Positions 1 through 64,000 of a DNA stretch of 64,000 nucleotides are shown here, piece after piece. A model generated the notes under the pieces. That model was not told the DNA's origin. It ran no database searches and was given only the letters and a program-made list of their open reading frames with translations. Location: positions 62,001 to 126,000 of the forward strand of contig JAHIVC010000101.1 of the NCBI GenBank assembly GCA_018816945.1. Reading direction: 5' to 3'. The position numbers and the translations under genes are program-made. The DNA is from Bacteroidota bacterium (lineage in GTDB: Bacteria > Bacteroidota > Bacteroidia > Bacteroidales > GCA-2711565). Within the stretch, counting starts at the first letter, position 1. Each line of letters begins with the position of its first letter.

Positions 1-50
1 ACTTATAACTCATAACTCATCATTCATAACTCATCACTCATAACTCCTCA
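1..50. repeat. Degenerate AACTCAT-type short repeat
   Basis: The left edge, just downstream of leuD, consists of a repeated word close to ataactcat (about five imperfect copies). The same word reappears around 51229-51300. Such simple intergenic repeats are common in Bacteroidetes genomes. No gene or terminator hairpin is visible in it. Confidence 0.6.
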
Positions 51-683
51 TTAAAAAGCAGCTACCCTGTCCTGTTCATATTTTTCAATCTCGCTTAACA
101 TATTTTGCAGATATAAAAAATCATCGTAACCGTGAAGCAGACATTCTTTTTTATAACTATTTATCTCAAATGAAATCAGCATGTTTTTAGCCGGTACTTT
201 TAAGGATTGTTCTTCCAAATCAACTTCAAAAATTGTTTTAGGGTCATTGCTTACCTCTTTCATCAGTACCTCAAATTCATCAGCACTGACTTGAATTGGA
301 AGCAAGCCATTATTTAAGGCATTATTTTTGAAAATGTCGGCAAAATAACTCGACACAACAACCCTGAAACCATAATCATAAATTGCCCAGGCGGCGTGCT
401 CACGACTTGATCCGCATCCAAAATTCTTTCCGGCCAACAGAATTGTGCCTGAATATTTTTCATCGTTCAAAACGAATGACTCGTTTTTTTCATTTGATTT
501 TCCGTACCGCCAGTCGCGAAAAAGATTGTCGCCAAAACCTTTTCGTTCAACCGCTTTTAAAAATCGAGCAGGAATGATCTGATCAGTATCAATATTTTCA
601 ATTGGTAACGGAACTGCCATTGATTTTAAGTTTTTAAATTTCTCGAAACTCATTGCTTTAAATTTTATACTATTTTGATTCAT
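51..683 (-). CDS. leuD: 3-isopropylmalate dehydratase small subunit
   Basis: This is the small (swivel-domain) subunit of isopropylmalate isomerase, which converts 2- to 3-isopropylmalate in leucine synthesis together with LeuC. At 210 aa it has the family length. It shows the NIDTDQIIPARFL segment near residues 30-42 and the hallmark GCGSSREHA at residues 89-97. The first ATG gives about ten more residues than many homologues, and Met11 (codon at 651-653) is a possible start. The first ATG lies only 2 nt after the leuC stop, which favours it. It is the last ilv/leu gene in the window; leuB is not seen and would be expected beyond position 1. Confidence 0.95.
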   Translation of the reverse strand: MNQNSIKFKAMSFEKFKNLKSMAVPLPIENIDTDQIIPARFLKAVERKGFGDNLFRDWRYGKSNEKNESFVLNDEKYSGTILLAGKNFGCGSSREHAAWAIYDYGFRVVVSSYFADIFKNNALNNGLLPIQVSADEFEVLMKEVSNDPKTIFEVDLEEQSLKVPAKNMLISFEINSYKKECLLHGYDDFLYLQNMLSEIEKYEQDRVAAF

Positions 684-685
684 AA

Positions 686-2071
686 TTAAAAAAAGTCGGC
701 CGGATTGGTGATTACTCCAGTTACAGCAGCCGCGGCTGCAACCAGAGGGCTTGCGAGCAAAGTCCTTGCACCCGGCCCTTGCCTGCCTTCGAAATTCCGA
801 TTAGAGGTTGATACTGAATACTTGCCGGAAGGGACTTTATCGTCGTTCATTGCCAAACAAGCCGAACATCCGGGCTGACGCAAACTGAACCCTGCTTCTT
901 CAAGTATTTCAACAAGTCCTTCTTTCCGAGCCTGCTTTTCAACCGCTTTTGATCCGGGAACTATCCACGCAGTGATATTTTCTGCTTTTTTACGTCCTTT
1001 TACTAATTCAGCAAAGATCCTCAAATCCTCTATCCTTCCGTTTGTGCAACTACCCACAAAAACAAAATCAACCGCCTTTCCAAGGAGTGATTGTCCTTTT
1101 TCAAGACCCATGTATTTAAGGGCATTGTTAAAACTTTCATCTGTTATATTTTCCGGAATCCGTTCTGTGATATTCATTCCCATTCCCGGGTTCGTACCGT
1201 AAGTTATCATCGGAAAAATATCGGCAGCATTATAGTGATATTCTTTATCGAATACAGCATTTTCATCTGTTTTCAGCTTCGACCATTCCTTCACCGCTTT
1301 TTCCCAAGCTTCCTCTTTTGGTGAATTTTCTCTTCCTTTGAGGTAATCGAAAGTTACCTGATCAGGTGCAATTAAGCCACCTCTTGCTCCACATTCAATG
1401 CTCATATTGCACAGACTCATTCGCGCTTCCATGCTCAAATTACGGATGGTATCGCCAGCAAACTCAATAAAATATCCCGTACCTCCACTGCTACTGATTT
1501 GTGATATGATATACAGAATGAGATCTTTTGAGGTAACAGCTTTGTTCATCTTACCGTTAATCGAAATCAGCATTCGCTTTGGCTTCGTTTGCATGATACA
1601 CTGACTGCCAAAAACCATTTCTACTTCACTGGTTCCAATCCCGAAAGCAACCGTACCAAGCGCTCCATGCGTTGAAGTGTGACTATCCCCACAAACAATC
1701 GTCATACCCGGTAAAGTCAATCCAAGCTCCGGGCCTATTACATGTACAATTCCAAGATGCTCATGCTTCAAATCAAATAGTGTGATATGGTGATTCTTAC
1801 AATTTTTCTCAAGTGTTTGCACCTGTGCTCTCGATAATAAATCTTTTATGGGGAGATGCTGATCAATAGTAGGAATGTTATGATCCATAGTTGCTAGCGT
1901 TTTATTCGGTCTCCAAACTTTTAATCCTCTTTTTTCCAGATTTCCAAAAGCAACCGGGCTTGTAACTTCATGAATATAATGCCTGTCGATGTAAAGCACA
2001 TCAGGTCCGTCTTCAATTCTCCGGATGACATGCGCATCCCAAATTTTATCAAATAATGTTGTATGCTTCAC
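686..2071 (-). CDS. leuC: 3-isopropylmalate dehydratase large subunit
   Basis: This is the aconitase-family catalytic subunit that binds the [4Fe-4S] cluster and pairs with LeuD. Its 461 aa match the usual length. Cluster ligands are visible as Cys342 (in GSCTNGR) and Cys402 and Cys405 (in PGCSAC); the N-terminal [12 protein letters not shown] is typical. The start codon is GTG at 2071, 11 nt after the leuA stop, and no upstream ATG fits. It is the sixth gene of the ilvDBNC-leuACD operon and is presumably controlled by the attenuators ahead of ilvD. Confidence 0.95.
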
Positions 2072-2082
2072 TTTGGTTAAAT

Positions 2083-3630
2083 TTATCTTTCGTTCATACT
2101 TGCTACTTCCTTTTCTTCATTTACTTTTCTGCCGTTCGGGCTCATCTTATTGATGGCATCCAAATAGGCTTCAACGGATGCCGTAATGATATCTGTATTT
2201 GCAGCAAATCCATAATAAATTTGGCCCTCGTGCAATACTTGCATATGCACCTTCCCGATATCATCGCTCCCACGTGTAATGGCCTGGATCAGAAATTCCT
2301 GAAGTTTGGTTTTCCGGTGAATGATGCTCTTGATTGATTTGATGGCCGCGTCAACCGGACCATTTCCCGATTCGGTGGCTGCGAATTTTTCTCCTGCAAT
2401 ATCTAATCGGATCGTTGCTACGGGTACCAAATTTTTCCCGGTAATCACCTGAAGAAAATCCAGTTTTATTCTACGTTCCTCTTTTCGAACATCTCCAATT
2501 AACATGGCGAGATCGTCATCATTGATGTCTTTTTTCTTATCAGCCAAAGTCAAAAACTCATCATAAACCAAATCAAGTTTCTCTTTGGTGAGTTTAAACC
2601 CTAACATTTCCAACCTGTTTTTCAATGCTGCCCTCCCACTTCGTGCAGTTAAAACCATTGACGATTCATTAATTCCAACGTCAGCCGGATCAATGATTTC
2701 ATAATTTTCACGGTTTTTAAGTACTCCATCCTGATGAATCCCACTTGAATGGGCAAAGGCATTGCGCCCGACTATCGCTTTATTCGGTTGAACCGGCATA
2801 TTCATCAATCCGGAAACCATGCGACTGGTTTTATAAATTTTCTTGGTATTGATATTGCACTCAACATTCAGGGTTTTATGACTTTTCAGGATCATGGCGA
2901 TTTCTTCGAGTGAAGTATTACCGGCCCTTTCACCAATTCCGTTGATAGTTACCTCTACCTGACGGGCACCATTTTCGATACCTGCAACGGTATTTGCGGT
3001 AGCCAATCCCAAATCGTTATGACAATGCGTAGAAATGATGGCCTGATGAATCCCATTTACTTTTTCAAATAAATATTTGATTTTTTCACCATACTGATTC
3101 GGTAAACAATAACCCGTTGTATCAGGGATATTTACAACGGTTGCACCTGCCTTGATAACGGCTTCAACTACTTTTGCAAGATATTCGTTTTCGGTCCTAC
3201 CTGCATCTTCACAATAAAACTCGACATCTTCAACAAAGCTTTTGGCATATTTTACTGCAGCTATTGCACGCTCAATAATTTCATCCTGATTCGATTTCAA
3301 TTTATAGTTGATGTGATAAAAAGAAGTTCCAATTCCTGTATGTATTCGTTTCCGCTTGGCATACTTTAATGCATCAGCAGCAACCTCAATATCTTTATCA
3401 ACCGCTCTAGAGAGTGCACAGATAGTTGGCCAGGTAACAGCCTTTGATATTTCCATCACCGAATTAAAATCGCCCGGGCTCGAGATCGGAAAACCGGCTT
3501 CGATGATATCGACACCGAGTACCTCAAGTGCCTTAGCAACTTCAATCTTTTCAACTGTGTTTAACTGGCACCCCGGAACCTGTTCGCCATCTCTCAAGGT
3601 TGTATCAAAAATGTATAATTTATTGTCCAT
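2083..3630 (-). CDS. leuA: 2-isopropylmalate synthase
   Basis: This enzyme condenses acetyl-CoA with 2-oxoisovalerate, the committed step of leucine synthesis. The N-terminal HMGL-like TIM barrel begins with DTTLRDGEQ (residues 9-17) and contains the metal-binding HCHND motif and [11 protein letters not shown]. The C-terminal part (about 390-515) has the length and position of the LeuA allosteric domain, so leucine feedback inhibition is likely. Citramalate or homocitrate synthase is the alternative, but length and operon context favour LeuA. ATG start, 38 nt after ilvC. Confidence 0.93.
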
Positions 3631-3668
3631 TATTAAATATTTTAAAAGTTCTGATTATATTAAACTGA

Positions 3669-4715
3669 TTAATTATTCTCAGGACGCAATCCACGTACTA
3701 CTGAGCCGACTCTCCACATTTCACTATTTTTGAGTTCGTTGAGTTCGGCGTCGAGTTTTGCACGGTAATCAGATTTACTATTGGCTTCAATTACAACCCT
3801 GGCTTCACTGGCTGAAGAAACTTCTTTGTACAATTGACTAAAAACAGGTTTTGTTGCATCCCTGAATTTTTTCCACCAATCCAAAGCACCACGTTGTGCT
3901 GTTGTTGAGCAATTGGCATACATCCAATCCATTCCGTTTTCTGCCACGAGTGGCATTAAACTTTGAGTTAATTCTTCTACGGTTTCGTTAAAAGCTTCTG
4001 AAGGAGAGTGACCGTTTTCTCGTAAAGTCTCGAATTGAGCGGCAAATATTCCCTGAATAGCTCCCATTAAGGTTCCTCTTTCTCCGGTTAAATCGGAATA
4101 CACTTCTTTTTTAAAAGTTGTTTGAAACAGATATCCTGCTCCTACGCCAATTCCAAGTGCAGAAACGCGATCTAAAGCTTTACCGGTAGCATCCTGACTA
4201 ATTGCATAACTCGCATTCAAACCTCTACCTTCTAAAAACATACGACGCAAACTTGTACCTGAACCTTTAGGGGCAATGAGGATAACATCAACATCGGCAG
4301 GAGGAACGATTCCTGTTTGCTCACTATATGTAACACCAAATCCATGCGAAAAATACAATGCTTTGCCTGTTGTAAGATGTGATTTAACAGTTGGCCAAAG
4401 CGCGATCTGACCTGCATCTGAAAGCAGGTATTGAATGATGGTACCCCGTTCACACGCTTCATCAATTTCAAATAAATCTTTGCCCGGAATCCAGCCATCC
4501 TTAACAGCTTTATCCCAAGTTTTTGAATCTTTGCGTTGACCAACGATTACATTAAATCCATTATCTTTTAAGTTTAAAGCTTGTCCCGGCCCCTGCACAC
4601 CATACCCGATGACTGCAATTACTTCATTTTTCAATACTTCCTTTGCTTTACTCAAAGGAAATTCTTCTCTTGTTACGAGGCTTTCTTCAACTTCGCCAAA
4701 TTTCATTTTTGCCAT
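3669..4715 (-). CDS. ilvC: Ketol-acid reductoisomerase
   Basis: This NAD(P)H- and Mg-dependent enzyme converts acetolactate or acetohydroxybutyrate into the dihydroxy acids of valine and isoleucine synthesis. The Rossmann motif GYGVQGPGQALNLKDNG lies near residues 37-53, followed by LIAPKGSGTSLR. The 348 aa indicate the short class I form rather than the roughly 490-aa enterobacterial class II form. ATG start; 46 nt after ilvN. It is embedded between ilvN and leuA. Confidence 0.95.
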   Translation of the reverse strand: MAKMKFGEVEESLVTREEFPLSKAKEVLKNEVIAVIGYGVQGPGQALNLKDNGFNVIVGQRKDSKTWDKAVKDGWIPGKDLFEIDEACERGTIIQYLLSDAGQIALWPTVKSHLTTGKALYFSHGFGVTYSEQTGIVPPADVDVILIAPKGSGTSLRRMFLEGRGLNASYAISQDATGKALDRVSALGIGVGAGYLFQTTFKKEVYSDLTGERGTLMGAIQGIFAAQFETLRENGHSPSEAFNETVEELTQSLMPLVAENGMDWMYANCSTTAQRGALDWWKKFRDATKPVFSQLYKEVSSASEARVVIEANSKSDYRAKLDAELNELKNSEMWRVGSVVRGLRPENN

Positions 4716-4761
4716 TTTATTATTTTTTTAATTATTTGTGATTATTCTGAGTTAATTCAAA

Positions 4762-5307
4762 TTATATTTCTTCGCTCATTTCACGCTTTTCAAGTTTATC
4801 AAGATATTCGCTCAAGAGTTCCTTTTTCAATCGTGTAATTGCAACTCTGCCCGACCGCACAAATTGTAAAACACCAAAAGGCTTTAATTCCTCAAAAAGT
4901 TCCTGAGTTTCGTGCTTATGACCTGTTTTTTCTATTGCAGTATATTCCTTTGTTACCTCCAGAATACGTGCATTGTGTTTACGGATGATCCCTTCTACCT
5001 GATTTGACTCCAGAAAAGTGGAAGTTTCAATTTTGTACATAGCCATTTCCTGGTGCAAAATCTCATGTTCGCGAAGAAAGAATGTCCGCAAAATATCAAT
5101 CTGTTTATCGAGCTGCTTAACAAGGTTTTCGACCGTTACTAAAGCGCATTTCACAACAATGGTAAACTTATAAACCCCTTTGATTGCAGATTCAGAAACG
5201 GTTAAGCTATCAATATTTAATTTTCGTTTGGTGAAATTGATTGTTATTCTGTTTAAGATACCAATGCTGTTTTCAGAAAACACGGTTATTGTAAATTCCT
5301 CTATCAT
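4762..5307 (-). CDS. ilvN: Acetolactate synthase small (regulatory) subunit
   Basis: This is the regulatory subunit of acetohydroxyacid synthase. The N-terminal ACT domain (about residues 5-75, starting EFTITVFSENSIGILNRI) normally binds valine and gives feedback inhibition. The C-terminal part (about 80-175) matches the ALS small-subunit C-domain. The length of 181 aa is usual. It lies 30 nt downstream of the catalytic subunit gene, so stoichiometric expression is expected. Could equally be named ilvH. Confidence 0.92.
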   Translation of the reverse strand: MIEEFTITVFSENSIGILNRITINFTKRKLNIDSLTVSESAIKGVYKFTIVVKCALVTVENLVKQLDKQIDILRTFFLREHEILHQEMAMYKIETSTFLESNQVEGIIRKHNARILEVTKEYTAIEKTGHKHETQELFEELKPFGVLQFVRSGRVAITRLKKELLSEYLDKLEKREMSEEI

Positions 5308-5337
5308 AATTATTTTATTAAAATCATTTTTATATTA

Positions 5338-7077
5338 TTATTCGTCTCCAAAAACAATCTCATTTACTGCTGATCCGGAAGGAATCATCGGAAATACATT
5401 TCCTTTTGCCTCAACGGCCACTTCTAAGATAAAAGGTTCGTTGCTATCCATCATTTTTTGAACGGCTGCATGTAAATCTTTTCTATCAGTTACTTTTTGT
5501 CCATCGATTCCGTATGATGCTGCAAGCATTACAAAGTCAGGGCTTGTAATTGAAGTAGCAGAATATCTTTTATCAAAAAACAATTCCTGCCATTGTCGAA
5601 CCATTCCCAGATAATCGTTATTAAGCACAATCATTTTAACAGGGACTTTATTAAAAGCAATTGTACCAAGTTCTTGCATGGTCATTTGAAATCCTCCGTC
5701 CCCGGAAATTGAAACAACTTTTCGGTGAGGTGCCGCAATCTGAGCACCCATGGCTGCAGGCAATCCATATCCCATCGTACCTAAGCCACCAGAAGTTATA
5801 AAACTTCTCTTATTCTTGAATTTATAATACCTTGAAGCCACCATTTGGTGCTGACCAACATCAGTTACTATTACTGCTTCTCCTTTTGTCACTTCATTTA
5901 AATGACGTAATACTTCACCCATGGTAATCTGTCCGGTTTCAGGATTTAGTTCCTTTTGGATTACACGGCTAGTTTCCTGATCGTCGATAAACTTGAAACT
6001 GTTGCGCCAAACAACGTGGGCATTGGGGCTAACAAGCTTTGTTACTCTTGCCAGCGTATCCTTTACATCTCCTAAAACGGTTACATCCACTTTAATGATT
6101 TTATGAACTTCAGATTTATCTATTTCGAAATGAATTTTCTTGGCATTTGGTGCATAAGCACTTACTTTACCCGTAACCCGATCGTCGAATCGCATTCCTA
6201 ATGCAATGATCAGATCTGCTTCGTTTGTTTTGATATTTGGTGCTGCATTCCCATGCATACCCAGCATTCCGGTATAAAGTTTATGATCATTTGGCAGTGC
6301 TGATAGTCCTAATAAAGTACTAGCTACTGGAATTCCGGTTTTTTCTATAAATTCTTTTAATTCCTTTTCCGCTCCACTTAATACAACACCTTGCCCAACT
6401 AAAGCAAGTGGTCTCTTGGCATTGTCAATCAGTTCAAATGCCTGTTGGATTCTGATATCTTTAGTTTCAGGTATCGGAATATAACTTCTTATTTTGGTGC
6501 ATTTTTCGTAATAAAAATCAACTTCGGCAAACATGGCATCTTTTGTAATATCAATCAAGACAGGTCCCGGACGGCCTGAACGGGCTATGTAGAAAGCTTT
6601 TGCCACTGCAGGAGCAATTTCTTCCGCACATGTCACTTGAAAATTCCATTTGGTGACCGGCATGGAAACGCCAACCACATCTGTTTCCTGAAATGCATCA
6701 GTACCAAGCAAATGAGAATATACCTGACCTGTAAAACATACAAGTGGTGTAGAATCCATAAAAGCATCCGCAATGCCTGTTATTAAATTGGTTGCTCCCG
6801 GTCCGGAAGTAGCTATACAAACCCCTACTTCTCCACTTACCCTGGCAAAACCCTGCGCTGCGTGAATTGCACCTTGCTCATGTCGGGTCAATATATGGTG
6901 TAGCTGATCTTCATAATCCATTAATTTATCGTAAACAGGCATGATTGCTCCTCCCGGATAGCCAAAAATGGTCTTGACATTTTCGGCAATCAATGATAGA
7001 ATTAATGCATCTGATCCACTAACGCGTTTACCGGTTTTATTTTTTGTTGTTTTAGTATCAAGTGTTATCGTTTCCAT
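5338..7077 (-). CDS. ilvB: Acetolactate synthase large (catalytic) subunit
   Basis: This thiamine-diphosphate enzyme makes acetolactate from pyruvate, or acetohydroxybutyrate from pyruvate and 2-oxobutyrate. Visible are the N-terminal GYPGGAIMPVYD with the downstream HEQGAIHAAQGFAR (catalytic Glu), the central FAD-type domain, and the C-terminal ThDP motif starting GDGGFQMTMQEL and ending near VLNND. Length 579 aa; ATG start. It sits 53 nt after ilvD and is followed by its regulatory subunit. Confidence 0.95.
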   Translation of the reverse strand: METITLDTKTTKNKTGKRVSGSDALILSLIAENVKTIFGYPGGAIMPVYDKLMDYEDQLHHILTRHEQGAIHAAQGFARVSGEVGVCIATSGPGATNLITGIADAFMDSTPLVCFTGQVYSHLLGTDAFQETDVVGVSMPVTKWNFQVTCAEEIAPAVAKAFYIARSGRPGPVLIDITKDAMFAEVDFYYEKCTKIRSYIPIPETKDIRIQQAFELIDNAKRPLALVGQGVVLSGAEKELKEFIEKTGIPVASTLLGLSALPNDHKLYTGMLGMHGNAAPNIKTNEADLIIALGMRFDDRVTGKVSAYAPNAKKIHFEIDKSEVHKIIKVDVTVLGDVKDTLARVTKLVSPNAHVVWRNSFKFIDDQETSRVIQKELNPETGQITMGEVLRHLNEVTKGEAVIVTDVGQHQMVASRYYKFKNKRSFITSGGLGTMGYGLPAAMGAQIAAPHRKVVSISGDGGFQMTMQELGTIAFNKVPVKMIVLNNDYLGMVRQWQELFFDKRYSATSITSPDFVMLAASYGIDGQKVTDRKDLHAAVQKMMDSNEPFILEVAVEAKGNVFPMIPSGSAVNEIVFGDE

Positions 7078-7130
7078 TTCAAGTTTTATTAAGTTTTAAT
7101 TACTTGGTTTTGTTATTAAAAATTCTTGCT

Positions 7131-8951
7131 TTAAAGTATTCTGATTGCACCCATATCTGCTGATGAAACATGAGCTGCATAAATTTTTAAAGCCTGACTG
7201 ATGTCCCTTTCCCTGTTTTCGGGGAGATAAGCTCCATTATTCTTTGATTCCAAAGTTTTTCTTCGTTGATCAAGTACCTCGGAAGGAATGATTAGATTTA
7301 TGCTTCTCTTGGGAATATCAATTTCGATGAGATCACCATTCTCTACCAAAGCAATGGTTCCACCTGCCGCAGCTTCAGGTGAAGCATGGCCTATCGATAA
7401 GCCTGAAGTTCCTCCTGAAAACCTTCCATCGGTAAGCAAAGCACAGGATTTATCTAATTTTTTTGATTTTAAGTAAGAGGTAGGATAAAGCATCTCCTGC
7501 ATCCCGGGGCCTCCTTTTGGACCTTCATATCTGATAATTACAACATCACCGGGCTTTACAGTTCCATCCAGTATTCCATCGCAGGCACTATTCTGAGATT
7601 CGAAAACCCTGGCTTTACCAGTGAACTTCAATACCGAAGCATCCACCCCTGCTGTTTTCACAATACAACCATCCTCTGCCAGATTACCAAATAATACAGC
7701 CAAACCACCATCTTTGCTATAGGCGTGTTCAATAGATCTCACACAACCATTCTCATCATCTAAATCAAATTCTTTATAAAAGTTTTTTTGTGATCCCATC
7801 ACGAGATTAGGAATTCCTGCAGGTGCAGATTTGTAAATCTTATGCTTTTGATCATCCTGATTGTCACCTTTTATGTCCATTTCATTTAAAGCCTGACTTA
7901 AGGTCGAAAATGAAACATTATTTACAGATGTATCCAATAAATTACTTCGATTGAGTTCACCAAGAATGCGCATTACGCCCCCTGCCCTATTTACGTCTTC
8001 AATGTGGTAGCTCGAACTTGGTGCGACTTTGCACAATACCGGAATTTGTCGTGAAAGTTCATCTACATCTTTCATTGTAAAATTAACGTTGGCTTCGCTG
8101 GCGATGGCAAGCAGATGTAAAATGGTATTTGATGATCCGCCCATGGCAATATCAAGTTTCATGGCATTCAGAAATGCAGCACGGGTAGCAATTGATCTGG
8201 GCAAAATACTGTCATTTTCATCACGATAATACTTAAAAGTATTTTCAACAATTTTATTTGCCGCATCTTCGAACAAACGCTTTCGGTTAACATGGGTTGC
8301 TACTATGGTTCCGTTCCCGGGTAAGGATAAACCCAAAACTTCGGTAAGGCAATTCATGGAATTAGCCGTAAACATTCCTGAGCAGGAACCACAAGTTGGA
8401 CAAGCATTCTTTTCAATCGACAAAACATCGGCATCAGATGTTTCAAAATCGGCAGCTACTACCATCGAATCAACCAAATCGATGGCTTTACCTTTAAATT
8501 TTCCGGCTTCCATAGGGCCGCCAGAGACAAATACTGCAGGAATATTTAGTCGCATTGACGCCATTAACATACCAGGTGTGATTTTATCGCAATTTGATAT
8601 GCAAATCATGGCATCGACCTGATGTGCATTGCACATATATTCGACACTATCGGCAATCAAATCTCTGGAAGGAAGAGAATAAAGCATCCCCAGATGCCCC
8701 ATTGCAATACCGTCATCAACCGCAATCGTGTTAAATTCAGGAGCAAAGCATCCTTGCATTTCAATTATTTTCTTTACCATTTGTCCTACCTGATGCAAAT
8801 GCGCATGTCCCGGAACCATTTGGGTAAATGAATTCACGACGGCAATAATTGGTTTCCCGAATTGTTGCTCTTTCATTCCATTGGCTCGCCAGAGACTTCT
8901 TGCTCCGGCCATCTTACGGCCCTGTGTTGTTGTGTTGCTTCTTAAATTCAT
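7131..8951 (-). CDS. ilvD: Dihydroxy-acid dehydratase
   Basis: This iron-sulfur dehydratase forms the 2-oxo acids that precede valine and isoleucine. The family motif [19 protein letters not shown] and the C-terminal [18 protein letters not shown] are present; length about 606 aa. The open frame reaches GTG at 8954, but an ATG follows immediately at 8951 and is the more likely start. The terminator of attenuator B ends only about 15 nt upstream, so ilvD is the first structural gene after the regulatory leader. Confidence 0.95.
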
Positions 8952-8965
8952 CACCTTTGAATCAT

Positions 8966-8998
8966 AAAAAAAGCCTTTCCCAAATCTGAGAAAGGCTT
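8966..8998 (-). terminator. Attenuator B terminator upstream of ilvD
   Basis: On the minus strand a 9-bp stem (AAGCCTTTC with GAAAGGCTT, 8990-8998 and 8971-8979) is followed by seven T at 8966-8972. The left arm contains CCTTTCTCA (8987-8995), a perfect complement of TGAGAAAGG (9019-9027), which spans the stop codon of leader peptide B. This gives the classical choice: a ribosome stalled at Ile/Val/Leu codons leaves the stop region free for antitermination, while a ribosome at the stop codon covers it and the terminator forms. Confidence 0.9.
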
Positions 8999-9024
8999 AC
9001 GATTAATAACATAACTCACCTTTC

Positions 9025-9093
9025 TCAATTCCTTTGGAGAATGAGAATAATCACAATAATGATAATGATGCTGGATGAGTAATTGATTTTCAT
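9025..9093 (-). CDS. Leader peptide B of ilv/leu attenuator
   Basis: A 22-codon ORF reads MKINYSSSIIIIIVIILILQ followed by R, N and TGA. Eleven consecutive codons (residues 9-19) are Ile, Val or Leu, so translation would report charging of branched-chain tRNAs. It lies directly before the attenuator B terminator, and its stop codon is part of the antiterminator pairing segment. The peptide itself is probably not functional. The assignment rests on composition and RNA pairing, both seen directly. Confidence 0.9.
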   Translation of the reverse strand: MKINYSSSIIIIIVIILILQRN

Positions 9094-9154
9094 ATTCTGT
9101 CTTCTGTCTTCTGTTTTCTGTCTTCTGTTTTCTGTCTTCTGTTTTCTGTCTTTT
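9093..9154. repeat. Tandem repeat between the two attenuators
   Basis: On the plus strand, about 60 nt are built from a tctgtcttctgttt-like unit of 14 nt with about four imperfect copies. The transcribed strand is therefore purine-rich (CAGAAGACAGAAAA). It separates terminator A from leader peptide B. It may be an unstructured spacer or a slippage-prone simple repeat. It also generates a spurious 75-codon frame rich in Lys, Gln and Thr. Confidence 0.8.
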
Positions 9155-9167
9155 ATTCTTCTTAAGC

Positions 9168-9198
9168 AAAAAAGCCATCCTCTGGTTGAGAATGGCTT
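9168..9198 (-). terminator. Attenuator A terminator (promoter-proximal)
   Basis: On the minus strand an 11-bp stem (AAGCCATTCTC with GAGGATGGCTT, one G-U pair) closes a 5-nt loop and runs into six T at 9168-9173. CATTCTCAACC (9184-9194), covering left arm and loop, is a perfect 11-nt complement of GGTTGAGAATG (9223-9233), which includes the stop codon of leader peptide A. The antiterminator logic is the same as in attenuator B. Confidence 0.88.
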
Positions 9199-9227
9199 AA
9201 ATATTTTTAGTAATTAACAACACATTC

Positions 9228-9287
9228 TCAACCCGTACAGTGCACGAGGGTAATAATGAGAATAATAATGCTGTTAAATTTTGTCAT
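9228..9287 (-). CDS. Leader peptide A of ilv/leu attenuator
   Basis: A 19-codon ORF reads MTKFNSIIILIITLVHCTG and ends in TGA. Residues 7-15 are Ile, Leu, Thr and Val codons. It starts about 25 nt after the predicted -7 element and precedes terminator A. The Thr codon amid Ile/Leu/Val codons is compatible with sensing threonine as isoleucine precursor, but one codon is weak evidence. Confidence 0.87.
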   Translation of the reverse strand: MTKFNSIIILIITLVHCTG

Positions 9288-9312
9288 GATGCGGTGTTTA
9301 TTTTTGGAGCAG

Positions 9313-9341
9313 CAAATCTAATCACATTTTATATTACCAAA
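9313..9341 (-). promoter_or_regulatory. Bacteroidetes-type promoter of the ilv/leu operon
   Basis: The minus strand reads TTTG (9338-9341), 17 nt, then TAGATTTG (9313-9320), an exact match to the primary sigma consensus TAnnTTTG of Bacteroidetes. The expected transcription start is near 9306, just ahead of leader peptide A at 9287. Position and both elements agree; the start site itself is inferred. Confidence 0.75.
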
Positions 9342-9491
9342 CAAGCAAATAATATTATTTTTCAAAACTCAAGATTTTTGGGGTGCAGATTCTATCAATT
9401 CGTAATTAAAACAATAAGCTAAATTACAATACGTAATAAATGATGCCTAAAAATAATTATTACGGTAAAACGACAGATTTAAACCCCAAAA

Positions 9492-10382
9492 CTATAAACC
9501 TCTAGACCATTCAGGTCTTAATTTTCCGTCCTCTGGATTTTGTAAAAAATCGTTAATCCTATTCACAAGAATCTCCTTATCCCTATCAAGAATCCCCTTT
9601 AAAACCAAATAATTCGAAGCATGATCACTCCGAAAAACAGTACTTACAAGGTTTAACTCTTGCAGGAACAGCCCTAGCTCTTTGATTAATTCATAAGGAT
9701 TTAATTGAACGAATTCGCCATTGAACCTCTTTTTAAAATGATTTATCCCGTATGGAAGGCTTAAAACCAAAGTAGATAAGTATTCGGGTTGAATTGAATT
9801 TATGAGTTTAGCTGAATTTATTGAATGTTGATTTGAAAAATGCTTTCCACCAAGCCCATTTAAAATCATGACACTCAACTTGATTCCGGCATTTCTGGCC
9901 TTTAATAATGCTTCTTCTGTTGAATTATATGTCTCCCCTTTATTAATCATTTTCAACAACTCATCATCACCTGATTCGATCCCAATATAGAGCAATTTTA
10001 AACCAGCGTTTTTTAACTGCATCAATTCCTCTTCTGTTTTACTCAGGATATCTCTTGATGAAGCATAAGCAGAAATGCGTGCCAATCGAGGAAAACTTTG
10101 ATTTAACTTATCCAATATTCTAATCAGCTTATCAAATGACAAAACAAAAGCATTTCCATCTGCTAAAAATATTTTACGCGTATCATCTGCTAAACCTTTA
10201 GTTTGTTCAATTTCAGCAAATATCTCCTTTTCGTTTCTTAACTTGAAACTTTTAGAGGTATACATCTCACAAAAAGCGCATTTATTCCATGAACAGCCAA
10301 TCGTTAGTTGAAAAATAAGAGAATAGGCTTCGCTTGGTGGGCGAAACAGCGGTTCATCGTAACTAAAAGGCAGATAAAACAT
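9492..10382 (-). CDS. Radical SAM protein of unknown function
   Basis: A 296-aa radical SAM enzyme. The cluster motif is Cys30, Cys35, Cys38 in GCSWNKCAFCEMY, a CX4CX2C spacing found in an uncharacterised branch rather than the usual CX3CX2C. An SAM-binding IGIESGDDELL segment follows near residue 135, as in Elp3/MiaB-like proteins. No C-terminal auxiliary cluster is visible. It stands alone on the minus strand, downstream of the next radical SAM gene but separated by 244 nt of repeats. I cannot name its substrate. Confidence 0.8.
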   Translation of the reverse strand: MFYLPFSYDEPLFRPPSEAYSLIFQLTIGCSWNKCAFCEMYTSKSFKLRNEKEIFAEIEQTKGLADDTRKIFLADGNAFVLSFDKLIRILDKLNQSFPRLARISAYASSRDILSKTEEELMQLKNAGLKLLYIGIESGDDELLKMINKGETYNSTEEALLKARNAGIKLSVMILNGLGGKHFSNQHSINSAKLINSIQPEYLSTLVLSLPYGINHFKKRFNGEFVQLNPYELIKELGLFLQELNLVSTVFRSDHASNYLVLKGILDRDKEILVNRINDFLQNPEDGKLRPEWSRGL

Positions 10383-10444
10383 AGCCGTAAAATTAACTAA
10401 AAAGCAGGTTTGATTCTACTAAATGATCAAGAATTGCAATTCAA

Positions 10445-10623
10445 TGGAAATACGATGGTAATACATGGTAACATATAGTAATACATGGTAATACATAGTA
10501 ATACAATTGTCAAACAATAGGCATTCAGTGGACATTTGGTGGCAATAAAAGTCTCCTATCTTCAACCTAATCCACCAATTTGCTAATCAACCAATTTACC
10601 AATTTACCAATTTACCTATCAAC
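10445..10623. repeat. Two simple-repeat tracts between radical SAM genes
   Basis: Plus-strand 10450-10502 is a degenerate repeat of a 10-nt word near atggtaatac (about five copies). From about 10565 to 10622 a second degenerate repeat of accaatttacc type follows. Related accaatt words recur at 11857-11892 upstream of the activase gene. Nothing coding is visible in this 244-nt gap. Confidence 0.65.
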
Positions 10624-10626
10624 ACC

Positions 10627-11583
10627 TCATTCAAAAGGATGCACCTCTTGATCAAAATCAGGCCGGTAATTATCCTGACTGTCCAAGGACTGAACCCAAC
10701 CTTTATGCAAACCCAGTTCATAAAAATAATCTACAACATCATTATACTCTTTAGTCTTCAAGGTTCTTCCAAAATCAAATTCATTGCAAACTCTAGCCGT
10801 AGGATAATATTGAGACATCAATGAAATATTAATATTGGGAGATAAGTCTTCGGCAATCCATCTCAAAACATCCTTACTATTTTGCACTTGTCCGGGTAAA
10901 ACCAAATGCCTGATGATTAAACCTTGTTCGGCATAATCTTCCTCATTCAGATGTAAAATTGTACCTTTTTGTCTGTACATTTCTTGTAAGGCAGCTTGAG
11001 ATATCTGAGGATAATTCTTAACCCCTGAAAAGTTTTGACCTAATAACTCATGGGCATATTTCATATCCGGAAGAAATACATCTACAAATCCTTCCATTTT
11101 TTTTAGTTCTTCTGCTTTATCGTAGCCATTGGAATTATAAACAATGGTTGGATGATAACCCATTTCATGCAAAGCAGTAATAATTACCTTCATTTGTGGG
11201 ATAAAATGCCCGGGCGAAACAAAGCCAAGAATATTAATCCCCTGATCCAGAATTTCAATTATTTCGGTTAAAACCCTGATAAGTGACCGACTTGCCATCG
11301 ATCGGTCTGATCTATTCTCACTTATCTGATAATTCTGACAATAAACGCATTGCATATTACAATTGGTAAAAAACACATTGCAAATCCCTTTAGATCCGCT
11401 TATAGGAGGTTCTTCACCATGATGAATGCAAATAGAAGAAATATTGAAATCGGCCCGACTTTTACAAAACCCCAATTTATCCGAAAAACGGTCTGCTCCG
11501 CACTCATGCGGACAAAGGCAGCACTTTTCTAATTCTTTCAGAGGCCGCAAAAGTTGTTCGAAATCTAAATCTCCAATATTCAT
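10627..11583 (-). CDS. PflX-like radical SAM protein (COG1313 type)
   Basis: A 318-aa protein related to pyruvate formate-lyase activating enzymes. An N-terminal Cys-rich stretch (Cys21, 22, 24, 28 and 40) precedes the radical SAM motif Cys75, Cys79, Cys82 in CNMQCVYC. It continues with GFVSPGHFIPQ and the DVFLPDMKYA segment characteristic of the PflX group, whose physiological target is unknown. It is divergent from the activase/HypD pair at 11900, so a link with glycyl radical chemistry is possible but unproven. Confidence 0.8.
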   Translation of the reverse strand: MNIGDLDFEQLLRPLKELEKCCLCPHECGADRFSDKLGFCKSRADFNISSICIHHGEEPPISGSKGICNVFFTNCNMQCVYCQNYQISENRSDRSMASRSLIRVLTEIIEILDQGINILGFVSPGHFIPQMKVIITALHEMGYHPTIVYNSNGYDKAEELKKMEGFVDVFLPDMKYAHELLGQNFSGVKNYPQISQAALQEMYRQKGTILHLNEEDYAEQGLIIRHLVLPGQVQNSKDVLRWIAEDLSPNINISLMSQYYPTARVCNEFDFGRTLKTKEYNDVVDYFYELGLHKGWVQSLDSQDNYRPDFDQEVHPFE

Positions 11584-11669
11584 ATCTGTACAAAATTAAA
11601 AAGATTAGAATCCATCATCAATCGTTTATCAATTAAAAGAATTATTTGCAAAATTGCTTACAAATTTCA

Positions 11670-11677
11670 TACATTTG
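11670..11677 (+). promoter_or_regulatory. Possible -7 element upstream of the hypD locus
   Basis: TACATTTG matches TAnnTTTG, with a TTTG at 11645-11648 (spacer 21 nt) as a candidate -33 element. It would start transcription near 11684, leaving a leader of about 215 nt before the activase gene. That leader contains a 36-codon ORF (11696-11806). Only moderately supported. Confidence 0.4.
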
Positions 11678-11695
11678 CAGATATAATCGAAACTA

Positions 11696-11806
11696 ATGAT
11701 AATTGATTCGTTGTATCGCATTCCTTCCGAAATGAGCATCGCAAATATGTTCATTAAGATGTATGGTAAATTTTGCCGACATCTCTATGAATGCTGGATT
11801 CAATAG
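11696..11806 (+). CDS. Possible 36-aa leader ORF, doubtful
   Basis: In the 316-nt gap between the PflX-like gene and the activase, an ATG-to-TAG frame encodes MIIDSLYRIPSEMSIANMFI and sixteen further residues, including two Cys and a Trp near its end. It begins about 12 nt after the predicted transcription start. Composition is protein-like but no family is recognised. It may be a small protein, a leader peptide or chance. The remainder of the gap (11807-11899) is AT-rich with accaat-type repeats. Confidence 0.3.
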   Translation: MIIDSLYRIPSEMSIANMFIKMYGKFCRHLYECWIQ

Positions 11807-11899
11807 TTTCACTTATTCTCCTCACTTCTTTTTAATGACTTTCTAAGTCAAGCTTACCATTTTACCAATATACCAATTCACAAATTTACCTTTTATCTA

Positions 11900-12652
11900 A
11901 TGTTAGGAGTTATTTCAAATATCCAAAGGTTTACTGTACATGATGGCCCGGGCATCAGATTAACAGTATTTATGCAAGGTTGCCCTTTATCCTGCTGGTG
12001 GTGCCACAATCCTGAGTGTATCAAGCACTATAAGGTAGATGACAATTCTGAGCATTTGAGGTATGATGTTAAGGAACTGATGAAAGAAATCAGGAAAGAG
12101 CAAATATTCATTGATGAATCCGGAGGAGGCGTTACATTTTCAGGAGGAGAGCCGATGATGCAACCCATTTTTTTAGGAGAAATACTTGATGCTTGTAAGA
12201 AAGAAGACATACACACTGCTGTTGATACATCAGGGCTGGTATCATCTGATACATTCGATTCAATTATTGATAAAGCAGATTTATTTCTTTATGATTTGAA
12301 AATTATCGATAATGCATTGCATCAAAAATATACCGGTACTTCAAATACATTAATTCTAAAAAATCTTAAAACTTTAAATGATCAACAAAAAAAGGTTATT
12401 ATCCGAATGCCACTCATTCCGGGCATGACTGATAGCAAACAAAATATTGATGACGTTATCAAACTCCTAAGTTTGCTGTCAAATATTAAAAATATCAATT
12501 TGTTGCCTTATCATTCAATAGCTGAGGGTAAGTACACTAAGTATAATATTCCTTACAAGATGAAGGATGTGAAAGTGTTAAGTGAAAACAAAATAACTGA
12601 AATTAAAAACCTGTTCACCAATGCAGGATTTAATGCAAGCATTGGTGGTTAA
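11900..12652 (+). CDS. Glycyl radical enzyme activating enzyme
   Basis: A radical SAM activase that would install the glycyl radical on the adjacent HypD-like enzyme. The N-terminal VHDGPGIR signature (residues 13-20) and Cys28, Cys32, Cys35 in CPLSCWWC are typical of PflA-family activases, as is TFSGGEPMMQ. Length 250 aa. Many dehydratase activases carry a Cys-rich ferredoxin-like insert after the SAM motif; here that stretch is short and lacks its cysteines, so the form is PflA-like. Eleven nt separate it from the enzyme gene, indicating an operon. Confidence 0.9.
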   Translation: MLGVISNIQRFTVHDGPGIRLTVFMQGCPLSCWWCHNPECIKHYKVDDNSEHLRYDVKELMKEIRKEQIFIDESGGGVTFSGGEPMMQPIFLGEILDACKKEDIHTAVDTSGLVSSDTFDSIIDKADLFLYDLKIIDNALHQKYTGTSNTLILKNLKTLNDQQKKVIIRMPLIPGMTDSKQNIDDVIKLLSLLSNIKNINLLPYHSIAEGKYTKYNIPYKMKDVKVLSENKITEIKNLFTNAGFNASIGG

Positions 12653-12663
12653 ACGAACATAAT

Positions 12664-15030
12664 ATGAACGAACGAATTAAATTACTAAGAGAAAAAAGTC
12701 TGGATGCTGAGCCTCATATGACGTATCAAAGGGCTTCATTGATCACTGATTTTTACCAGAGTGAAGAAGCAAAAAGCTGTTCGATCCCTGTAAAAAGGGC
12801 ACTTGCCTTCAAACATATAATGACCCATAAAAAGATATGTGTGATGAAAGGAGAGCTCATTGTTGGAGAACGTGGATTATTCCCAAAATCAACCCCCACT
12901 TTTCCTGAGATATCATTGCATTCGATTGAGGATCTTGAACAATTGAACAATCGGGAAAAACAATATTTTATTGTGGATGAAGAAACCACTAAAGTATATA
13001 AAGAAAAGATCATCCCTTATTGGAAAGGCAAAACCATTCGAGAAAGAATGTTTAACGACTTACCAGAAGTATGGAAGTCCGCATATGAAGCAGGTGTATT
13101 TACAGAATTTCTGGAACAGAGAGCACCCGGACATACAGTATTGGGAAAACATTCTTTTAAAAAAGGATTTCTGGATTTAAAAAAGGAGATTGTCTTGGCA
13201 AAATCAAAATTAGATTTCGCGAAAGACATCAAAGCATTGGATAAGAAAGAAGAACTTTTAGCAATGGATATAGCTGCAGATGCAATTATTGAATTTGCTC
13301 ACCGACATGCTGAAAAGATTGAAAGCATCATCCAAAAAGAAACTGAACCCGAACGACTTTCTGAATTAAAACAAATGCACCAGATTTGCTTAAAGGTGCC
13401 AGCCAACGCTCCTGAAACATTTTGGGAAGCACTTCAACATTATTGGTTTATTCACCAAGGGGTTATTACAGAATTGAATCCTTGGGATTCATTCAATCCG
13501 GGTCGGCTTGATCAGCATCTTTATCCATTCTATAAAAAAGAGATTGAAGACGGAAGCTTAACAATTGAACATACCAAAGAACTTTTAATGGCATTTTGGA
13601 TTAAATTTAACAATCATCCTGCACCGCCAAAAATGGGTGTTACGGCAAAAGAAAGCAGTACTTATACTGACTTTTCTTTAATTAACGTAGGTGGAGTTAA
13701 AGAAGATGGTTCAGATGCTGTTAACGAACTTTCATACCTCATTCTGGATGTAATTGAAGAAATGCGTTTGCTCCAACCCAGTTCGATGGTTCAGTTAAGC
13801 AAGAAAAATCCGGAACGTTTTATAAAAAGAGCCATAAAAATAGTGAAGACAGGATTTGGACAACCTTCAATTTTCAATACAGATGCTATTGTTCAGGAGT
13901 TACTTTTTCAGGGAAAATCGCTTGAAGATGCCAGAAATGGTGGTGCAAGTGGTTGTGTTGAAACAGGAGCATTTGGCAATGAAAGTTATATTTTGACTGG
14001 CTACTTCAACCTTCCTAAAATCCTTGAATTGACCTTGAACAACGGATATGATCCACGAACCAAGAAAACGATTGGCTTAGCAACGGGAGATCCATCGACT
14101 TTTGAAACTTTTGAAGCATTGATGGTAGCCTATGAAAAACAATTAAAATATTTTATTGATATTAAAATCAAAGGGAATAATCTGATTGAAAAACTATATG
14201 CTAAAAATCTTCCGGTACCATTTCTTTCATTGCTAGTTAATGATTGTATTGAAAAAGGAATTGATTATAATGCAGGAGGAGCAAGGTACAACACAAATTA
14301 TATTCAAGGTGTTGGACTCGGCAGTATTACCGACGAACTAACTGCCATCAAATACCATGTTTATGATAAAAAGTCACTGACTTATGAAACTTTACTAAAT
14401 GCCATGGCAAATAATTTTGAAGGACATGATGTGCTTTTGGATCAATTACAAAATAAAACACCTAAATATGGTAACGATGATGATTATGCCGATGACCAAA
14501 CCAGAAGGATATTCAACATTTACTTTAACGCCATTGATTCGCGACCGAATACGAAAGGAGGCTGTTACCGAATAAATTTATTACCTACTACTTCTCATAT
14601 GTATTTTGGCAGTGTGCTGGGTGCCATGCCTGACGGAAGGTTAGCAAAAGAACCTTTATCTGAAGGAATTTCACCGGTGCAAGGTGCTGACAGAAATGGC
14701 CCAACTTCAGTTTTAAAATCTGCTGCTAAAATTGACCACATTAAAACAGGTGGTACTTTATTAAATCAAAAATTTACACCTCAATTTTTAGCGGATGATA
14801 AAGGAATTGCCCAGGTGGCTCAGTTGGTAAGAAGCTATTTTAAGTTGGATGGGCATCACATCCAATTTAATGTAGTGACAGCAAAAACGCTTCGTGAAGC
14901 GCAAGCAGAACCAAGTAAACACAAAGATTTAATTGTACGTGTTGCAGGATACAGCGATTATTTTGTTGATTTAACAGTTGAATTACAGAATGAAATCATA
15001 ACCCGAACCGAACATGAAAACCTGAATTAG
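12664..15030 (+). CDS. hypD: Trans-4-hydroxy-L-proline dehydratase (glycyl radical enzyme)
   Basis: A 788-aa glycyl radical enzyme of the dehydratase branch. The thiyl Cys431 and Glu433 lie in SGCVE, His157 in APGHTV, Asp275 in WDSF, Phe337 in YTDF, and the radical Gly762 in VRVAGYSDYF. As I recall the characterised clostridial HypD, its residues H160, D278, F340, C434, E436 and G765 all correspond with a constant offset of three. That favours HypD, which dehydrates trans-4-hydroxyproline to pyrroline-5-carboxylate, over PFL, glycerol or choline enzymes. A pyrroline-5-carboxylate reductase gene is not adjacent. An oxygen-sensitive anaerobic role is expected. Confidence 0.87.
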   Translation: MNERIKLLREKSLDAEPHMTYQRASLITDFYQSEEAKSCSIPVKRALAFKHIMTHKKICVMKGELIVGERGLFPKSTPTFPEISLHSIEDLEQLNNREKQYFIVDEETTKVYKEKIIPYWKGKTIRERMFNDLPEVWKSAYEAGVFTEFLEQRAPGHTVLGKHSFKKGFLDLKKEIVLAKSKLDFAKDIKALDKKEELLAMDIAADAIIEFAHRHAEKIESIIQKETEPERLSELKQMHQICLKVPANAPETFWEALQHYWFIHQGVITELNPWDSFNPGRLDQHLYPFYKKEIEDGSLTIEHTKELLMAFWIKFNNHPAPPKMGVTAKESSTYTDFSLINVGGVKEDGSDAVNELSYLILDVIEEMRLLQPSSMVQLSKKNPERFIKRAIKIVKTGFGQPSIFNTDAIVQELLFQGKSLEDARNGGASGCVETGAFGNESYILTGYFNLPKILELTLNNGYDPRTKKTIGLATGDPSTFETFEALMVAYEKQLKYFIDIKIKGNNLIEKLYAKNLPVPFLSLLVNDCIEKGIDYNAGGARYNTNYIQGVGLGSITDELTAIKYHVYDKKSLTYETLLNAMANNFEGHDVLLDQLQNKTPKYGNDDDYADDQTRRIFNIYFNAIDSRPNTKGGCYRINLLPTTSHMYFGSVLGAMPDGRLAKEPLSEGISPVQGADRNGPTSVLKSAAKIDHIKTGGTLLNQKFTPQFLADDKGIAQVAQLVRSYFKLDGHHIQFNVVTAKTLREAQAEPSKHKDLIVRVAGYSDYFVDLTVELQNEIITRTEHENLN

Positions 15031-15048
15031 ATAGATAAACAGGTAACA

Positions 15049-15083
15049 AAAAAACCGATTGTTAATTCAATCGGTTTTTTTTT
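15049..15083 (+). terminator. Rho-independent terminator after hypD
   Basis: A 10-bp perfect stem (AAACCGATTG with CAATCGGTTT) has a 6-nt loop and runs into a T tract, 20 nt after the hypD stop codon. It closes the activase-hypD operon. Confidence 0.9.
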
Positions 15084-15177
15084 CATATTCCAAATAGGGT
15101 ATAGGAGCATAAACTTATCTTAATACCAAAGCGCTTAAACTTTTAAAAAATAAGTTCAACTATTAAATATAAAAATC

Positions 15178-16473
15178 ATGAAAACACACACAAAATCTTA
15201 TCTAAAAACTGCATTTGTAGTTTTAATGCTTACACTTGGGCTTACTTCCCAATTATTTGCATTCGATAATACTGCAAAGAAAACAAAAAAAGACCAACAA
15301 GGCCAGGTTGCATATGATGTATATAAAGGGAAATTAACAGATGCAAATACAAATGGGCCTTTAGTTTTTGCAACTATTGCTGTTGAAGGAGAGAATACAG
15401 CTACTATTTCGAATTCAGATGGTGAATTTATCCTTAAAATCAACAAAAATAGCAAAGCAAAAAACATTATTATTTCTCATCTTGGATATGAAAATCTTAT
15501 TTATCCGATAAATAAATTAAAAGAGGACAATAATGTACTGAAAATTAACCAGGCAGTATTAACCTTAAGTGAAGTTACTGTTTATCCCGATTCTCCGGAA
15601 ATGCTAATTCTTATGGTTTTAAATAAAGTAAAGGAAAACTATGGTAATAAAGCATATAATATGACCGGTTTTTATAGGGAATCAATTAGTAAGAAGAACA
15701 GATATGTTGGCTTATCTGAAGCCGTGGTAAATATTTATAAATCTTCTTATTCCGGATTATTAAGCGATCAAATTCAGATTTTTAAAGGGCGACAGGCAAG
15801 CGACGTTAAAAAATCTGACACCTTATTATTCAAACTTCAGGGTGGACCTACAACAACTATGCTGCTTGATGTGATCAAAAACCCTACTGTTATTTTAGAT
15901 GCTGAATTATTAAAATACTATGATTTCAGTATAGTGAATATGATTAAAATTGGTACAAAACTCAATTATGTAATTGAATTCAAACAAAAACCCGGACTTG
16001 ATTTTCCTTTATATAACGGAAAATATTACGTTGACAATGAAAATCTGGCCTTAACAGCCGCCGAATTTAGCCTTAATATTACCGATCCGGTTTCTGCTTC
16101 CAGACTATTCCTGAGAAAGAAACCAATCGGAGCCAAAGTTACACCTACAACTGCAGTTTATACAGTGAAATATCGCGAGCAAAATGGTGAATGGTTCTTT
16201 AACTACGCTAAAGGAGAAGTACAATTTAAAGTTGATTGGGATAAAAAACTTTTTAATTCAACCTATACAATCATGTCTGAAATAGCCATCACCGACAGAG
16301 ATGATGAGAACATTGAAAAATTCAAAAGCAAAGACCAATTCAAAAGGACTGAAGTATTATCTGAGCAAATTGATGCCTTTACCGATGAAGACTATTGGGG
16401 AGAATATAACCTTATTGAACCAGAACAAGCAATTGAAGTGGCAATCAGAAGGATAAAGAGATTATCGAAGTAA
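15178..16473 (+). CDS. Exported CarboxypepD_reg-domain protein, paralogue of 18169 gene
   Basis: A 431-aa protein with a signal peptide (about residues 1-29, ending LTSQLFAFD). A CarboxypepD_reg-like beta-sandwich (about 50-130, with ATISNSDGEFILKI) is followed by a roughly 300-aa domain I cannot name. That domain is clearly homologous to the C-terminal part of the protein at 18169-19710; both share DT(L/V)LFKLQGG followed by LLDVIK and an FYRE segment. This copy lacks the STN domain. It precedes the sigma/FecR pair by 131 nt, so it may be a target of that sigma factor. Envelope location is inferred. Confidence 0.75.
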   Translation: MKTHTKSYLKTAFVVLMLTLGLTSQLFAFDNTAKKTKKDQQGQVAYDVYKGKLTDANTNGPLVFATIAVEGENTATISNSDGEFILKINKNSKAKNIIISHLGYENLIYPINKLKEDNNVLKINQAVLTLSEVTVYPDSPEMLILMVLNKVKENYGNKAYNMTGFYRESISKKNRYVGLSEAVVNIYKSSYSGLLSDQIQIFKGRQASDVKKSDTLLFKLQGGPTTTMLLDVIKNPTVILDAELLKYYDFSIVNMIKIGTKLNYVIEFKQKPGLDFPLYNGKYYVDNENLALTAAEFSLNITDPVSASRLFLRKKPIGAKVTPTTAVYTVKYREQNGEWFFNYAKGEVQFKVDWDKKLFNSTYTIMSEIAITDRDDENIEKFKSKDQFKRTEVLSEQIDAFTDEDYWGEYNLIEPEQAIEVAIRRIKRLSK

Positions 16474-16528
16474 AAAGAATCTGCTAACAATCGGTTTTTC
16501 TTTTGGTTTTAGTTTATGGAGAGCTTGA

Positions 16529-16559
16529 AGGGGGTAAATTTTGGCAGAGTTTACTCCCT
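16529..16559. other. Inverted repeat ahead of the ECF sigma gene
   Basis: Ten-nt arms (agggggtaaa and tttactccct, one G-U) enclose an 11-nt loop between the CarboxypepD_reg gene and the sigma factor gene. No T tract follows on the plus strand, so it is not a standard terminator. It could be an operator or an mRNA stability element. Confidence 0.4.
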
Positions 16560-16604
16560 CTCCTATAAAAAAAAACTGTAATTTGGTTGTAAAATTACAA
16601 TGAG

Positions 16605-17153
16605 TTGAAAACGCAGGACCTGACAAGGATAGAAGACATTAAAAACGGGAATATAAAAGAGTTTGAATTACTGTTCAGAGAATTTTATAAGCCACTATTA
16701 ATCCATGCAAACAGGATATTGCGAGATGGGGAAGAAGCTGAAGAAGTGGTTCAAAATTTGTTCTATAATATTTGGAAAAACAGACAGGAACTAAATATTA
16801 ACATATCTGTTAATTCATATTTATACAGTGCGGTCAGAAACAATTGTTTACAATTTATTAAACGACAAAAGATAAAAAACAAATATGAACAATACTTATT
16901 ATCCTATTCAGCTGACACAATTGAGCCCATAGAACATTTAGAATACAATGAATTGCACAATAAACTATATCAGGTTATGAATGATTTACCTGAACGATGT
17001 CAAGAAATATTTAAACTAAACAGATTTCAAGGGCTTAAATACCAGGAAATAGCAGATCAGCTTAAAATCTCTATAAAAACGGTAGAAGCCAATATGAGTA
17101 AAGCACTAAAACATTTCAGAAAGAACTTAAATGAATTTATGGTTAGCTCATAA
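16605..17153 (+). CDS. ECF RNA polymerase sigma factor (FecI-like)
   Basis: A 182-aa ECF sigma factor: region 2 (about residues 20-90, with AEEVVQNLFYNIWKNR) and region 4 (about 125-175, with the helix-turn-helix YQEIADQLKISIKTVEANMS). No further domains. The only well-placed start is TTG at 16605; the ATG at 16600 is followed directly by a stop codon (ATG AGT TGA overlapping the TTG). The FecR gene follows after 14 nt. It presumably drives this operon and the flanking CarboxypepD_reg genes. Confidence 0.9.
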   Translation: MKTQDLTRIEDIKNGNIKEFELLFREFYKPLLIHANRILRDGEEAEEVVQNLFYNIWKNRQELNINISVNSYLYSAVRNNCLQFIKRQKIKNKYEQYLLSYSADTIEPIEHLEYNELHNKLYQVMNDLPERCQEIFKLNRFQGLKYQEIADQLKISIKTVEANMSKALKHFRKNLNEFMVSS

Positions 17154-17167
17154 TTAAAACAAATAAG

Positions 17168-18160
17168 ATGAATAAGCAAGAAAATACAGAATACTGGGAG
17201 CGAATGACTAAATATTTTTCAAATGAGCTTAACAAAGATGAAAAATCTATGTTTGAAGAATGGGCACAAAAGGTCGATAATCAAGATCTCCTTAATCAAA
17301 TGAAAAGGGATTTCGAAAAGATTGACGATACAAAATATGTATTTGAAAAATCAACTGATCAGGCTTGGGGGGAATTATATTCTAAAATACAGCTTGACGA
17401 TATAAAAGTTTCAACTAAGAATAAATACACCATTAACTTCCGCATATTTTATCAAGCAGCTGCAGCCCTGATAATTGTCTTTGGTTTAAGCTGGGCACTA
17501 ATCCATCTAACTAAAGGTAACTCACAAAAAATCATTACTACTGAATATTCGCAATCTGAAATTACACTTTCTGATGGATCAATCGTATTCCTGAATGCCA
17601 ATAGTAAGCTAATTTATCCGGAGAAGTTTGAAGGTAACAATCGCACTGTTGAGCTTATTGGAGAAGGTTTTTTTGAAATCACTCCTAACCCCGAAAAACC
17701 ATTCATTATTACTGCAAACGATGCTGAAATTAAGGTGTTAGGAACCAAGTTTAATGTTTTTGCATATAAAAATATCAGCAAAGTTGAAGTATTGGTTGAA
17801 TCCGGTATTGTTAGCTTATCCTCTAAAAGTGAACCAAAAAATGCTCTTTTACTTGAAAAAGGCGAATTCGGCTTTTTAAGTGATAATATTTTGCAAGAAT
17901 CTTTAGTCCCAACTCCAAATTATCTTTCATGGATAACCAAAGTAATGGATTTCAGAAATGAAGATCTCGTTTCTGTTTTAGAGGTGATTAACCATACTTA
18001 TGGGGCTAATATAAAATTAGAAGGCGAACCATTAAAAGAACTTAAATTAACCTCGAAATACGACAATATTCATCTCGACACTTTATTACAATCAATTTGT
18101 ATTGCTTTTAATCTTGAAAAATCCGAAATTAACAACCAAATAATATTAGCTAATAAATAA
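17168..18160 (+). CDS. FecR-family anti-sigma factor
   Basis: A 330-aa membrane anti-sigma factor. The N-terminal cytoplasmic part (1-90) would bind the sigma factor, and a transmembrane helix spans about 95-114. The periplasmic FecR domain (about 125-225, with ITLSDGSIVFLNANSKL and FNVFAYKN) and a C-terminal STN-like DUF4974 domain (about 255-330) follow. In the classical FecIR system a TonB receptor signals through this protein; here the next gene supplies an STN domain without a beta-barrel. Eight nt precede that gene. Confidence 0.9.
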   Translation: MNKQENTEYWERMTKYFSNELNKDEKSMFEEWAQKVDNQDLLNQMKRDFEKIDDTKYVFEKSTDQAWGELYSKIQLDDIKVSTKNKYTINFRIFYQAAAALIIVFGLSWALIHLTKGNSQKIITTEYSQSEITLSDGSIVFLNANSKLIYPEKFEGNNRTVELIGEGFFEITPNPEKPFIITANDAEIKVLGTKFNVFAYKNISKVEVLVESGIVSLSSKSEPKNALLLEKGEFGFLSDNILQESLVPTPNYLSWITKVMDFRNEDLVSVLEVINHTYGANIKLEGEPLKELKLTSKYDNIHLDTLLQSICIAFNLEKSEINNQIILANK

Positions 18161-18168
18161 ACTAAATA

Positions 18169-19710
18169 GTGTTGCATAAGAAAGCCTTTTCAATAACGGT
18201 ATTATGCTTAATGTTCATCTATTCCTATAGCCAGGATGTGGTATTATTTCAACCGATAACTGTTAATTTCAATAACATCTCAATTGATTCCGCCCTAAAT
18301 ATTATTGAAAATAATATAGATTATAATTTTACTTATAATTCAATCTATGCATTATATCAGAAGCCATTAAACGCAAAATTTACAAATGTGCCATTAAGCA
18401 TTGTACTCGATAGCATTTTTAGAAATCCTTATCTTACCTATAGAATCATTGATAAACAGTTGGTGATTTTCAAACAAGAACCTGACACGCTGATTGAAAC
18501 CGAACAAATAAAAGAGAGCAGCAGTGCTACTTCCAATTACACTATCAATGGGCGAATTATTGATGCCAAATCTAAGGAAAATATTCCATTTGCTTCAATC
18601 GGGTTCCTTAATAAAAATAGAGGGACTATCAGTAACAACGATGGAAACTTCTCCCTAACTTATGATGAACAGTTTAATGAAGATACATTGCTTATAGGCC
18701 ATTTGGGTTATCGTAAGCTGGCGATCCCTGTCAACCAATTAAAGCCTGAAAATACATATATATTAGAACAGCAGTCAATATCGCTGCAAGAAGTAGTTAT
18801 AAGAAGTAGTGACCCTCGCAGTTTAATTCGTCAGGCCTTGGAGAATAAAACAAAAAACTACGACATTAATCCTTTTGTTCATCGGGCGTTTTATCGAGAA
18901 ACTGTTATGCGTAACGAACGATACATGGTTTATACAGAAGCCCTATTTGATATTTTTAAAACTGCATATCGGCCTACTCTTTTTGATGATCAGTTAAAAC
19001 TTATTAAACAAAGAAAATTTACTGATGTAAATTCAAAAGATACTGTCCTTTTTAAGCTACAAGGTGGGCTAGGTACAAGTCTTTTGCTTGATGTTATCAA
19101 GCACCCTATCAATTTTTTAGACGAAAAATATCTATTTAAATACGATTATTTTATTCGTGACATGGTAATTATAGACAATGATTTGGCCTACTTAATAGAA
19201 TTCAGGCCAAACAGGATGTCGAATGATATGGAATTCATTGGTGAAATTTATTTGAACATTAATACCCTTGCCATTGTAAAAGTTAATTTTAATTTCACAA
19301 ATGATGCGATTAAAAAATTAAAGAACACTTTCATTTTAAGACAAAGCAAAGCAATCAAAGCGCACCCATTCGAATCTGAATATAGCATTACATATAAGAA
19401 AAGCATCAATGGGCTTTATTACATAAACCATATTAAAGGGTCTCTGAAATTGAAAGTCAAAAGAAAACAAAAGCTTCTTTTCTCCACCTACCAAACCTCG
19501 TTTGAAATGATTTCGACAGATATTAATACGAGGGATGTTTCGAGATTTTCACGAAAGGAAACCGTGAATAGCAATAAAATTTTCAGCGACCTGACAGATA
19601 CCTATAATCTTCAATTTTGGGTTAATGAAAATATAATCATTCCTGAGGAGGATCTATCCAAAGCGCTTCAGCGTTTTCGTCAGGAAGATTTATCTCTCGA
19701 AAAGAAATAA
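18169..19710 (+). CDS. Exported STN plus CarboxypepD_reg protein without TonB barrel
   Basis: A 513-aa exported protein. A signal peptide (about 1-22) is followed by a secretin/TonB short N-terminal (STN) domain (about 30-105), a CarboxypepD_reg-like domain (about 125-200) and the same C-terminal domain as the 15178 gene (about 215-505). In SusC-like TonB receptors these first two domains precede a plug and a large barrel; here neither is present and the length is far too short. STN next to FecR suggests a signalling partner. The start is GTG at 18169 or TTG at 18172. Confidence 0.75.
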   Translation: MLHKKAFSITVLCLMFIYSYSQDVVLFQPITVNFNNISIDSALNIIENNIDYNFTYNSIYALYQKPLNAKFTNVPLSIVLDSIFRNPYLTYRIIDKQLVIFKQEPDTLIETEQIKESSSATSNYTINGRIIDAKSKENIPFASIGFLNKNRGTISNNDGNFSLTYDEQFNEDTLLIGHLGYRKLAIPVNQLKPENTYILEQQSISLQEVVIRSSDPRSLIRQALENKTKNYDINPFVHRAFYRETVMRNERYMVYTEALFDIFKTAYRPTLFDDQLKLIKQRKFTDVNSKDTVLFKLQGGLGTSLLLDVIKHPINFLDEKYLFKYDYFIRDMVIIDNDLAYLIEFRPNRMSNDMEFIGEIYLNINTLAIVKVNFNFTNDAIKKLKNTFILRQSKAIKAHPFESEYSITYKKSINGLYYINHIKGSLKLKVKRKQKLLFSTYQTSFEMISTDINTRDVSRFSRKETVNSNKIFSDLTDTYNLQFWVNENIIIPEEDLSKALQRFRQEDLSLEKK

Positions 19711-19800
19711 AATACAAAACGTTACATTAACAAGAACAAGCCCCGTATACTTGATAAAAAATCTTATTTTTGGCATCTCATATACGAGTGGTTTAAAATT

Positions 19801-20730
19801 ATGATAAAAACGAGAAAATCAATCATCACAGGTACTATTGCAATTAGCTTTTCCGCAATGCTTTGGGGGCTTGACGGTGTAGTTTTAACTCCACGATTAT
19901 TTAATCTGGATGTATTTTATGTTGTTTTTGTATTGCATGCCATTCCGTTCATCATTATGAATTTCTTTTTCTCAAAGGAGTATTCGAAAATCAAGCTATT
20001 CGATCGATCGGATTACATTACCTTGCTTATTATTTCAGTTTTTGGTGGTGCAATTGGAACAATCTCTATTGTTAAAGCACTCTTTCTGGTAAACTTTGAA
20101 CAATTAACGGTTGTGATCCTATTACAAAAGCTCCAACCTATTTTTGCCATTTCCTTAGCTGCTATCTTACTGAAAGAAAAATTAAAAAAGAATTTCATTT
20201 TATGGGCCGGACTGGCAATTATTTCAGGATATTTCATGACATTTGGTTTTAATCTGCCTGATTTTAATTTGGGAGGAAATACAATCTATGCATCGTTACT
20301 TGCTCTTCTTGCTGCCTTCTCATTCGGAAGTTCTACTGTGTTTAGTAAAAAAATCCTACTGAAATATGATTTTAAAACAGCAACATTTTATCGATATGGA
20401 ATTACAACTTTATTCATGTTTATCATTGTTATAATTGCTGGCAAACTTCCTCAATTTTACCAAACAACGACTGAAAACTGGACCTACTTTTCGCTAATTG
20501 CTTTAACAACAGGATCTGGGGCCATTTTTCTATTTTATTACGGTCTAACAAGGGTTAAAGCCATTATTGCCACTATTTGTGAACTTTTCTTTCCATTGAC
20601 TGCCATTATCCTTGATTATTTTGTGAATAACACCATCCTGTCAACTGTACAATGGATAAGTGCTATTGTCATGATATTTTCTATCATAATTTTAAATGCC
20701 AGGAATACAAAGGATAGTGCAACGAGTTAG
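19801..20730 (+). CDS. EamA/DMT-family transporter
   Basis: A 309-aa integral membrane protein with about ten hydrophobic helices in two EamA repeats (about 15-145 and 165-300), as in drug/metabolite transporters. Typical features are the N-terminal AMLWGLDGVVL and the repeat-end LLQKLQPIFAISLAAILLKE. A TATTTTTG (19765-19772) fits the -7 consensus, but no clear -33 partner is seen. The substrate cannot be inferred. Confidence 0.88.
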   Translation: MIKTRKSIITGTIAISFSAMLWGLDGVVLTPRLFNLDVFYVVFVLHAIPFIIMNFFFSKEYSKIKLFDRSDYITLLIISVFGGAIGTISIVKALFLVNFEQLTVVILLQKLQPIFAISLAAILLKEKLKKNFILWAGLAIISGYFMTFGFNLPDFNLGGNTIYASLLALLAAFSFGSSTVFSKKILLKYDFKTATFYRYGITTLFMFIIVIIAGKLPQFYQTTTENWTYFSLIALTTGSGAIFLFYYGLTRVKAIIATICELFFPLTAIILDYFVNNTILSTVQWISAIVMIFSIIILNARNTKDSATS

Positions 20731-20779
20731 CAATTGCATTTTATAATCATTATCTTTACTTAGGTTAAAATAGGGTATC

Positions 20780-21019
20780 ATGAAAGATCATAACTTAAAA
20801 GTTGTATATACCGGCTCCATGGTCGAAGCAAATTTCATCAAAAGTATTTTGGAGGAAAATCAAATAGGAAGCATTGCCAGGGATTCCATTTCTGAAAGTA
20901 TTGGCGCCGGATGGGGATCAGGATCACCTGAATCTTCAAGCCAGATATTTGTTGACGAATCACATGAAATTGAAGCAAAACGAATAATTGCCGAATTCTT
21001 AAATTCAAAACAAGCTTAA
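20780..21019 (+). CDS. DUF2007-family small protein
   Basis: A 79-aa protein beginning LKVVYTGSMVEANFIKSILE, characteristic of the DUF2007 (putative signal-transducing, PII-like fold) family; the ending DESHEIEAKRIIAEF also fits. The function of the family is unknown. It is followed after 14 nt by the aminotransferase gene and may be cotranscribed with it. Confidence 0.8.
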   Translation: MKDHNLKVVYTGSMVEANFIKSILEENQIGSIARDSISESIGAGWGSGSPESSSQIFVDESHEIEAKRIIAEFLNSKQA

Positions 21020-21033
21020 GCAATACTTCTTAT

Positions 21034-21879
21034 ATGCTTCAACCTGCGAATGGATATTTTTTTCTGAACGGAAGCTGGATATCAGTTAGCGATTATGCAT
21101 CTAACCAGTTTTCGGAAGGCATAACTATTTATGAAGTAATTCGTGTTATTGATGGAATCCCATTGTTTATTGAAGAACATCTTAATCGTCTGGAATTATC
21201 AGCTCAGTTAATTAAATTTGATCTATGGCTAAGCCACAAAGATATCGAACGAGCCATTTATTCACTCATTGATAAGAATTCGAATCCGGAATCCAATATT
21301 CAACTTTTCTTTCACCATAAAGCTGAATCAAATTCGCAAAACTTTGTTTGCCGTTTCATCCAAACACATTATCCTGAAAAAAATGCATATATAAACGGCG
21401 TCAAGAGCATGCTTTTTGCGGCTGAACGTAAAAATCCCAGAGTAAAAAAAACCGATCAATCATTGAGATCAAAAGCTGATCATGCCATTTCTATTAATGA
21501 AGTATATGAAGTAATCTTAATTAATCATAAGTATGAAATTACTGAAGGGAGCAGGTCAAATATTTTTTTCATCCAAGGTAAAACTATTTTGACTCCTCTC
21601 AAAAAAAATGTGCTGGCCGGAGTTACCCGACAAAAGGTTATCCAATTATGTAAAGAGAATAATATGGAATGTATTGAACAGGACGTTAAATCAAATTATT
21701 TATCAAATTTTGATGCAGCTTTCTTTACCGGAACCTCTCCCAAGGTCCTTCCTGTAAAATCTATTGGCCAAATCAATTTCGATCCAGGAAATGATTTATT
21801 AAAAAGGTTGATCAAACTTTATGATGATGAAATTGAACGATATATCAAATTAGCAAAATCCGGAACTAAAAAGTTATAA
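21034..21879 (+). CDS. Class IV PLP aminotransferase (IlvE/PabC/D-amino acid type)
   Basis: A 281-aa fold-type IV PLP enzyme. It shows the N-terminal FSEGITIYEVIRVIDGIPLF with an EEHLNRL segment, the central SLRSKADHAI lysine region, TEGSRSNIFF (cofactor-binding Glu) and LTPLKKNVLAGVTR. The family covers branched-chain aminotransferase, D-alanine aminotransferase and aminodeoxychorismate lyase, and motif reading does not separate them. No other ilvE is seen in the window, so a branched-chain role is possible. Tail-to-tail overlap of 14 nt with the DsrE gene. Confidence 0.82.
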   Translation: MLQPANGYFFLNGSWISVSDYASNQFSEGITIYEVIRVIDGIPLFIEEHLNRLELSAQLIKFDLWLSHKDIERAIYSLIDKNSNPESNIQLFFHHKAESNSQNFVCRFIQTHYPEKNAYINGVKSMLFAAERKNPRVKKTDQSLRSKADHAISINEVYEVILINHKYEITEGSRSNIFFIQGKTILTPLKKNVLAGVTRQKVIQLCKENNMECIEQDVKSNYLSNFDAAFFTGTSPKVLPVKSIGQINFDPGNDLLKRLIKLYDDEIERYIKLAKSGTKKL

Positions 21880-22315
21880 CGTGCCGATTTTCCTTGATGT
21901 AGTTTGTTAATTCAATCCCTGTATATCGAACAGTAACACCCAAGTTTTCCAATTTATCTGCAATCCCGTATAAATCAGCACATCCTTTACAAGCAATCGT
22001 ATTCACCCCTATTTCTTGCATTTTCTTCAAATAGTCCTGCAATTCCTTATCTTCAGTCAATAGCTTTGCTGAAGGCCCCCAAATAAGTAAGGTGATATCT
22101 TTCCACCACCCATTTTTCTGAGCATTGAAGGTGTACATAAACACCATTTTAATCGCGACATCACGATCGCTGCTGGTCCAAACAATCACAAGTTTTTCTT
22201 CGTTAGCAATCGTCTGTTCGGTATTAGTGTTATTTTGTTGCTCTTGTGCAAAATTGGATAGAGTCATTATTGATAAAATTAGTGTTAAAGAAATTGATAA
22301 AACCTGGTTTTTCAT
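21866..22315 (-). CDS. Exported DsrE-family protein
   Basis: A 149-aa protein with a signal peptide (about 1-23, ending LSNFAQ) and a DsrE/DsrF-like domain (about 40-149). A conserved-looking ACKGCADLYGIADKL segment contains two cysteines. DsrE-like proteins handle persulfide sulfur or act in unknown redox roles. Export is inferred from the hydrophobic N-terminus, which fits a periplasmic subgroup common in anaerobes. Confidence 0.78.
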   Translation of the reverse strand: MKNQVLSISLTLILSIMTLSNFAQEQQNNTNTEQTIANEEKLVIVWTSSDRDVAIKMVFMYTFNAQKNGWWKDITLLIWGPSAKLLTEDKELQDYLKKMQEIGVNTIACKGCADLYGIADKLENLGVTVRYTGIELTNYIKENRHVITF

Positions 22316-22387
22316 AATTTTTAAACTTTTTGAAAAATGACTTGCTCGTTAAAGTTAAATATAAGACAATTTAATTATTTTTATCGA

Positions 22388-22765
22388 ATGAAATTATTAG
22401 GAAATATAATTTGGCTTTTATTTGGAGGGCTTATTGTAGCCATCGAATATTTTATCTCAAGTATATTATTGATGATAACCATCATCGGTATCCCTTTTGG
22501 ATTGCAGACCTTAAAAATGGCCAGTCTTGCATTATGGCCATTTGGCCGACACGCTGTTCATACCCATAACAGCTCAGGCTGTTTATCAACTTTTATGAAT
22601 ATTTTATGGTTGCTTTTTGGGGGTATCTGGATTGCCCTAACGCATTTGATATTTGGGGTCTTGTTAGCAATTACCATTATCGGAATTCCATTTGCAATGC
22701 AACATTTCAAGCTAGCTTCTGTAGGGCTTACTCCTTTTGGCAGGGAGATCAGAAGAATAAATTAA
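22388..22765 (+). CDS. yccF: YccF-domain inner membrane protein
   Basis: A 125-aa membrane protein with two tandem YccF repeats: LLFGGLIVAIEYFIS with ITIIGIPFGLQTLKMASLAL, then LLFGGIWIALTHLIF with ITIIGIPFAMQHFKLASVGL. The function of the family is unknown. The frame is open from 22337, but Met at 22388 (MKLLGNIIWLLFGG) aligns with the family start and avoids an extra 17 residues. Confidence 0.88.
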   Translation: MKLLGNIIWLLFGGLIVAIEYFISSILLMITIIGIPFGLQTLKMASLALWPFGRHAVHTHNSSGCLSTFMNILWLLFGGIWIALTHLIFGVLLAITIIGIPFAMQHFKLASVGLTPFGREIRRIN

Positions 22766-22942
22766 AAATCCAATTCTGCCCATTCTGGAGCACACCCCAT
22801 GCGGTTGATCAAAAATGGCATTTTACAAATTACACTTCTTATGGCAGAATAGAATGGTTTAATCTGGAGGTAATGGAATGATTAAAACCACTCTAAGAAA
22901 CACATATTAACCTACATAGCAATAAGATTAATAAGGATAAAA
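22766..22942. other. Non-coding stretch after yccF
   Basis: No convincing gene. The segment 22770-22880 has words not found elsewhere in the window, for example attctgcc at 22773-22780 and its complement ggcagaat at 22843-22850. It may be a remnant of a mobile element, but no transposase fragment can be read. Together with the terminator at 22941 and AT-rich sequence to 23089 it fills a 324-nt gap. Confidence 0.35.
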
Positions 22943-22968
22943 GCTCAGAAACAATCTGAGCCTTTTTA
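22941..22968 (+). terminator. Probable terminator downstream of yccF
   Basis: Stem GCTCAGA with TCTGAGC around a 5-nt loop (22943-22961) is followed by TTTTT at 22963-22967. It lies 175 nt after the yccF stop codon. Confidence 0.7.
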
Positions 22969-23089
22969 ATTTCTACCAAATCGTATCGATACTTAATTGT
23001 TAACTTAAATTGAATATTTTAAATCCATCTGTTGTAAAGTTGAACTCCAATCGTGATAGAGTTAAGTGGTATAAGATATTTTATTAGGT

Positions 23090-23980
23090 TTAATCAGCCT
23101 TTGACTGATAATACTTAGCCTTTTCTTTGTCGTTGAGACGAGAATAAATATTACCTAGAAAATGAGCGTATTTAGGCAGAGGCTTTAATTTATACAGTTT
23201 TTCGAATAAATCCCGTGACTTTTTAAAATCAGCAGTAACAACATTCAACGCTTTAAGAAGCTTGGCATATTGGCTGTTCGTCTTCTTTTTATCATATTCT
23301 GTTATTGATTCCTGGTAAAAATTCTCTGCTTTCCAAAATAACCTTTCGGCACTCCATTCGAGGGCTATGATGTTATTACTATTGATTTTAAGTAACTCTT
23401 TAGCTGTTTTTTCACATTCAGCCTCATTTTTCAATGCTTTATTAATTTTAAAATATCCTTCAGCAATAATTTCAAGAAAAGGTTGATTATCCTGAACTAA
23501 GGGCCATTGTGCAAGTCCCTGTTCCCAATTTTCACTTTTTACGTAGCTCTCAAACAATCTAAGATCAACTAATTTGATGTGGGAACCCTTGGGGTAATTT
23601 GTATTATAAAACTCAAGATATCTGATTTCTTTAGAAAGATTATCCTTTATATGATAAATATCTGCCAGGGAAAAATATACATTTTCGTCCTTTGAACCTA
23701 AATCTTTTGCTTGTTCAAGATAAACCAGCGCCCTTTCATTTTGTCCGAGAGCATATGCAGATTTACCGGCTCCTTCATAATCCTCTAATCTGGCGAGTTC
23801 TCCTTTTGATTCAGCCACATTAATCAATTCAGCAAATTTTGCGAAAGCACCGCTATAATCACCTTCTGTGAAGGATGAAATACCTTTGGTTCTCATCTGA
23901 TTAATCTGACTAATTTCTTTATTGGTTGAACAAGCTGTGATTAATATTGCAAGTCCCATGAATAAGCTTAATTTCTTCAT
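23090..23980 (-). CDS. TPR-repeat lipoprotein
   Basis: A 296-aa lipoprotein. The start at Met 23980 gives MKKLSLFMGLAILITACS with a lipobox (LITAC). The frame extends to 24025, but that upstream Met lies ahead of the predicted promoter element at 24007-24036. The rest is helical, with TPR-like repeats from about residue 30 to 290 (for example GDYSGAFAKFAELIN and YALGQNERALVYLEQA). Expected at the inner face of the outer membrane; the partner is unknown. Confidence 0.8.
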   Translation of the reverse strand: MKKLSLFMGLAILITACSTNKEISQINQMRTKGISSFTEGDYSGAFAKFAELINVAESKGELARLEDYEGAGKSAYALGQNERALVYLEQAKDLGSKDENVYFSLADIYHIKDNLSKEIRYLEFYNTNYPKGSHIKLVDLRLFESYVKSENWEQGLAQWPLVQDNQPFLEIIAEGYFKINKALKNEAECEKTAKELLKINSNNIIALEWSAERLFWKAENFYQESITEYDKKKTNSQYAKLLKALNVVTADFKKSRDLFEKLYKLKPLPKYAHFLGNIYSRLNDKEKAKYYQSKAD

Positions 23981-24006
23981 CATTATTTCCATCTTTTTAG
24001 TGAGTT

Positions 24007-24036
24007 CAAAGGTAAGCATATTCAATTAACAACCAA
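24007..24036 (-). promoter_or_regulatory. Promoter of the TPR lipoprotein gene
   Basis: On the minus strand TTG (24034-24036), 19 nt, TACCTTTG (24007-24014) match the Bacteroidetes -33/-7 elements. The transcription start would be near 24000, giving a 20-nt leader to the ATG at 23980. Confidence 0.6.
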
Positions 24037-24124
24037 TATGAACTATATTGACGTTCATCCATTAGTAATAATGGATAATTACACTATAAACTTTAAGAAA
24101 AATAAGAAAAGATACCTTTACGTA

Positions 24125-24955
24125 TTAGCAGTTACAATCAATGCCTTTTTCATATTGGTGCATTGCTTTTTGGCTCATACCCATACTTGAAAACCCCCCA
24201 TCATGAAATAAATTCTGCATAGTAACTTTTCGGGTAAAATCAGAGAACATCATAATTGAATAATCAGCACATTCATCTGCTGTTGCATTTCCTAATGGCG
24301 ACATCCGTTCGGTAAAATCCATTAATCCCACAAGATCTTTAATGCCACTACCTGCAGTTGTGGGGGTAGGTGACTGAGAGATCGTATTTACTCTGATCTT
24401 TTTTTCACGACCGTAGATATAACCAAAACTTCGGGCGATTGATTCAAGTAATGCTTTTGCATCTGCCATATCATTATAACCAAACAAGGTACGTTGGGCA
24501 GCAATATATGATAAAGCTAGCACAGAGCCCCAATCATTAATTGCATCTTTTTTATGGGCAACTTGCAAAAGTTTATGAAATGATATTGCGGAAATATCCA
24601 GGGTTTTATTCAAATAATTATAATCAAGATCGTTATACACACGCTTCTTTCTTACGTTTAACGACATACCGATAGAGTGCAAAATAAAATCCACTTTTCC
24701 GCCTAAAAACTCCATTGACTTATCAATAAGATTTTCTAAATCGGGAATACTTGTAGCATCAGTCGGGATTACGATGGTATTGCAATTTTTAGCTAGATCT
24801 TCAATGCCTCCAAAACGAATTGAAGAGAGTGTATTGGTAAGAGTAAAAGTCGCGCCCTCTTCGTGTGCCCGTTGGGCGACTTTCCAGGCAATTGATTTCT
24901 CATCAAGTGCACCAAAAATAATTCCTTTTTTGCCTTTTAAAAGGTTATAAGCCAT
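24125..24955 (-). CDS. fabI: Enoyl-[acyl-carrier-protein] reductase (NADH)
   Basis: A 276-aa short-chain dehydrogenase of the FabI type, which catalyses the last reduction of each fatty-acid elongation cycle. The catalytic Tyr150, Tyr160 and Lys167 lie in the LSY and YNDMADAK motifs (YX6K). The N-terminal GKKGIIFGALDEKSIAW is the FabI nucleotide-binding variant. It is separated from recN by 201 nt and has its own candidate promoter. Confidence 0.93.
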   Translation of the reverse strand: MAYNLLKGKKGIIFGALDEKSIAWKVAQRAHEEGATFTLTNTLSSIRFGGIEDLAKNCNTIVIPTDATSIPDLENLIDKSMEFLGGKVDFILHSIGMSLNVRKKRVYNDLDYNYLNKTLDISAISFHKLLQVAHKKDAINDWGSVLALSYIAAQRTLFGYNDMADAKALLESIARSFGYIYGREKKIRVNTISQSPTPTTAGSGIKDLVGLMDFTERMSPLGNATADECADYSIMMFSDFTRKVTMQNLFHDGGFSSMGMSQKAMHQYEKGIDCNC

Positions 24956-25001
24956 AATAGTTAATTTAGGTATTTAAGTTCATCTTCTTTTAAGATATCG
25001 A

Positions 25002-25034
25002 CAAAATTAACAATTTATTTAAAATGATTACAAA
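25002..25034 (-). promoter_or_regulatory. Promoter of fabI
   Basis: The minus strand has TTTG (25031-25034), 21 nt, TAATTTTG (25002-25009), matching the Bacteroidetes consensus. Predicted start near 24995, about 40 nt ahead of the fabI ATG. Confidence 0.6.
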
Positions 25035-25156
25035 TAATTTATAATTTAGCCACAGTTTAGAAATTAATTTAAATAGGAATAATAAGAAGAAAAAACCTAA
25101 GGATCAGTTGATCATCGAGGAAACTTACCTGACAAAACCGAACTAAAGTGAAGAAT

Positions 25157-26809
25157 TTATGAAAGTAATATTTTTGCATTTTGCATTGCTACCTCTGAAA
25201 TCTTATCTCCACTTATCATTTTGGCTATCTCCACAACTCTTTCATCAGGGCTCAATAGCTTAATGTGCGAATGAGTTTGAGTTTCATCCGATTCCTTGGT
25301 AACCCTATAATGATAAACTCCCTTCCCGGCTATTTGTGGTAGGTGAGTTATAACGATTAACTGTATTCCCTTCGACATTTCTGCTAAGATATTACCAACT
25401 TTTGCAGCTACTTCACCCGATACTCCGTTATCAATTTCATCGAAAACGATTGTTGGCAAAAGCTTTTTACCCGAGATTAAAGACTTAATGCTGAGCATCA
25501 AACGGGAAAGTTCACCACCGGAGGCAATTTTCGCAACCTCATTTAAATCACTTCCTTTATTTGCATTGAAAAAATATCGTACTCTGTCGAACCCATCAAT
25601 ACCAGGCTCATCCGATTGAGTATTCATGATCGAGAAACGTGCATTAGGCATTCCCAATTGCTGAAGCATACCAATAATTTTAAGCTCAATAGCAGCAATT
25701 GACTCATTTCGTGAATCCGATATTATTTTTGCAGCTATACAAAGTTTATCGAAATCCTCATCAATCTGTTGTTGAAGCTTAGCAATTTCCAACTCGATGG
25801 AGTTAATTGAATCCAGCTTATCGTAGAGTTGCTGTTTGATCTCGATCAATTCAGAAACACTATTCACATGATGCTTTTGTTCTAGTCGATAGATTAAATC
25901 CAATCGCATTTGTGTTGATTCAATCTCACCGGCATCGATATGTACGTCATTGTTAATAATTGATATTTCAGCATTTACATCCTTCAAATCAATGATGTTG
26001 GCATTTATTCTTTCGGCCAACTGCTGTAATCCGGGGTGATACTTTGCGACCCTGGCCAAGTTATTTTTTACCTCATTTAGCGAATCAAGTACATTCGATT
26101 CAGCCTCGTCAATGGTATTGCCGGCATGTAACAGTACTGATTTTATTTCTTCGGCATGAATTTGAATTTCAAGCGATGCTTCTAACTCCTGCTGTTCATC
26201 AACTACTAAATTAGCATTATCAAGTTCATCAAATTGAAACTGGAAATAATCAAAATCGGATTTCGATTTTTGTTCAATTGATTTTAATTCTTCAAGATGT
26301 ACTTGAAGTTTTTTATATTGTTTGAATTGATTTTTATAGGAAAGAACTAAATCTTCATGCCCAACATAACTATCCAAGACCGCTAATTGGAAATTTGCAT
26401 CATTTAGAGTTACGATGGCATGCTGCGAATGGATATTAACCAAACGATCGCCCAACTCTGTTAATACCGGAAGATTGACAGGGGTGTCGTTTACAAAGGC
26501 TCTTGATTTTCCAGCCGGGCTGATCTCTCTTCTCAATATTGTTTGATCTTCGTAATCAAGATCATTAGCTTCAAAAAACGGTTCTAGATTATATGAACCA
26601 ATTGAGAATTTTCCTTCGATAACGCATTTCATTGATTTATCCTGCAAGACCTGAGTATCAGCTCGTGATCCGAGAATCAACGATAAGGCTCCCAACATGA
26701 TAGATTTACCGGCCCCGGTTTCACCGGTCACAACAGAAAAGCCTTGACTGAAGCCAATATCAAGCTTTTTGATCAATGCATAATTCTCAATTAATAAATT
26801 TTGAAGCAT
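25157..26809 (-). CDS. recN: DNA repair protein RecN
   Basis: A 550-aa SMC-like ATPase of double-strand break repair. The N-terminal MLQNLLIENYALI and Walker A GETGAGKS (residues 29-36) are followed by a long coiled-coil middle. The C-terminal ABC part has ASGGELSRLMLSIK, TIVFDEIDNGVSG (Walker B) and QLIVITHLPQIAG. Met at 26809 aligns with the family start; the open frame to 26833 adds eight unlikely residues. It is the last gene of the bamD-rpoZ-coaBC-DUF4835-recN cluster. Confidence 0.95.
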   Translation of the reverse strand: MLQNLLIENYALIKKLDIGFSQGFSVVTGETGAGKSIMLGALSLILGSRADTQVLQDKSMKCVIEGKFSIGSYNLEPFFEANDLDYEDQTILRREISPAGKSRAFVNDTPVNLPVLTELGDRLVNIHSQHAIVTLNDANFQLAVLDSYVGHEDLVLSYKNQFKQYKKLQVHLEELKSIEQKSKSDFDYFQFQFDELDNANLVVDEQQELEASLEIQIHAEEIKSVLLHAGNTIDEAESNVLDSLNEVKNNLARVAKYHPGLQQLAERINANIIDLKDVNAEISIINNDVHIDAGEIESTQMRLDLIYRLEQKHHVNSVSELIEIKQQLYDKLDSINSIELEIAKLQQQIDEDFDKLCIAAKIISDSRNESIAAIELKIIGMLQQLGMPNARFSIMNTQSDEPGIDGFDRVRYFFNANKGSDLNEVAKIASGGELSRLMLSIKSLISGKKLLPTIVFDEIDNGVSGEVAAKVGNILAEMSKGIQLIVITHLPQIAGKGVYHYRVTKESDETQTHSHIKLLSPDERVVEIAKMISGDKISEVAMQNAKILLS

Positions 26810-26878
26810 AAGTTTGATAACTATAGCTAACAAAGTTAGAAAAACAATTGAAAGAAATTATGAGAGGAAAATAAAGTT

Positions 26879-27790
26879 TTAATTTCGCAATATTCCCTGG
26901 TACTTTGCGGAATTTGCAGGGTCAATTTCACTCAATACGTTTATAGCATTGGTTTTTTCTGTAGCTGAGCCCTCAGAATAAAGGTTTATAAACTCATCTC
27001 TTTTTGCTTCAACCATGAGTTGCAATAAAAACAATCCGGGTCGCTCATTATAAACTGATTTGAGCAAATTCAAATTTCTGCTTATATGACTACGTCCTTC
27101 AGCTGCCTTTTCCGACATGATATCCAGACCATTCCTGTGATATTCATACGAAAACTTTCTTAAAGGCTGATAAGCCGGATTCAGCAAATTCTCGATCAGC
27201 CAATAACGATTCTTGCTATTTTCATAAGCCTTCCAACCACCATAAGGTGAAACCTGTGCCACATTAAGAATATTCTGCGCTGATTCGAAGAATGGTGTGC
27301 CACCGTATAAAGAGAAAGAATCAAAATCCAAACCGATAAATACATTAACATAGAAAGCCAAAACAGATGTTAAATTGGAACTAAATGAACTTTCAGAATA
27401 ATCTAATGGTTGAAATTCAATGTATCGAAATTGAAAATCATTGTCTACATAATTAAATAATGGTGTACTATATGATGTCTTGTAGGTTGGGCGACGGAGA
27501 ATCAGGTTTATTTTACCCCTGAATTCATCAACCGATATCCGTTCATCAATGGTTATAAGAATTGAACATTCAATTCTTTCTTCCATCTGAAAAGCATAAT
27601 TTGTCCAATTTCTATTATTAATAAATTCGAAAACAGCCGTTTGCAATGATTCGAAGACCCTGCGGTCGGTACCTTCAACTCTGGGAGCAGAGACCTGAAC
27701 CGTACAAAGCATTTCTTGTGAAAAAACACCCAAATAACTAAACATTAGCACAAACAACAGATAATATTTTGTCAAGGTTTTTTTCATCAA
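26879..27790 (-). CDS. DUF4835-family exported protein
   Basis: A 303-aa protein with a signal peptide (about 1-24, ending YLGVFSQ). The segments CTVQVSAPRVEGTDRRVFESL, RIECSILITIDE and a C-terminal helical part fit the Bacteroidetes-specific DUF4835 family, usually found in exactly this position between coaBC and recN. Function unknown; location in the periplasm or outer membrane is inferred. Two nt separate it from coaBC. Confidence 0.85.
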   Translation of the reverse strand: MMKKTLTKYYLLFVLMFSYLGVFSQEMLCTVQVSAPRVEGTDRRVFESLQTAVFEFINNRNWTNYAFQMEERIECSILITIDERISVDEFRGKINLILRRPTYKTSYSTPLFNYVDNDFQFRYIEFQPLDYSESSFSSNLTSVLAFYVNVFIGLDFDSFSLYGGTPFFESAQNILNVAQVSPYGGWKAYENSKNRYWLIENLLNPAYQPLRKFSYEYHRNGLDIMSEKAAEGRSHISRNLNLLKSVYNERPGLFLLQLMVEAKRDEFINLYSEGSATEKTNAINVLSEIDPANSAKYQGILRN

Positions 27791-27792
27791 AC

Positions 27793-28992
27793 TTATTTAA
27801 TTAATTCTTTAATTTTATTTACGATATCTGCGGCTACCTCTTTTTTTGTCTTAACCTTGTAATTAATCTGATTGAACGCTTTATCAATAATTGTTACTTG
27901 ATTTGTTTTCTTCCCAAAACCTGCTTCTTTGTTTTGCAATGAATTAAGAACGATGAAATCAAGGTTTTTATTTTTCAATTTCTTTTTAGCATTCTCAATT
28001 TCATTATTTGTTTCAAGGGCAAATCCGATTAAAACCTGTCCTTTCTTTTTCAATTTTCCTAATTTTGCAAGGATATCCTGAGTTGGGATAAGGTCCAATG
28101 AATTAAACTTGTCTGACTTTTTAATTTTTTTGGAAGAAATATTTTTTGGTTTGAAATCGGCAACAGCCGCAGCCATGATTGCTATATTTGCTTGGGAAAA
28201 AGCGGCTATACAGACATTTAACATATCGTCTGCACTGATAACATCAATTTTTTTTATGTTAGAATGTGAAATTTGCAAATTAGATGGGCCGCTTACCAAG
28301 GTAACAATGGCACCTCTATTAGCACATTCTTCTGCAAGTTCATATCCCATTAATCCGGTTGAATGGTTTCCTATAAACCTAACCGGGTCGATGGACTCAT
28401 AGGTGGGGCCGGCAGAAATAAGAACAGATTTACCTTCTAAATCAGCTTTTTTTTTTAGTTGATCAACGATTACTTTCATGATCTGATCAGGCTCCTGCAT
28501 TCTTCCTTCGCCACAAAGACCACTCGCGAGTTCACCATGATTGGGTTCGAGGAGAATATGGCCACGAGTTACTAATTCACTCACATTTTTTGTTGTGGAA
28601 GGATGTTTATACATATCCAAATCCATTGCAGGAGCAAATAAGACCGGGCATTTTGCCGACAAATAAGTAGTTATTAATAAATTATCGGCTATTCCATTTA
28701 CCATTTTACCCATTGAACTTGCAGTAGCAGGAGCTATCAGAAATATATCAGCCCACATTCCAAGTTCCACATGACTGTTCCATTCACCTGTTTCCTTATG
28801 AAAAAATTCGCTAAGAACAGGTCTGCCAGAAACTGTAGAAAGGGTCAATGGTGTAACAAACTCTTTGGACATAGGGCTCATAACAATTTGAACCTCTGCA
28901 CCCGCTTTTTTAAGTAAGCGAACCAAAGATGGAATTTTGTAGGCAGCAATTCCACCGGTAATACCGATCAGAATATTCTTACCTGTTAACAT
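27793..28992 (-). CDS. coaBC: Bifunctional phosphopantothenoylcysteine decarboxylase/synthetase
   Basis: A 399-aa CoA-biosynthesis enzyme. The N-terminal flavoprotein CoaC (1-180) has GGIAAYKIPSL, catalytic His74 in NSHVELG, and PAMDLDMY, a variant of the PXMNXXMW motif. The C-terminal CoaB (185-399) has SAGPTYESIDPVRFIGNHS and the KIKKSDK nucleotide loop. Position after rpoZ is typical of the phylum. Confidence 0.94.
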   Translation of the reverse strand: MLTGKNILIGITGGIAAYKIPSLVRLLKKAGAEVQIVMSPMSKEFVTPLTLSTVSGRPVLSEFFHKETGEWNSHVELGMWADIFLIAPATASSMGKMVNGIADNLLITTYLSAKCPVLFAPAMDLDMYKHPSTTKNVSELVTRGHILLEPNHGELASGLCGEGRMQEPDQIMKVIVDQLKKKADLEGKSVLISAGPTYESIDPVRFIGNHSTGLMGYELAEECANRGAIVTLVSGPSNLQISHSNIKKIDVISADDMLNVCIAAFSQANIAIMAAAVADFKPKNISSKKIKKSDKFNSLDLIPTQDILAKLGKLKKKGQVLIGFALETNNEIENAKKKLKNKNLDFIVLNSLQNKEAGFGKKTNQVTIIDKAFNQINYKVKTKKEVAADIVNKIKELIK

Positions 28993-29009
28993 AATTTGGG
29001 TATATGTTA

Positions 29010-29345
29010 CTAATTGATTACTTCTGTTTCAGGACGTCTGAAATAAACTTTTTCGTCTAAAAATTCCTGAATGGCAATTAATGTTGGTTTAGGAAGTTGC
29101 TCATAATATTTAGCAATTTCGATCTGCTCTCTATTCTCGAAAATTTCTTCTAAATTATCGGAAGGACTTGCAAATTCAGCAAGTTTTTTGTCTAATTCAT
29201 CCTTCATCTCCAGAGAAATCTGATTGGCTCTTTTTGATAATACAACCACAGTTTCGTAGATGTTGCCAGTTAAGGCATAAAAGTCATTTTTTGTTCGGGT
29301 TATGGCTGTGGTATCAGTCTTTACCTTTTTATAATCCATTTTCAT
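29010..29345 (-). CDS. rpoZ: RNA polymerase omega subunit
   Basis: A 111-aa protein of the Bacteroidetes omega type, recognised by TGNIYETVVVLSKRANQI, which corresponds to the conserved omega core, and by its place between bamD and coaBC. The start may be Met3 (MDYKKVKT, 29339). Either start overlaps the bamD stop, suggesting translational coupling. It would help assemble and stabilise RNA polymerase. Confidence 0.85.
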   Translation of the reverse strand: MKMDYKKVKTDTTAITRTKNDFYALTGNIYETVVVLSKRANQISLEMKDELDKKLAEFASPSDNLEEIFENREQIEIAKYYEQLPKPTLIAIQEFLDEKVYFRRPETEVIN

Positions 29346-30138
29346 CGATTTTTTTAAATTGTATAGATTTTTTTTGAATATCTTCTGCCTCTTTTAAATA
29401 TTTACTTTCAGGATATAATTTAAGAAGGTTTTCGTATGCTTTAAAAACGGCTGCAAATCTTTCAACCTGCTTTTCTTCAACACTTTTGCTGGCGAATATA
29501 TAGTTTGCTTTTAAAACGTGAAACATAATTTCTTCCCTATATGAGGTTTCAGGAAATTTCTGTAGTACTTCATCAAGCGCAACAGCTGCAGCTTGATAAT
29601 CGGATATTTTATAATAAAGCATAGCAATTTCATATGCTTTTTTCTCTAGTTTTTTACGCAAATCATCAACTAGTTTATTGCACTCTGCCATTCTTTCACT
29701 GTTTGGGAATTCATTAATGAAAGTTTGCAATTTGGCCATTGCTAAAACTGTATTAGCCTGATCTAAAGTATACTTTGGTGAATCTAAGTAGTAGCAATAT
29801 GCACTCAGAAATTTAATTTCCTCAATTCGATTGCTAAAAGGGAAATTCTTTGCATATTCATCAAAATAATAACTTGCCAGCATATAATCACGTTGGACAT
29901 AATAACTATTACCAATATAATAGTGTATATTCTCGTCTTTATCGGTTCCTTTATAAACAGCCTTTAAATCCTCAAATAAACTAATAGCACGATAATATTT
30001 ACCTTCTTCGTAATAGGCTACAGCACTTTTATACTTTAATTCATTATCCTTACTCTTTTGAATCTTCTGAAATTGTCCACAAGATGTTAGAACAACTATG
30101 AATACAATAAGCGATATTTGGAAACCTCTCTTAATCAT
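29329..30138 (-). CDS. bamD: Outer membrane assembly lipoprotein BamD
   Basis: A 269-aa lipoprotein with lipobox VLTSCGQ and TPR repeats from about residue 37 to 260 (KSAVAYYEEGKYYRAISLFED is repeat 1). BamD works with BamA to fold beta-barrel proteins into the outer membrane. It heads the conserved bamD-rpoZ-coaBC-DUF4835-recN cluster. Length and architecture are normal. Confidence 0.92.
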   Translation of the reverse strand: MIKRGFQISLIVFIVVLTSCGQFQKIQKSKDNELKYKSAVAYYEEGKYYRAISLFEDLKAVYKGTDKDENIHYYIGNSYYVQRDYMLASYYFDEYAKNFPFSNRIEEIKFLSAYCYYLDSPKYTLDQANTVLAMAKLQTFINEFPNSERMAECNKLVDDLRKKLEKKAYEIAMLYYKISDYQAAAVALDEVLQKFPETSYREEIMFHVLKANYIFASKSVEEKQVERFAAVFKAYENLLKLYPESKYLKEAEDIQKKSIQFKKIDENGL

Positions 30139-30268
30139 GGCGCAAAATTACAAATTTTATTAAAACAAAAAACGAAGCTAATCATCATTTGTTTTACTAC
30201 AATTATTTTGACATTATATTTATAAATTTTTAACAAAAGGAATAATGCTTTTCATTGAAATCATGCCC

Positions 30269-30299
30269 TTTGTAATAACAATATAAATTTTTACTTTTG
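30269..30299 (+). promoter_or_regulatory. Promoter of the SPT-like gene
   Basis: TTTG (30269-30272), 19 nt, TACTTTTG (30292-30299) match the Bacteroidetes consensus. Predicted start near 30306, about 30 nt before the GTG start codon at 30337, which supports that start. Confidence 0.65.
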
Positions 30300-30336
30300 T
30301 GCTTTAATTCTATTATAAACTTAAACTTTTTATAAA

Positions 30337-31581
30337 GTGGATATTTTCAATAAATGTACTAGTGATATGGGCCCTCTTGGTATTTATGCCGACAAAGCCC
30401 ATGGTTATTTTTCATTTCCAAAGTTGGAAGGTGAGATTGCTCCCCGAATGGTATTTCGCGGCAAAGAGCGGTTAACATGGAGTTTAAACAACTACCTTGG
30501 TCTTGGCAATCATCCGGAAGTTCGTAAAGCTGATGCAGAAGCAGCAGCAAAATACGGGATGGCTTATCCAATGGGTGCCCGAATGATGTCAGGTCAAACC
30601 AAATATCATGAACAATTAGAGAATGAACTTGCAGCTTTTGTAGGACAAGAAGCCGGTTATCTGTTAAATTTCGGCTATCAGGGAATGGTTTCGATCATTG
30701 ATTCAATGGTTAATCGTAAGGATGTGATTGTTTATGATTCTGAAGCTCACGCTTGTATCTTGGATGGAATGAGATTACATATTGGTAAAAGATTCGTTTA
30801 TCCACATAATAATATTGAGAAACTTGAATTGCAATTAACCCATGCACAAAAACTTGTTGAACAAACAGGCGGAGGTATACTTGTAATTACAGAGGGTGTT
30901 TATGGCATGTCGGGAGATTTGGGAAAACTAGATAAAATTGTCGAATTAAAGAAGAAGTTCAACTTCAGACTACTTGTGGACGATGCTCATGGTTTCGGAA
31001 CTATGGGAAAAACCGGTGCAGGTACCGGTGAACACTTTGGTGTGCAAAAAGACATAGATATTTATTTCGCCACTTTTGCTAAAGCCATGGCCGGAATTGG
31101 TGCCTTTGTTGCCAGTAAAAAAGAAGTTATCAAATTTCTGGCTTACAATATGAGATCACAGATTTATGCAAAATCATTGCCAATGCCTATGGTAATGGGT
31201 GCGTTAAAAAGACTTGATATGATCCGCAATGATTCGTCGTATAGAGATAATCTTTGGAAAATAGTTAATGCTCTGCAAAGCGGACTTAAAGCAAAAGGAC
31301 TTGATATTGGTGTAACCGAATCACCTGTTACTCCTGTAATGCTTTATGGTGAAATTCCCGAAGCAACCCAAATTACGGTTGACTTAAGGGAAAACTACGG
31401 CGTATTCTGTTCAATAGTTACTTATCCTGTTGTACCTAAAGGTGTGATTCTCTTGAGAATTATTCCTACTGCAGTGCATACACTCGAAGATGTTGAGTAT
31501 ACAATAAACGCATTTGCCGAAGTAAAAAAGAAATTAGAAAATAACGAATATTCGAAGACTGAATTTGCCAACTGGCAATGA
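30337..31581 (+). CDS. AOS-family PLP enzyme, serine palmitoyltransferase-like
   Basis: A 414-aa alpha-oxoamine synthase: SLNNYLGLGNHPEV near residue 50, the LVDDAHGFGTMGKTG aspartate/histidine region near 215, and the PLP lysine in FATFAKAMAGIGAF. The family includes serine palmitoyltransferase, 2-amino-3-ketobutyrate CoA ligase, 8-amino-7-oxononanoate synthase and the cysteate acyltransferase of sulfonolipid synthesis. The sequence most resembles the Bacteroidetes group annotated as serine palmitoyltransferase, so a sphingolipid or sulfonolipid role is likely but not settled. GTG start, supported by the promoter position; monocistronic with its own terminator. Confidence 0.82.
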   Translation: MDIFNKCTSDMGPLGIYADKAHGYFSFPKLEGEIAPRMVFRGKERLTWSLNNYLGLGNHPEVRKADAEAAAKYGMAYPMGARMMSGQTKYHEQLENELAAFVGQEAGYLLNFGYQGMVSIIDSMVNRKDVIVYDSEAHACILDGMRLHIGKRFVYPHNNIEKLELQLTHAQKLVEQTGGGILVITEGVYGMSGDLGKLDKIVELKKKFNFRLLVDDAHGFGTMGKTGAGTGEHFGVQKDIDIYFATFAKAMAGIGAFVASKKEVIKFLAYNMRSQIYAKSLPMPMVMGALKRLDMIRNDSSYRDNLWKIVNALQSGLKAKGLDIGVTESPVTPVMLYGEIPEATQITVDLRENYGVFCSIVTYPVVPKGVILLRIIPTAVHTLEDVEYTINAFAEVKKKLENNEYSKTEFANWQ

Positions 31582-31584
31582 AAT

Positions 31585-31623
31585 TAAAAAAAGCCCTCTC
31601 AATAAAATCGAGAGGGCTTTTTT
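31585..31623. terminator. Bidirectional terminator between convergent genes
   Basis: A perfect 10-bp stem (AAGCCCTCTC with GAGAGGGCTT) and 9-nt loop flanked by A and T runs ends the SPT-like gene on the plus strand and the DUF6913 gene on the minus strand. Confidence 0.9.
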
Positions 31624-32185
31624 AATATTTTTTACCCTCAAACGGGTGTATAATTTTTAAATAACGTATTATTTCTTTAATCATATATTGCAGGCCATTT
31701 TGCACGTCCAGTTTGAGCAACATATCCAACTGTTCCTTACTTTCTTCATTAAATATCCCGACTTTATAATAGGCATTTGATTTCGCAACCAAATAATTGA
31801 GTGGCAATGATCGATTGTAGTTCAAATCGATAAGTATGTGAAAATGGCTACTAATAAAATCCCGAACATAAGAAGAATTAGGACGATAAAACCAATCGAC
31901 CTCATTTGGTCTGACATAATCAACTGTTAATCGTTGAGGAATAAATTCAAGCATTTTTGCATTTTTAATGTAGACAATCACTTTTACTTTCTTCTTCTCA
32001 TCATGCAACTGACTAATTAACTGCTCAATTATCCTGAATTCTTCTTCATCCTTATATTCGTAAACAATGCCTATTGATTCAGCCGTTCCAAGACTATAAA
32101 ATTTCTTCGTCCTCGAAAGGTTTTTCAATTCTTTTTTAAAGAGAGAATTTCCTATTAATAATTGTATTGGTTTTAAGATATTCAT
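31622..32185 (-). CDS. DUF6913-type conserved Bacteroidetes protein
   Basis: A 187-aa soluble protein without signal peptide or membrane segment. I recognise it as the conserved Bacteroidetes family annotated DUF6913 (features: VRPNEVDWFYRPNS, HILIDLNYNRSLPLNYLVA, YKVGIFNE). No catalytic motif is evident. It lies 11 nt after the flavin reductase-like gene, so the two are probably cotranscribed. Confidence 0.7.
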   Translation of the reverse strand: MNILKPIQLLIGNSLFKKELKNLSRTKKFYSLGTAESIGIVYEYKDEEEFRIIEQLISQLHDEKKKVKVIVYIKNAKMLEFIPQRLTVDYVRPNEVDWFYRPNSSYVRDFISSHFHILIDLNYNRSLPLNYLVAKSNAYYKVGIFNEESKEQLDMLLKLDVQNGLQYMIKEIIRYLKIIHPFEGKKY

Positions 32186-32196
32186 TGACTAATTAT

Positions 32197-32715
32197 TTAT
32201 TTTTTTGCGAGCCAAAGGTGATCAATTTTCCCGATATAAAACCGATGATAGTCCTTATCCGGATATACCCGATGATCTATTTCAGGTAAAATAAATTTAG
32301 ATTCTTTGATATCATCATTATAAATCTTTGAACACTCAATGTTCAATTTTGCCTCATTAAACATTATGTTTCCTGATGGGGATTGAAAAGCAGATAAACC
32401 TGTTTCCTTAATCTTATTAACATCCCTGCCTGAATGATTACCACAATAGTCTAAAATTTCACGATGCTCTTTGCCAAAAAATGACAGTGCAAAAGTAGGA
32501 TACATTTCTGTAAATTCGAATGTATATCTTTGATGTCGGATAAAAATAAATACTACAGGCAAATTCCACAAATAGCCTATTCCTCCCCAGGCAGCAGTCA
32601 TCGTATTAAAATCGTTCGGTTCACCAGCTGTAATCAACATCCATTCCTTGCCAATCAGCCTGATTACATTATCCTTAAAATCATTTGGATCGAGTTCTCT
32701 AAATTTTTCAATCAT
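32197..32715 (-). CDS. Flavin reductase-like protein
   Basis: A 172-aa protein of the FMN-binding split-barrel flavin reductase family: MLITAGEPNDFNTMTAAWGG (about 27-46), FIRHQRYTFE and FALSFFGKEHREILDYCG. Such proteins bind FMN and reduce flavins or act in uncharacterised redox steps. It is divergent from the MBL-fold gene. Confidence 0.82.
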   Translation of the reverse strand: MIEKFRELDPNDFKDNVIRLIGKEWMLITAGEPNDFNTMTAAWGGIGYLWNLPVVFIFIRHQRYTFEFTEMYPTFALSFFGKEHREILDYCGNHSGRDVNKIKETGLSAFQSPSGNIMFNEAKLNIECSKIYNDDIKESKFILPEIDHRVYPDKDYHRFYIGKIDHLWLAKK

Positions 32716-32787
32716 TATTCTTCAATTTTATCATTAAATTTGACCTTACTTTTGAGTTTTCTAATTAACGCAAAAATAATTATTATT

Positions 32788-33552
32788 TTGAAAATAACTT
32801 TTCTTGGAACTGGGACATCTCAAGGAGTGCCTGTAATTGGTTGCAATTGCGAAACTTGCCAGTCAAATAGCCCAAAGGATATTAGGTTAAGATCGTCTGT
32901 TCTCATACAAACCAAGGAATTCAAATTCACGATTGACGCAGGACCCGATTTCAGGCAGCAGATGCTATTGAATAAAGTAACTCGATTAGATGCAATATTA
33001 GTAACTCATGGGCATAAGGATCATGTCGGGGGATTGGATGATGTCAGGGCATTTAATTTTTTATCAAAAAAACCTATGGAGGTTTTTTTAGGAAAATTTG
33101 CTGAACCGGATTTAAAACGTGAATTTCATTATGCCTTCGAAAAAGACAGATATCCGGGATCTCCAAACATTAAATTAAACATTATTGAGAACTCACCTTT
33201 TCATTTTAAAGGAATTGAAATCATTCCAATAAAGGCAAATCATTATAAAAGTGAAGTTTTCGGATACCGAATTGGTGATTTTTGTTATCTCACTGATTTA
33301 AAAACGATCAGCGAAGAGGAAAAAAACAAAATGCGCGGTGCAAAAGTCATAGCTATCAGTGCACTACGAAAAAAAGAACATATTTCTCATCTTAACTTAT
33401 CCCAAGCAGTTAGCTTAATTCAGGAATTAAATCCTGCAAAGGGCTATATTACTCACATCAGCCATTTAATGGGGCTTCATGAAAAAGTAAATCGGGAATT
33501 ACCTGAAAATATTAGTTTGGCCTATGATGGATTAACATTTAATCTTAATTAA
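32788..33552 (+). CDS. MBL-fold metallo-hydrolase (PhnP-like)
   Basis: A 254-aa metallo-beta-lactamase-fold hydrolase. KITFLGTGTSQGVPVIGCNC opens it and metal ligands His74, His76, Asp78 and His79 lie in THGHKDH. Cys19, 21 and 24 resemble the extra site of PhnP-like phosphodiesterases. The open frame extends back to 32530, but that would overlap the divergent flavin reductase. The TTG at 32788 matches the family N-terminus, and two -7-like elements (TAAATTTG at 32735, TACTTTTG at 32747) lie just upstream. It overlaps the next convergent gene by 8 nt. Confidence 0.85.
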   Translation: MKITFLGTGTSQGVPVIGCNCETCQSNSPKDIRLRSSVLIQTKEFKFTIDAGPDFRQQMLLNKVTRLDAILVTHGHKDHVGGLDDVRAFNFLSKKPMEVFLGKFAEPDLKREFHYAFEKDRYPGSPNIKLNIIENSPFHFKGIEIIPIKANHYKSEVFGYRIGDFCYLTDLKTISEEEKNKMRGAKVIAISALRKKEHISHLNLSQAVSLIQELNPAKGYITHISHLMGLHEKVNRELPENISLAYDGLTFNLN

Positions 33553-35170
33553 TTTTTTCAACCTTTCTTAAATCAAGCAAATTAATTGGGTTACTTCCCA
33601 ATCCCCTGATATTTGGTTGGACAAATCTCAAAACCTGGTCATAATATAAAACCACAACCGGTGCTTCATCCATCACAATACTATCCATTTTAGCATATAA
33701 TTCAAAACGTTTTTCATCATTCGTTTCAATTAATGAAGACTCGTAAAGATCATCAAAAAGTGAATTATTAAAATGCGTGTAATTGGGTCCGGTAGGACAG
33801 AAATTTTTTGAATAAAACATGGACAGATAATTTTCGGCATCAGGATAATCTGCAATCCAGGAAGCCCTGAAAAAAGGCAATTTAGCCTGTGCTTTCATTT
33901 CTCGCATGGCAGCAGGCGGGCTTACATCTATATCAATCTTTATTCCAATTTCTCCCAGTGCATGCTGAATGTACTCGCATAAATCTAAATATTCAGCAGT
34001 TGTAACAAGGTTAATTGGGCTCATTCCTTGCCCATCAGGGTATCCGGCTTCAATTAGTAATTTTCTTGCTTTGTCAGGATTGAACGAATATCCATAGTCC
34101 GCATTCTGATTGTATGAAGGAAATCCTTTAGGAACAATTCCTTTCAAACCCGGTTCACCAATATTATTTCGTAAAAACTTCATCATTTTAACACGATCAA
34201 AACCATAATTAATGGCTTGACGAATTTTCTTCATTCGTAATGGATTCGAACTTGTTGAATCATCCACCAAAATTCCGAGATATTCTGTATTCAGATAAGG
34301 TTGTGAAACTAAATCGATTCTATCCTGATATTTTGGTTTTAAGCCTCCCCTTTTCGTCAATATTTCATCTTTGTAACCGGCATCGATCCCCGACATAAAA
34401 TCAAGTTTCCCTTGCACAAAATGCAAAAATGCTGCTTGCTTATCAGCCAGAAAAGTAACTGAAACAGCATCAAGATATGGAAGCTTTTTTCCTTCAAAGG
34501 ACTCAAAATAATTTTCATTTTTCGTTAAAACCATTTTTACACCCTCGCTCCATAATTTTAATTTAAAAGGGCCTGCTCCAACCGGATTTTCGCGAAATTC
34601 ATCTTTGTAAAACTCGATGGCTTCGTGAGGAATAACAGCACAATATTGCATGGCCAGTATGCCTAAAAATGGGGTAAAGGGTTGGCTTAAATTTATTTTG
34701 AATACTGAATCATTTATTGCTTCAAAGGCATATTTATCATCAGCATTCTCAATTTGACTAAAAACCCATAAGCCCGGCGAGGCAACTTTTGGGTCAACGA
34801 TTCTTTTGAAACTAAATACAAAATCACTTGCTACGACCCTCCTTCCCACACCATCAGGAAATGATTCGTCATCATGAAAATAAACATCCCTGCGTAAATT
34901 GAAAGTATAACTTAATCCATTCTCCGAAATCTGCCAATCTTTTGCAATAGCAGGCTCTACCTTAAGCTCATCATTAAGCCTTACTAAACCTGCAAAGAGT
35001 TGATTACATGCCCAGATATTTGCCAGATCTTTCGCAAAAGCAGGGTCGAGCGAACTTATATTTGCTGCTTCATTATAGCGAAAAACTGTCTTATCTGTTT
35101 CATTTAAGTCTTGTTTGCATGATGACAGCACAGCAACGACAACACAAATAATCAAACCATTTTTTTTCAT
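33545..35170 (-). CDS. Peptide-type ABC transporter substrate-binding lipoprotein
   Basis: A 541-aa solute-binding protein of the SBP_bac_5 (DppA/OppA) family. A lipoprotein signal with lipobox LSSC near residue 17 and typical segments are present (DWQISENGLSYTFNLRRDVYFHD split over residues 80-102, AINYGFDR, and the C-terminal YYDQVLRFVQPNIRG). It probably captures oligopeptides. No permease or ATPase genes are adjacent, so its transporter must be encoded elsewhere. Confidence 0.88.
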   Translation of the reverse strand: MKKNGLIICVVVAVLSSCKQDLNETDKTVFRYNEAANISSLDPAFAKDLANIWACNQLFAGLVRLNDELKVEPAIAKDWQISENGLSYTFNLRRDVYFHDDESFPDGVGRRVVASDFVFSFKRIVDPKVASPGLWVFSQIENADDKYAFEAINDSVFKINLSQPFTPFLGILAMQYCAVIPHEAIEFYKDEFRENPVGAGPFKLKLWSEGVKMVLTKNENYFESFEGKKLPYLDAVSVTFLADKQAAFLHFVQGKLDFMSGIDAGYKDEILTKRGGLKPKYQDRIDLVSQPYLNTEYLGILVDDSTSSNPLRMKKIRQAINYGFDRVKMMKFLRNNIGEPGLKGIVPKGFPSYNQNADYGYSFNPDKARKLLIEAGYPDGQGMSPINLVTTAEYLDLCEYIQHALGEIGIKIDIDVSPPAAMREMKAQAKLPFFRASWIADYPDAENYLSMFYSKNFCPTGPNYTHFNNSLFDDLYESSLIETNDEKRFELYAKMDSIVMDEAPVVVLYYDQVLRFVQPNIRGLGSNPINLLDLRKVEKIN

Positions 35171-35377
35171 ACATTCAAAAATACACTATTCTTTAATGCA
35201 ATCATATTCCAATTTATGCAGCTTTATGCATCGAAATTTGAAGAATAATCTATCTCAATAAAAAAAATCGACCAACTCATAAAATCTATTGATATTTGCC
35301 TTCTATTATTCAAAACATAACAGACTCATTAATTAAATAATTAAGTAAATTGGCAGATCCAATTAAAACCTGAAACT

Positions 35378-35917
35378 ATGAAAACTAATAAAAATCTATT
35401 TTTTACAATTCTGGCACTTCTCTTTTTCTCAACTACTGGATTAATAGCTCAAGAAGCTGACTCTGTAGGTTATATCGTTAAAGATGGCGATACGGCCCCA
35501 CAATTTACCATGACCCTCACTGACGGAAGTCAAGTTAGCATGGCCGATTTAAAAGGTAAGGTTGTTCTTCTTCAGTTCACAGCCAGTTGGTGCGTTGTAT
35601 GTCGGAAAGAGATGCCATTTTTAGAATCCGAAATATGGCAGGAATATAAAGACAAGGGGTTAGTGATGATCGGAATTGATCGCGATGAACCTTTGGAAAC
35701 AGTTCAGAAATTTGCCAAACAAATGAAAATAACCTATCCGTTGGCTCTGGATCCAAATGCAGATATTTTTGGATTGTTTGCCCTCAAACAAAGTGGGGTA
35801 ACGCGTAATGTAATCATTGATCGTAACGGGCGAATCGTTTTTAAAACACGCCTTTTCGATCGTGAAGAATTTGATCATATGAAAGCAAAAATTAAAGAAC
35901 TAATTGAGCGCAAATAA
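35378..35917 (+). CDS. Exported TlpA-like thioredoxin-family protein
   Basis: A 179-aa protein with a signal peptide (about 1-24, ending GLIAQ) and a TlpA/AhpC-TSA thioredoxin fold. The redox motif WCVVC contains Cys72 and Cys75; KGKVVLLQFTASW precedes it. It likely reduces or isomerises disulfides in the periplasm. The peptidase gene follows after 18 nt, so a small operon with the M28 peptidase and threonine aldolase is likely. Confidence 0.88.
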   Translation: MKTNKNLFFTILALLFFSTTGLIAQEADSVGYIVKDGDTAPQFTMTLTDGSQVSMADLKGKVVLLQFTASWCVVCRKEMPFLESEIWQEYKDKGLVMIGIDRDEPLETVQKFAKQMKITYPLALDPNADIFGLFALKQSGVTRNVIIDRNGRIVFKTRLFDREEFDHMKAKIKELIERK

Positions 35918-35935
35918 TCTATACAAAAACACCAA

Positions 35936-37588
35936 ATGAAAAGAACTATAAATATTTTAATAACAATATTTTTGGTAACAATCCCTTTTATAGGGTTCCC
36001 TCAAAAAACAGTCAAAGAAAAAGGGTTGGAAGCCATCACCATCGATGGGATAAAAGGATCTCTTGAGTTTTTAGCATCCGATTGGACAGAAGGTCGTGAG
36101 ACCGGCGAAAGAGGCAGTTTTATGGCAGCCGATTATATTCAAAGCATGTTTAAAGTCTTTGGGATTCAGCCTGCCGGTGACATCGCTTATGTTAGGCCAA
36201 CACGAGAACAAAGAGCTGCAGGAATTGAAATCCAACAGGCAAAAGGTTATTTTCAGGATTTTAGCCTGGTAAAATCCAAATTAGGAGTCAATCAGGTTTT
36301 TGAGATGAAAAGAGTAAATGGAACAACTAACAGTGTCCAAAGTTTTGAATATCTCACCGATTTCTCATATAGTACACCTGAAGTCAGCCAATCATTCGAA
36401 ACCGAAATTGTTTTTGTAGGATATGGTTACGTTGATAAAGCCAATGCCTACGACGATTATAAAAATGTTGATGTTAAAGGGAAAATAGTTTTAATGATTA
36501 CAGGATTTCCCGGACATCGGGATAAAAACTCTGATGCATTTAAGAAATTCAGTAACGATGAAAACCTCGTATCTTATTACCTTAGTCGTTCTAAGCAAAA
36601 CTGGGCAATTGAACATGGAGCCATTGGGATTATGGAATGCAATATTGAATATAATGCTCAGGATAATTGGTTTACCAATTATCCCTTACGATTTGAATCC
36701 AGAGGTTATGAAGGGGATGAACCTATGACAACCCGTGAATATTCAATGCGGATTCCGGGTGATAAACTGAACCCACAACTCCTGCGAATCAGCTTAAGCA
36801 ATCGAGCTATCAATGAGATCATAAAAGAGAGTAAGATTGATTTTTCTTCTTATGAAAAAATGGCAATCGAGAAAATGAAACCGTTTTCAATGATGATCCC
36901 AAATTTGAGAATAAATGTTTATGCCGATGTTGAATCAGAAATAATCAAAGCGCGAAATATTTTAGGCATGATCGAAGGTGAGAACCTCAATGATATTATA
37001 GTTATTGGAGAACACTACGATCATATGGGAATGCACAAAGGTTTTATTTTTAATGGTGCCGATGATGATGCATCCGGTGTAATAGGGATGTTGACCATTG
37101 CAAGAGCAATCAAAGCAACAGGTGTTAAACCTAAAAAAACCATCATTTTTGCAGCTTGGACCGCTGAGGAAAAAGGATTGTTGGGCTCTAAATATTTTGT
37201 ACAATCCTTCAAACCATTGGATCGAATCACATATAATTTAAATATGGATATGATTTCCAGAAATAATCCTACCGACAGTAAAGGAAATCAATTAACGATG
37301 AAGGTGACAAAAGGAAATGATTTTTTTGAAGAGATAACTAAAAACAACATTAAGAATTTCAATTTAAACCTTGAAGTAATTTACGACCCAATTGATGCCG
37401 GAACTTCTAGTGGAGGATCGGACTATGTGCCATTTTGTGCAGAATATATTCCTTTTTTCTCATTTAACGCGGGTTTTGATAATAATTACCATCACTATGA
37501 TGATGAAACATCAACTTTGAACTGGGAAAAAATGCTTACGATAGTGAAGTTAGGATTTTTGGATATTTGGGATTTAGCAAACAACTAA
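35936..37588 (+). CDS. Exported M28-family zinc peptidase
   Basis: A 550-aa exported peptidase (signal peptide about 1-22). A protease-associated-type domain (about 140-280) is inserted before and within the catalytic part. The co-catalytic zinc ligands are visible in EHYDHMG, ADDDASG, TAEEKGLLGS, NMDMIS and HHYDDE, so the enzyme looks active as an aminopeptidase-like hydrolase. Its neighbours suggest periplasmic protein and amino-acid turnover. Confidence 0.88.
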   Translation: MKRTINILITIFLVTIPFIGFPQKTVKEKGLEAITIDGIKGSLEFLASDWTEGRETGERGSFMAADYIQSMFKVFGIQPAGDIAYVRPTREQRAAGIEIQQAKGYFQDFSLVKSKLGVNQVFEMKRVNGTTNSVQSFEYLTDFSYSTPEVSQSFETEIVFVGYGYVDKANAYDDYKNVDVKGKIVLMITGFPGHRDKNSDAFKKFSNDENLVSYYLSRSKQNWAIEHGAIGIMECNIEYNAQDNWFTNYPLRFESRGYEGDEPMTTREYSMRIPGDKLNPQLLRISLSNRAINEIIKESKIDFSSYEKMAIEKMKPFSMMIPNLRINVYADVESEIIKARNILGMIEGENLNDIIVIGEHYDHMGMHKGFIFNGADDDASGVIGMLTIARAIKATGVKPKKTIIFAAWTAEEKGLLGSKYFVQSFKPLDRITYNLNMDMISRNNPTDSKGNQLTMKVTKGNDFFEEITKNNIKNFNLNLEVIYDPIDAGTSSGGSDYVPFCAEYIPFFSFNAGFDNNYHHYDDETSTLNWEKMLTIVKLGFLDIWDLANN

Positions 37589-37604
37589 CAATATTATAGG
37601 TAAA

Positions 37605-38633
37605 ATGAAAACAATGATTGATCTGAGAAGCGATACCGTAACAAAGCCCTCAAAATTAATGCTTGAGGCCATGATGAATGCAAAAGTTGGTGATGATGTT
37701 TTTGGCGAAGATCCGACCATTAATGAATTAGAAAATAAAGCAGCAAAGATGTTTGGAATGGAAGCAAGCTTGTTTTGTTCTTCAGGAACCCAAACAAATC
37801 AAATTGCGATTAAAGTCCATACCATTCCGGGTGATGAAATCATCTGCGATCACACTTCACATGTATACAGATTTGAAGGAGGTGGAATAGGGTTCAATTC
37901 AGGCTCTTCAGTCCGCTTAATTCATGGAGATAGAGGTAGAATTACCGCTAACGATGTATTAGCGGAAATTAACCCCAATGATTCGCATTATCCTCATACA
38001 AGTTTGGTTTCGGTTGAGAATACTGCAAATAAAGGAGGTGGGAGTTGTTATGACTTTAATGAGCTTCTTAAAATTAAACAAGCCTGTGATGAGAAGAACC
38101 TTAAATTCCATATGGATGGTGCACGACTATTTAATGCCCTCGTTAAAACCGGAGAAACGCCAATTCAGCACGGTAAGTTATTCGATTCAATTTCAATTTG
38201 CCTTTCAAAAGGCCTCGGTGCACCTGTTGGCTCCTTACTTTTAGGTTCTGCTGAATTTATTAATAAAGCGCATCGTATTCGTAAAATAATGGGTGGTGGT
38301 ATGAGACAAGCAGGATTTCTGGCAGCTGCCGGAATTTATGCCTTGGACCATAACATAAATCGATTGGCTCAAGATCATCAGAAAGCAAAATCTTTGGAAA
38401 ATACTTTGTCAGGATTATCATACATCGAGGACGTGATGCCGGTAGAAACAAATATAATCATCTTCAAATTACCTAAAGAAATAAGTAATGCTGATTTTCT
38501 GAAAAAATTCAGTTCTAACAATATTTTGGCAACCGGTTTTGGACCTCAACTGATACGTTTTGTAACCCATCTTGATTTTACTGATGATATGTTGACCATT
38601 ACTGAGGAAGTATTAAGGAAAAAGATGTTTTGA
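37605..38633 (+). CDS. ltaE: Low-specificity threonine aldolase
   Basis: A 342-aa fold-type I PLP enzyme that cleaves threonine or allo-threonine to glycine and acetaldehyde. It begins MIDLRSDTVTKPS after a short leader, with FGEDPTINELE, HMDGARLFNAL and the PLP lysine in CLSKGLGAPVGS. Met4 is an equally possible start. It sits 16 nt after the peptidase gene. Confidence 0.9.
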   Translation: MKTMIDLRSDTVTKPSKLMLEAMMNAKVGDDVFGEDPTINELENKAAKMFGMEASLFCSSGTQTNQIAIKVHTIPGDEIICDHTSHVYRFEGGGIGFNSGSSVRLIHGDRGRITANDVLAEINPNDSHYPHTSLVSVENTANKGGGSCYDFNELLKIKQACDEKNLKFHMDGARLFNALVKTGETPIQHGKLFDSISICLSKGLGAPVGSLLLGSAEFINKAHRIRKIMGGGMRQAGFLAAAGIYALDHNINRLAQDHQKAKSLENTLSGLSYIEDVMPVETNIIIFKLPKEISNADFLKKFSSNNILATGFGPQLIRFVTHLDFTDDMLTITEEVLRKKMF

Positions 38634-38710
38634 TAGAATTGACGGTGTAAACCGAGCTTGCCTATAGCATGTTATCATCAATCTAATTCGGATCTTCACC
38701 TAAAGAATGA

Positions 38711-39433
38711 TTAGAAATATACTTCAGAATGCAAATTATTAGCAGAAAAACCCTGCTCTAATAAAATATCATAGGCATCGTGAATCATATCGCAGTTTCC
38801 GCATAAATAAACCTGCATCGAATTATCAAAAGGTAAGTCTTTCAGATATTCGGTCACTCTTCCGAAATAATTTCCTTTATCGTCTCTGGTAGAACATAGG
38901 TGATAATTATCTGCATTGTATTCTGAACGCTCATAGGCCTCATACGAATACCGAACACCATGTAAAAGCTCATATTCTAATTCGGGGTACGACTTTATAA
39001 AGCTGTGGAATGGCGCAATACCGGTACCACTCGCTATAAATAAAAATTTATTGTCCTTAATTTTATTCTCATCAATTCTAAAATAGCCAACCGGACCATC
39101 AAATCTCACACGATCGCCAATTTCGCATCTTTTTAATTGTTTCGAAACCAAACCATCTTCAACTTCTTTAATGAGTACTTCAATAAATGGATCGTTTTCA
39201 CCACTATAAATCGAATACTCTCGTGTTGCTCCATCATTACCAAATCCGAGTGAAATATGTTGACCGGCAAAAAGTTTAATATTTTTCCGTTCCAATCTTA
39301 AAATATAGGTAGTTAATGTCAATTCTCTTAAGCCAATAACTTTAAGCGTGTTTGGCTGTACAAATGTTAATGAAGTGTTTAACCCTTCCGTATTATATAT
39401 ATTAGGTTTTTTTTGAATTGTAAATTTTTGCAT
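38711..39433 (-). CDS. Ferredoxin-NADP reductase-like flavoprotein, copy 1
   Basis: A 240-aa FAD/NAD(P)-binding oxidoreductase. The flavin motif REYSIYS, the NAD(P) motif ASGTGIAPF, a C-terminal CGNCDMI and an aromatic terminal residue (SEVYF) fit the short bacterial ferredoxin-NADP reductase type. It is clearly paralogous to the gene at 40466 on the other side of lipA. Its electron partner is unknown. An N-terminal extension of about 25 residues is not shared. Confidence 0.8.
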   Translation of the reverse strand: MQKFTIQKKPNIYNTEGLNTSLTFVQPNTLKVIGLRELTLTTYILRLERKNIKLFAGQHISLGFGNDGATREYSIYSGENDPFIEVLIKEVEDGLVSKQLKRCEIGDRVRFDGPVGYFRIDENKIKDNKFLFIASGTGIAPFHSFIKSYPELEYELLHGVRYSYEAYERSEYNADNYHLCSTRDDKGNYFGRVTEYLKDLPFDNSMQVYLCGNCDMIHDAYDILLEQGFSANNLHSEVYF

Positions 39434-39594
39434 TCTTATCTTATTCTTATTTATTCTATTTATAAATTGTCTACAAAATTAGCCTTTTATGTTCAATACA
39501 ACAATACTTAGTTTTTAATTTTTTAAAATAATATATTTTTTTATTTATATTGTTTCTATTTAAAATATTAATTTTATTCCTTACTTTATCTTTT

Positions 39595-40455
39595 ATGAAA
39601 GATCATATTGCAATTAGTCGTTTGCCTCGCTGGATGAAATCAGAATTGCCCAAAGGGAAAAATTATATTCACCTTAAAAGTTTAATCGCCGAACATGAGC
39701 TAAACACTATCTGTACAAGCGGAAATTGCCCGAATAGAGGAGAATGTTGGAATGCCGGGACGGCAAGTTTTATGATTCTCGGGGATAAATGTACGCGTAA
39801 TTGCCGATTTTGCGCCGTAAAAAACTTAATCCCCGAACCTGTGGATTGGAACGAAGCCCACAAACTTGCCTTAACAATAAAAACACTAGCGCTCAAGCAT
39901 TGTGTGATTACTTCAGTTGCTCGAGATGACCTTGCTGATGGAGGTGCTGAATTTTGGGCGAATTGTATTTTGGAGATCAGGAAAGCTAATCCGGAAATAA
40001 GCATTGAAACACTTATTCCCGACTTTAACGGACGAGAAACGGATCTTCAAAAAGTAATTGATGCCAAACCTGACGTAATCTCACACAATTTAGAAACCGT
40101 TGAAAGGCTTACACCCAGTGTTCGGAGTCGGGCCAGATACCAAACCAGCCTCAATGTTTTGGAAATGATAGCTAAATCAGGGATAGTTGCCAAGAGTGGC
40201 ATTATGCTCGGCTTAGGCGAATTAAAGGAAGAAGTACTACAAACGATGGATGACTTAAGAAAGATTAATTGTAAGGTATTAACCATCGGACAGTACCTTC
40301 AACCGGAAGGACATCATCTAAAAGTAACGGAATATATCAAGCCTGAGATTTTTGAAATGTATAAAACAGAAGGGTTAAAACGTGGGTTTTCATTCGTTGA
40401 GAGTTCACCATTGGTTCGTTCATCTTATCATGCAGAAAGGCACATTAATGCTTAA
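39595..40455 (+). CDS. lipA: Lipoyl synthase
   Basis: A 286-aa radical SAM enzyme that inserts two sulfurs into protein-bound octanoyl groups. Auxiliary cluster ligands Cys40, 45 and 51 lie in CTSGNCPNRGEC, SAM-cluster ligands Cys66, 70 and 73 in CTRNCRFC, and the C-terminal VRSSYHAE provides the serine ligand of the auxiliary cluster. The frame is open from 39550, but MKDHIAISRLPRW at 39595 fits the family; the extra residues are low-complexity hydrophobic. It lies between two paralogous flavoprotein genes. Confidence 0.94.
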   Translation: MKDHIAISRLPRWMKSELPKGKNYIHLKSLIAEHELNTICTSGNCPNRGECWNAGTASFMILGDKCTRNCRFCAVKNLIPEPVDWNEAHKLALTIKTLALKHCVITSVARDDLADGGAEFWANCILEIRKANPEISIETLIPDFNGRETDLQKVIDAKPDVISHNLETVERLTPSVRSRARYQTSLNVLEMIAKSGIVAKSGIMLGLGELKEEVLQTMDDLRKINCKVLTIGQYLQPEGHHLKVTEYIKPEIFEMYKTEGLKRGFSFVESSPLVRSSYHAERHINA

Positions 40456-40465
40456 CCACAATAGT

Positions 40466-41119
40466 ATGGCCCAAAAAATTGAAAGCAGTGTTCTCAATAT
40501 CCGGCATTTAACCGATCATACTTTTATAATAACGGTTGAGCGCCATAACATCAATTTTCAGCCCGGTCAGTACATGATCTTGAAATTTCCGCAAGACAGA
40601 GAATCGAGAGAGTATTCAATCTATAATAAGGTTGATGATGACTATCTCCAATTTTTGATCAGAGATATTGAAGATGGTTATCTGTCTCCACGACTTAAAA
40701 ATATTGACCAAGGAACATTAATTGAGATGGAAGGTCCATATGGGTTTTTCACATTACCAGTTACAAATCAAAACTCAAATAACTACGTTTTCATAGCAAC
40801 AGGTACGGGGATTTCACCAATTCATAGCATATTAACATCAGAGCCAAACATTGATTATCAAATCATTCATGGGATTAGAATTCCTGAAGAAAAATACCAA
40901 TTTACAGATTACAAACAAGCAAACTATAAAGCATGTGTTACAGGTGTAAATTCAAATGATTTTCACGGAAAGGTAACTGACTACCTAAAGACCATAAAAC
41001 CTAAACCGGAAGCATCATATTACTTATCAGGTAATTCGGCAATGATTAATGACGTTACCAACTACTTGCTTGCTTACCAGATTCCTATTGAGAGAATAAA
41101 TACTGAAATTTATTTTTAA
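40466..41119 (+). CDS. Ferredoxin-NADP reductase-like flavoprotein, copy 2
   Basis: A 217-aa flavoprotein paralogous to the gene at 38711: FQPGQYMILKF, REYSIYN, IRDIEDGYLSPRLK, ATGTGISPIHSI and the C-terminal TEIYF correspond segment by segment. Met at 40466 is the preferred start; Met at 40448, which overlaps the lipA stop, is possible. The longer open frame to 40382 lies inside lipA. Cotranscription with lipA is likely. Confidence 0.8.
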   Translation: MAQKIESSVLNIRHLTDHTFIITVERHNINFQPGQYMILKFPQDRESREYSIYNKVDDDYLQFLIRDIEDGYLSPRLKNIDQGTLIEMEGPYGFFTLPVTNQNSNNYVFIATGTGISPIHSILTSEPNIDYQIIHGIRIPEEKYQFTDYKQANYKACVTGVNSNDFHGKVTDYLKTIKPKPEASYYLSGNSAMINDVTNYLLAYQIPIERINTEIYF

Positions 41120-41210
41120 TTTATTTTTTTATTTATTTCTTAATGATAGATTTAATATCATATTTGGCAGAGTATTTGGTATAAATCAAACCTAAACAAA
41201 ATTACATATC

Positions 41211-41747
41211 ATGAAAAATAGCTATAACTCTTGTAAAAGTATTTTCTATTCAATTCTGCTATTAGCAATAGTTTCATTAACATTTTCATCATGCCAAAAA
41301 GAAGGCCCTATGGGACCCGAAGGTCCTGCCGGTGAAGATGCAAGAAACAGTGTTTCAAGTTTTTATTATACAATTTATGAAGACGAATGGCAAACTTTTG
41401 GTGAACCGGGTATAGGGTTTGGTTATACCGGGAGTATGGACTTTCCGGAAATTACTGACGATGTTTTAAATTATGGAGCGGTACTGGTTTATTTATATCA
41501 GGATAATAAACTATTTCCATTACCTACAACCTTTATTAACGCCGGAGATGGTGGATATATGACTTCTATATGGGTAACATTACAGTATGAACAAGTATTA
41601 ATTACTTTCCAGGACAGTGACGGATATACAATTAATCCGGGAGATCAGGAATTTAAAGTTGTAATCATTGAAGGAGGAATCCCAATCCCTCAAAGTCTTA
41701 ATTTAAAGGATTACGATGAAGTAAAGAAATATTTCAATCTTAAATAA
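41211..41747 (+). CDS. Lipoprotein with short collagen-like stretch
   Basis: A 178-aa lipoprotein (lipobox FSSC near residue 27). The mature N-terminus carries four Gly-X-Y triplets (GPMGPEGPAGED) followed by a beta-rich domain of about 135 residues that I do not recognise. Short collagen-like stretches after the lipid anchor are seen in other Bacteroidetes surface proteins; function unknown. Confidence 0.75.
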   Translation: MKNSYNSCKSIFYSILLLAIVSLTFSSCQKEGPMGPEGPAGEDARNSVSSFYYTIYEDEWQTFGEPGIGFGYTGSMDFPEITDDVLNYGAVLVYLYQDNKLFPLPTTFINAGDGGYMTSIWVTLQYEQVLITFQDSDGYTINPGDQEFKVVIIEGGIPIPQSLNLKDYDEVKKYFNLK

Positions 41748-41779
41748 TTAACTGAAATAGGTTTCGATTCATAGCGACA

Positions 41780-41813
41780 GAAAACTTCATGGTTCATTCA
41801 TGGAGTTTTTTTT
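41780..41813 (+). terminator. Terminator after the collagen-like lipoprotein gene
   Basis: Stem AAACTTCATG with CATGGAGTTT (one G-U pair) is followed by a run of T from 41806. It separates the lipoprotein gene from the sigma factor island. Confidence 0.8.
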
Positions 41814-41958
41814 ATTTCCGATCACACCCATGATATTTCAAATAATATTTATGCTTTTCATTTATCGCATCTAAATTCATCATAAACAAACACATCCGTT
41901 AAGAATTTAGTTTCCATACCCATTATTTTATTTAAATTTGATATTTATGCATCCACTT

Positions 41959-41986
41959 TGTAACCTTTACCAATTTGCTCGGTAAT
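41959..41986 (+). promoter_or_regulatory. ECF-type promoter P1 (sigma factor 1)
   Basis: TGTAAC (41959-41964), exactly 16 nt, GGTAAT (41981-41986). The ATG of the sigma factor gene lies 27 nt downstream. Same arrangement as P2-P6 in this region, suggesting autoregulation. Confidence 0.7.
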
Positions 41987-42013
41987 CAAACATAACAATA
42001 CATCTGCAAGAGA

Positions 42014-42550
42014 ATGGAACATGACGAAATATTGATGTTTGAAGTCAAAAATGGAAACCTCGATTCACTTGTTCCATTATTTGACAAATATCATGTAAAA
42101 CTTTACAATTTCTTTTTACGCCTAACGCGTAACAGGGAAACTTCAGAAGATTTGACTCAGAATGTATTTAGTAGAATTATAGCTTATAAGCACACTTTTA
42201 ACGAGCAATATAAATTCAAAACATGGATGTATCAGATGGCGCGAAACACACATATTGATCATTATCATAAAAATAAAATGTATTTCTCAGATTTTGAAGA
42301 AACAGAACAAACATCCGTAAAAATGAGAGAAGCCATCGATGAAACTGAAAAAACCGAAAAACACGAAATCCTTTATGAAGCCTTGAATTTACTATCAATC
42401 GATGAACGTGAAATAATAGAGTTAAGCAAATTTCAGGATTTAAAATACGAAGAGATTTCAAAAATTACGGGAAATTCGATAGGAGCAATAAAAGTAAAAG
42501 TGCATAGGGCAGTGAATAAATTAAGAAACAATTATTTTCAATTAGCATAA
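42014..42550 (+). CDS. ECF sigma factor, module 1
   Basis: A 178-aa ECF sigma factor with region 2 (about 18-85, SEDLTQNVFSRIIAYKH, WMYQMARNTHIDHYHK) and region 4 (about 120-175, LKYEEISKITGNSIGAIKVK). No extra domain. It is followed after 11 nt by its putative anti-sigma factor. The homologous module at 51401 has the same order. It probably reads the TGTAAC promoters found before it and before the ABC genes. Confidence 0.9.
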   Translation: MEHDEILMFEVKNGNLDSLVPLFDKYHVKLYNFFLRLTRNRETSEDLTQNVFSRIIAYKHTFNEQYKFKTWMYQMARNTHIDHYHKNKMYFSDFEETEQTSVKMREAIDETEKTEKHEILYEALNLLSIDEREIIELSKFQDLKYEEISKITGNSIGAIKVKVHRAVNKLRNNYFQLA

Positions 42551-42561
42551 AACTCAGGATC

Positions 42562-43377
42562 ATGGATTGCAAAAAGATAAATAGTTTACTCATAGATTTT
42601 GTGGATAAACAATTAGATGCAGAGCATATAAAATCAGTTCAAACTCATCTGGCTGATTGTAAAAATTGCCGTCAGGAAGTGGAAGAATTAGCCATCATTA
42701 TGAATGAGATCAATACGATTGAAGAAAGACAACCTTCAGAAAAACTAAAGGCAAATTTTATTCAAATGATTGAAGAGCAGAAATCAAAATCTATCGCCAT
42801 TGAGGCCAAACCCATTCAATCTCATCATTCAGGAAATTATACCCGATTGCGTTTTCTGAATCCGATGTATCAGGTTGCTGCTGGTTTTGCAATTTTAATC
42901 TCCGGATTGCTTTTAGGCTTACTGATCAACAAAAACAATGGAGTAAATAATAGCGAATTAATTGCTTTACAAAATGAAGTTTCGAACATGAAACAGGTAG
43001 TCATGTTATCTAAACTAGACCAAACTTCGCCAAGCTCGCGAATACAGGCAGTAGGTTATATGGAAGAACTTTCCAGCCCCGACCCGAAAGTTATTGATGC
43101 CTTGATCAATGCAATGAATGTGGATGAAAATTCAAATGTACGTTTAGCTGCCACAACTGCTCTTTCACGTTTTACCGACAATGATATTGTGCGCGAGGCT
43201 TTAATCAATTCATTGGCTATACAGGAAGATCCGATGGTTCAGATAACACTCATCAATATTATGATCGGATTGCATGAAACCAAAGCTAGCTCGTTCATTC
43301 AACGGATTGCCAATAATGACAATACTAATAAAAGCGTAAAATCAATCGCTCAAAAAGGGCTTGAAATTTTAATTTAA
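42562..43377 (+). CDS. Anti-sigma factor with zinc finger, TM helix and HEAT repeats
   Basis: A 271-aa protein. The N-terminal zf-HC2 anti-sigma domain shows Cys3, His29, Cys33 and Cys36 (HX3CX2C). A linker leads to a transmembrane helix at about 104-123, a short coiled coil (about 130-150) and HEAT-type repeats (about 155-268; MNVDENSNVRLAATTALSRF is one). By family logic the zinc finger is cytoplasmic and the HEAT domain periplasmic, where it could sense or bind a protein partner. HEAT repeats in this position are unusual. Paralogue at 51958. Confidence 0.82.
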   Translation: MDCKKINSLLIDFVDKQLDAEHIKSVQTHLADCKNCRQEVEELAIIMNEINTIEERQPSEKLKANFIQMIEEQKSKSIAIEAKPIQSHHSGNYTRLRFLNPMYQVAAGFAILISGLLLGLLINKNNGVNNSELIALQNEVSNMKQVVMLSKLDQTSPSSRIQAVGYMEELSSPDPKVIDALINAMNVDENSNVRLAATTALSRFTDNDIVREALINSLAIQEDPMVQITLINIMIGLHETKASSFIQRIANNDNTNKSVKSIAQKGLEILI

Positions 43378-43451
43378 AATTTAAAAATATATTGCCGGCC
43401 GCAATAAATCTGACAACAAATTAATCGCAAACAAAATAAAAAATAAACATT

Positions 43452-44252
43452 ATGAAAACTTTACAAAAACTGACACTGATAACTGTAGCTGTAGTATTTT
43501 TAGCTGCAAACTTAAGTGCACAATCATACAAACATGCCATTAAAAATTCAAAAAGGGTAGTCATTGAAAACTTACTTGGAGAAGTGACATTTGACGGCTA
43601 TGATGGAAATGAAATTATCGTGGAAGTCAGCAATTTTAAAGCCCTGCCAAAACGTGCTGACGGATTAAAAGCAATTTACGGCGGAGGTGAAGAGAATACA
43701 GGTATTGGTTTGACATTTCTTGAGTTAGACGGAAGTATCCAAATTTCGGGTGCAAGCAAACAATCGGAAAATGCAAAATATACTTTTAAGATTCCAAATT
43801 CGATGACACTGAAGGTGAATTATGCAAGTCCTTTCGCAGAATCAGATCAAATTGTATTTAAGAATTTCAAAAATGAAATTTCGGTTAAAACCTTGAATGC
43901 AAATATTGAATTCATAGATGTGACAGGCCCTATAACTTCAAGCACAATTGATGGAGATACGAAAGTTGTTTTCAGCAAGGTTAGTCAAGAAAGCCCAATT
44001 TCGATTTCAAGTATTGATGGTGAAATAGATGTCACCATACCTGCAAATACTCCATCAAATTTACGTTTCAGCAATTTTGATGGAGAAGTTTATACCGACT
44101 TTGACATTGTTTTTATTGATAAAGACAAAAAAGGTGATCATTCATTAAGTTATATTGGTGGCCATAATTCCTCAAGTGGCACAATTAATGGAGGTGGCGT
44201 TGAAATCAGCTTAAAAACGATTGACGGGATTATCTATCTCAGAAAAAAATAA
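43452..44252 (+). CDS. Exported DUF4097-type beta-solenoid protein, copy 1
   Basis: A 266-aa protein with signal peptide (about 1-24, ending ANLSAQ) and a repetitive beta-strand body of the DUF4097 (putative adhesin) type. Near-repeats such as SSTIDGDTKVVF and SISSIDGEIDVTI are seen. The C-terminus (INGGGVEISLKTIDGIIYLR) shares a tail motif with three other proteins of the region. Probably a surface or periplasmic beta-solenoid; ligand unknown. It is 74 nt behind the anti-sigma gene. Confidence 0.8.
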   Translation: MKTLQKLTLITVAVVFLAANLSAQSYKHAIKNSKRVVIENLLGEVTFDGYDGNEIIVEVSNFKALPKRADGLKAIYGGGEENTGIGLTFLELDGSIQISGASKQSENAKYTFKIPNSMTLKVNYASPFAESDQIVFKNFKNEISVKTLNANIEFIDVTGPITSSTIDGDTKVVFSKVSQESPISISSIDGEIDVTIPANTPSNLRFSNFDGEVYTDFDIVFIDKDKKGDHSLSYIGGHNSSSGTINGGGVEISLKTIDGIIYLRKK

Positions 44253-44292
44253 CCTTAATAGCGCTGTCCAAAAAGGTTCTTTGACTAGTCAG

Positions 44293-44323
44293 ATTGAGCT
44301 TCCGCCGGAGGTTGAAGCTCGAT
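44293..44323. repeat. Palindromic element between the DUF4097 genes
   Basis: Arms attgagcttc (44293-44302) and gaagctcgat (44314-44323) enclose ccgccggaggtt-like GC-rich sequence, flanked by tgac-containing words. It stands out from the AT-rich surroundings and looks like a REP-type palindromic element. No T run follows. The whole 198-nt gap holds nothing else recognisable. Confidence 0.5.
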
Positions 44324-44450
44324 GTGACAAGTCATATTTTAATCTTATCCTTGCTGACAGCCTATTCTCGCTTATTCCTGTATTCATTTATTTTAAGTGT
44401 AGCACTTTTCTACATAAGTGATAACTATAACCTTTAAAAACCAAAAAATC

Positions 44451-45152
44451 ATGAAAAAAATATACATAGCACTAAGCTTGATACTGATCACGCTTACTGC
44501 ATTCAACCAAACCATTGTTGAAAAAACAATAAAATTGAACAGTCAAAAAGAGGTGGTTCTGGATTTTGATTTTGCTGATGAGATTAAAATCAAAGGTTGG
44601 GACAAAAATGAAATCTATGTAAAAGTTAGTGTAAATATTAACGACAACGAAGACAACGGTGCTTTTAAACTAGACACAAAAGAGTCATCTTCTTTTGTAA
44701 GTTTTATATCGGACATTGAGAACATGAAAAAAATATCCAAAAATCGCATCACCGTTAAAACGACAGAAGATGGAAAGCGAACAACAACTTACAGTGATGG
44801 TTGGCATATAGATATGGATATCTATTTCGAAGTTTTTTTGCCAAAAAATATGAACGTCAATTTGGGAACCATTAGTGGAGATGTAATTCTTTCAGATGCG
44901 ATTGGTGAACTTAATATTGAAACAATATCCGGCTTTATTGACCTTACCATTGATAAAGTTGCCAAAGCGAGCTTAAAAACCTCAACCATAAGTGGAGGTG
45001 TTTATACCGATCATGATATCGAAATAAACAGAAAAGCCAGGAACGGAAAGTACCATATGGTAATTGGAAGCAGCCCTGATTTTGACATTAACGGTGGTGG
45101 CAGGTCAATAAACCTTAAAACCATTAGTGGCGACATTTATATCCGTAAGTAA
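44451..45152 (+). CDS. Exported DUF4097-type beta-solenoid protein, copy 2
   Basis: A 233-aa exported protein (signal peptide about 1-18, ending LTAFNQ) with strand repeats LGTISGDVILSDAIGELNIE and TISGGVYTDHDIEI. It ends in the shared tail INGGGRSINLKTISGDIYIR. The frame is open from a GTG at 44418, but ATG at 44451 places the signal peptide correctly. Same family as copies 1, 3 and 4. Confidence 0.8.
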   Translation: MKKIYIALSLILITLTAFNQTIVEKTIKLNSQKEVVLDFDFADEIKIKGWDKNEIYVKVSVNINDNEDNGAFKLDTKESSSFVSFISDIENMKKISKNRITVKTTEDGKRTTTYSDGWHIDMDIYFEVFLPKNMNVNLGTISGDVILSDAIGELNIETISGFIDLTIDKVAKASLKTSTISGGVYTDHDIEINRKARNGKYHMVIGSSPDFDINGGGRSINLKTISGDIYIRK

Positions 45153-45156
45153 ATAG

Positions 45157-45184
45157 TGTAACAAATTATAAAAAGAATCGTCTT
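45157..45184 (+). promoter_or_regulatory. ECF-type promoter P2 (permease 1)
   Basis: TGTAAC (45157-45162), exactly 16 nt, CGTCTT (45179-45184), with the permease ATG 27 nt downstream. The CGTC core is the classical ECF -10 motif. It begins just after the preceding stop codon. Confidence 0.75.
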
Positions 45185-45211
45185 TTATAATATCAACTAA
45201 AATCCATTCCA

Positions 45212-47551
45212 ATGCTTCGTAATTATTTTAAGATTGCCATCAGAAGTTTATTAAAACACAAAGGTTTTTCAGCGATAAACATCCTTGGTCTCGCAATAGG
45301 TTTAACAATTGCCATTCTAATTCTGCTTTGGGTAAAATTTGAGTTCAGCTATGATGAGATGCATGTCAACAAAGACAGGATATACAGATTGGGGCAAACT
45401 CAAATTTACACTTCAGGGCCATTAAGGGTTTTCGCCATGCCCGGGCCTTTGGCAGCTCAAATTAAGACCGATTTTCCGGAAATTGAAAATGCTTTTCGCT
45501 ATATTTTCAATGAAAAAACAATTCGCTATGAGGATAAAAAATTCAATGAAAGAGTAATATATACCGATGAGGAATTATTCTCGGTACTCACCATCGAATT
45601 TGTAAATGGGACGGCACAAAATGCTTTAACAGATGTTAATTCGATTGTCATTACCGATAAAATGGCAATGAAGTATTTTGGATCTACCGATGTTATAGGT
45701 AAAATACTAATCCTTGATGACACTAAAAATTTCAAAGTAACAGCGGTTATCAAAGAATTGCCAAAAAACTCCAGTTTTCGATGCGATTTCTGTATCCCAT
45801 TTTCTCATGTAAGAGAGATGGGCTTTGACTATACCACGTATAATAGCAACTGGAATTCAATTTATGTGCTGTTGGCAGAAGGAGCTGACATGATTACCAC
45901 AGGTGAAAAGATTAAAGAATACTTTAAAATCGTTAGAAATGATCCTGAGATTACTACTACGCTTTGGTTGTGGCCACTCAGCAAAGTGCATCTGTACTCA
46001 CCAAATGGCGGAGGTGGTATTAGAACTATCAGACTGTTTATTATTATCGCTTTTGTGATTTTAATTATTGCCTGTATCAATTTCATGAATCTTGTAACTG
46101 CCAAATCAACCTTGAGATCTAGAGAAATAGGACTAAGAAAAGTTTTTGGTGCAGGAAGGAAAAATATTATTGTTCAGTTTTTTGGTGAATCAATTTTAAC
46201 TACCATACTGGCCATGATAGTGGCGTTGATATTTGTTCAATTATTGCTCCCTTCATTCAACCTTATTGCCGAAAGAGAATTGATTTTCAATTTTGCAGAT
46301 ACCGACATCATTGCAGGACTTATTATTCTGATTATAATTACAGGGCTTATCGCCGGAAGCTATCCTGCTTTGTACTTATCTTCTTTCAAACCCATTAGCA
46401 TATTAAAAGGAACCGTCGTAAAAGGCAAGTCAGGTGTAATTTTCAGGAAATCATTGGTTGTATTTCAATTTTCCTTATCTATTATTTTAATCATTGGCAG
46501 TATCATCATCTATAATCAACAAAAACATTTGCTTAATAAGGATATTGGGATGGAACGGGAAAATGTAATTATGATAGGCATGCAGGGTGAGGTGAACAAT
46601 AAGTATGATGCGATAAAATCCTTACTACTTCAAACTCCGAATATTTCATCCGTATCAAGAGCCTCGCATTTGCCGATAATGATTGGAAGCAATACAGGCA
46701 GTATGACCTGGGAAGGAAGAGAAGATGACAAAGATATTTTGATAGGTTTCACTTTTGTTGATCTCGATTATCAGGAAGCGCTAGGAATGAAAATGGCCGA
46801 CGGCCGATTCTTTTCAAAAGAATTTGGGACAGATTCAGCTGCTGTCGTAATCAATGAAAGCGCAGCTAAAGTCATGGGATTAAATGATCCTGTTGGTAAA
46901 TGGCTGGCGTGGGGACCGAATCAAAAATATAAAATTATAGGCGTAGTTAACGATTTCAATTTTTTACATTTAAGCCAGGAAGTGAGTCCGATGGCAATGT
47001 TCTATTATACAGGACAATGCCGTTACCTGTTTATTAAGGCAATTAATAATATTGCTGAAACTACAAAATATATTGAAACATCATGGAATGAAGTCTTCCC
47101 TACCTATCCGTTCGAATATTCCATGTTAAATGATAAATATAAAGACATGTATGCAAGCGAAGAAAAGACAGGAACCCTTTTCAAATACTTCACTGTCTTG
47201 GCAATTATCATCTCTTGTTTAGGCTTATTTGGACTTGCCTCCTATATGGCTGAACAAAAGACCAAAGAAATTGGAATCAGAAAAGTTCTTGGTTCATCTG
47301 AATCAACAATTGTATATAACATGACTCTGGAATTTATCAAATGGGTTGTTATTGCAAACCTGATCGCATGGCCGGTTAGCTGGTATCTTGGAAAACAATT
47401 CCTTGATCAGTATGCATATCGAACAAATTTGGGGATTATTATTTTCCTTTTCTCTGGAATTGCTTCTATCATGATCGCAATACTTACAATTAGTTATCAA
47501 TCGTACCGAGCTGCCAGAGCAAATCCGATCAATGCATTAAGACATGAATAA
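45212..47551 (+). CDS. FtsX/MacB-type ABC transporter permease 1
   Basis: A 779-aa permease with two FtsX halves. An N-terminal TM helix (about 21-43) and a MacB_PCD periplasmic domain (about 50-245) are followed by three helices with REIGLRKVFGAGRKNII. A second TM helix near 415, a second periplasmic domain, and a final FtsX part with KEIGIRKVLGSSESTIV follow. Eight helices in total, as in Bacteroidetes MacB-like permeases. These use ATP hydrolysis for mechanotransmission or export. The ATPase is probably the one at 50436. Confidence 0.9.
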   Translation: MLRNYFKIAIRSLLKHKGFSAINILGLAIGLTIAILILLWVKFEFSYDEMHVNKDRIYRLGQTQIYTSGPLRVFAMPGPLAAQIKTDFPEIENAFRYIFNEKTIRYEDKKFNERVIYTDEELFSVLTIEFVNGTAQNALTDVNSIVITDKMAMKYFGSTDVIGKILILDDTKNFKVTAVIKELPKNSSFRCDFCIPFSHVREMGFDYTTYNSNWNSIYVLLAEGADMITTGEKIKEYFKIVRNDPEITTTLWLWPLSKVHLYSPNGGGGIRTIRLFIIIAFVILIIACINFMNLVTAKSTLRSREIGLRKVFGAGRKNIIVQFFGESILTTILAMIVALIFVQLLLPSFNLIAERELIFNFADTDIIAGLIILIIITGLIAGSYPALYLSSFKPISILKGTVVKGKSGVIFRKSLVVFQFSLSIILIIGSIIIYNQQKHLLNKDIGMERENVIMIGMQGEVNNKYDAIKSLLLQTPNISSVSRASHLPIMIGSNTGSMTWEGREDDKDILIGFTFVDLDYQEALGMKMADGRFFSKEFGTDSAAVVINESAAKVMGLNDPVGKWLAWGPNQKYKIIGVVNDFNFLHLSQEVSPMAMFYYTGQCRYLFIKAINNIAETTKYIETSWNEVFPTYPFEYSMLNDKYKDMYASEEKTGTLFKYFTVLAIIISCLGLFGLASYMAEQKTKEIGIRKVLGSSESTIVYNMTLEFIKWVVIANLIAWPVSWYLGKQFLDQYAYRTNLGIIIFLFSGIASIMIAILTISYQSYRAARANPINALRHE

Positions 47552-47573
47552 TTCCATTTCGGCTTATTATTAT

Positions 47574-47612
47574 AAAACGCAGACCTGCATGGGTTTGCGT
47601 TTTATATTTAAA
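47574..47612 (+). terminator. Terminator after permease 1
   Basis: A 12-bp stem (AAAACGCAGACC with GGGTTTGCGTTTT, allowing G-U) with a short loop and flanking A/T runs, 22 nt after the stop codon. Confidence 0.75.
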
Positions 47613-47642
47613 TTTCTTCATAAGTTAATGTTTTGTTAATAC

Positions 47643-47670
47643 TGTAACTTTTGGGCTTTCCGGTAGTAAT
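47643..47670 (+). promoter_or_regulatory. ECF-type promoter P3 (small membrane protein)
   Basis: TGTAAC (47643-47648), exactly 16 nt, AGTAAT (47665-47670); the ATG at 47702 lies 31 nt downstream. The -10 sequence is the weakest match of the series. Confidence 0.5.
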
Positions 47671-47701
47671 ATATTATAGAAAACCACGTTTCAAAAATGT
47701 C

Positions 47702-47887
47702 ATGGAAAGAATCATAAATTCGATCGTAAAATTTAAACCAAAGCATCAAAAATTCGCTTTCTGTTGTATAGGTATTCTATTTTGCACCTTGGCTTTTTTA
47801 CTCTTGGTTTCAAAGAATAATTTGCCATTTTCTTTATCCTCAGAAAACATCAGCCAAATTACCAAAGCCATTATTAATATTTTCTGA
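47702..47887 (+). CDS. Putative 61-aa single-pass membrane protein
   Basis: A small ORF between the two permease genes: MERIINSIVKFKPKHQKFAF starts a basic N-terminal segment, followed by a hydrophobic helix (about 19-37, CCIGILFCTLAFLLLV) and a short polar tail. A terminator precedes it and a TGTAAC-type promoter lies 31 nt upstream of its ATG, which argues for a real gene. The frame is open from 47651, but that codon lies inside the promoter. Could be a regulatory subunit of the ABC system, or chance. The remainder of the 472-nt gap holds promoter P4. Confidence 0.5.
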   Translation: MERIINSIVKFKPKHQKFAFCCIGILFCTLAFLLLVSKNNLPFSLSSENISQITKAIINIF

Positions 47888-47921
47888 TGAATTTGCCTTC
47901 ATAAATTCTATTTTCTTTCAC

Positions 47922-47949
47922 TGTAACCTTAATTAATACTTCAGGTATT
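47922..47949 (+). promoter_or_regulatory. ECF-type promoter P4 (permease 2)
   Basis: TGTAAC (47922-47927), exactly 16 nt, GGTATT (47944-47949). The permease ATG is 74 nt downstream, a longer leader than at the other sites. Confidence 0.6.
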
Positions 47950-48023
47950 CTTAATGAGCAATCAAGCTACTTTAGGATTAAATCATGTAAAGTATATCAG
48001 TAAAAGTATTCAAAACCCAAATT

Positions 48024-50375
48024 ATGATAACAAATTACCTTAAATCCGCCTTAAAATCTTTTAAACATGGTCTGTTCTATAATTGCATCAATATCGTTGG
48101 ACTTGCTTTAGGTATAGCCTGCTCAGTATTGATTTTGTTGTGGGTTTCCCATGAATTTAGTTATGAAAACTTCAATCCGAAGAAAAACCAAGTATATAGA
48201 ATCATTCAGGATATGGATTTTGAAAAGCCAGTTTCGTGGGCAATAAATCAAGGACCATTGGGACCTTCATTAGTAAAGGATTTTCCAGAGATTGAAAAAT
48301 TTACCCGCTTCAAGATTTCCGGATTTACATTGGAATATAATGAAACTAAATTCAGAGAGCGTGGAGGTTACGCTGATCACGATTTCTTTGATATTTTTGG
48401 ATGTAATCTTACATTAAGATCAGGAGATTCCGTTTTTAAAGATAACCGATCAATTGTATTGAGTGAAAAGCTTGCTAAAAAATATTTTAAGGACGAAAAT
48501 CCAATAGGGAAAACTTTAAAGGTTACAAATGAATATTTTATGGTCACCGGAGTATTTAAAAACGTCCCAAAAAAAACTCATTTATGGTACGATTATTTAC
48601 TCCCTATGAGTTTTGGAAAAGAAAGGGGGATGTCTGTTGATAGATGGAATAACAGTACTTTCTATACCTATTTATTAATTGCTGATGGGGTCAATGAATC
48701 GCAAATCAACGAAAAAATACGTCATTACCTTGATGACAAGCCAACCCTTGAGAAAAACACTGAACTAAAATTACAGCCCCTATCAGATATTCACTTATAT
48801 TCGAATGTCGATTTTGATTTTGCTAGCGGCGACATCAAATATGTACGGATTTTTATGATTGTGGCCATTTTTATACTTGTTCTGGCATGTATAAACTTCA
48901 TGAATTTATCTTCTGCCAGATCGATACGTCGGGCAAAAGAAATTGGAATCAGGAAAGTAATTGGGGCAAGTAGATTTCAGCTAATAAATCAAAATCTAGC
49001 TGAAACTTCTTTTCAGGTTTTTACATCTATTTTCATCGCGCTTATTCTAGTGAAATTTGCACTCCCATCTTTCAATAATATTGCTGGTAGAGAGCTGATT
49101 TTAGACCTATATAACCCGAATCTAATCGTTGGACTTTTATTTGTGCTTTTTATTTGCATCATTGTATCAGGACTTTACCCTGCAATACAGATATCTTTAT
49201 TTAATCCCATTCAAACATTAAAAGGGGGGCATGTTAAAGGTGCACATAATTCCAGTTTCATTAAAATGCTTGTAGTATTTCAATTTTTGACTTCCGTCAC
49301 ACTAATAATTAGTGTGATTACCATTCAGAAACAGCTAATCTACTTTCAGAATAAAAAATTAGGATATAATAAGGAACATGTTCTGAACTTTGGAATTTCA
49401 GCTGAATTCATTAATAAATTTGATAATATCAAGACTGAATTGCTCCAAAACCCTTATATAAAGGATGTCACACAAATGGTTGCTTATCCAAATCAAGGAT
49501 ATGCTTTTTCAAATACATTGTTTACCTGGGAAGGGATGCAGAGTGGGAAAGAAATACTCTTTAGAAATAATTTTGTTGGGTACGATTATTTTAAAACATA
49601 TCAAATGAAAATTGTTGAAGGGCGTGATTTTTCAAAAAATTATCCAACCGATACCATCGACGCCCTAATTGTTAATCAAACTGCTGTTAAAAGCATGGGG
49701 ATGGACAATCCAATTGGTCAGCGATTAAAATATAATAATCAGGATTACTTAACCATTGTTGGAGTAGTTGAGGATTACAATTTCTCATCCCTCAAAAACA
49801 AAGTAGAACCTCTTATATTATGGTTAAAACCGGCAGAATGCATGCAAATCAGTATCCGCATAGATGAAAATAATTATCAAAATGCCATTGGTTTTATTGA
49901 GGGAAAATGGAAAGAGTATGTAAAAAATGTACCTTTTCACTATGATTTTATGAATGAACGATTGAATATTATGTACACCTCTGAAAGGGAATATGCCAAA
50001 ATAATAACCTATTTTGCAATCCTTGCCATTCTGATATCTTGTTTGGGTTTATTCGGACTTACCTTTTATATGATCTCACAAAAGATGAAAGAAATTGGGA
50101 TTAGAAAGGTGTTTGGGGGAACAATGGGTGATATCCATATATATCTGACAAAGACCTTTTTAAAATGGGTATTTATAGCAAATCTTGTTTCATGGCCAGT
50201 TTCGTGGTATCTAATGGACAAATGGCTAGACAATTATGCCTATCACACCAAAATTAACATATGGACATTCATGCTAGCATTAGGAATTACTTTACTGATT
50301 GCCTTATTAACTATTTTATATCAAACAATAAAGGCATCTAATAGTAAACCTATTGATGTGCTCAGGTACGAATAA
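48024..50375 (+). CDS. FtsX/MacB-type ABC transporter permease 2
   Basis: A 783-aa paralogue of permease 1 with the same layout: N-terminal TM helix (about 21-41), MacB_PCD domain, three helices with KEIGIRKVIGASRFQL, and a second half ending in KEIGIRKVFGGTMGDIH. The two permeases could form a heterodimer or serve different substrates with a shared ATPase, whose gene follows after 60 nt. No MacA-type adaptor or TolC gene is nearby. Confidence 0.9.
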   Translation: MITNYLKSALKSFKHGLFYNCINIVGLALGIACSVLILLWVSHEFSYENFNPKKNQVYRIIQDMDFEKPVSWAINQGPLGPSLVKDFPEIEKFTRFKISGFTLEYNETKFRERGGYADHDFFDIFGCNLTLRSGDSVFKDNRSIVLSEKLAKKYFKDENPIGKTLKVTNEYFMVTGVFKNVPKKTHLWYDYLLPMSFGKERGMSVDRWNNSTFYTYLLIADGVNESQINEKIRHYLDDKPTLEKNTELKLQPLSDIHLYSNVDFDFASGDIKYVRIFMIVAIFILVLACINFMNLSSARSIRRAKEIGIRKVIGASRFQLINQNLAETSFQVFTSIFIALILVKFALPSFNNIAGRELILDLYNPNLIVGLLFVLFICIIVSGLYPAIQISLFNPIQTLKGGHVKGAHNSSFIKMLVVFQFLTSVTLIISVITIQKQLIYFQNKKLGYNKEHVLNFGISAEFINKFDNIKTELLQNPYIKDVTQMVAYPNQGYAFSNTLFTWEGMQSGKEILFRNNFVGYDYFKTYQMKIVEGRDFSKNYPTDTIDALIVNQTAVKSMGMDNPIGQRLKYNNQDYLTIVGVVEDYNFSSLKNKVEPLILWLKPAECMQISIRIDENNYQNAIGFIEGKWKEYVKNVPFHYDFMNERLNIMYTSEREYAKIITYFAILAILISCLGLFGLTFYMISQKMKEIGIRKVFGGTMGDIHIYLTKTFLKWVFIANLVSWPVSWYLMDKWLDNYAYHTKINIWTFMLALGITLLIALLTILYQTIKASNSKPIDVLRYE

Positions 50376-50384
50376 TTTATTTTT

Positions 50385-50412
50385 TGTAACATTTAAGTTA
50401 AATAGACGTCTA
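50385..50412 (+). promoter_or_regulatory. ECF-type promoter P5 (ABC ATPase)
   Basis: TGTAAC (50385-50390), exactly 16 nt, CGTCTA (50407-50412), 23 nt before the ATPase ATG. With P2 it is the best match to an ECF promoter. Confidence 0.75.
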
Positions 50413-50435
50413 TATAATATCAAAACCTATAAAAA

Positions 50436-51122
50436 ATGATCAGATCAACCAACTTATCGAAAGTATTTCGCACCGACGAAGTAGAAACAACTGCTCTTAA
50501 CGAAGTAACCTTTGAAATTAAAAAAGGTGAATTTGTAGCCATAATGGGTCCTTCCGGCTGTGGAAAATCAACACTGTTAAACATTCTTGGATTATTAGAC
50601 AATCCTACGAGTGGAGAATATTATTTCCTGGAGAACGAAGTATCCGGATTTTCTGAACGGCAACGTGCAAACCTGCGTAAAAACAACATAGGTTTTGTAT
50701 TTCAGAACTTTAATTTGATTGATGAATTAAATGTATTTGAGAATGTTGAACTTCCTCTTATTTACCTGGGTTATAGCGCTAAAGATCGTAAAAAACGTGT
50801 AGATGAAGTATTGGAACAAATGCAAATTATTCACCGCAAAAAACATTTTCCGCTTCAGTTATCAGGAGGTCAGCAACAAAGAGTAGCGGTTGCCAGAGCA
50901 GTAGTAGCAAATCCGGCTCTCATCCTTGCTGATGAGCCTACAGGTAACCTTGACTCGGCTCATGGCGAAGAAGTAATGAACCTATTAAGCGATTTAAACA
51001 GTAAAGGAACCACCATAATTATGGTGACTCACTCACAACGTGATGCGGAATACAGTCAAAGGGTTATCCGATTATTTGACGGGCAAATTATTGCTGAAAA
51101 CATTAAGGAAAAGATTCTTTAA
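50436..51122 (+). CDS. ABC transporter ATP-binding protein (MacB/LolD type)
   Basis: A 228-aa ATPase: Walker A GPSGCGKST (38-46), Q-loop in FVFQNFNLIDEL, signature LSGGQQQRVA, Walker B LILADEPTGNLDS and switch His in MVTHS. This type partners FtsX-like permeases. It is the only ATPase gene in the island, so it probably serves both permeases. Confidence 0.93.
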   Translation: MIRSTNLSKVFRTDEVETTALNEVTFEIKKGEFVAIMGPSGCGKSTLLNILGLLDNPTSGEYYFLENEVSGFSERQRANLRKNNIGFVFQNFNLIDELNVFENVELPLIYLGYSAKDRKKRVDEVLEQMQIIHRKKHFPLQLSGGQQQRVAVARAVVANPALILADEPTGNLDSAHGEEVMNLLSDLNSKGTTIIMVTHSQRDAEYSQRVIRLFDGQIIAENIKEKIL

Positions 51123-51150
51123 TCAAAATCACAAAATCACTATATATTCC

Positions 51151-51178
51151 TGGAGGCCAATGGCCTCCATTTTTTTTG
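51151..51178 (+). terminator. Terminator after the ABC ATPase gene
   Basis: TGGAGGCC and GGCCTCCA pair around AAT and are followed by a run of eight T, 28 nt after the ATPase stop codon. Confidence 0.9.
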
Positions 51179-51228
51179 AAACATACAACCAAATCATCCA
51201 TTCTCAATAACTTAAAAGATTTTAAATA

Positions 51229-51306
51229 AAAAACTCATAACTCATAATCCATAACTCCCGCCCGAACGTTCCGTTCGGAACGGGCGGGCATAATTCATAA
51301 CTTCTC
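51229..51306. repeat. AACTCAT repeats around a GC-rich palindrome
   Basis: Degenerate ataactcat words, as at 1-50, flank a GC-rich inverted repeat: cccgccc (51257-51263) pairs with gggcggg (51282-51288), with a nested cgttccg/cggaacg (51267-51273, 51276-51282). It contrasts strongly with its AT-rich surroundings and looks like a REP-like or miniature mobile element. There is no T run, so a terminator is unlikely. Confidence 0.6.
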
Positions 51307-51341
51307 AAATCACTATCTTTATAACTGAAATAAAAAAATTC

Positions 51342-51369
51342 TGTAACATTTTTGGTAAGCCGAAGTTTA
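51342..51369 (+). promoter_or_regulatory. ECF-type promoter P6 (sigma factor 2)
   Basis: TGTAAC (51342-51347), exactly 16 nt, AGTTTA (51364-51369), 31 nt before the TTG start of the second sigma gene. Confidence 0.6.
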
Positions 51370-51400
51370 TATAACTGTTAACTCAAAAATAGCCATCAAT

Positions 51401-51961
51401 TTGGAATCGATTTCTGACAATGCATTAATGCTAAAGGTTAAGTCGGGCGACTTAAGCAAACTTGGATTGCTATTTGAGAGGTATAACAAAGCGGTCTTTG
51501 GCTTCTTTTATCGAAACACTTCTAATCGTGAAATGAGTGAGGATTTAGTACAGATGTTATTTGAGCGCATCTTAAAATACCGCACTAATTTCAGGGGTGA
51601 TGGAAAGTTTGTCGTCTGGATGTACAGTATAGCCCGGAATGTACTGATTGATCATTACAAACAAACGAAAAAACAAGGATTTATGAAAGAGTTGGAAGAA
51701 GCCGGAAACATTGAATTCGTCGACGAAAATTACAATCAGGAAGCTATTGATGAAAGGCATCAATTACTAATTAAGGCAATGACCAAATTGGATAGTGATA
51801 AACGCGAATTACTTACACTGAGTCGTTACCAGGGATTGAAGTACAAAGAAATAGCTGAAATTATGCAGACTACAGAAGGCGCTATCAGAATTAAAATTTT
51901 CAGGGCCTTAAACGATTTAAGAATGCATTATTTAAAATTAGAAAAGATAGAAGCACAATGA
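51401..51961 (+). CDS. ECF sigma factor, module 2
   Basis: A 186-aa ECF sigma factor paralogous to the one at 42014: region 2 (SEDLVQMLFERILKYR, WMYSIARNVLIDHYKQ) and region 4 (LKYKEIAEIMQTTEGAIRIK). The start is TTG at 51401, the only start giving full region 2; it is consistent with the upstream promoter. Its end overlaps the anti-sigma gene by 4 nt (ATGA), indicating translational coupling. Confidence 0.9.
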   Translation: MESISDNALMLKVKSGDLSKLGLLFERYNKAVFGFFYRNTSNREMSEDLVQMLFERILKYRTNFRGDGKFVVWMYSIARNVLIDHYKQTKKQGFMKELEEAGNIEFVDENYNQEAIDERHQLLIKAMTKLDSDKRELLTLSRYQGLKYKEIAEIMQTTEGAIRIKIFRALNDLRMHYLKLEKIEAQ

Positions 51962-52761
51962 GTAAAGATGAATTATACAAATTAGTTTTAGATTACCTGG
52001 ACGGGAATCTGGATCCATTAAAGCTTGATATACTTAAGCACGAATTGGAAATGATGGGTTATGGTTTGGATAATTTGGAAGAATTAAAAACGCTGGTTAA
52101 AACCATGGATGAAATCGAAATCCCAGGTCCAAGTAGCGAAATGTCCGATCGTTTTTATCAAATGTTGGAAGCAGAAATAGATGAGTCGAAGCTAGCTTCA
52201 ACAAAAGGTTCTATTTTATCTTATCTAAGTAATTTCTTAACTCAATTTTTAACCTCAAAACTTTCATATGGTTTAATCATGTTAATATTTGGATGGATCA
52301 TAGGTTTCTGGATTACACCTAATACAAGCGTAAGCAATCAGATGAGCCAAATGAATATCGAGATACAACAAATGAAAGAAATGGTAATGTTTAGCATGCT
52401 TGATCAACCCATGGCGAGTGAGCGCTTACAAGCTATGAAGATGATCAGTCCTTCGCCCGTTGATAACGACAAAATTATTGCATCACTTTTAGATGCGCTT
52501 AACAAGGATTCGGATGTAAATGTCCGCATGGCTGCCGTGGAAGCCTTGCTTGCCTTTGCAAATTTAGATCAGGTTAGAAATGGGCTAAAAGAATCGGTTT
52601 TTAAACAAAATTCTCCACTGGTTCAGTTAACACTGGTCGATGGTTTGGTTGCAATTAATGATAAAGCAGCCATCCCGATATTCGAGAGTTTGATCAGCAA
52701 CAATGATGTTCATCAGGCAGTGAAAGACCGGAGCAGAGAAGGTATCACTAAATTAATTTAA
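51958..52761 (+). CDS. Membrane anti-sigma-like protein with HEAT repeats, no zinc finger
   Basis: A 267-aa paralogue of the 42562 protein. The N-terminal helical domain (1-55) corresponds to the anti-sigma domain but has no Cys at all, so the zinc site is lost. A TM helix (about 102-120), a Met/Gln-rich coiled coil (about 125-148) and HEAT repeats (about 155-265; LNKDSDVNVRMAAVEALLAF is one) follow. Gene order and coupling to the sigma factor support an anti-sigma role independent of zinc. Confidence 0.8.
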   Translation: MSKDELYKLVLDYLDGNLDPLKLDILKHELEMMGYGLDNLEELKTLVKTMDEIEIPGPSSEMSDRFYQMLEAEIDESKLASTKGSILSYLSNFLTQFLTSKLSYGLIMLIFGWIIGFWITPNTSVSNQMSQMNIEIQQMKEMVMFSMLDQPMASERLQAMKMISPSPVDNDKIIASLLDALNKDSDVNVRMAAVEALLAFANLDQVRNGLKESVFKQNSPLVQLTLVDGLVAINDKAAIPIFESLISNNDVHQAVKDRSREGITKLI

Positions 52762-52765
52762 GAAA

Positions 52766-53650
52766 ATGAAAAATATAAAAATAGCAATTATACTCACCTG
52801 CATTTCTTTACTTTTCTGCATATCGCTGAAAGCACAAGAAAGCAGTGAGAAAATAAAAGAGAGTTTTACGGTTCCCAATACCGATAATTATTCGGAAGTT
52901 CACATTCGAAACCTATTCGGATCGGTAAAGGTCGAAAACTATAACGGAACTACACTCCTATTGGAAGCCACTAAAACAATATCTTCTAAAAATCAGGAAG
53001 GACTCGATAAAGGAAAATCCGAAATTAAACTTGAGGTGTATGAATACGCAAAAGGATTGTTTATTTATTTGGATAATCCATGCGCAATTTTCGACGAAGA
53101 AAAACTTAGGTTAAATTATGATTGCTACGATCATCGAGGCTATAACAGTAGGGATTATAAATTCAACATGGATATTACTGTTAAGATTCCTGTAAATGTT
53201 GATTATGTTCATGTCAGCACCATCAATAACGGAAAAATTTACATTAAAGGATTAACCTGTAATCTGGATGTTAGCAATGTGAATGGCCCGCTAACCATAG
53301 TTGACCATGCCGGAAATATTGAAGCAACAACCGTGAATGGAGATTTAGATGTTAATTTCATAAAGAACCCTGATTCTTACGCCGAATTCAGCACCATTAA
53401 TGGTAAAATAGAAGTGTCATGTCTAAAAAATCTTTCAGCTAAAATTCAATACAAATCAATGAACGGGAGTTTTTATACCGATTACGAGGATATCACTTTT
53501 ATGCCTGCCGAATTAAAGAAATCTGAAAGCAAAAGATCAAGTTCTACTAAATACAAACTAAGTGATATCAAATCATTTAGTATTGGTGGGGGTGAAACGA
53601 AATTCAGTTTTAATACCCTAAACGGGAATATGTATTTAACAACGAAATAA
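52766..53650 (+). CDS. Exported DUF4097-type beta-solenoid protein, copy 3
   Basis: A 294-aa exported protein (signal peptide about 1-23, ending LKAQ). It shows strand repeats with NG turns (LDVSNVNGPLTIV, ATTVNGDLDVNF, STINGKIEVSC), matching the DUF4097 solenoid, and the C-terminal tail IGGGETKFSFNTLNGNMYL. Four nt follow the anti-sigma stop. Cysteines at about 98 and 112 could form a disulfide. Confidence 0.8.
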   Translation: MKNIKIAIILTCISLLFCISLKAQESSEKIKESFTVPNTDNYSEVHIRNLFGSVKVENYNGTTLLLEATKTISSKNQEGLDKGKSEIKLEVYEYAKGLFIYLDNPCAIFDEEKLRLNYDCYDHRGYNSRDYKFNMDITVKIPVNVDYVHVSTINNGKIYIKGLTCNLDVSNVNGPLTIVDHAGNIEATTVNGDLDVNFIKNPDSYAEFSTINGKIEVSCLKNLSAKIQYKSMNGSFYTDYEDITFMPAELKKSESKRSSSTKYKLSDIKSFSIGGGETKFSFNTLNGNMYLTTK

Positions 53651-53668
53651 TTAAAAAACTAATATAAA

Positions 53669-54478
53669 ATGAAAAAGATCAGAATAGTACTCATTACAAT
53701 GCTTAGCATCATAATGTTAGGTGCAATCGGACAGGAAACACAAAAGCAACAATTGGTTATTCCTTTGTCCGATCCAGGCAAACCGGGATTTTTAGCACTT
53801 GGTGGAATCAACTGTAGCATAAATGTTACCGGTTACGATGGAAAAGAAGTGATTGTGGTTGCTTATTCAAAAAATGGAATGGCTAAAATAAGCGAAACCA
53901 AAAATGGCATGAAAAAAATCAACGCTTCATCAATGAGCATTGAGGCTGAAGAAAAAGATAACAGGATTGATGTTTCCAGTGGGTTCTCTCATGAAGGTAT
54001 TAATTTTGAAGTTAAAGTTCCTTACAATTTTTCCCTTGAATTAAGCACGGTTAATGAAGGTGAAATTAAAGTTGAAAATGTAAATGGTGAAATCAGCGCC
54101 AATAATATAAATGGACCTATTACCTTACATAAAATAAGCGGTTTGGTATCTGCATCAACAATAAATGAAGATATCATCATTACTTTCGACAAAGTAACAC
54201 CTGATTCTCCCATGGCATTTTCATCGCTAAATGGAAATATCGACATTACTTTCCCAGCAAGTATCAAAGCCAATTTAAAAATCAAATGCGATCAAGGCGA
54301 TATTCTTACCGATTTTGATGTAGAGCTTAGCAAAGAACGAAAAGTAAACAACGAAACAAATAAAAAGGGCGTTTATAAAGTTTCGGTTGATGAATGGGTT
54401 TATGGTAAGATAAACGGCGGTGGCCCTGAATACTCATTTAAGAATTTCCATGGCGATATCGTTATCCGAAAGAAATAA
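53669..54478 (+). CDS. Exported DUF4097-type beta-solenoid protein, copy 4
   Basis: A 269-aa exported protein (signal peptide about 1-21, ending LGAIGQ) with repeats such as STVNEGEIKVENVNGEISA and FSSLNGNIDITF. It ends with the shared tail INGGGPEYSFKNFHGDIVIR. Last gene of module 2, followed by a strong terminator. Confidence 0.8.
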   Translation: MKKIRIVLITMLSIIMLGAIGQETQKQQLVIPLSDPGKPGFLALGGINCSINVTGYDGKEVIVVAYSKNGMAKISETKNGMKKINASSMSIEAEEKDNRIDVSSGFSHEGINFEVKVPYNFSLELSTVNEGEIKVENVNGEISANNINGPITLHKISGLVSASTINEDIIITFDKVTPDSPMAFSSLNGNIDITFPASIKANLKIKCDQGDILTDFDVELSKERKVNNETNKKGVYKVSVDEWVYGKINGGGPEYSFKNFHGDIVIRKK

Positions 54479-54496
54479 ACTGAAATTCAATTTAAT

Positions 54497-54530
54497 AAAA
54501 AAGGAGGAAAATTTTCCTCCTTTTTTTTAT
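54497..54530. terminator. Terminator between module 2 and lytT
   Basis: An 11-bp self-complementary stem (AAGGAGGAAAA with TTTTCCTCCTT) flanked by A and T runs; it serves both convergent transcripts. Confidence 0.88.
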
Positions 54531-55261
54531 AACAAATTGTGTTCCTCCAGAAAATCAAAAAATGCCTTCTTGTAACTTTCCCCGATTGGAATATTCATTT
54601 CCCCAACTTTCAAGCTTTTCTTTCCAATACTATCTATTTTTTCAACGGATATAATATAGGATTTATGAACCCTGATAAATTTGTTTTCGGGAAGGATATC
54701 CTCCATCCTTCTAAAATTTTGAAGTACCATAAGGCGTTTCTCAGGAGTTACAATTCTCAGATAATCTTTCATCCCTTCTATATAAAGAATATCTTTAAAG
54801 TTTACCTTTTGTAATTTATAATCCGATTTTACAAAAATAAAATTCCCCTTTTTATCCGTATGCATTTCTGATTCCTTCAAACGAATCGTACTTCCGGATT
54901 CTTTCTCTAGTATAGTATATACCTTTTCAACTGATTTTATGAATCGGTCGAAGCTGATTGGTTTTAAAAGATAATCGGTTACATCAAGCTCATAGCCTTT
55001 TATGGCATACTGGTCATAAGCTGTGGTTAGTATAACTTTAGGCTTTATTTTTAAAGCCTCAAGCAACTGAATGCCCGTAAAATCATCCATTTGGATATCT
55101 AAAAATATTAAATCAACGTGATTCTTTTTTAGATAATCCAATGAATCAGCCCCATTATCAAATGATGCCAATAAATTTAAATATTGAATTTTATCAATAT
55201 AGCCTTTCAATTTCTCAAGAGCTAAAGGCTCATCATCAATTGTAATACAATTAATTATCAT
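54527..55261 (-). CDS. LytTR-family response regulator
   Basis: A 244-aa response regulator: receiver domain (1-120) with acidic pair DD near 9-10 and phospho-acceptor Asp55 in FLDIQMDD, and a C-terminal LytTR DNA-binding domain (about 140-240; ENKFIRVHKSYIISVEKI). The open frame begins with TTG at 55264, but ATG at 55261 overlaps the kinase stop as TGATG and is the likely start. Forms a two-component pair with the kinase gene. Confidence 0.92.
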   Translation of the reverse strand: MIINCITIDDEPLALEKLKGYIDKIQYLNLLASFDNGADSLDYLKKNHVDLIFLDIQMDDFTGIQLLEALKIKPKVILTTAYDQYAIKGYELDVTDYLLKPISFDRFIKSVEKVYTILEKESGSTIRLKESEMHTDKKGNFIFVKSDYKLQKVNFKDILYIEGMKDYLRIVTPEKRLMVLQNFRRMEDILPENKFIRVHKSYIISVEKIDSIGKKSLKVGEMNIPIGESYKKAFFDFLEEHNLL

Positions 55262-56307
55262 CAACTTATAAGTTTTAAAACTACATGATACTTTTCATCA
55301 TCATTTTTGATATTTAATTCATGCTTGTCCTTGTATAACAATTCAAGACGGCGCTTAATATTTTGCAACCCAATGCCACCTGTCTTGTCTTTCGAAACCA
55401 CTGCATCTTTGACAAACGAATTAATGACTTCAAAAGTAATGGTATTTTCTTTAATTTCAACATTGATCAAAATTCCGGGCTTACTTTTCTGTTTACTACC
55501 ATGTTTGTATGCATTTTCTACAAAAGGCACAAAAAGCATTGGAGGGATCATTTTGCCAACCTGATCTCCCTTCACTTTGAATTGGGTATGACCGGAGTTT
55601 TTCAGTCTTAACTGTTGCAGAGAGATAAAACTTTGAATATAATCGAGTTCCTTCTCAAGCGGCACCAAATCGGCATTTGAATCATAAAGCATGTATCTCA
55701 TGATCTCAGAAAGCTTGATAATAGAATTTGAAGCTCGCTCCGGATTTTGTGGAATCAGTGTGTCAATATTATTTAAGGTATTGAATAAAAAATGTGGATT
55801 AATTTGAGATCTTAAAAGCGCCAATTCACTTATTAAGGATTGATTTTGCAATTCTGATTTTTCCTGTTGAGAAGCATACCATGCCTTAAGCAATTTTATT
55901 GCTATTGCGGAGATTGTCACTGAATAAACAGAGAAAAAGAGAGACAATATTGTATTTCTATTGAAAAAATTAAAAGCTTCTATTTTATCCGGTGAAACAC
56001 GCATTGGTAACTGAACATAATAATAGATCAAATACTCACAATACAATATTGGAATGGTGGTTAAAATGAAGTACAGAAAAAATTTAAAATATTTTTGTCG
56101 TAATAAGAATTTTGGCAATAAGAAATATAATGAGAAATATGTAGCCATCATATCGAATGGAATCGAAGCAAAATAACCTATAAACCTAAGCAGGTAAGCC
56201 TCATCAAATCTTCCACGATAAAAAGTATGGTAAAGCAAAACAGCTATCCAAAAAAGTAAGTGCCAACGTAATCGCAGCCAATTGATTGATAGATTCCAAT
56301 TTTTCAA
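55261..56307 (-). CDS. LytS/YehU-type sensor histidine kinase
   Basis: A 348-aa kinase with four predicted TM helices (about 17-140), a short coiled coil and a His_kinase (PF06580) domain with His172 in NPHFLFNTLNN. A C-terminal HATPase part contains NAYKHGSKQKS and GGIGLQNIKRRLELLY. No extra sensor domain. It is translationally coupled to the LytTR regulator and convergent to the DUF4097/ABC island, so a functional link is possible but not shown. Confidence 0.9.
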   Translation of the reverse strand: MKNWNLSINWLRLRWHLLFWIAVLLYHTFYRGRFDEAYLLRFIGYFASIPFDMMATYFSLYFLLPKFLLRQKYFKFFLYFILTTIPILYCEYLIYYYVQLPMRVSPDKIEAFNFFNRNTILSLFFSVYSVTISAIAIKLLKAWYASQQEKSELQNQSLISELALLRSQINPHFLFNTLNNIDTLIPQNPERASNSIIKLSEIMRYMLYDSNADLVPLEKELDYIQSFISLQQLRLKNSGHTQFKVKGDQVGKMIPPMLFVPFVENAYKHGSKQKSKPGILINVEIKENTITFEVINSFVKDAVVSKDKTGGIGLQNIKRRLELLYKDKHELNIKNDDEKYHVVLKLIS

Positions 56308-56545
56308 AACAGTATATCTTAAAAGTGATTTATTTAATATGCAAAATAACTAAATTATTAAGTATTAACATTCAAATTACAATTTTCTCGACACTTTTGA
56401 TGATTTATTTGATCAACCCTTACATATTCCCAACTTAACCTTACGAAACATTACAGTACCATAAAAAATATTCATCAATTTATATTGAGCTACTATTTTA
56501 CTTATAATGATTAAATCAGTATATTAGCGCCATTAAATTTAATAC

Positions 56546-56725
56546 ATGATATCGATCAACATAGAAAAGGGTAGACTTTATCAAAGACAGGAGTTGTTAA
56601 ACTTAGGGTTTATTGAAAGTAAAATTCAGTCTCCGACATACATAATATTCAGAAAGTCAGATAAATATTACTTATTTAAGGAAACATTTAGTAATCGACT
56701 AGTATTGGATTATGTAGGGTATTAA
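56546..56725 (+). CDS. Putative 59-aa small protein
   Basis: In the 425-nt gap between the kinase and the hydrogenase cluster, an ATG-to-TAA frame encodes MISINIEKGRLYQRQELLNL followed by 39 residues ending DYVGY. It is charged, soluble and shows no membrane helix. Codon use looks similar to neighbouring genes. No family recognised. It ends 7 nt before the convergent maturation protease gene. The rest of the gap (56308-56545) is AT-rich without recognisable elements. Confidence 0.45.
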   Translation: MISINIEKGRLYQRQELLNLGFIESKIQSPTYIIFRKSDKYYLFKETFSNRLVLDYVGY

Positions 56726-56732
56726 TATTCAA

Positions 56733-57242
56733 CTATTCTTTAAGTTCCAAAATATTTTCGCAATATTTAACAAGATTAAATATCTGTTCATAAATATTTG
56801 GATAAACAGATTTCATTGAGTTTGACAACTCATATCCAAATTCCTCAAACTCATTTATATTAATAGTGACCACTTGAATATCTTCCGTTAACTCCGCTGA
56901 AAAAATCCTGCCTAATTCGATTAATTGCTGTAACGTAAGATCGTGGGAATTGAACAAATGCAATGAATTATTAAAATTGTTCAATCGATAGTAATTTACT
57001 TCCCCTAAAGATTCTGTTTTATTTTTGACCGCATCAATAAATACTATATTTTTATAATCGATAAGTAGATTTAAGGTTTCGAGACTTATTAGGTTAACCT
57101 CTCGGAAATCGAATAAATTATTATCGAGATTTAATTTTAGGTCCTTCACGATTTTTAAGGCTATTCCATCATCTGTGAGGATTTCACTACCAAAACCTAT
57201 TATCAAGGTTTGTCGCTCTTTTTTATTTCTTTGGCCTATCAA
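56733..57242 (-). CDS. [NiFe] hydrogenase maturation protease
   Basis: A 169-aa endopeptidase of the HycI/HoxW type that trims the C-terminus of the large subunit after nickel insertion. The N-terminal LIIGFGSEILTDDGIALKI holds the metal-binding acidic residue, and VFIDAVKNK and a SHDLTLQQLIEL segment follow. The start is TTG at 57242, overlapping the large-subunit stop by 4 nt. Its substrate, just upstream, has a cleavable tail. Confidence 0.87.
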   Translation of the reverse strand: MIGQRNKKERQTLIIGFGSEILTDDGIALKIVKDLKLNLDNNLFDFREVNLISLETLNLLIDYKNIVFIDAVKNKTESLGEVNYYRLNNFNNSLHLFNSHDLTLQQLIELGRIFSAELTEDIQVVTININEFEEFGYELSNSMKSVYPNIYEQIFNLVKYCENILELKE

Positions 57243-58714
57243 TTTCTATGCCTGCTGATTGATCGAATTAGGGTTCCATTCAAATCACGGATATTTAATT
57301 CAAATGGCATTTTACCGGGTTGAAAATGTGTTGCACATGAAAAACAAGGATCGTAAGCCCTAAATGCCATTTCAACCATATTGAGCATTCCTTCGGTTAC
57401 CTCATCTCCATTTTTTATAATTCCTTGAGCAGCTTTTTTAAGCGACATGCAAATGGCTGCGTTATTGTTCGTTGTTCCGACTATGATATTAGCCTTTGTT
57501 ACTATTCCGTTTTCATCTGTCCAATAATGATGAGTGAGCGTTCCTCGCTGTGCTTCAACAGTTCCGACACCCTCTCCCACTATCAAATTCCTTTCAGCTT
57601 TAACCTTTAAATCCTTATTGCAAATGTTTGGATCACTTGCCAGTTCCAAACAATGTTCTGCAGCATAAAGCAATTCAACCAATCGAGCCCAATGCATAGC
57701 CAAAGTGTTGTTTACAGGCTTTCCACCCAATGTTTCATACATCAATTCATATTCCTTTTGTGCCAGAGGAGTAGCCATTCCATCAGATGCATTTAATCGT
57801 GATAAAGGTGTAGCATGATAAACTCCCGATTCCTGCCCATCAATAAAACCATGCCATCCAATTTTCTTTAAATAGGGAAATTTTAGATATGACCATGGCT
57901 CAACCCTTTCTTCTATATAATCAAGATAATCCTTTGCCTCATATTTATACATTTCGACTCCTAATGTGTCAACAACCCTGATTTTACCATCATAAAAATT
58001 AACCTTGTTTTCATTATCAACCAAACCCATCGAATGCAGATTCAGTGAATAAGGTCCGTTAAGGATGATATCGACATATTTTGGGTTAGCAAGTACGACA
58101 TCTTTAAATAGCTTCATGGTAAACTGTGCAAACTCAATAAATTCTTTTGCTGTTATTTCTATCTTTTTTCTTTCTTCTTCACTTAACCCTTTCCTCACAC
58201 CACCAGGTATATTCATAACTACATGGGTTTGGTGCCCTCCAAGTAAGGCCTGTATTTCCTGGGCTTTTCTTCTGGCTTCGATCACTTTTTTGCCGATATC
58301 AATTCCTACCGCTTCAATTACTCCCAACAAATTTCGTTTAGCCGGATCGGAATCGGGGCCTAAAACAAAATCAGGAGCTGCCAATGCATAAAAATGTGCG
58401 ATGTGGCTATGCACAAAATGAGCCATATAAAACAATTCACGAAGTTTTTTTGCAGTGAGAGGAGGCTCCAACCCGAAAACAGCATCAATTGCTTTTCCGG
58501 CAGCCATGTGATGGCAACCCGGACAAACCCCACATATTTTTGTTACAATTTGTGAAAGTTCTTCAACCGGGCGACCTTCGCAAAACTTTTCAAATCCTCG
58601 TAATTCAGGTACCTGAAAATAAACATCCTTAACGGTTCCATCACCATTGGTGAATATTTCTATTTTTCCGTGACCTTCAAGACGGGTAATCGGATCTATG
58701 GTTATTCGGTTCAT
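57239..58714 (-). CDS. mvhA: [NiFe] hydrogenase large subunit, group 3 (MvhA-like)
   Basis: A 491-aa catalytic subunit. Nickel ligands are Cys61 and Cys64 in CGVCPGCHH and Cys457 and Cys460 in DPCFSCATH. The 28 residues after His463 would be removed by the maturation protease. The N-terminal ITIDPITRLEGHGKI is typical, and the overall sequence is closest to group 3c/3d cytoplasmic enzymes such as MvhA. Strong Shine-Dalgarno GGAGGA lies at 58722-58727; its start overlaps the small-subunit stop (ATGA). Confidence 0.92.
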   Translation of the reverse strand: MNRITIDPITRLEGHGKIEIFTNGDGTVKDVYFQVPELRGFEKFCEGRPVEELSQIVTKICGVCPGCHHMAAGKAIDAVFGLEPPLTAKKLRELFYMAHFVHSHIAHFYALAAPDFVLGPDSDPAKRNLLGVIEAVGIDIGKKVIEARRKAQEIQALLGGHQTHVVMNIPGGVRKGLSEEERKKIEITAKEFIEFAQFTMKLFKDVVLANPKYVDIILNGPYSLNLHSMGLVDNENKVNFYDGKIRVVDTLGVEMYKYEAKDYLDYIEERVEPWSYLKFPYLKKIGWHGFIDGQESGVYHATPLSRLNASDGMATPLAQKEYELMYETLGGKPVNNTLAMHWARLVELLYAAEHCLELASDPNICNKDLKVKAERNLIVGEGVGTVEAQRGTLTHHYWTDENGIVTKANIIVGTTNNNAAICMSLKKAAQGIIKNGDEVTEGMLNMVEMAFRAYDPCFSCATHFQPGKMPFELNIRDLNGTLIRSISRHRN

Positions 58715-59682
58715 GACAAATTCCTCCTTAAAATTGATACTGGTAAACTAAAACGATAAAACGTTCCTGCCGGATCAACAACATCCTCCACGATTTTTTT
58801 GATTTCTTCAGGGTCATTCGAATCAATCATGGTTCCAATTGCCGACATCATTTTTGCTCCCGGATCTGTTAAATCGGGAGGCGGGCCATAGCATCCTCTG
58901 CAAGGTGCATTTCCTTCGATACACCGGTATCCGCAACCTCCTCTTGTAGCTGGCCCCATGCAGATTACTCCTTGTTCTAAAAAGCAAGTCACCCCATCGT
59001 CTTCAATTTCCCATGGGCGATAAAACTTTTTAATTTTTTTGTTATCTGTTTTTTTGCGGCTACATTCGTCGCATTGAGCTTTTTCATAAGCCCCGATTAC
59101 CGATTTTTTGGAAGGCAATTGTTCTTTATTTGCTATGATCCTAAATACTTCTAACAATCGATCGGATTTTGGCGGACAACCCGGAATATAATAATCGACA
59201 CAAACCACTTTATCTAAGGAGATTACATTGTCGAAAAAAACTGGTAATTCCAATTTCCCTTCCGGAACATTAAATTCTGGTTGTGGCATTACCCGATCTG
59301 GATTAACGGTTGATTCACTTTTCACATAAATTCGCTCAAAAAATTCATCACGCTTACTTAAATTTGCCAAACCCGGGATTCCACCGAGTTGTGCACAACT
59401 TCCATAAGCCACTATAAATTTTGATTTTTTGCGCAGTTGTATTGCCATATATTCATTTTCAGAATTTCTGATTGCACCGTTGAACAATGTCAAATCGATA
59501 TAACCATCAGGCATATTTTTGATGTCCTTATACTTTACATCCAAGGCAATGGGCCAGAACACCAAATCTGCAGAGGCAATCACTTCCAATAAATCTTCGT
59601 GTAAATCCAAAACCGATACACAGCAACCACCACATGCTGCACCCCAGTATATAGCTAATTTTAATTTTTGATCTTTGCTCAT
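58711..59682 (-). CDS. mvhG: [NiFe] hydrogenase small subunit (MvhG-like)
   Basis: A 323-aa iron-sulfur subunit. The proximal cluster motif WGAACGGCCVSVLDLHEDLL is N-terminal, with GSCAQLGGIPGL and YYIPGCPPK in the middle. A C-terminal Cys-rich part (CMGPATRGGCGYRC, CRGCYGPP) supplies further clusters, as in F420-non-reducing hydrogenases. No signal peptide, so it is cytoplasmic. Length is typical of MvhG. Confidence 0.9.
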   Translation of the reverse strand: MSKDQKLKLAIYWGAACGGCCVSVLDLHEDLLEVIASADLVFWPIALDVKYKDIKNMPDGYIDLTLFNGAIRNSENEYMAIQLRKKSKFIVAYGSCAQLGGIPGLANLSKRDEFFERIYVKSESTVNPDRVMPQPEFNVPEGKLELPVFFDNVISLDKVVCVDYYIPGCPPKSDRLLEVFRIIANKEQLPSKKSVIGAYEKAQCDECSRKKTDNKKIKKFYRPWEIEDDGVTCFLEQGVICMGPATRGGCGYRCIEGNAPCRGCYGPPPDLTDPGAKMMSAIGTMIDSNDPEEIKKIVEDVVDPAGTFYRFSLPVSILRRNLS

Positions 59683-59709
59683 AATTTAAAATTCAAAGTT
59701 TATCCTATT

Positions 59710-60132
59710 TTACACATATGCCAGTTGCTTTTCATAATTAGCTGGTCCCAAAGCCTGTATTGTTTCAGTAAATTCATTTATCAGATCTGCAAATTGCTTC
59801 CCCTCGCTGGCGCTAATCCATTCGAGTGACAATCTCTTTTCTTCAATTCCCATTTGTTGAATATATTTCTGCAACAACTCATACCTTCGTAAACATTTAT
59901 AATTGCCTTCGTGATAATGACAATCACCAGGATGGCAACCACAGATTAGAACCCCATCAGCCCCTCTTCTAAACGATTCGAGAATGAAAGTTGGTTCAAT
60001 CCTGCCCGAACACATCACTCGGATAATTCGGACATTATGTGCATATTTAAAGCGAGATGTGCCTGCAAGGTCAGCTCCGGTATAAGAACACCAGTTACAT
60101 AGAAATGAAATTATTTTTGGTTCATACGACAT
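59710..60132 (-). CDS. mvhD: Hydrogenase delta subunit linking to HdrA (MvhD-like)
   Basis: A 140-aa iron-sulfur protein of the MvhD family, which passes electrons from the hydrogenase to heterodisulfide-reductase-type flavoproteins. Conserved segments: FLCNWCSYTGADLAGTSR, RVMCSGRIEPTFILES and GVLICGCHPGDCHYHEGNYK. A near-perfect Shine-Dalgarno AAGGAGGT (60138-60145) precedes the ATG by 5 nt. Confidence 0.92.
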   Translation of the reverse strand: MSYEPKIISFLCNWCSYTGADLAGTSRFKYAHNVRIIRVMCSGRIEPTFILESFRRGADGVLICGCHPGDCHYHEGNYKCLRRYELLQKYIQQMGIEEKRLSLEWISASEGKQFADLINEFTETIQALGPANYEKQLAYV

Positions 60133-60137
60133 AAGAT

Positions 60138-60145
60138 ACCTCCTT
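60138..60145 (-). promoter_or_regulatory. Strong Shine-Dalgarno of the mvhD-like gene
   Basis: Minus-strand AAGGAGGT, spacer 5 nt to ATG. GGAGGA sites also precede the mvhA-like (58722-58727) and qmoC-like (63067-63072) genes. Most other genes of the window have A-rich leaders without such sites. Confidence 0.85.
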
Positions 60146-61859
60146 AATTTTTTGACATGATTCCAGTAATTTGTGACAAGATTTGCTTATAACTAAAATG
60201 CTTACTATGGATAGCACCCGTTGGGCAGGCAGAAGAACAAGTACCACATCCCTTACACAATACCTCATTGACAAAAGAAACACTCTTATCTTGAAGGGAG
60301 CTAATGGCCGTATATGGACAAACGCTTATACAAGTTTGGCAACCACAGCACACTTCTTCAGTGACACTGGCAGTGGTAACTTCAACATCAACAGTTTTTT
60401 TTGCGATTGAAGCTAAAACCCTTGCCGAAGCTGCTCTGGCCTGACTTACACAGTCGATTACCCCCTTTGGACTTTGACATGCACCCACCACATAAATGCC
60501 ATCTGTTGTTGTGGCAACAGGATCTAGTTTGGGATGCTTTTCCATGTAGAAACGGTTTTTATCCACACTAATACCAAAAATTTGTGAGGTTAATTTCGCA
60601 TCTTCCTGAGCTTCCATTCCAACCATCAGGATTACAAGATCGGCAGGCACACTGATCAATTCACCGGAAAGTTTCTCTTTGAACTTAATAGTCAATTTGT
60701 GACCTTCTCCAGGTTTTGAAGTTAGTATAGTTGGAAGCTCATTTTCCTGATTGAACATTAAAAAGGCCACATTATTTGTAGAAGCTGAGGTGTACAATTC
60801 CTCACAACCTTTTCCAAACGATCTCATATCGGCATAAACATCATAAATAAATGCTTCAGGTAAAGCCGATGAAATTTGATGGATATATTTTAACGCCGTT
60901 GAACAGCAAGATCGTGAGCAATATTCATGAGTATAACTATTTCTGCTCCCAACACAATGAATAATTGCAAGATGCTTGGGTTCTAATCCATCATTGGTTC
61001 TGATCTTACCATTCAAAAGCATTTTCTCAAATTCAAGTGAAGTGATAACATCAGGCAATCTACCATAACCGTATGATGGAACAGAAGTGGGCATGAATGG
61101 CTTTAATCCGGTTGCAAGAACGATATTGCCAAATTTAATTTTCTTATTGATTCCGTGATTGAGATAGGTTTCAAAATTGCCTATGAAACCTGATATCTTT
61201 TCAACTTTAGTATTTAAAAATATTTCAACTTCAGGATGTTCCATTATCCTGTTAATTTTAGTTTGAATGACTTGTGATGCTTGTTCCAATTTAGGAAAGA
61301 GCAAATCAACATTTGCAATTTGCCCACCCAAATTGTTTGATTTTTCAACCAGATAAACTTTTTTTCCGGCATCGGCTATAGTGAGGGCAGCCGTGATTCC
61401 AGCAATACCTCCGCCAACTACCAATGTTGCAGGATCAACCTCTACACTCCTTCTTTCAAGAGGTTCATGAAGTCGAACCCTGTATATTGCACCTTTAACT
61501 AATTCAATAGCTTTCTGAGTGGCAAATTCTCTATTCGAATGAACCCAAGACACCTGTTCACGAATATTCGCCATTTGAAACATGTATGGATTAAGCCCGG
61601 CGTTCTCCATGGTTTTTCTGAAGGTAAGCTCATGAATACGTGGGGAACATGCAGCAACAACGATTCTTTTTAATTGATGCTCTTTAATATCATTAACAAT
61701 CATTTCTTGTCCCGGATCGGAACACATATATTGATAGCTCTTTGAAATAACTACTCCATCCAGTTTTTTCATTTCTTCGGCCACCTTTTCAACATCAACT
61801 GTTTTGGCGATATTGGTACCACACCAACATATATAAACGCCTATTCTGTTTCCTTCCAT
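60144..61859 (-). CDS. hdrA: HdrA-like FAD/iron-sulfur protein, C-terminal ferredoxin type
   Basis: A 571-aa HdrA/QmoA-like flavoprotein. The N-terminal part begins YICWCGTNIAKTVDVEKV, the FAD motif VVGGGIAGITAAL lies near 143-155, and HCVGSR with YCSRSCC near 300-320 is conserved. At the C-terminus two [4Fe-4S] motifs follow (CCGCQTCISVCP and CKGCGTCSSACP, about 500-550). The ferredoxin-like insert usual after the N-terminal domain is absent. Such proteins carry the FAD used in electron bifurcation. It lies between the mvhD-like and qmoC-like genes. Confidence 0.88.
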   Translation of the reverse strand: MEGNRIGVYICWCGTNIAKTVDVEKVAEEMKKLDGVVISKSYQYMCSDPGQEMIVNDIKEHQLKRIVVAACSPRIHELTFRKTMENAGLNPYMFQMANIREQVSWVHSNREFATQKAIELVKGAIYRVRLHEPLERRSVEVDPATLVVGGGIAGITAALTIADAGKKVYLVEKSNNLGGQIANVDLLFPKLEQASQVIQTKINRIMEHPEVEIFLNTKVEKISGFIGNFETYLNHGINKKIKFGNIVLATGLKPFMPTSVPSYGYGRLPDVITSLEFEKMLLNGKIRTNDGLEPKHLAIIHCVGSRNSYTHEYCSRSCCSTALKYIHQISSALPEAFIYDVYADMRSFGKGCEELYTSASTNNVAFLMFNQENELPTILTSKPGEGHKLTIKFKEKLSGELISVPADLVILMVGMEAQEDAKLTSQIFGISVDKNRFYMEKHPKLDPVATTTDGIYVVGACQSPKGVIDCVSQARAASARVLASIAKKTVDVEVTTASVTEEVCCGCQTCISVCPYTAISSLQDKSVSFVNEVLCKGCGTCSSACPTGAIHSKHFSYKQILSQITGIMSKN

Positions 61860-61869
61860 TTTTTTAAAG

Positions 61870-63060
61870 TTAAACAGTGACTAATTTTTCTTTTTCAACT
61901 TGATATCGCCACGCAGCTTTCTTTAATCGGGCAAAATATGCGGCAAAGGGGCGATATGCCAGATGCGACCATTTTGAAAATGGCACTTCGATTACAATCA
62001 TTGGTACGAGCACTGCTAAATGAAAAACATACATAACATAGGTTAGCACAGGCAATCCGGTGAGCCTAAAGATATGTACGAGAATGCCGGTGATTGTTGT
62101 CATGGCAAGCATCACTATAAAAATCCAATCACTTGGGTGTGAGAATTTGAACTTTACATCTTTTTTCTTGAATCGTCCTATGGTTGCAATTGTTAAAAAA
62201 TATAAAATTCCAAATGTGGCATAATACCCTAAAAGACGTTGCCAATGATACCATGGCTTTATTTCTTCTATCTGGAATAAAGGCAATAACGCTACTATCA
62301 CAATAAACATGATGGTATAACCGGTCATCAAAAAAAGATGCCCTGACCAATAATTTTTATTTTCGCATTTTGAGAATTTGGGCTGAACAGCAAAATTGTA
62401 AATCAAATGCCAGAATTCGATAAAATATGCAGACAGAGGAATTCTTGTTTTATGATCCTTAATGATGACTTTATAGAACATACTAAAGATATTTGAAACA
62501 AGTAACAGTGCAACAATGATCGCCATGGTCCAATCACCATAATGGATGATCTGAAGAAATTGACCAGCCGTAAACCCATCAACCATCTGATTGATCATTA
62601 CACCACCTTCTGCATTAACAAACGCAGAAGGATTTGAAAACATTTGAGAGGATGGCGGAAGGAATGCCAGAAACAATACAACTATGAACACAAAGAGCAT
62701 TCCAATTGCACCATATTCCCAAAGTGAAGAAGTATAAAACTTTTTTGACAAGCCTGTCCAATCATAAGCTGCGGTGAGATATCGTCTGAGAGTCATCATT
62801 AATTCACCAGGATTTGCATCTCTGGGACATGTTTCACTGCACTCACCACAATAATAGCACATCCATGGATCAATATTTGATTCGATTTTCTGATCCATAC
62901 CCATTTGGATTGCCCTAATTTCCTTTCGCGGGAATAAAAAACCATCCTCTGTTAAAGGACAGATAGCTGTGCAATTTCCACAATGGAAACACTCGTTCCA
63001 ATTTCCAGCCCCGTACTTTGATAATTCCTTTTTGAAATTAAGGTTGATCTTATAACTCAT
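61870..63060 (-). CDS. QmoC/HdrCE-like membrane iron-sulfur cytochrome b protein
   Basis: A 396-aa fusion. An N-terminal HdrC-type domain has two [4Fe-4S] motifs (CFHCGNCTAICP near 23-34 and CYYCGECSETCP near 68-79). The C-terminal part has about six TM helices (from about 115 to 375) with histidines suited to heme b, as in NarI/HdrE. This matches QmoC, which links soluble Hdr-like subunits to the quinone pool. Shine-Dalgarno GGAGGA is at 63067-63072. Confidence 0.83.
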   Translation of the reverse strand: MSYKINLNFKKELSKYGAGNWNECFHCGNCTAICPLTEDGFLFPRKEIRAIQMGMDQKIESNIDPWMCYYCGECSETCPRDANPGELMMTLRRYLTAAYDWTGLSKKFYTSSLWEYGAIGMLFVFIVVLFLAFLPPSSQMFSNPSAFVNAEGGVMINQMVDGFTAGQFLQIIHYGDWTMAIIVALLLVSNIFSMFYKVIIKDHKTRIPLSAYFIEFWHLIYNFAVQPKFSKCENKNYWSGHLFLMTGYTIMFIVIVALLPLFQIEEIKPWYHWQRLLGYYATFGILYFLTIATIGRFKKKDVKFKFSHPSDWIFIVMLAMTTITGILVHIFRLTGLPVLTYVMYVFHLAVLVPMIVIEVPFSKWSHLAYRPFAAYFARLKKAAWRYQVEKEKLVTV

Positions 63061-63081
63061 ATATTATCCTCCATATCTGAC

Positions 63082-64000
63082 TTAAATATTTTTTGTGGCT
63101 TCGCTTGCATACTCATTTACCGGAGCTTCCTTGTATTGGTCGATATTGCCGGTTAATAGATTTTCTAATACAATGGCAGCAGCTGCAGATCCTTGAGCCA
63201 CTGAATCGGGAATATCTTTAGGCCCCTGACAAGCTCCTGCTATTAAAATTCCGCTAACATTAGTACATTCAGAATCACTAGCAGATTTCAATTCTTTAAA
63301 CCATCCATCATTACTTAATTGAATCCCTGCCAAAGAAGCCAGTTTTGCAGCATCGTCTGCCGGCTCTAATCCAACAGAAAGAATAACCATATCGACTTCC
63401 GATTCGATTAATCGATCGTTTAAGATATCTTCTGATCGAAGTATCAATTTGTCATTTTTCTGTTTTACCGTGGCCGTCCTACCCCTTACCATATAAATCC
63501 CTTCAGCTTTGATACGCTCATAAAACTCTTCATAACCTTTTCCATAGGCCCTCATATCAATAAAATATTCCGATACTTCTGCTTCAGGTATTTTCTCCTT
63601 TATCAGATGTGCCAATTTCAACGAATACATACAACAAACCCTTGAGCAATAAGTTCGATGTTGTATGTCCCTGCTTCCAACACAATGAACAAGTGCAAAC
63701 TTTTGAGGTTCACCCTGCCCCTTTTGGAATATCCAGTTTCCCTTTTTATCCTGTGACCTATAGGTAATATCACCACCTGTTGGCCCACTTGCATTTATCA
63801 ATCGCTCTAGTTCCAAAGAGGTTAGTACATTAGGATATTTCCCATAACCATAACGTTCAATTTTTTTTGCATCGAATGGTTTAAATCCGGTTGCCATGAT
63901 GATATTGCCAACCATAATTTCCAAATATTCATCCTTCTCGTCCAAATCAATTGCATTGGCCGGGCAAACTTTGGCACAAACGCCACATTTACCACTTTGC
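63082..64000 (-). CDS. HdrA-like FAD/iron-sulfur protein, partial at window edge
   Basis: The 3' part (about 306 codons) of a second HdrA/QmoA-like gene; its start lies beyond 64000. The visible part begins with a ferredoxin-type motif CGVCAKVCPANAI, then IIMATGFKPFD, HCVGSRDIQHRTYCSRVCC and GILIAGACQGPKDIPD. It lacks the C-terminal ferredoxin domains of the 60144 protein. The two could form a complementary pair, like QmoA/QmoB. An apparent TTG start at 63945 is only an in-frame codon. Confidence 0.85.
   Translation of the reverse strand, partial: QSGKCGVCAKVCPANAIDLDEKDEYLEIMVGNIIMATGFKPFDAKKIERYGYGKYPNVLTSLELERLINASGPTGGDITYRSQDKKGNWIFQKGQGEPQKFALVHCVGSRDIQHRTYCSRVCCMYSLKLAHLIKEKIPEAEVSEYFIDMRAYGKGYEEFYERIKAEGIYMVRGRTATVKQKNDKLILRSEDILNDRLIESEVDMVILSVGLEPADDAAKLASLAGIQLSNDGWFKELKSASDSECTNVSGILIAGACQGPKDIPDSVAQGSAAAAIVLENLLTGNIDQYKEAPVNEYASEATKNI

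Follow-up and report, generated by a model that had tools for sequence, protein, structure and literature searches.

An ECF sigma factor, a membrane anti-sigma factor with predicted outer HEAT repeats and one or two putatively exported DUF4097/Toastrack proteins form a strongly conserved unit, which is widespread in Bacteroidota and seems to be undescribed. In the 64-kb window (the whole stretch of DNA analysed), two such modules enclose an ABC exporter, a local, lineage-specific addition whose genes carry promoters of the type found before the modules. With moderate confidence, we favour a reading of each module as a switch that responds to envelope stress and controls its own expression, in which the HEAT repeats would be the sensor, the Toastracks its periplasmic partners and the payload specific to the lineage. 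The module / exporter / module set of the initial annotation was borne out with regard to its eleven genes, their order and their strand. They are given below with a small ORF and six promoter-like sites, all six of which are conserved in the sister MAG L177 at 89-93% DNA identity.

41959..41986, +, ECF-type promoter of the sigma1 operon (TGTAAC-N16-GGTAAT)
42014..42550, +, ECF sigma factor 1, 178 aa (Sigma70_r2 and r4_2 above cut-off)
42562..43377, +, anti-sigma 1, 271 aa (zf-HC2 anti-sigma domain, one TM, predicted outer HEAT repeats)
43452..44252, +, putatively exported DUF4097/Toastrack protein 1, 266 aa (E 0.002, below Pfam cut-off; neighbour family)
44451..45152, +, putatively exported DUF4097/Toastrack protein 2, 233 aa (E 0.0025, below Pfam cut-off)
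45157..45184, +, promoter-like site 5' of permease A (TGTAAC-N16-CGTCTT)
45212..47551, +, permease A, 779 aa, ADOP-like (MacB_PCD and FtsX twice each; score under the ADOP cut-off)
47643..47670, +, promoter-like site 5' of the 62-aa ORF (TGTAAC-N16-AGTAAT)
47702..47890, +, small one-TM ORF, 62 aa (by hydropathy; no family match)
47922..47949, +, promoter-like site 5' of permease B (TGTAAC-N16-GGTATT)
48024..50375, +, permease B, 783 aa, ADOP-like (MacB_PCD and FtsX)
50385..50412, +, promoter-like site 5' of the ATPase (TGTAAC-N16-CGTCTA)
50436..51122, +, ABC ATPase, 228 aa, LolD/MacB-like (ABC_tran)
51342..51369, +, ECF-type promoter of the sigma2 operon (TGTAAC-N16-AGTTTA)
51401..51961, +, ECF sigma factor 2, 186 aa, TTG start (Sigma70 regions 2 and 4 above cut-off)
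51958..52761, +, anti-sigma 2, 267 aa (no zinc motif, one TM, predicted outer HEAT repeats)
52766..53650, +, putatively exported DUF4097/Toastrack protein 3, 294 aa (E 9.1e-5 and LiaX model E 8.8e-7, both below cut-off)
53669..54478, +, putatively exported DUF4097/Toastrack protein 4, 269 aa (model pLDDT 86.9; 4QRK Z 14.2, 153 residues, rmsd 2.5)

The 62-aa ORF, missing from the gene list of the initial annotation, had no NCBIfam match; its reading frame is uninterrupted in L177, where 7 codons differ synonymously and 8 non-synonymously. The description of the modules as duplicated does not hold for a recent event, which was ruled out: a midpoint-rooted FastTree tree, in which some nodes are weak, makes the pair ancient paralogues.

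Elsewhere, sigma and Toastrack genes adjoin a HEAT-type anti-sigma gene at 64 of 69 loci in set A, which leaves out the window itself, and at 81 of 83 in set B; the two sets share organisms (e.g. L010/L179, L045/L221, L046/L216, L053/L228 and L068/L247). The sigma gene lies upstream and at least one Toastrack gene downstream of distinct HEAT anti-sigmas, with two Toastracks in 53/69 and 74/83 loci; the number 3' of a HEAT gene ranges from 0 to 4, and the Toastrack is missing beside five weaker HEAT matches of the first set. Sixty of the 68 matches outside the window's own genome were taken as 20-kb stretches and 3 more lay within those, the others being G311, G459:C9, G248, G421:C12 and G306:C11, and the search for relatives covered 80 of 172, among the matches listed. 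As a control, 178,472 bases from loci centred on permeases were scanned with the same HMMs, which found 0 HEAT, 0 Toastrack and 1 sigma match. Across the phylum, 52 of 395 genomes have the module, and they represent 27 of 171 genera. Within the order to which the window belongs it is rare, with full-length matches in 3 of 149 genomes (own included); a single-protein search there matched L005 and L006 N-terminally only, without HEAT repeats, and G117, of the same genus, yielded no HEAT anti-sigma at E 0.001.

Both sigma factors scored above the curated Pfam cut-offs for Sigma70 regions 2 and 4, and both anti-sigmas passed that for HEAT_2. Anti-sigma 1 also matches zf-HC2 (28.0 bits, cut-off 22.2) and has an H-x3-C-x2-C zinc motif, which 10 of 39 aligned relatives carry; anti-sigma 2 has neither the motif nor a zf-HC2 match. 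The anti-sigma family profile A3 matched RsiW over positions 4-77 (E 0.0019), and profile A4 gave no match among solved-structure sequences at E 0.01. As judged by hydropathy, each anti-sigma has a single hydrophobic segment of TM-helix length, and a GxxxG occurs in this segment in 37 of the 39 aligned proteins. The model of anti-sigma 1 (pLDDT 83.0) predicts helices at 3-78, a TM helix at 101-125, a helix at 127-152 and HEAT helices at 157-270, and the modelled HEAT fold resembles an alphaRep (Z 15.3, 124 residues, rmsd 2.7). The HEAT part appears to be the best conserved part of the anti-sigma (0.44 vs 0.27 for the anti-sigma domain), a comparison that is biased because the loci were picked with a HEAT peptide. 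A third 'HEAT' match in the window (17168-18160) was rejected as a FecR-type anti-sigma.

None of the four DUF4097 proteins reached the Pfam DUF4097 cut-off (PF13349, 22.9 bits); three scored 17.9, 17.7 and 22.4 bits, and protein 4 had no Pfam match at E 0.01. The model of protein 4, the one used for fold comparison, is a right-handed beta-helix similar to 4QRK and to 4OPW (Z 11.3 for the latter). The predicted DUF4097/Toastrack membership of the four rests on fold and not on Pfam score. The LiaX model matched Toastracks 3 and 4 (E 8.8e-7 and 8.9e-7; 28 bits, cut-off 350), and by hydropathy all four proteins have an N-terminal signal-like segment. The proposed make-up of the module stands for the sigma and HEAT anti-sigma domains and for the signal-like segments, whereas the DUF4097 assignment falls below the Pfam cut-off. 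A role against antimicrobial peptides is an idea that fold kinship and weak LiaX/LiaG profile matches may suggest.

The Toastracks could instead be effectors (shield or scaffold) outside sensing, with the HEAT repeats sensing another thing, e.g. a misfolded outer-membrane protein. Their varying number would fit this, as would the promoter site borne by an unlinked gene at C15, the only one of the genome above the DUF4097 cut-off. However, HEAT anti-sigmas almost never occur without adjoining Toastrack genes, and the C-terminal domain of Enterococcus LiaX is reported in the available part of PMC11601895 to inhibit the Lia system, a precedent for regulation. We regard the effector role as a serious contender, though somewhat unlikely, and retain the Toastracks as probable partners of the sensor.

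With regard to the promoters, and leaving aside the window and L177, TGTAA[CT]-N16-VGT precedes 102 of 136 distinct sigma genes and is absent before 34; other spacings from 8 to 24 gave 0 to 6 sigma genes each. In the window, TGTAAC-N16-VGT occurs six times, always on the + strand and between genes of the locus, preceding sigma1, permease A, the 62-aa ORF, permease B, the ATPase and sigma2. A first-order Markov simulation (20,000 runs, 1,405 intergenic bases) produced 0 sites in 19,890 runs and 1 in 110. Across the whole genome the pattern shows no enrichment (74 sites vs 100 for a reversed control pattern), and therefore the clustering is what counts, six of the 74 lying within 12.7 kb. The spacing of 16 and TGTAAC were derived from other genomes, and VGT was picked once the sites had been seen. 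The six clustered sites uphold the claim that modules and exporter genes have the same promoter type. Two of them, before permease A and the ATPase, use a CGTC -10 box, which differs from the boxes of both sigma operons. A generic permease promoter was rejected, since the genome has 33 further permeases and just 3 of these are preceded by TGTAA[CT]-N16-VGT. Among the sites whose genes were inspected (30 of 58), 7 precede genes of module-linked families and the remainder look like chance.

Both permeases scored above the MacB_PCD and FtsX cut-offs and the ATPase above that for ABC_tran. The permease architecture, two MacB_PCD and two FtsX, fits ADOP, although the full-length matches to that model (TIGR03434; 297 and 276 bits) did not reach its cut-off of 622.3. 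The complete gene order of the window locus is conserved in L177. In L239, permease, permease and ATPase lie directly upstream of a module, but without the promoter motif, in a genome with only 21 MacB_PCD matches. A permease was found within 3.5 kb of the HEAT anti-sigma at 0 of 69 and 6 of 83 loci, two of the six being both modules of L177, and the exporter was rejected as a core component. That 14 of 83 loci have a permease somewhere in the retrieved sequence says little, because MacB_PCD matches per genome range from 21 to at least 119 (12 genomes). Genomes with modules often carry dozens of MacB_PCD-type permeases. The initial annotation expected four families to co-occur around an FtsX-type ABC exporter; sigma, HEAT and DUF4097 do so and are supported as a distinct system, whereas the exporter rarely adjoins modules elsewhere and therefore fits the window's own lineage, not the system at large.

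It is conceivable, though somewhat unlikely, that the exporter belongs to another ECF regulon (a C18-type sigma with a CGTC -10 box) and was merely placed between two HEAT modules. A second ECF sigma (G000 C18, G117 C420) has a site before its own gene, with the box CGTCTA for C420, and a CGTC box also stands before permease A and before the ATPase, unlike the GGTAAT and AGTTTA of the two sigma operons. G117 also has the permease A site, as CGTCTA, 5' of a 61% identical permease; its presence in a genome without HEAT anti-sigma counts against our proposal, and therefore another sigma may read CGTC sites. Permease A relatives in G117, G114 and G110 lie on short contigs without gene context. In Flavobacterium psychrophilum, a CGT -10 ECF motif is linked to an ECF/anti-sigma pair and type IX secretion genes (PMC9723704, available part). 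On the other hand, the boxes of permease B and the 62-aa ORF (GGTATT and AGTAAT) resemble those before HEAT-linked sigmas, and CGTC boxes are also used by 10 of the 102 motif-bearing HEAT-linked sigmas. That the clustering reflects chance or composition, with no relation between ABC genes and modules, is very improbable: the absent genome-wide enrichment, the post hoc VGT and the scarcity of exporters beside modules elsewhere would fit it, but not six one-strand intergenic sites where simulation gives at most one, a spacing and TGTAAC set by other genomes, or retention of all six in L177.

Under the favoured reading of an autoregulated switch, the cytoplasmic anti-sigma domain would hold the sigma factor, and the HEAT repeats, which we infer to be periplasmic, would signal damage to the envelope, probably as the exported, co-expressed Toastracks bind to them or come off. 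The freed sigma, whose pairing with particular sites is presumed, would fire TGTAAC-N16-VGT promoters, among them that of its own operon, seen as a conserved motif. It would also fire those of a small payload that varies by lineage. In the present genome this would comprise the ADOP-type ABC exporter, the 62-aa membrane ORF and a DUF5916 protein encoded at an unlinked locus, and in other lineages a DUF5916 gene immediately 3' of the module. In family f141 (another class of the phylum) and some others, the module is followed by a DUF5916 protein instead of the exporter, and the unlinked DUF5916 gene of the window's genome carries the promoter site. Compared at the loci of 10 of 14 matches, the site precedes 5/5 genes of the 873-895-aa type (G000, G117, G550) and none of four full-length genes and one fragment of the 813-823-aa type. 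The site before the DUF4097 gene at C15 likewise speaks for such a regulon. More tentatively, and with slightly less than even confidence, we suggest a Bacteroidota-wide pathway in which secreted Toastracks would be periplasmic co-regulators of the HEAT anti-sigma, a sigma-based Gram-negative equivalent of LiaX/LiaF whose effectors (the DUF5916 outer-membrane protein and the ADOP-type ABC exporter) would be interchangeable and gained via one promoter. Little is known about the signalling of envelope stress in Bacteroidota. An anti-sigma had been assigned to few of their ECF sigmas (PMC7406223, available part). With a conserved unit and a sharp promoter that can be searched for, the pathway and its regulon become testable, as do the roles of DUF4097, DUF5916 and the many orphan ADOP-type permeases.

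The claim that no described system has this composition agrees with the literature searched, in which we found no published system of such architecture and whose scope did not extend to the main ECF classification (gkaa1229). The Toastrack fold is common to the PSP/Lia-field contexts of Ravi et al. 2024 (PMC11237479), of which 4QRK and 4OPW are examples. According to the available part of that paper, Toastracks occur in some contexts beside an operonic sigma factor and in others beside an ABC ATPase and permease; unlike the present locus, the former has DUF2089-like proteins and the latter a GntR regulator. It argues for an intracellular Toastrack, whereas the present ones carry signal-like segments, and HEAT (as a domain) and anti-sigma are words absent from its main text. 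PspA/LiaH, PspC, LiaI-LiaF-TM and LiaRS were not found above cut-off among the eleven proteins of the locus. Toastracks 3 and 4 recall LiaX of Enterococcus LiaFSR-LiaX through matches far below cut-off, but LiaX works with a two-component system and the present module with sigma and anti-sigma. The exporter resembles ADOP/MacB-type and Bce-type exporters in its MacB_PCD and FtsX domains and LolD-like ATPase, and differs from them in its sigma-linked promoters and in lacking a MacA adaptor, BceS and BceR at the locus; no Bce-type module (BceS/BceR with a BceB-type permease) was matched among the locus proteins scanned. Class I anti-sigma features are seen here in the N-terminal anti-sigma domain (zf-HC2 in anti-sigma 1, RsiW-like family profile) and the one predicted TM; class I domains are reported beside just 6% of Bacteroidetes ECFs in the accessible text of PMC7406223. 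The module is like RsiW/RseA-type ECF/class I pairs in its adjacent sigma and one-TM anti-sigma, its RsiW-like N-terminal domain and its autoregulatory promoter motif. Unlike those pairs, it has the zinc motif in just 10 of 39 aligned anti-sigmas, predicted periplasmic HEAT repeats in place of the outer parts of RseA and RsiW, and additional, presumably co-transcribed and putatively exported Toastracks.

The eleven genes lie at 42014-54478, every one on the forward strand, as the initial annotation had placed them. Pfam bore out the sigma factors, HEAT repeats and ATPase and matched both permeases to MacB_PCD and FtsX, but the DUF4097 proteins fell under the cut-off. The predicted model of DUF4097-4, from module 2 (pLDDT 86.9), matched the Toastrack structure 4QRK (Z 14.2, rmsd 2.5, 153 residues aligned).

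Features in and around the locus
42014-54478, + strand: the two modules and the ABC exporter genes
about 44260-44330: a stretch 'CTGTCCAAAAAG...' between DUF4097-1 and DUF4097-2
47702-47890: 62-aa ORF with one TM helix between the permeases, with its own TGTAAC-N16-AGTAAT site and no family match
51258-51290: palindrome rich in G+C upstream of sigma2, found by eye
54527-56307, - strand: LytTR-type response regulator and histidine kinase, convergent to module 2
16605-18160: a further ECF sigma and a FecR-type anti-sigma without HEAT repeats, which is a different, nutrient-type pair

A stretch like 'CTGTCCAAAAAG...' also occurs near an unlinked DUF4097 gene on another contig (C15, L001), and these stretches are perhaps an intergenic repeat. 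The 62-aa ORF is open in the sister MAG HGW-Bacteroidetes-17 too, where 7 codon changes are synonymous and 8 non-synonymous; it is, with weak support, a candidate gene.

Using a profile of five HEAT anti-sigmas (E 1e-10), we found such proteins in 52 of 395 genomes and 27 of 171 genera of the phylum, and a single-protein search gave full-length relatives in 3 of the 149 genomes of the window's own order, its own genome counted; Toastrack was not part of the query in either search. A sigma gene stood just upstream of all 69 distinct HEAT-type proteins in 63 fetched neighbourhoods, with a Toastrack downstream of 64 and two Toastracks in 53. Among 83 HEAT proteins in 80 named loci (from 172 relatives), the corresponding numbers were 81, 82 and 74; sigma and Toastrack occurred together in 81, both exceptions lying at contig ends. 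The same HMMs found neither HEAT nor Toastrack in 178,472 control bases of permease-centred loci. Going by their titles, the named loci come from Flavobacteriaceae, Cyclobacteriaceae, Fulvivirga, Roseivirga, Runella, Larkinella, Terrimonas, Saprospiraceae, Prolixibacteraceae, Marinilabiliaceae and Bacteroidales; two are labelled with taxa outside the phylum (a Bryobacterales MAG and a Thalassobius MAG), which may be binning errors.

Of the four families proposed to co-occur, sigma, HEAT and Toastrack do so; as for the permease, 0/69 and 6/83 HEAT genes had one within 3.5 kb (L177, the sister MAG locus, twice; L225, L232, L237 and L239). In L177 the whole order is retained (sigma, HEAT, two Toastracks, permease, permease, ATPase, sigma, HEAT, Toastrack), with the anti-sigma 1 counterpart at 93%. 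The window's own genome holds 70 MacB_PCD matches, which by our count correspond to about 35 permeases as long as those of the locus; ADOP-length permeases are densely clustered on its contig C99 (405000-476500). A DUF5916 gene followed the module within 3.5 kb in 26/69 and 1/83 cases, and 22 of those 26 belong to one family of another class (f141), which makes the arrangement a trait of that lineage. A tree built from sigma plus anti-sigma places the window's two modules with different sets, their common ancestor spanning 125 of 144 tips. Module pairs were seen again, divergent in L041, L050, L232 and L237 and tandem in L044.

The shared promoter type was confirmed: TGTAAC-N16-VGT occurs six times in the 64-kb window, always within the locus, and all six sites are retained in L177, with differences confined to spacers and flanks. 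Of 136 distinct sigma genes linked to HEAT in other genomes, 102 have TGTAA[CT]-N16-VGT upstream, against 0 to 6 for each other spacing from 8 to 24; because the boxes were set after viewing these sequences and many of them are related, the spacing peak, not the count, is the evidence. Across the window's own genome there are 74 sites against 100 for a control pattern, so most sites outside the locus are due to chance.

Seven of 30 sites examined in the own genome and a same-genus genome (G117) precede genes of these families.

Sites ahead of family genes
Own genome: unlinked DUF4097 gene, permease, ABC ATPase, second ECF sigma
G117: permease, DUF5916 gene, matching ECF sigma

The best evidence for a putative common regulon comes from DUF5916, as sites precede 5/5 genes of the 873-895-aa type and 0/4, plus a fragment, of the other type; the gene trailing the module in f141 thus bears the module's promoter when unlinked. 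Two observations argue against exclusive control by sigma1 and sigma2: G117, which lacks a HEAT module, still has the permease A site, and the boxes ahead of permease A and the ATPase are of the CGTC type. An ECF sigma accompanied by a small membrane partner and a divergently oriented membrane gene is conserved in two genomes of this genus (L168, L163); this locus has a TGTAAC-N16-[AC]GTCTA site, and its sigma may read the CGTC sites.

Our model builds on gene order, conservation, fold and motif. In the predicted anti-sigma 1 structure (pLDDT 83.0, pTM 0.50), the N-terminal domain is helical and is followed by a TM helix (101-125), a long helix and, at 157-270, HEAT repeats resembling artificial alphaRep proteins (Z 15.3, 124 residues, rmsd 2.7); the family profile weakly matches the RsiW anti-sigma domain (E 0.0019). 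The HEAT domain would lie outside, as it is located after the single TM helix, and the Toastracks would be exported. Stress would be sensed via HEAT-Toastrack contact and the sigma freed. GxxxG in the TM helix is nearly invariant (37/39), which hints at helix pairing.

In line with the earlier claim of novelty, no description of this system was found in the open-access literature searched. The parts of Ravi et al. (PMC11237479) consulted describe Toastrack in one context with a sigma factor and in another with ABC genes; they do not mention HEAT anti-sigmas. The nearest precedent for the proposed Toastrack role is LiaX; inhibition of the Lia system is attributed to its C-terminal domain (PMC11601895, in the part consulted).
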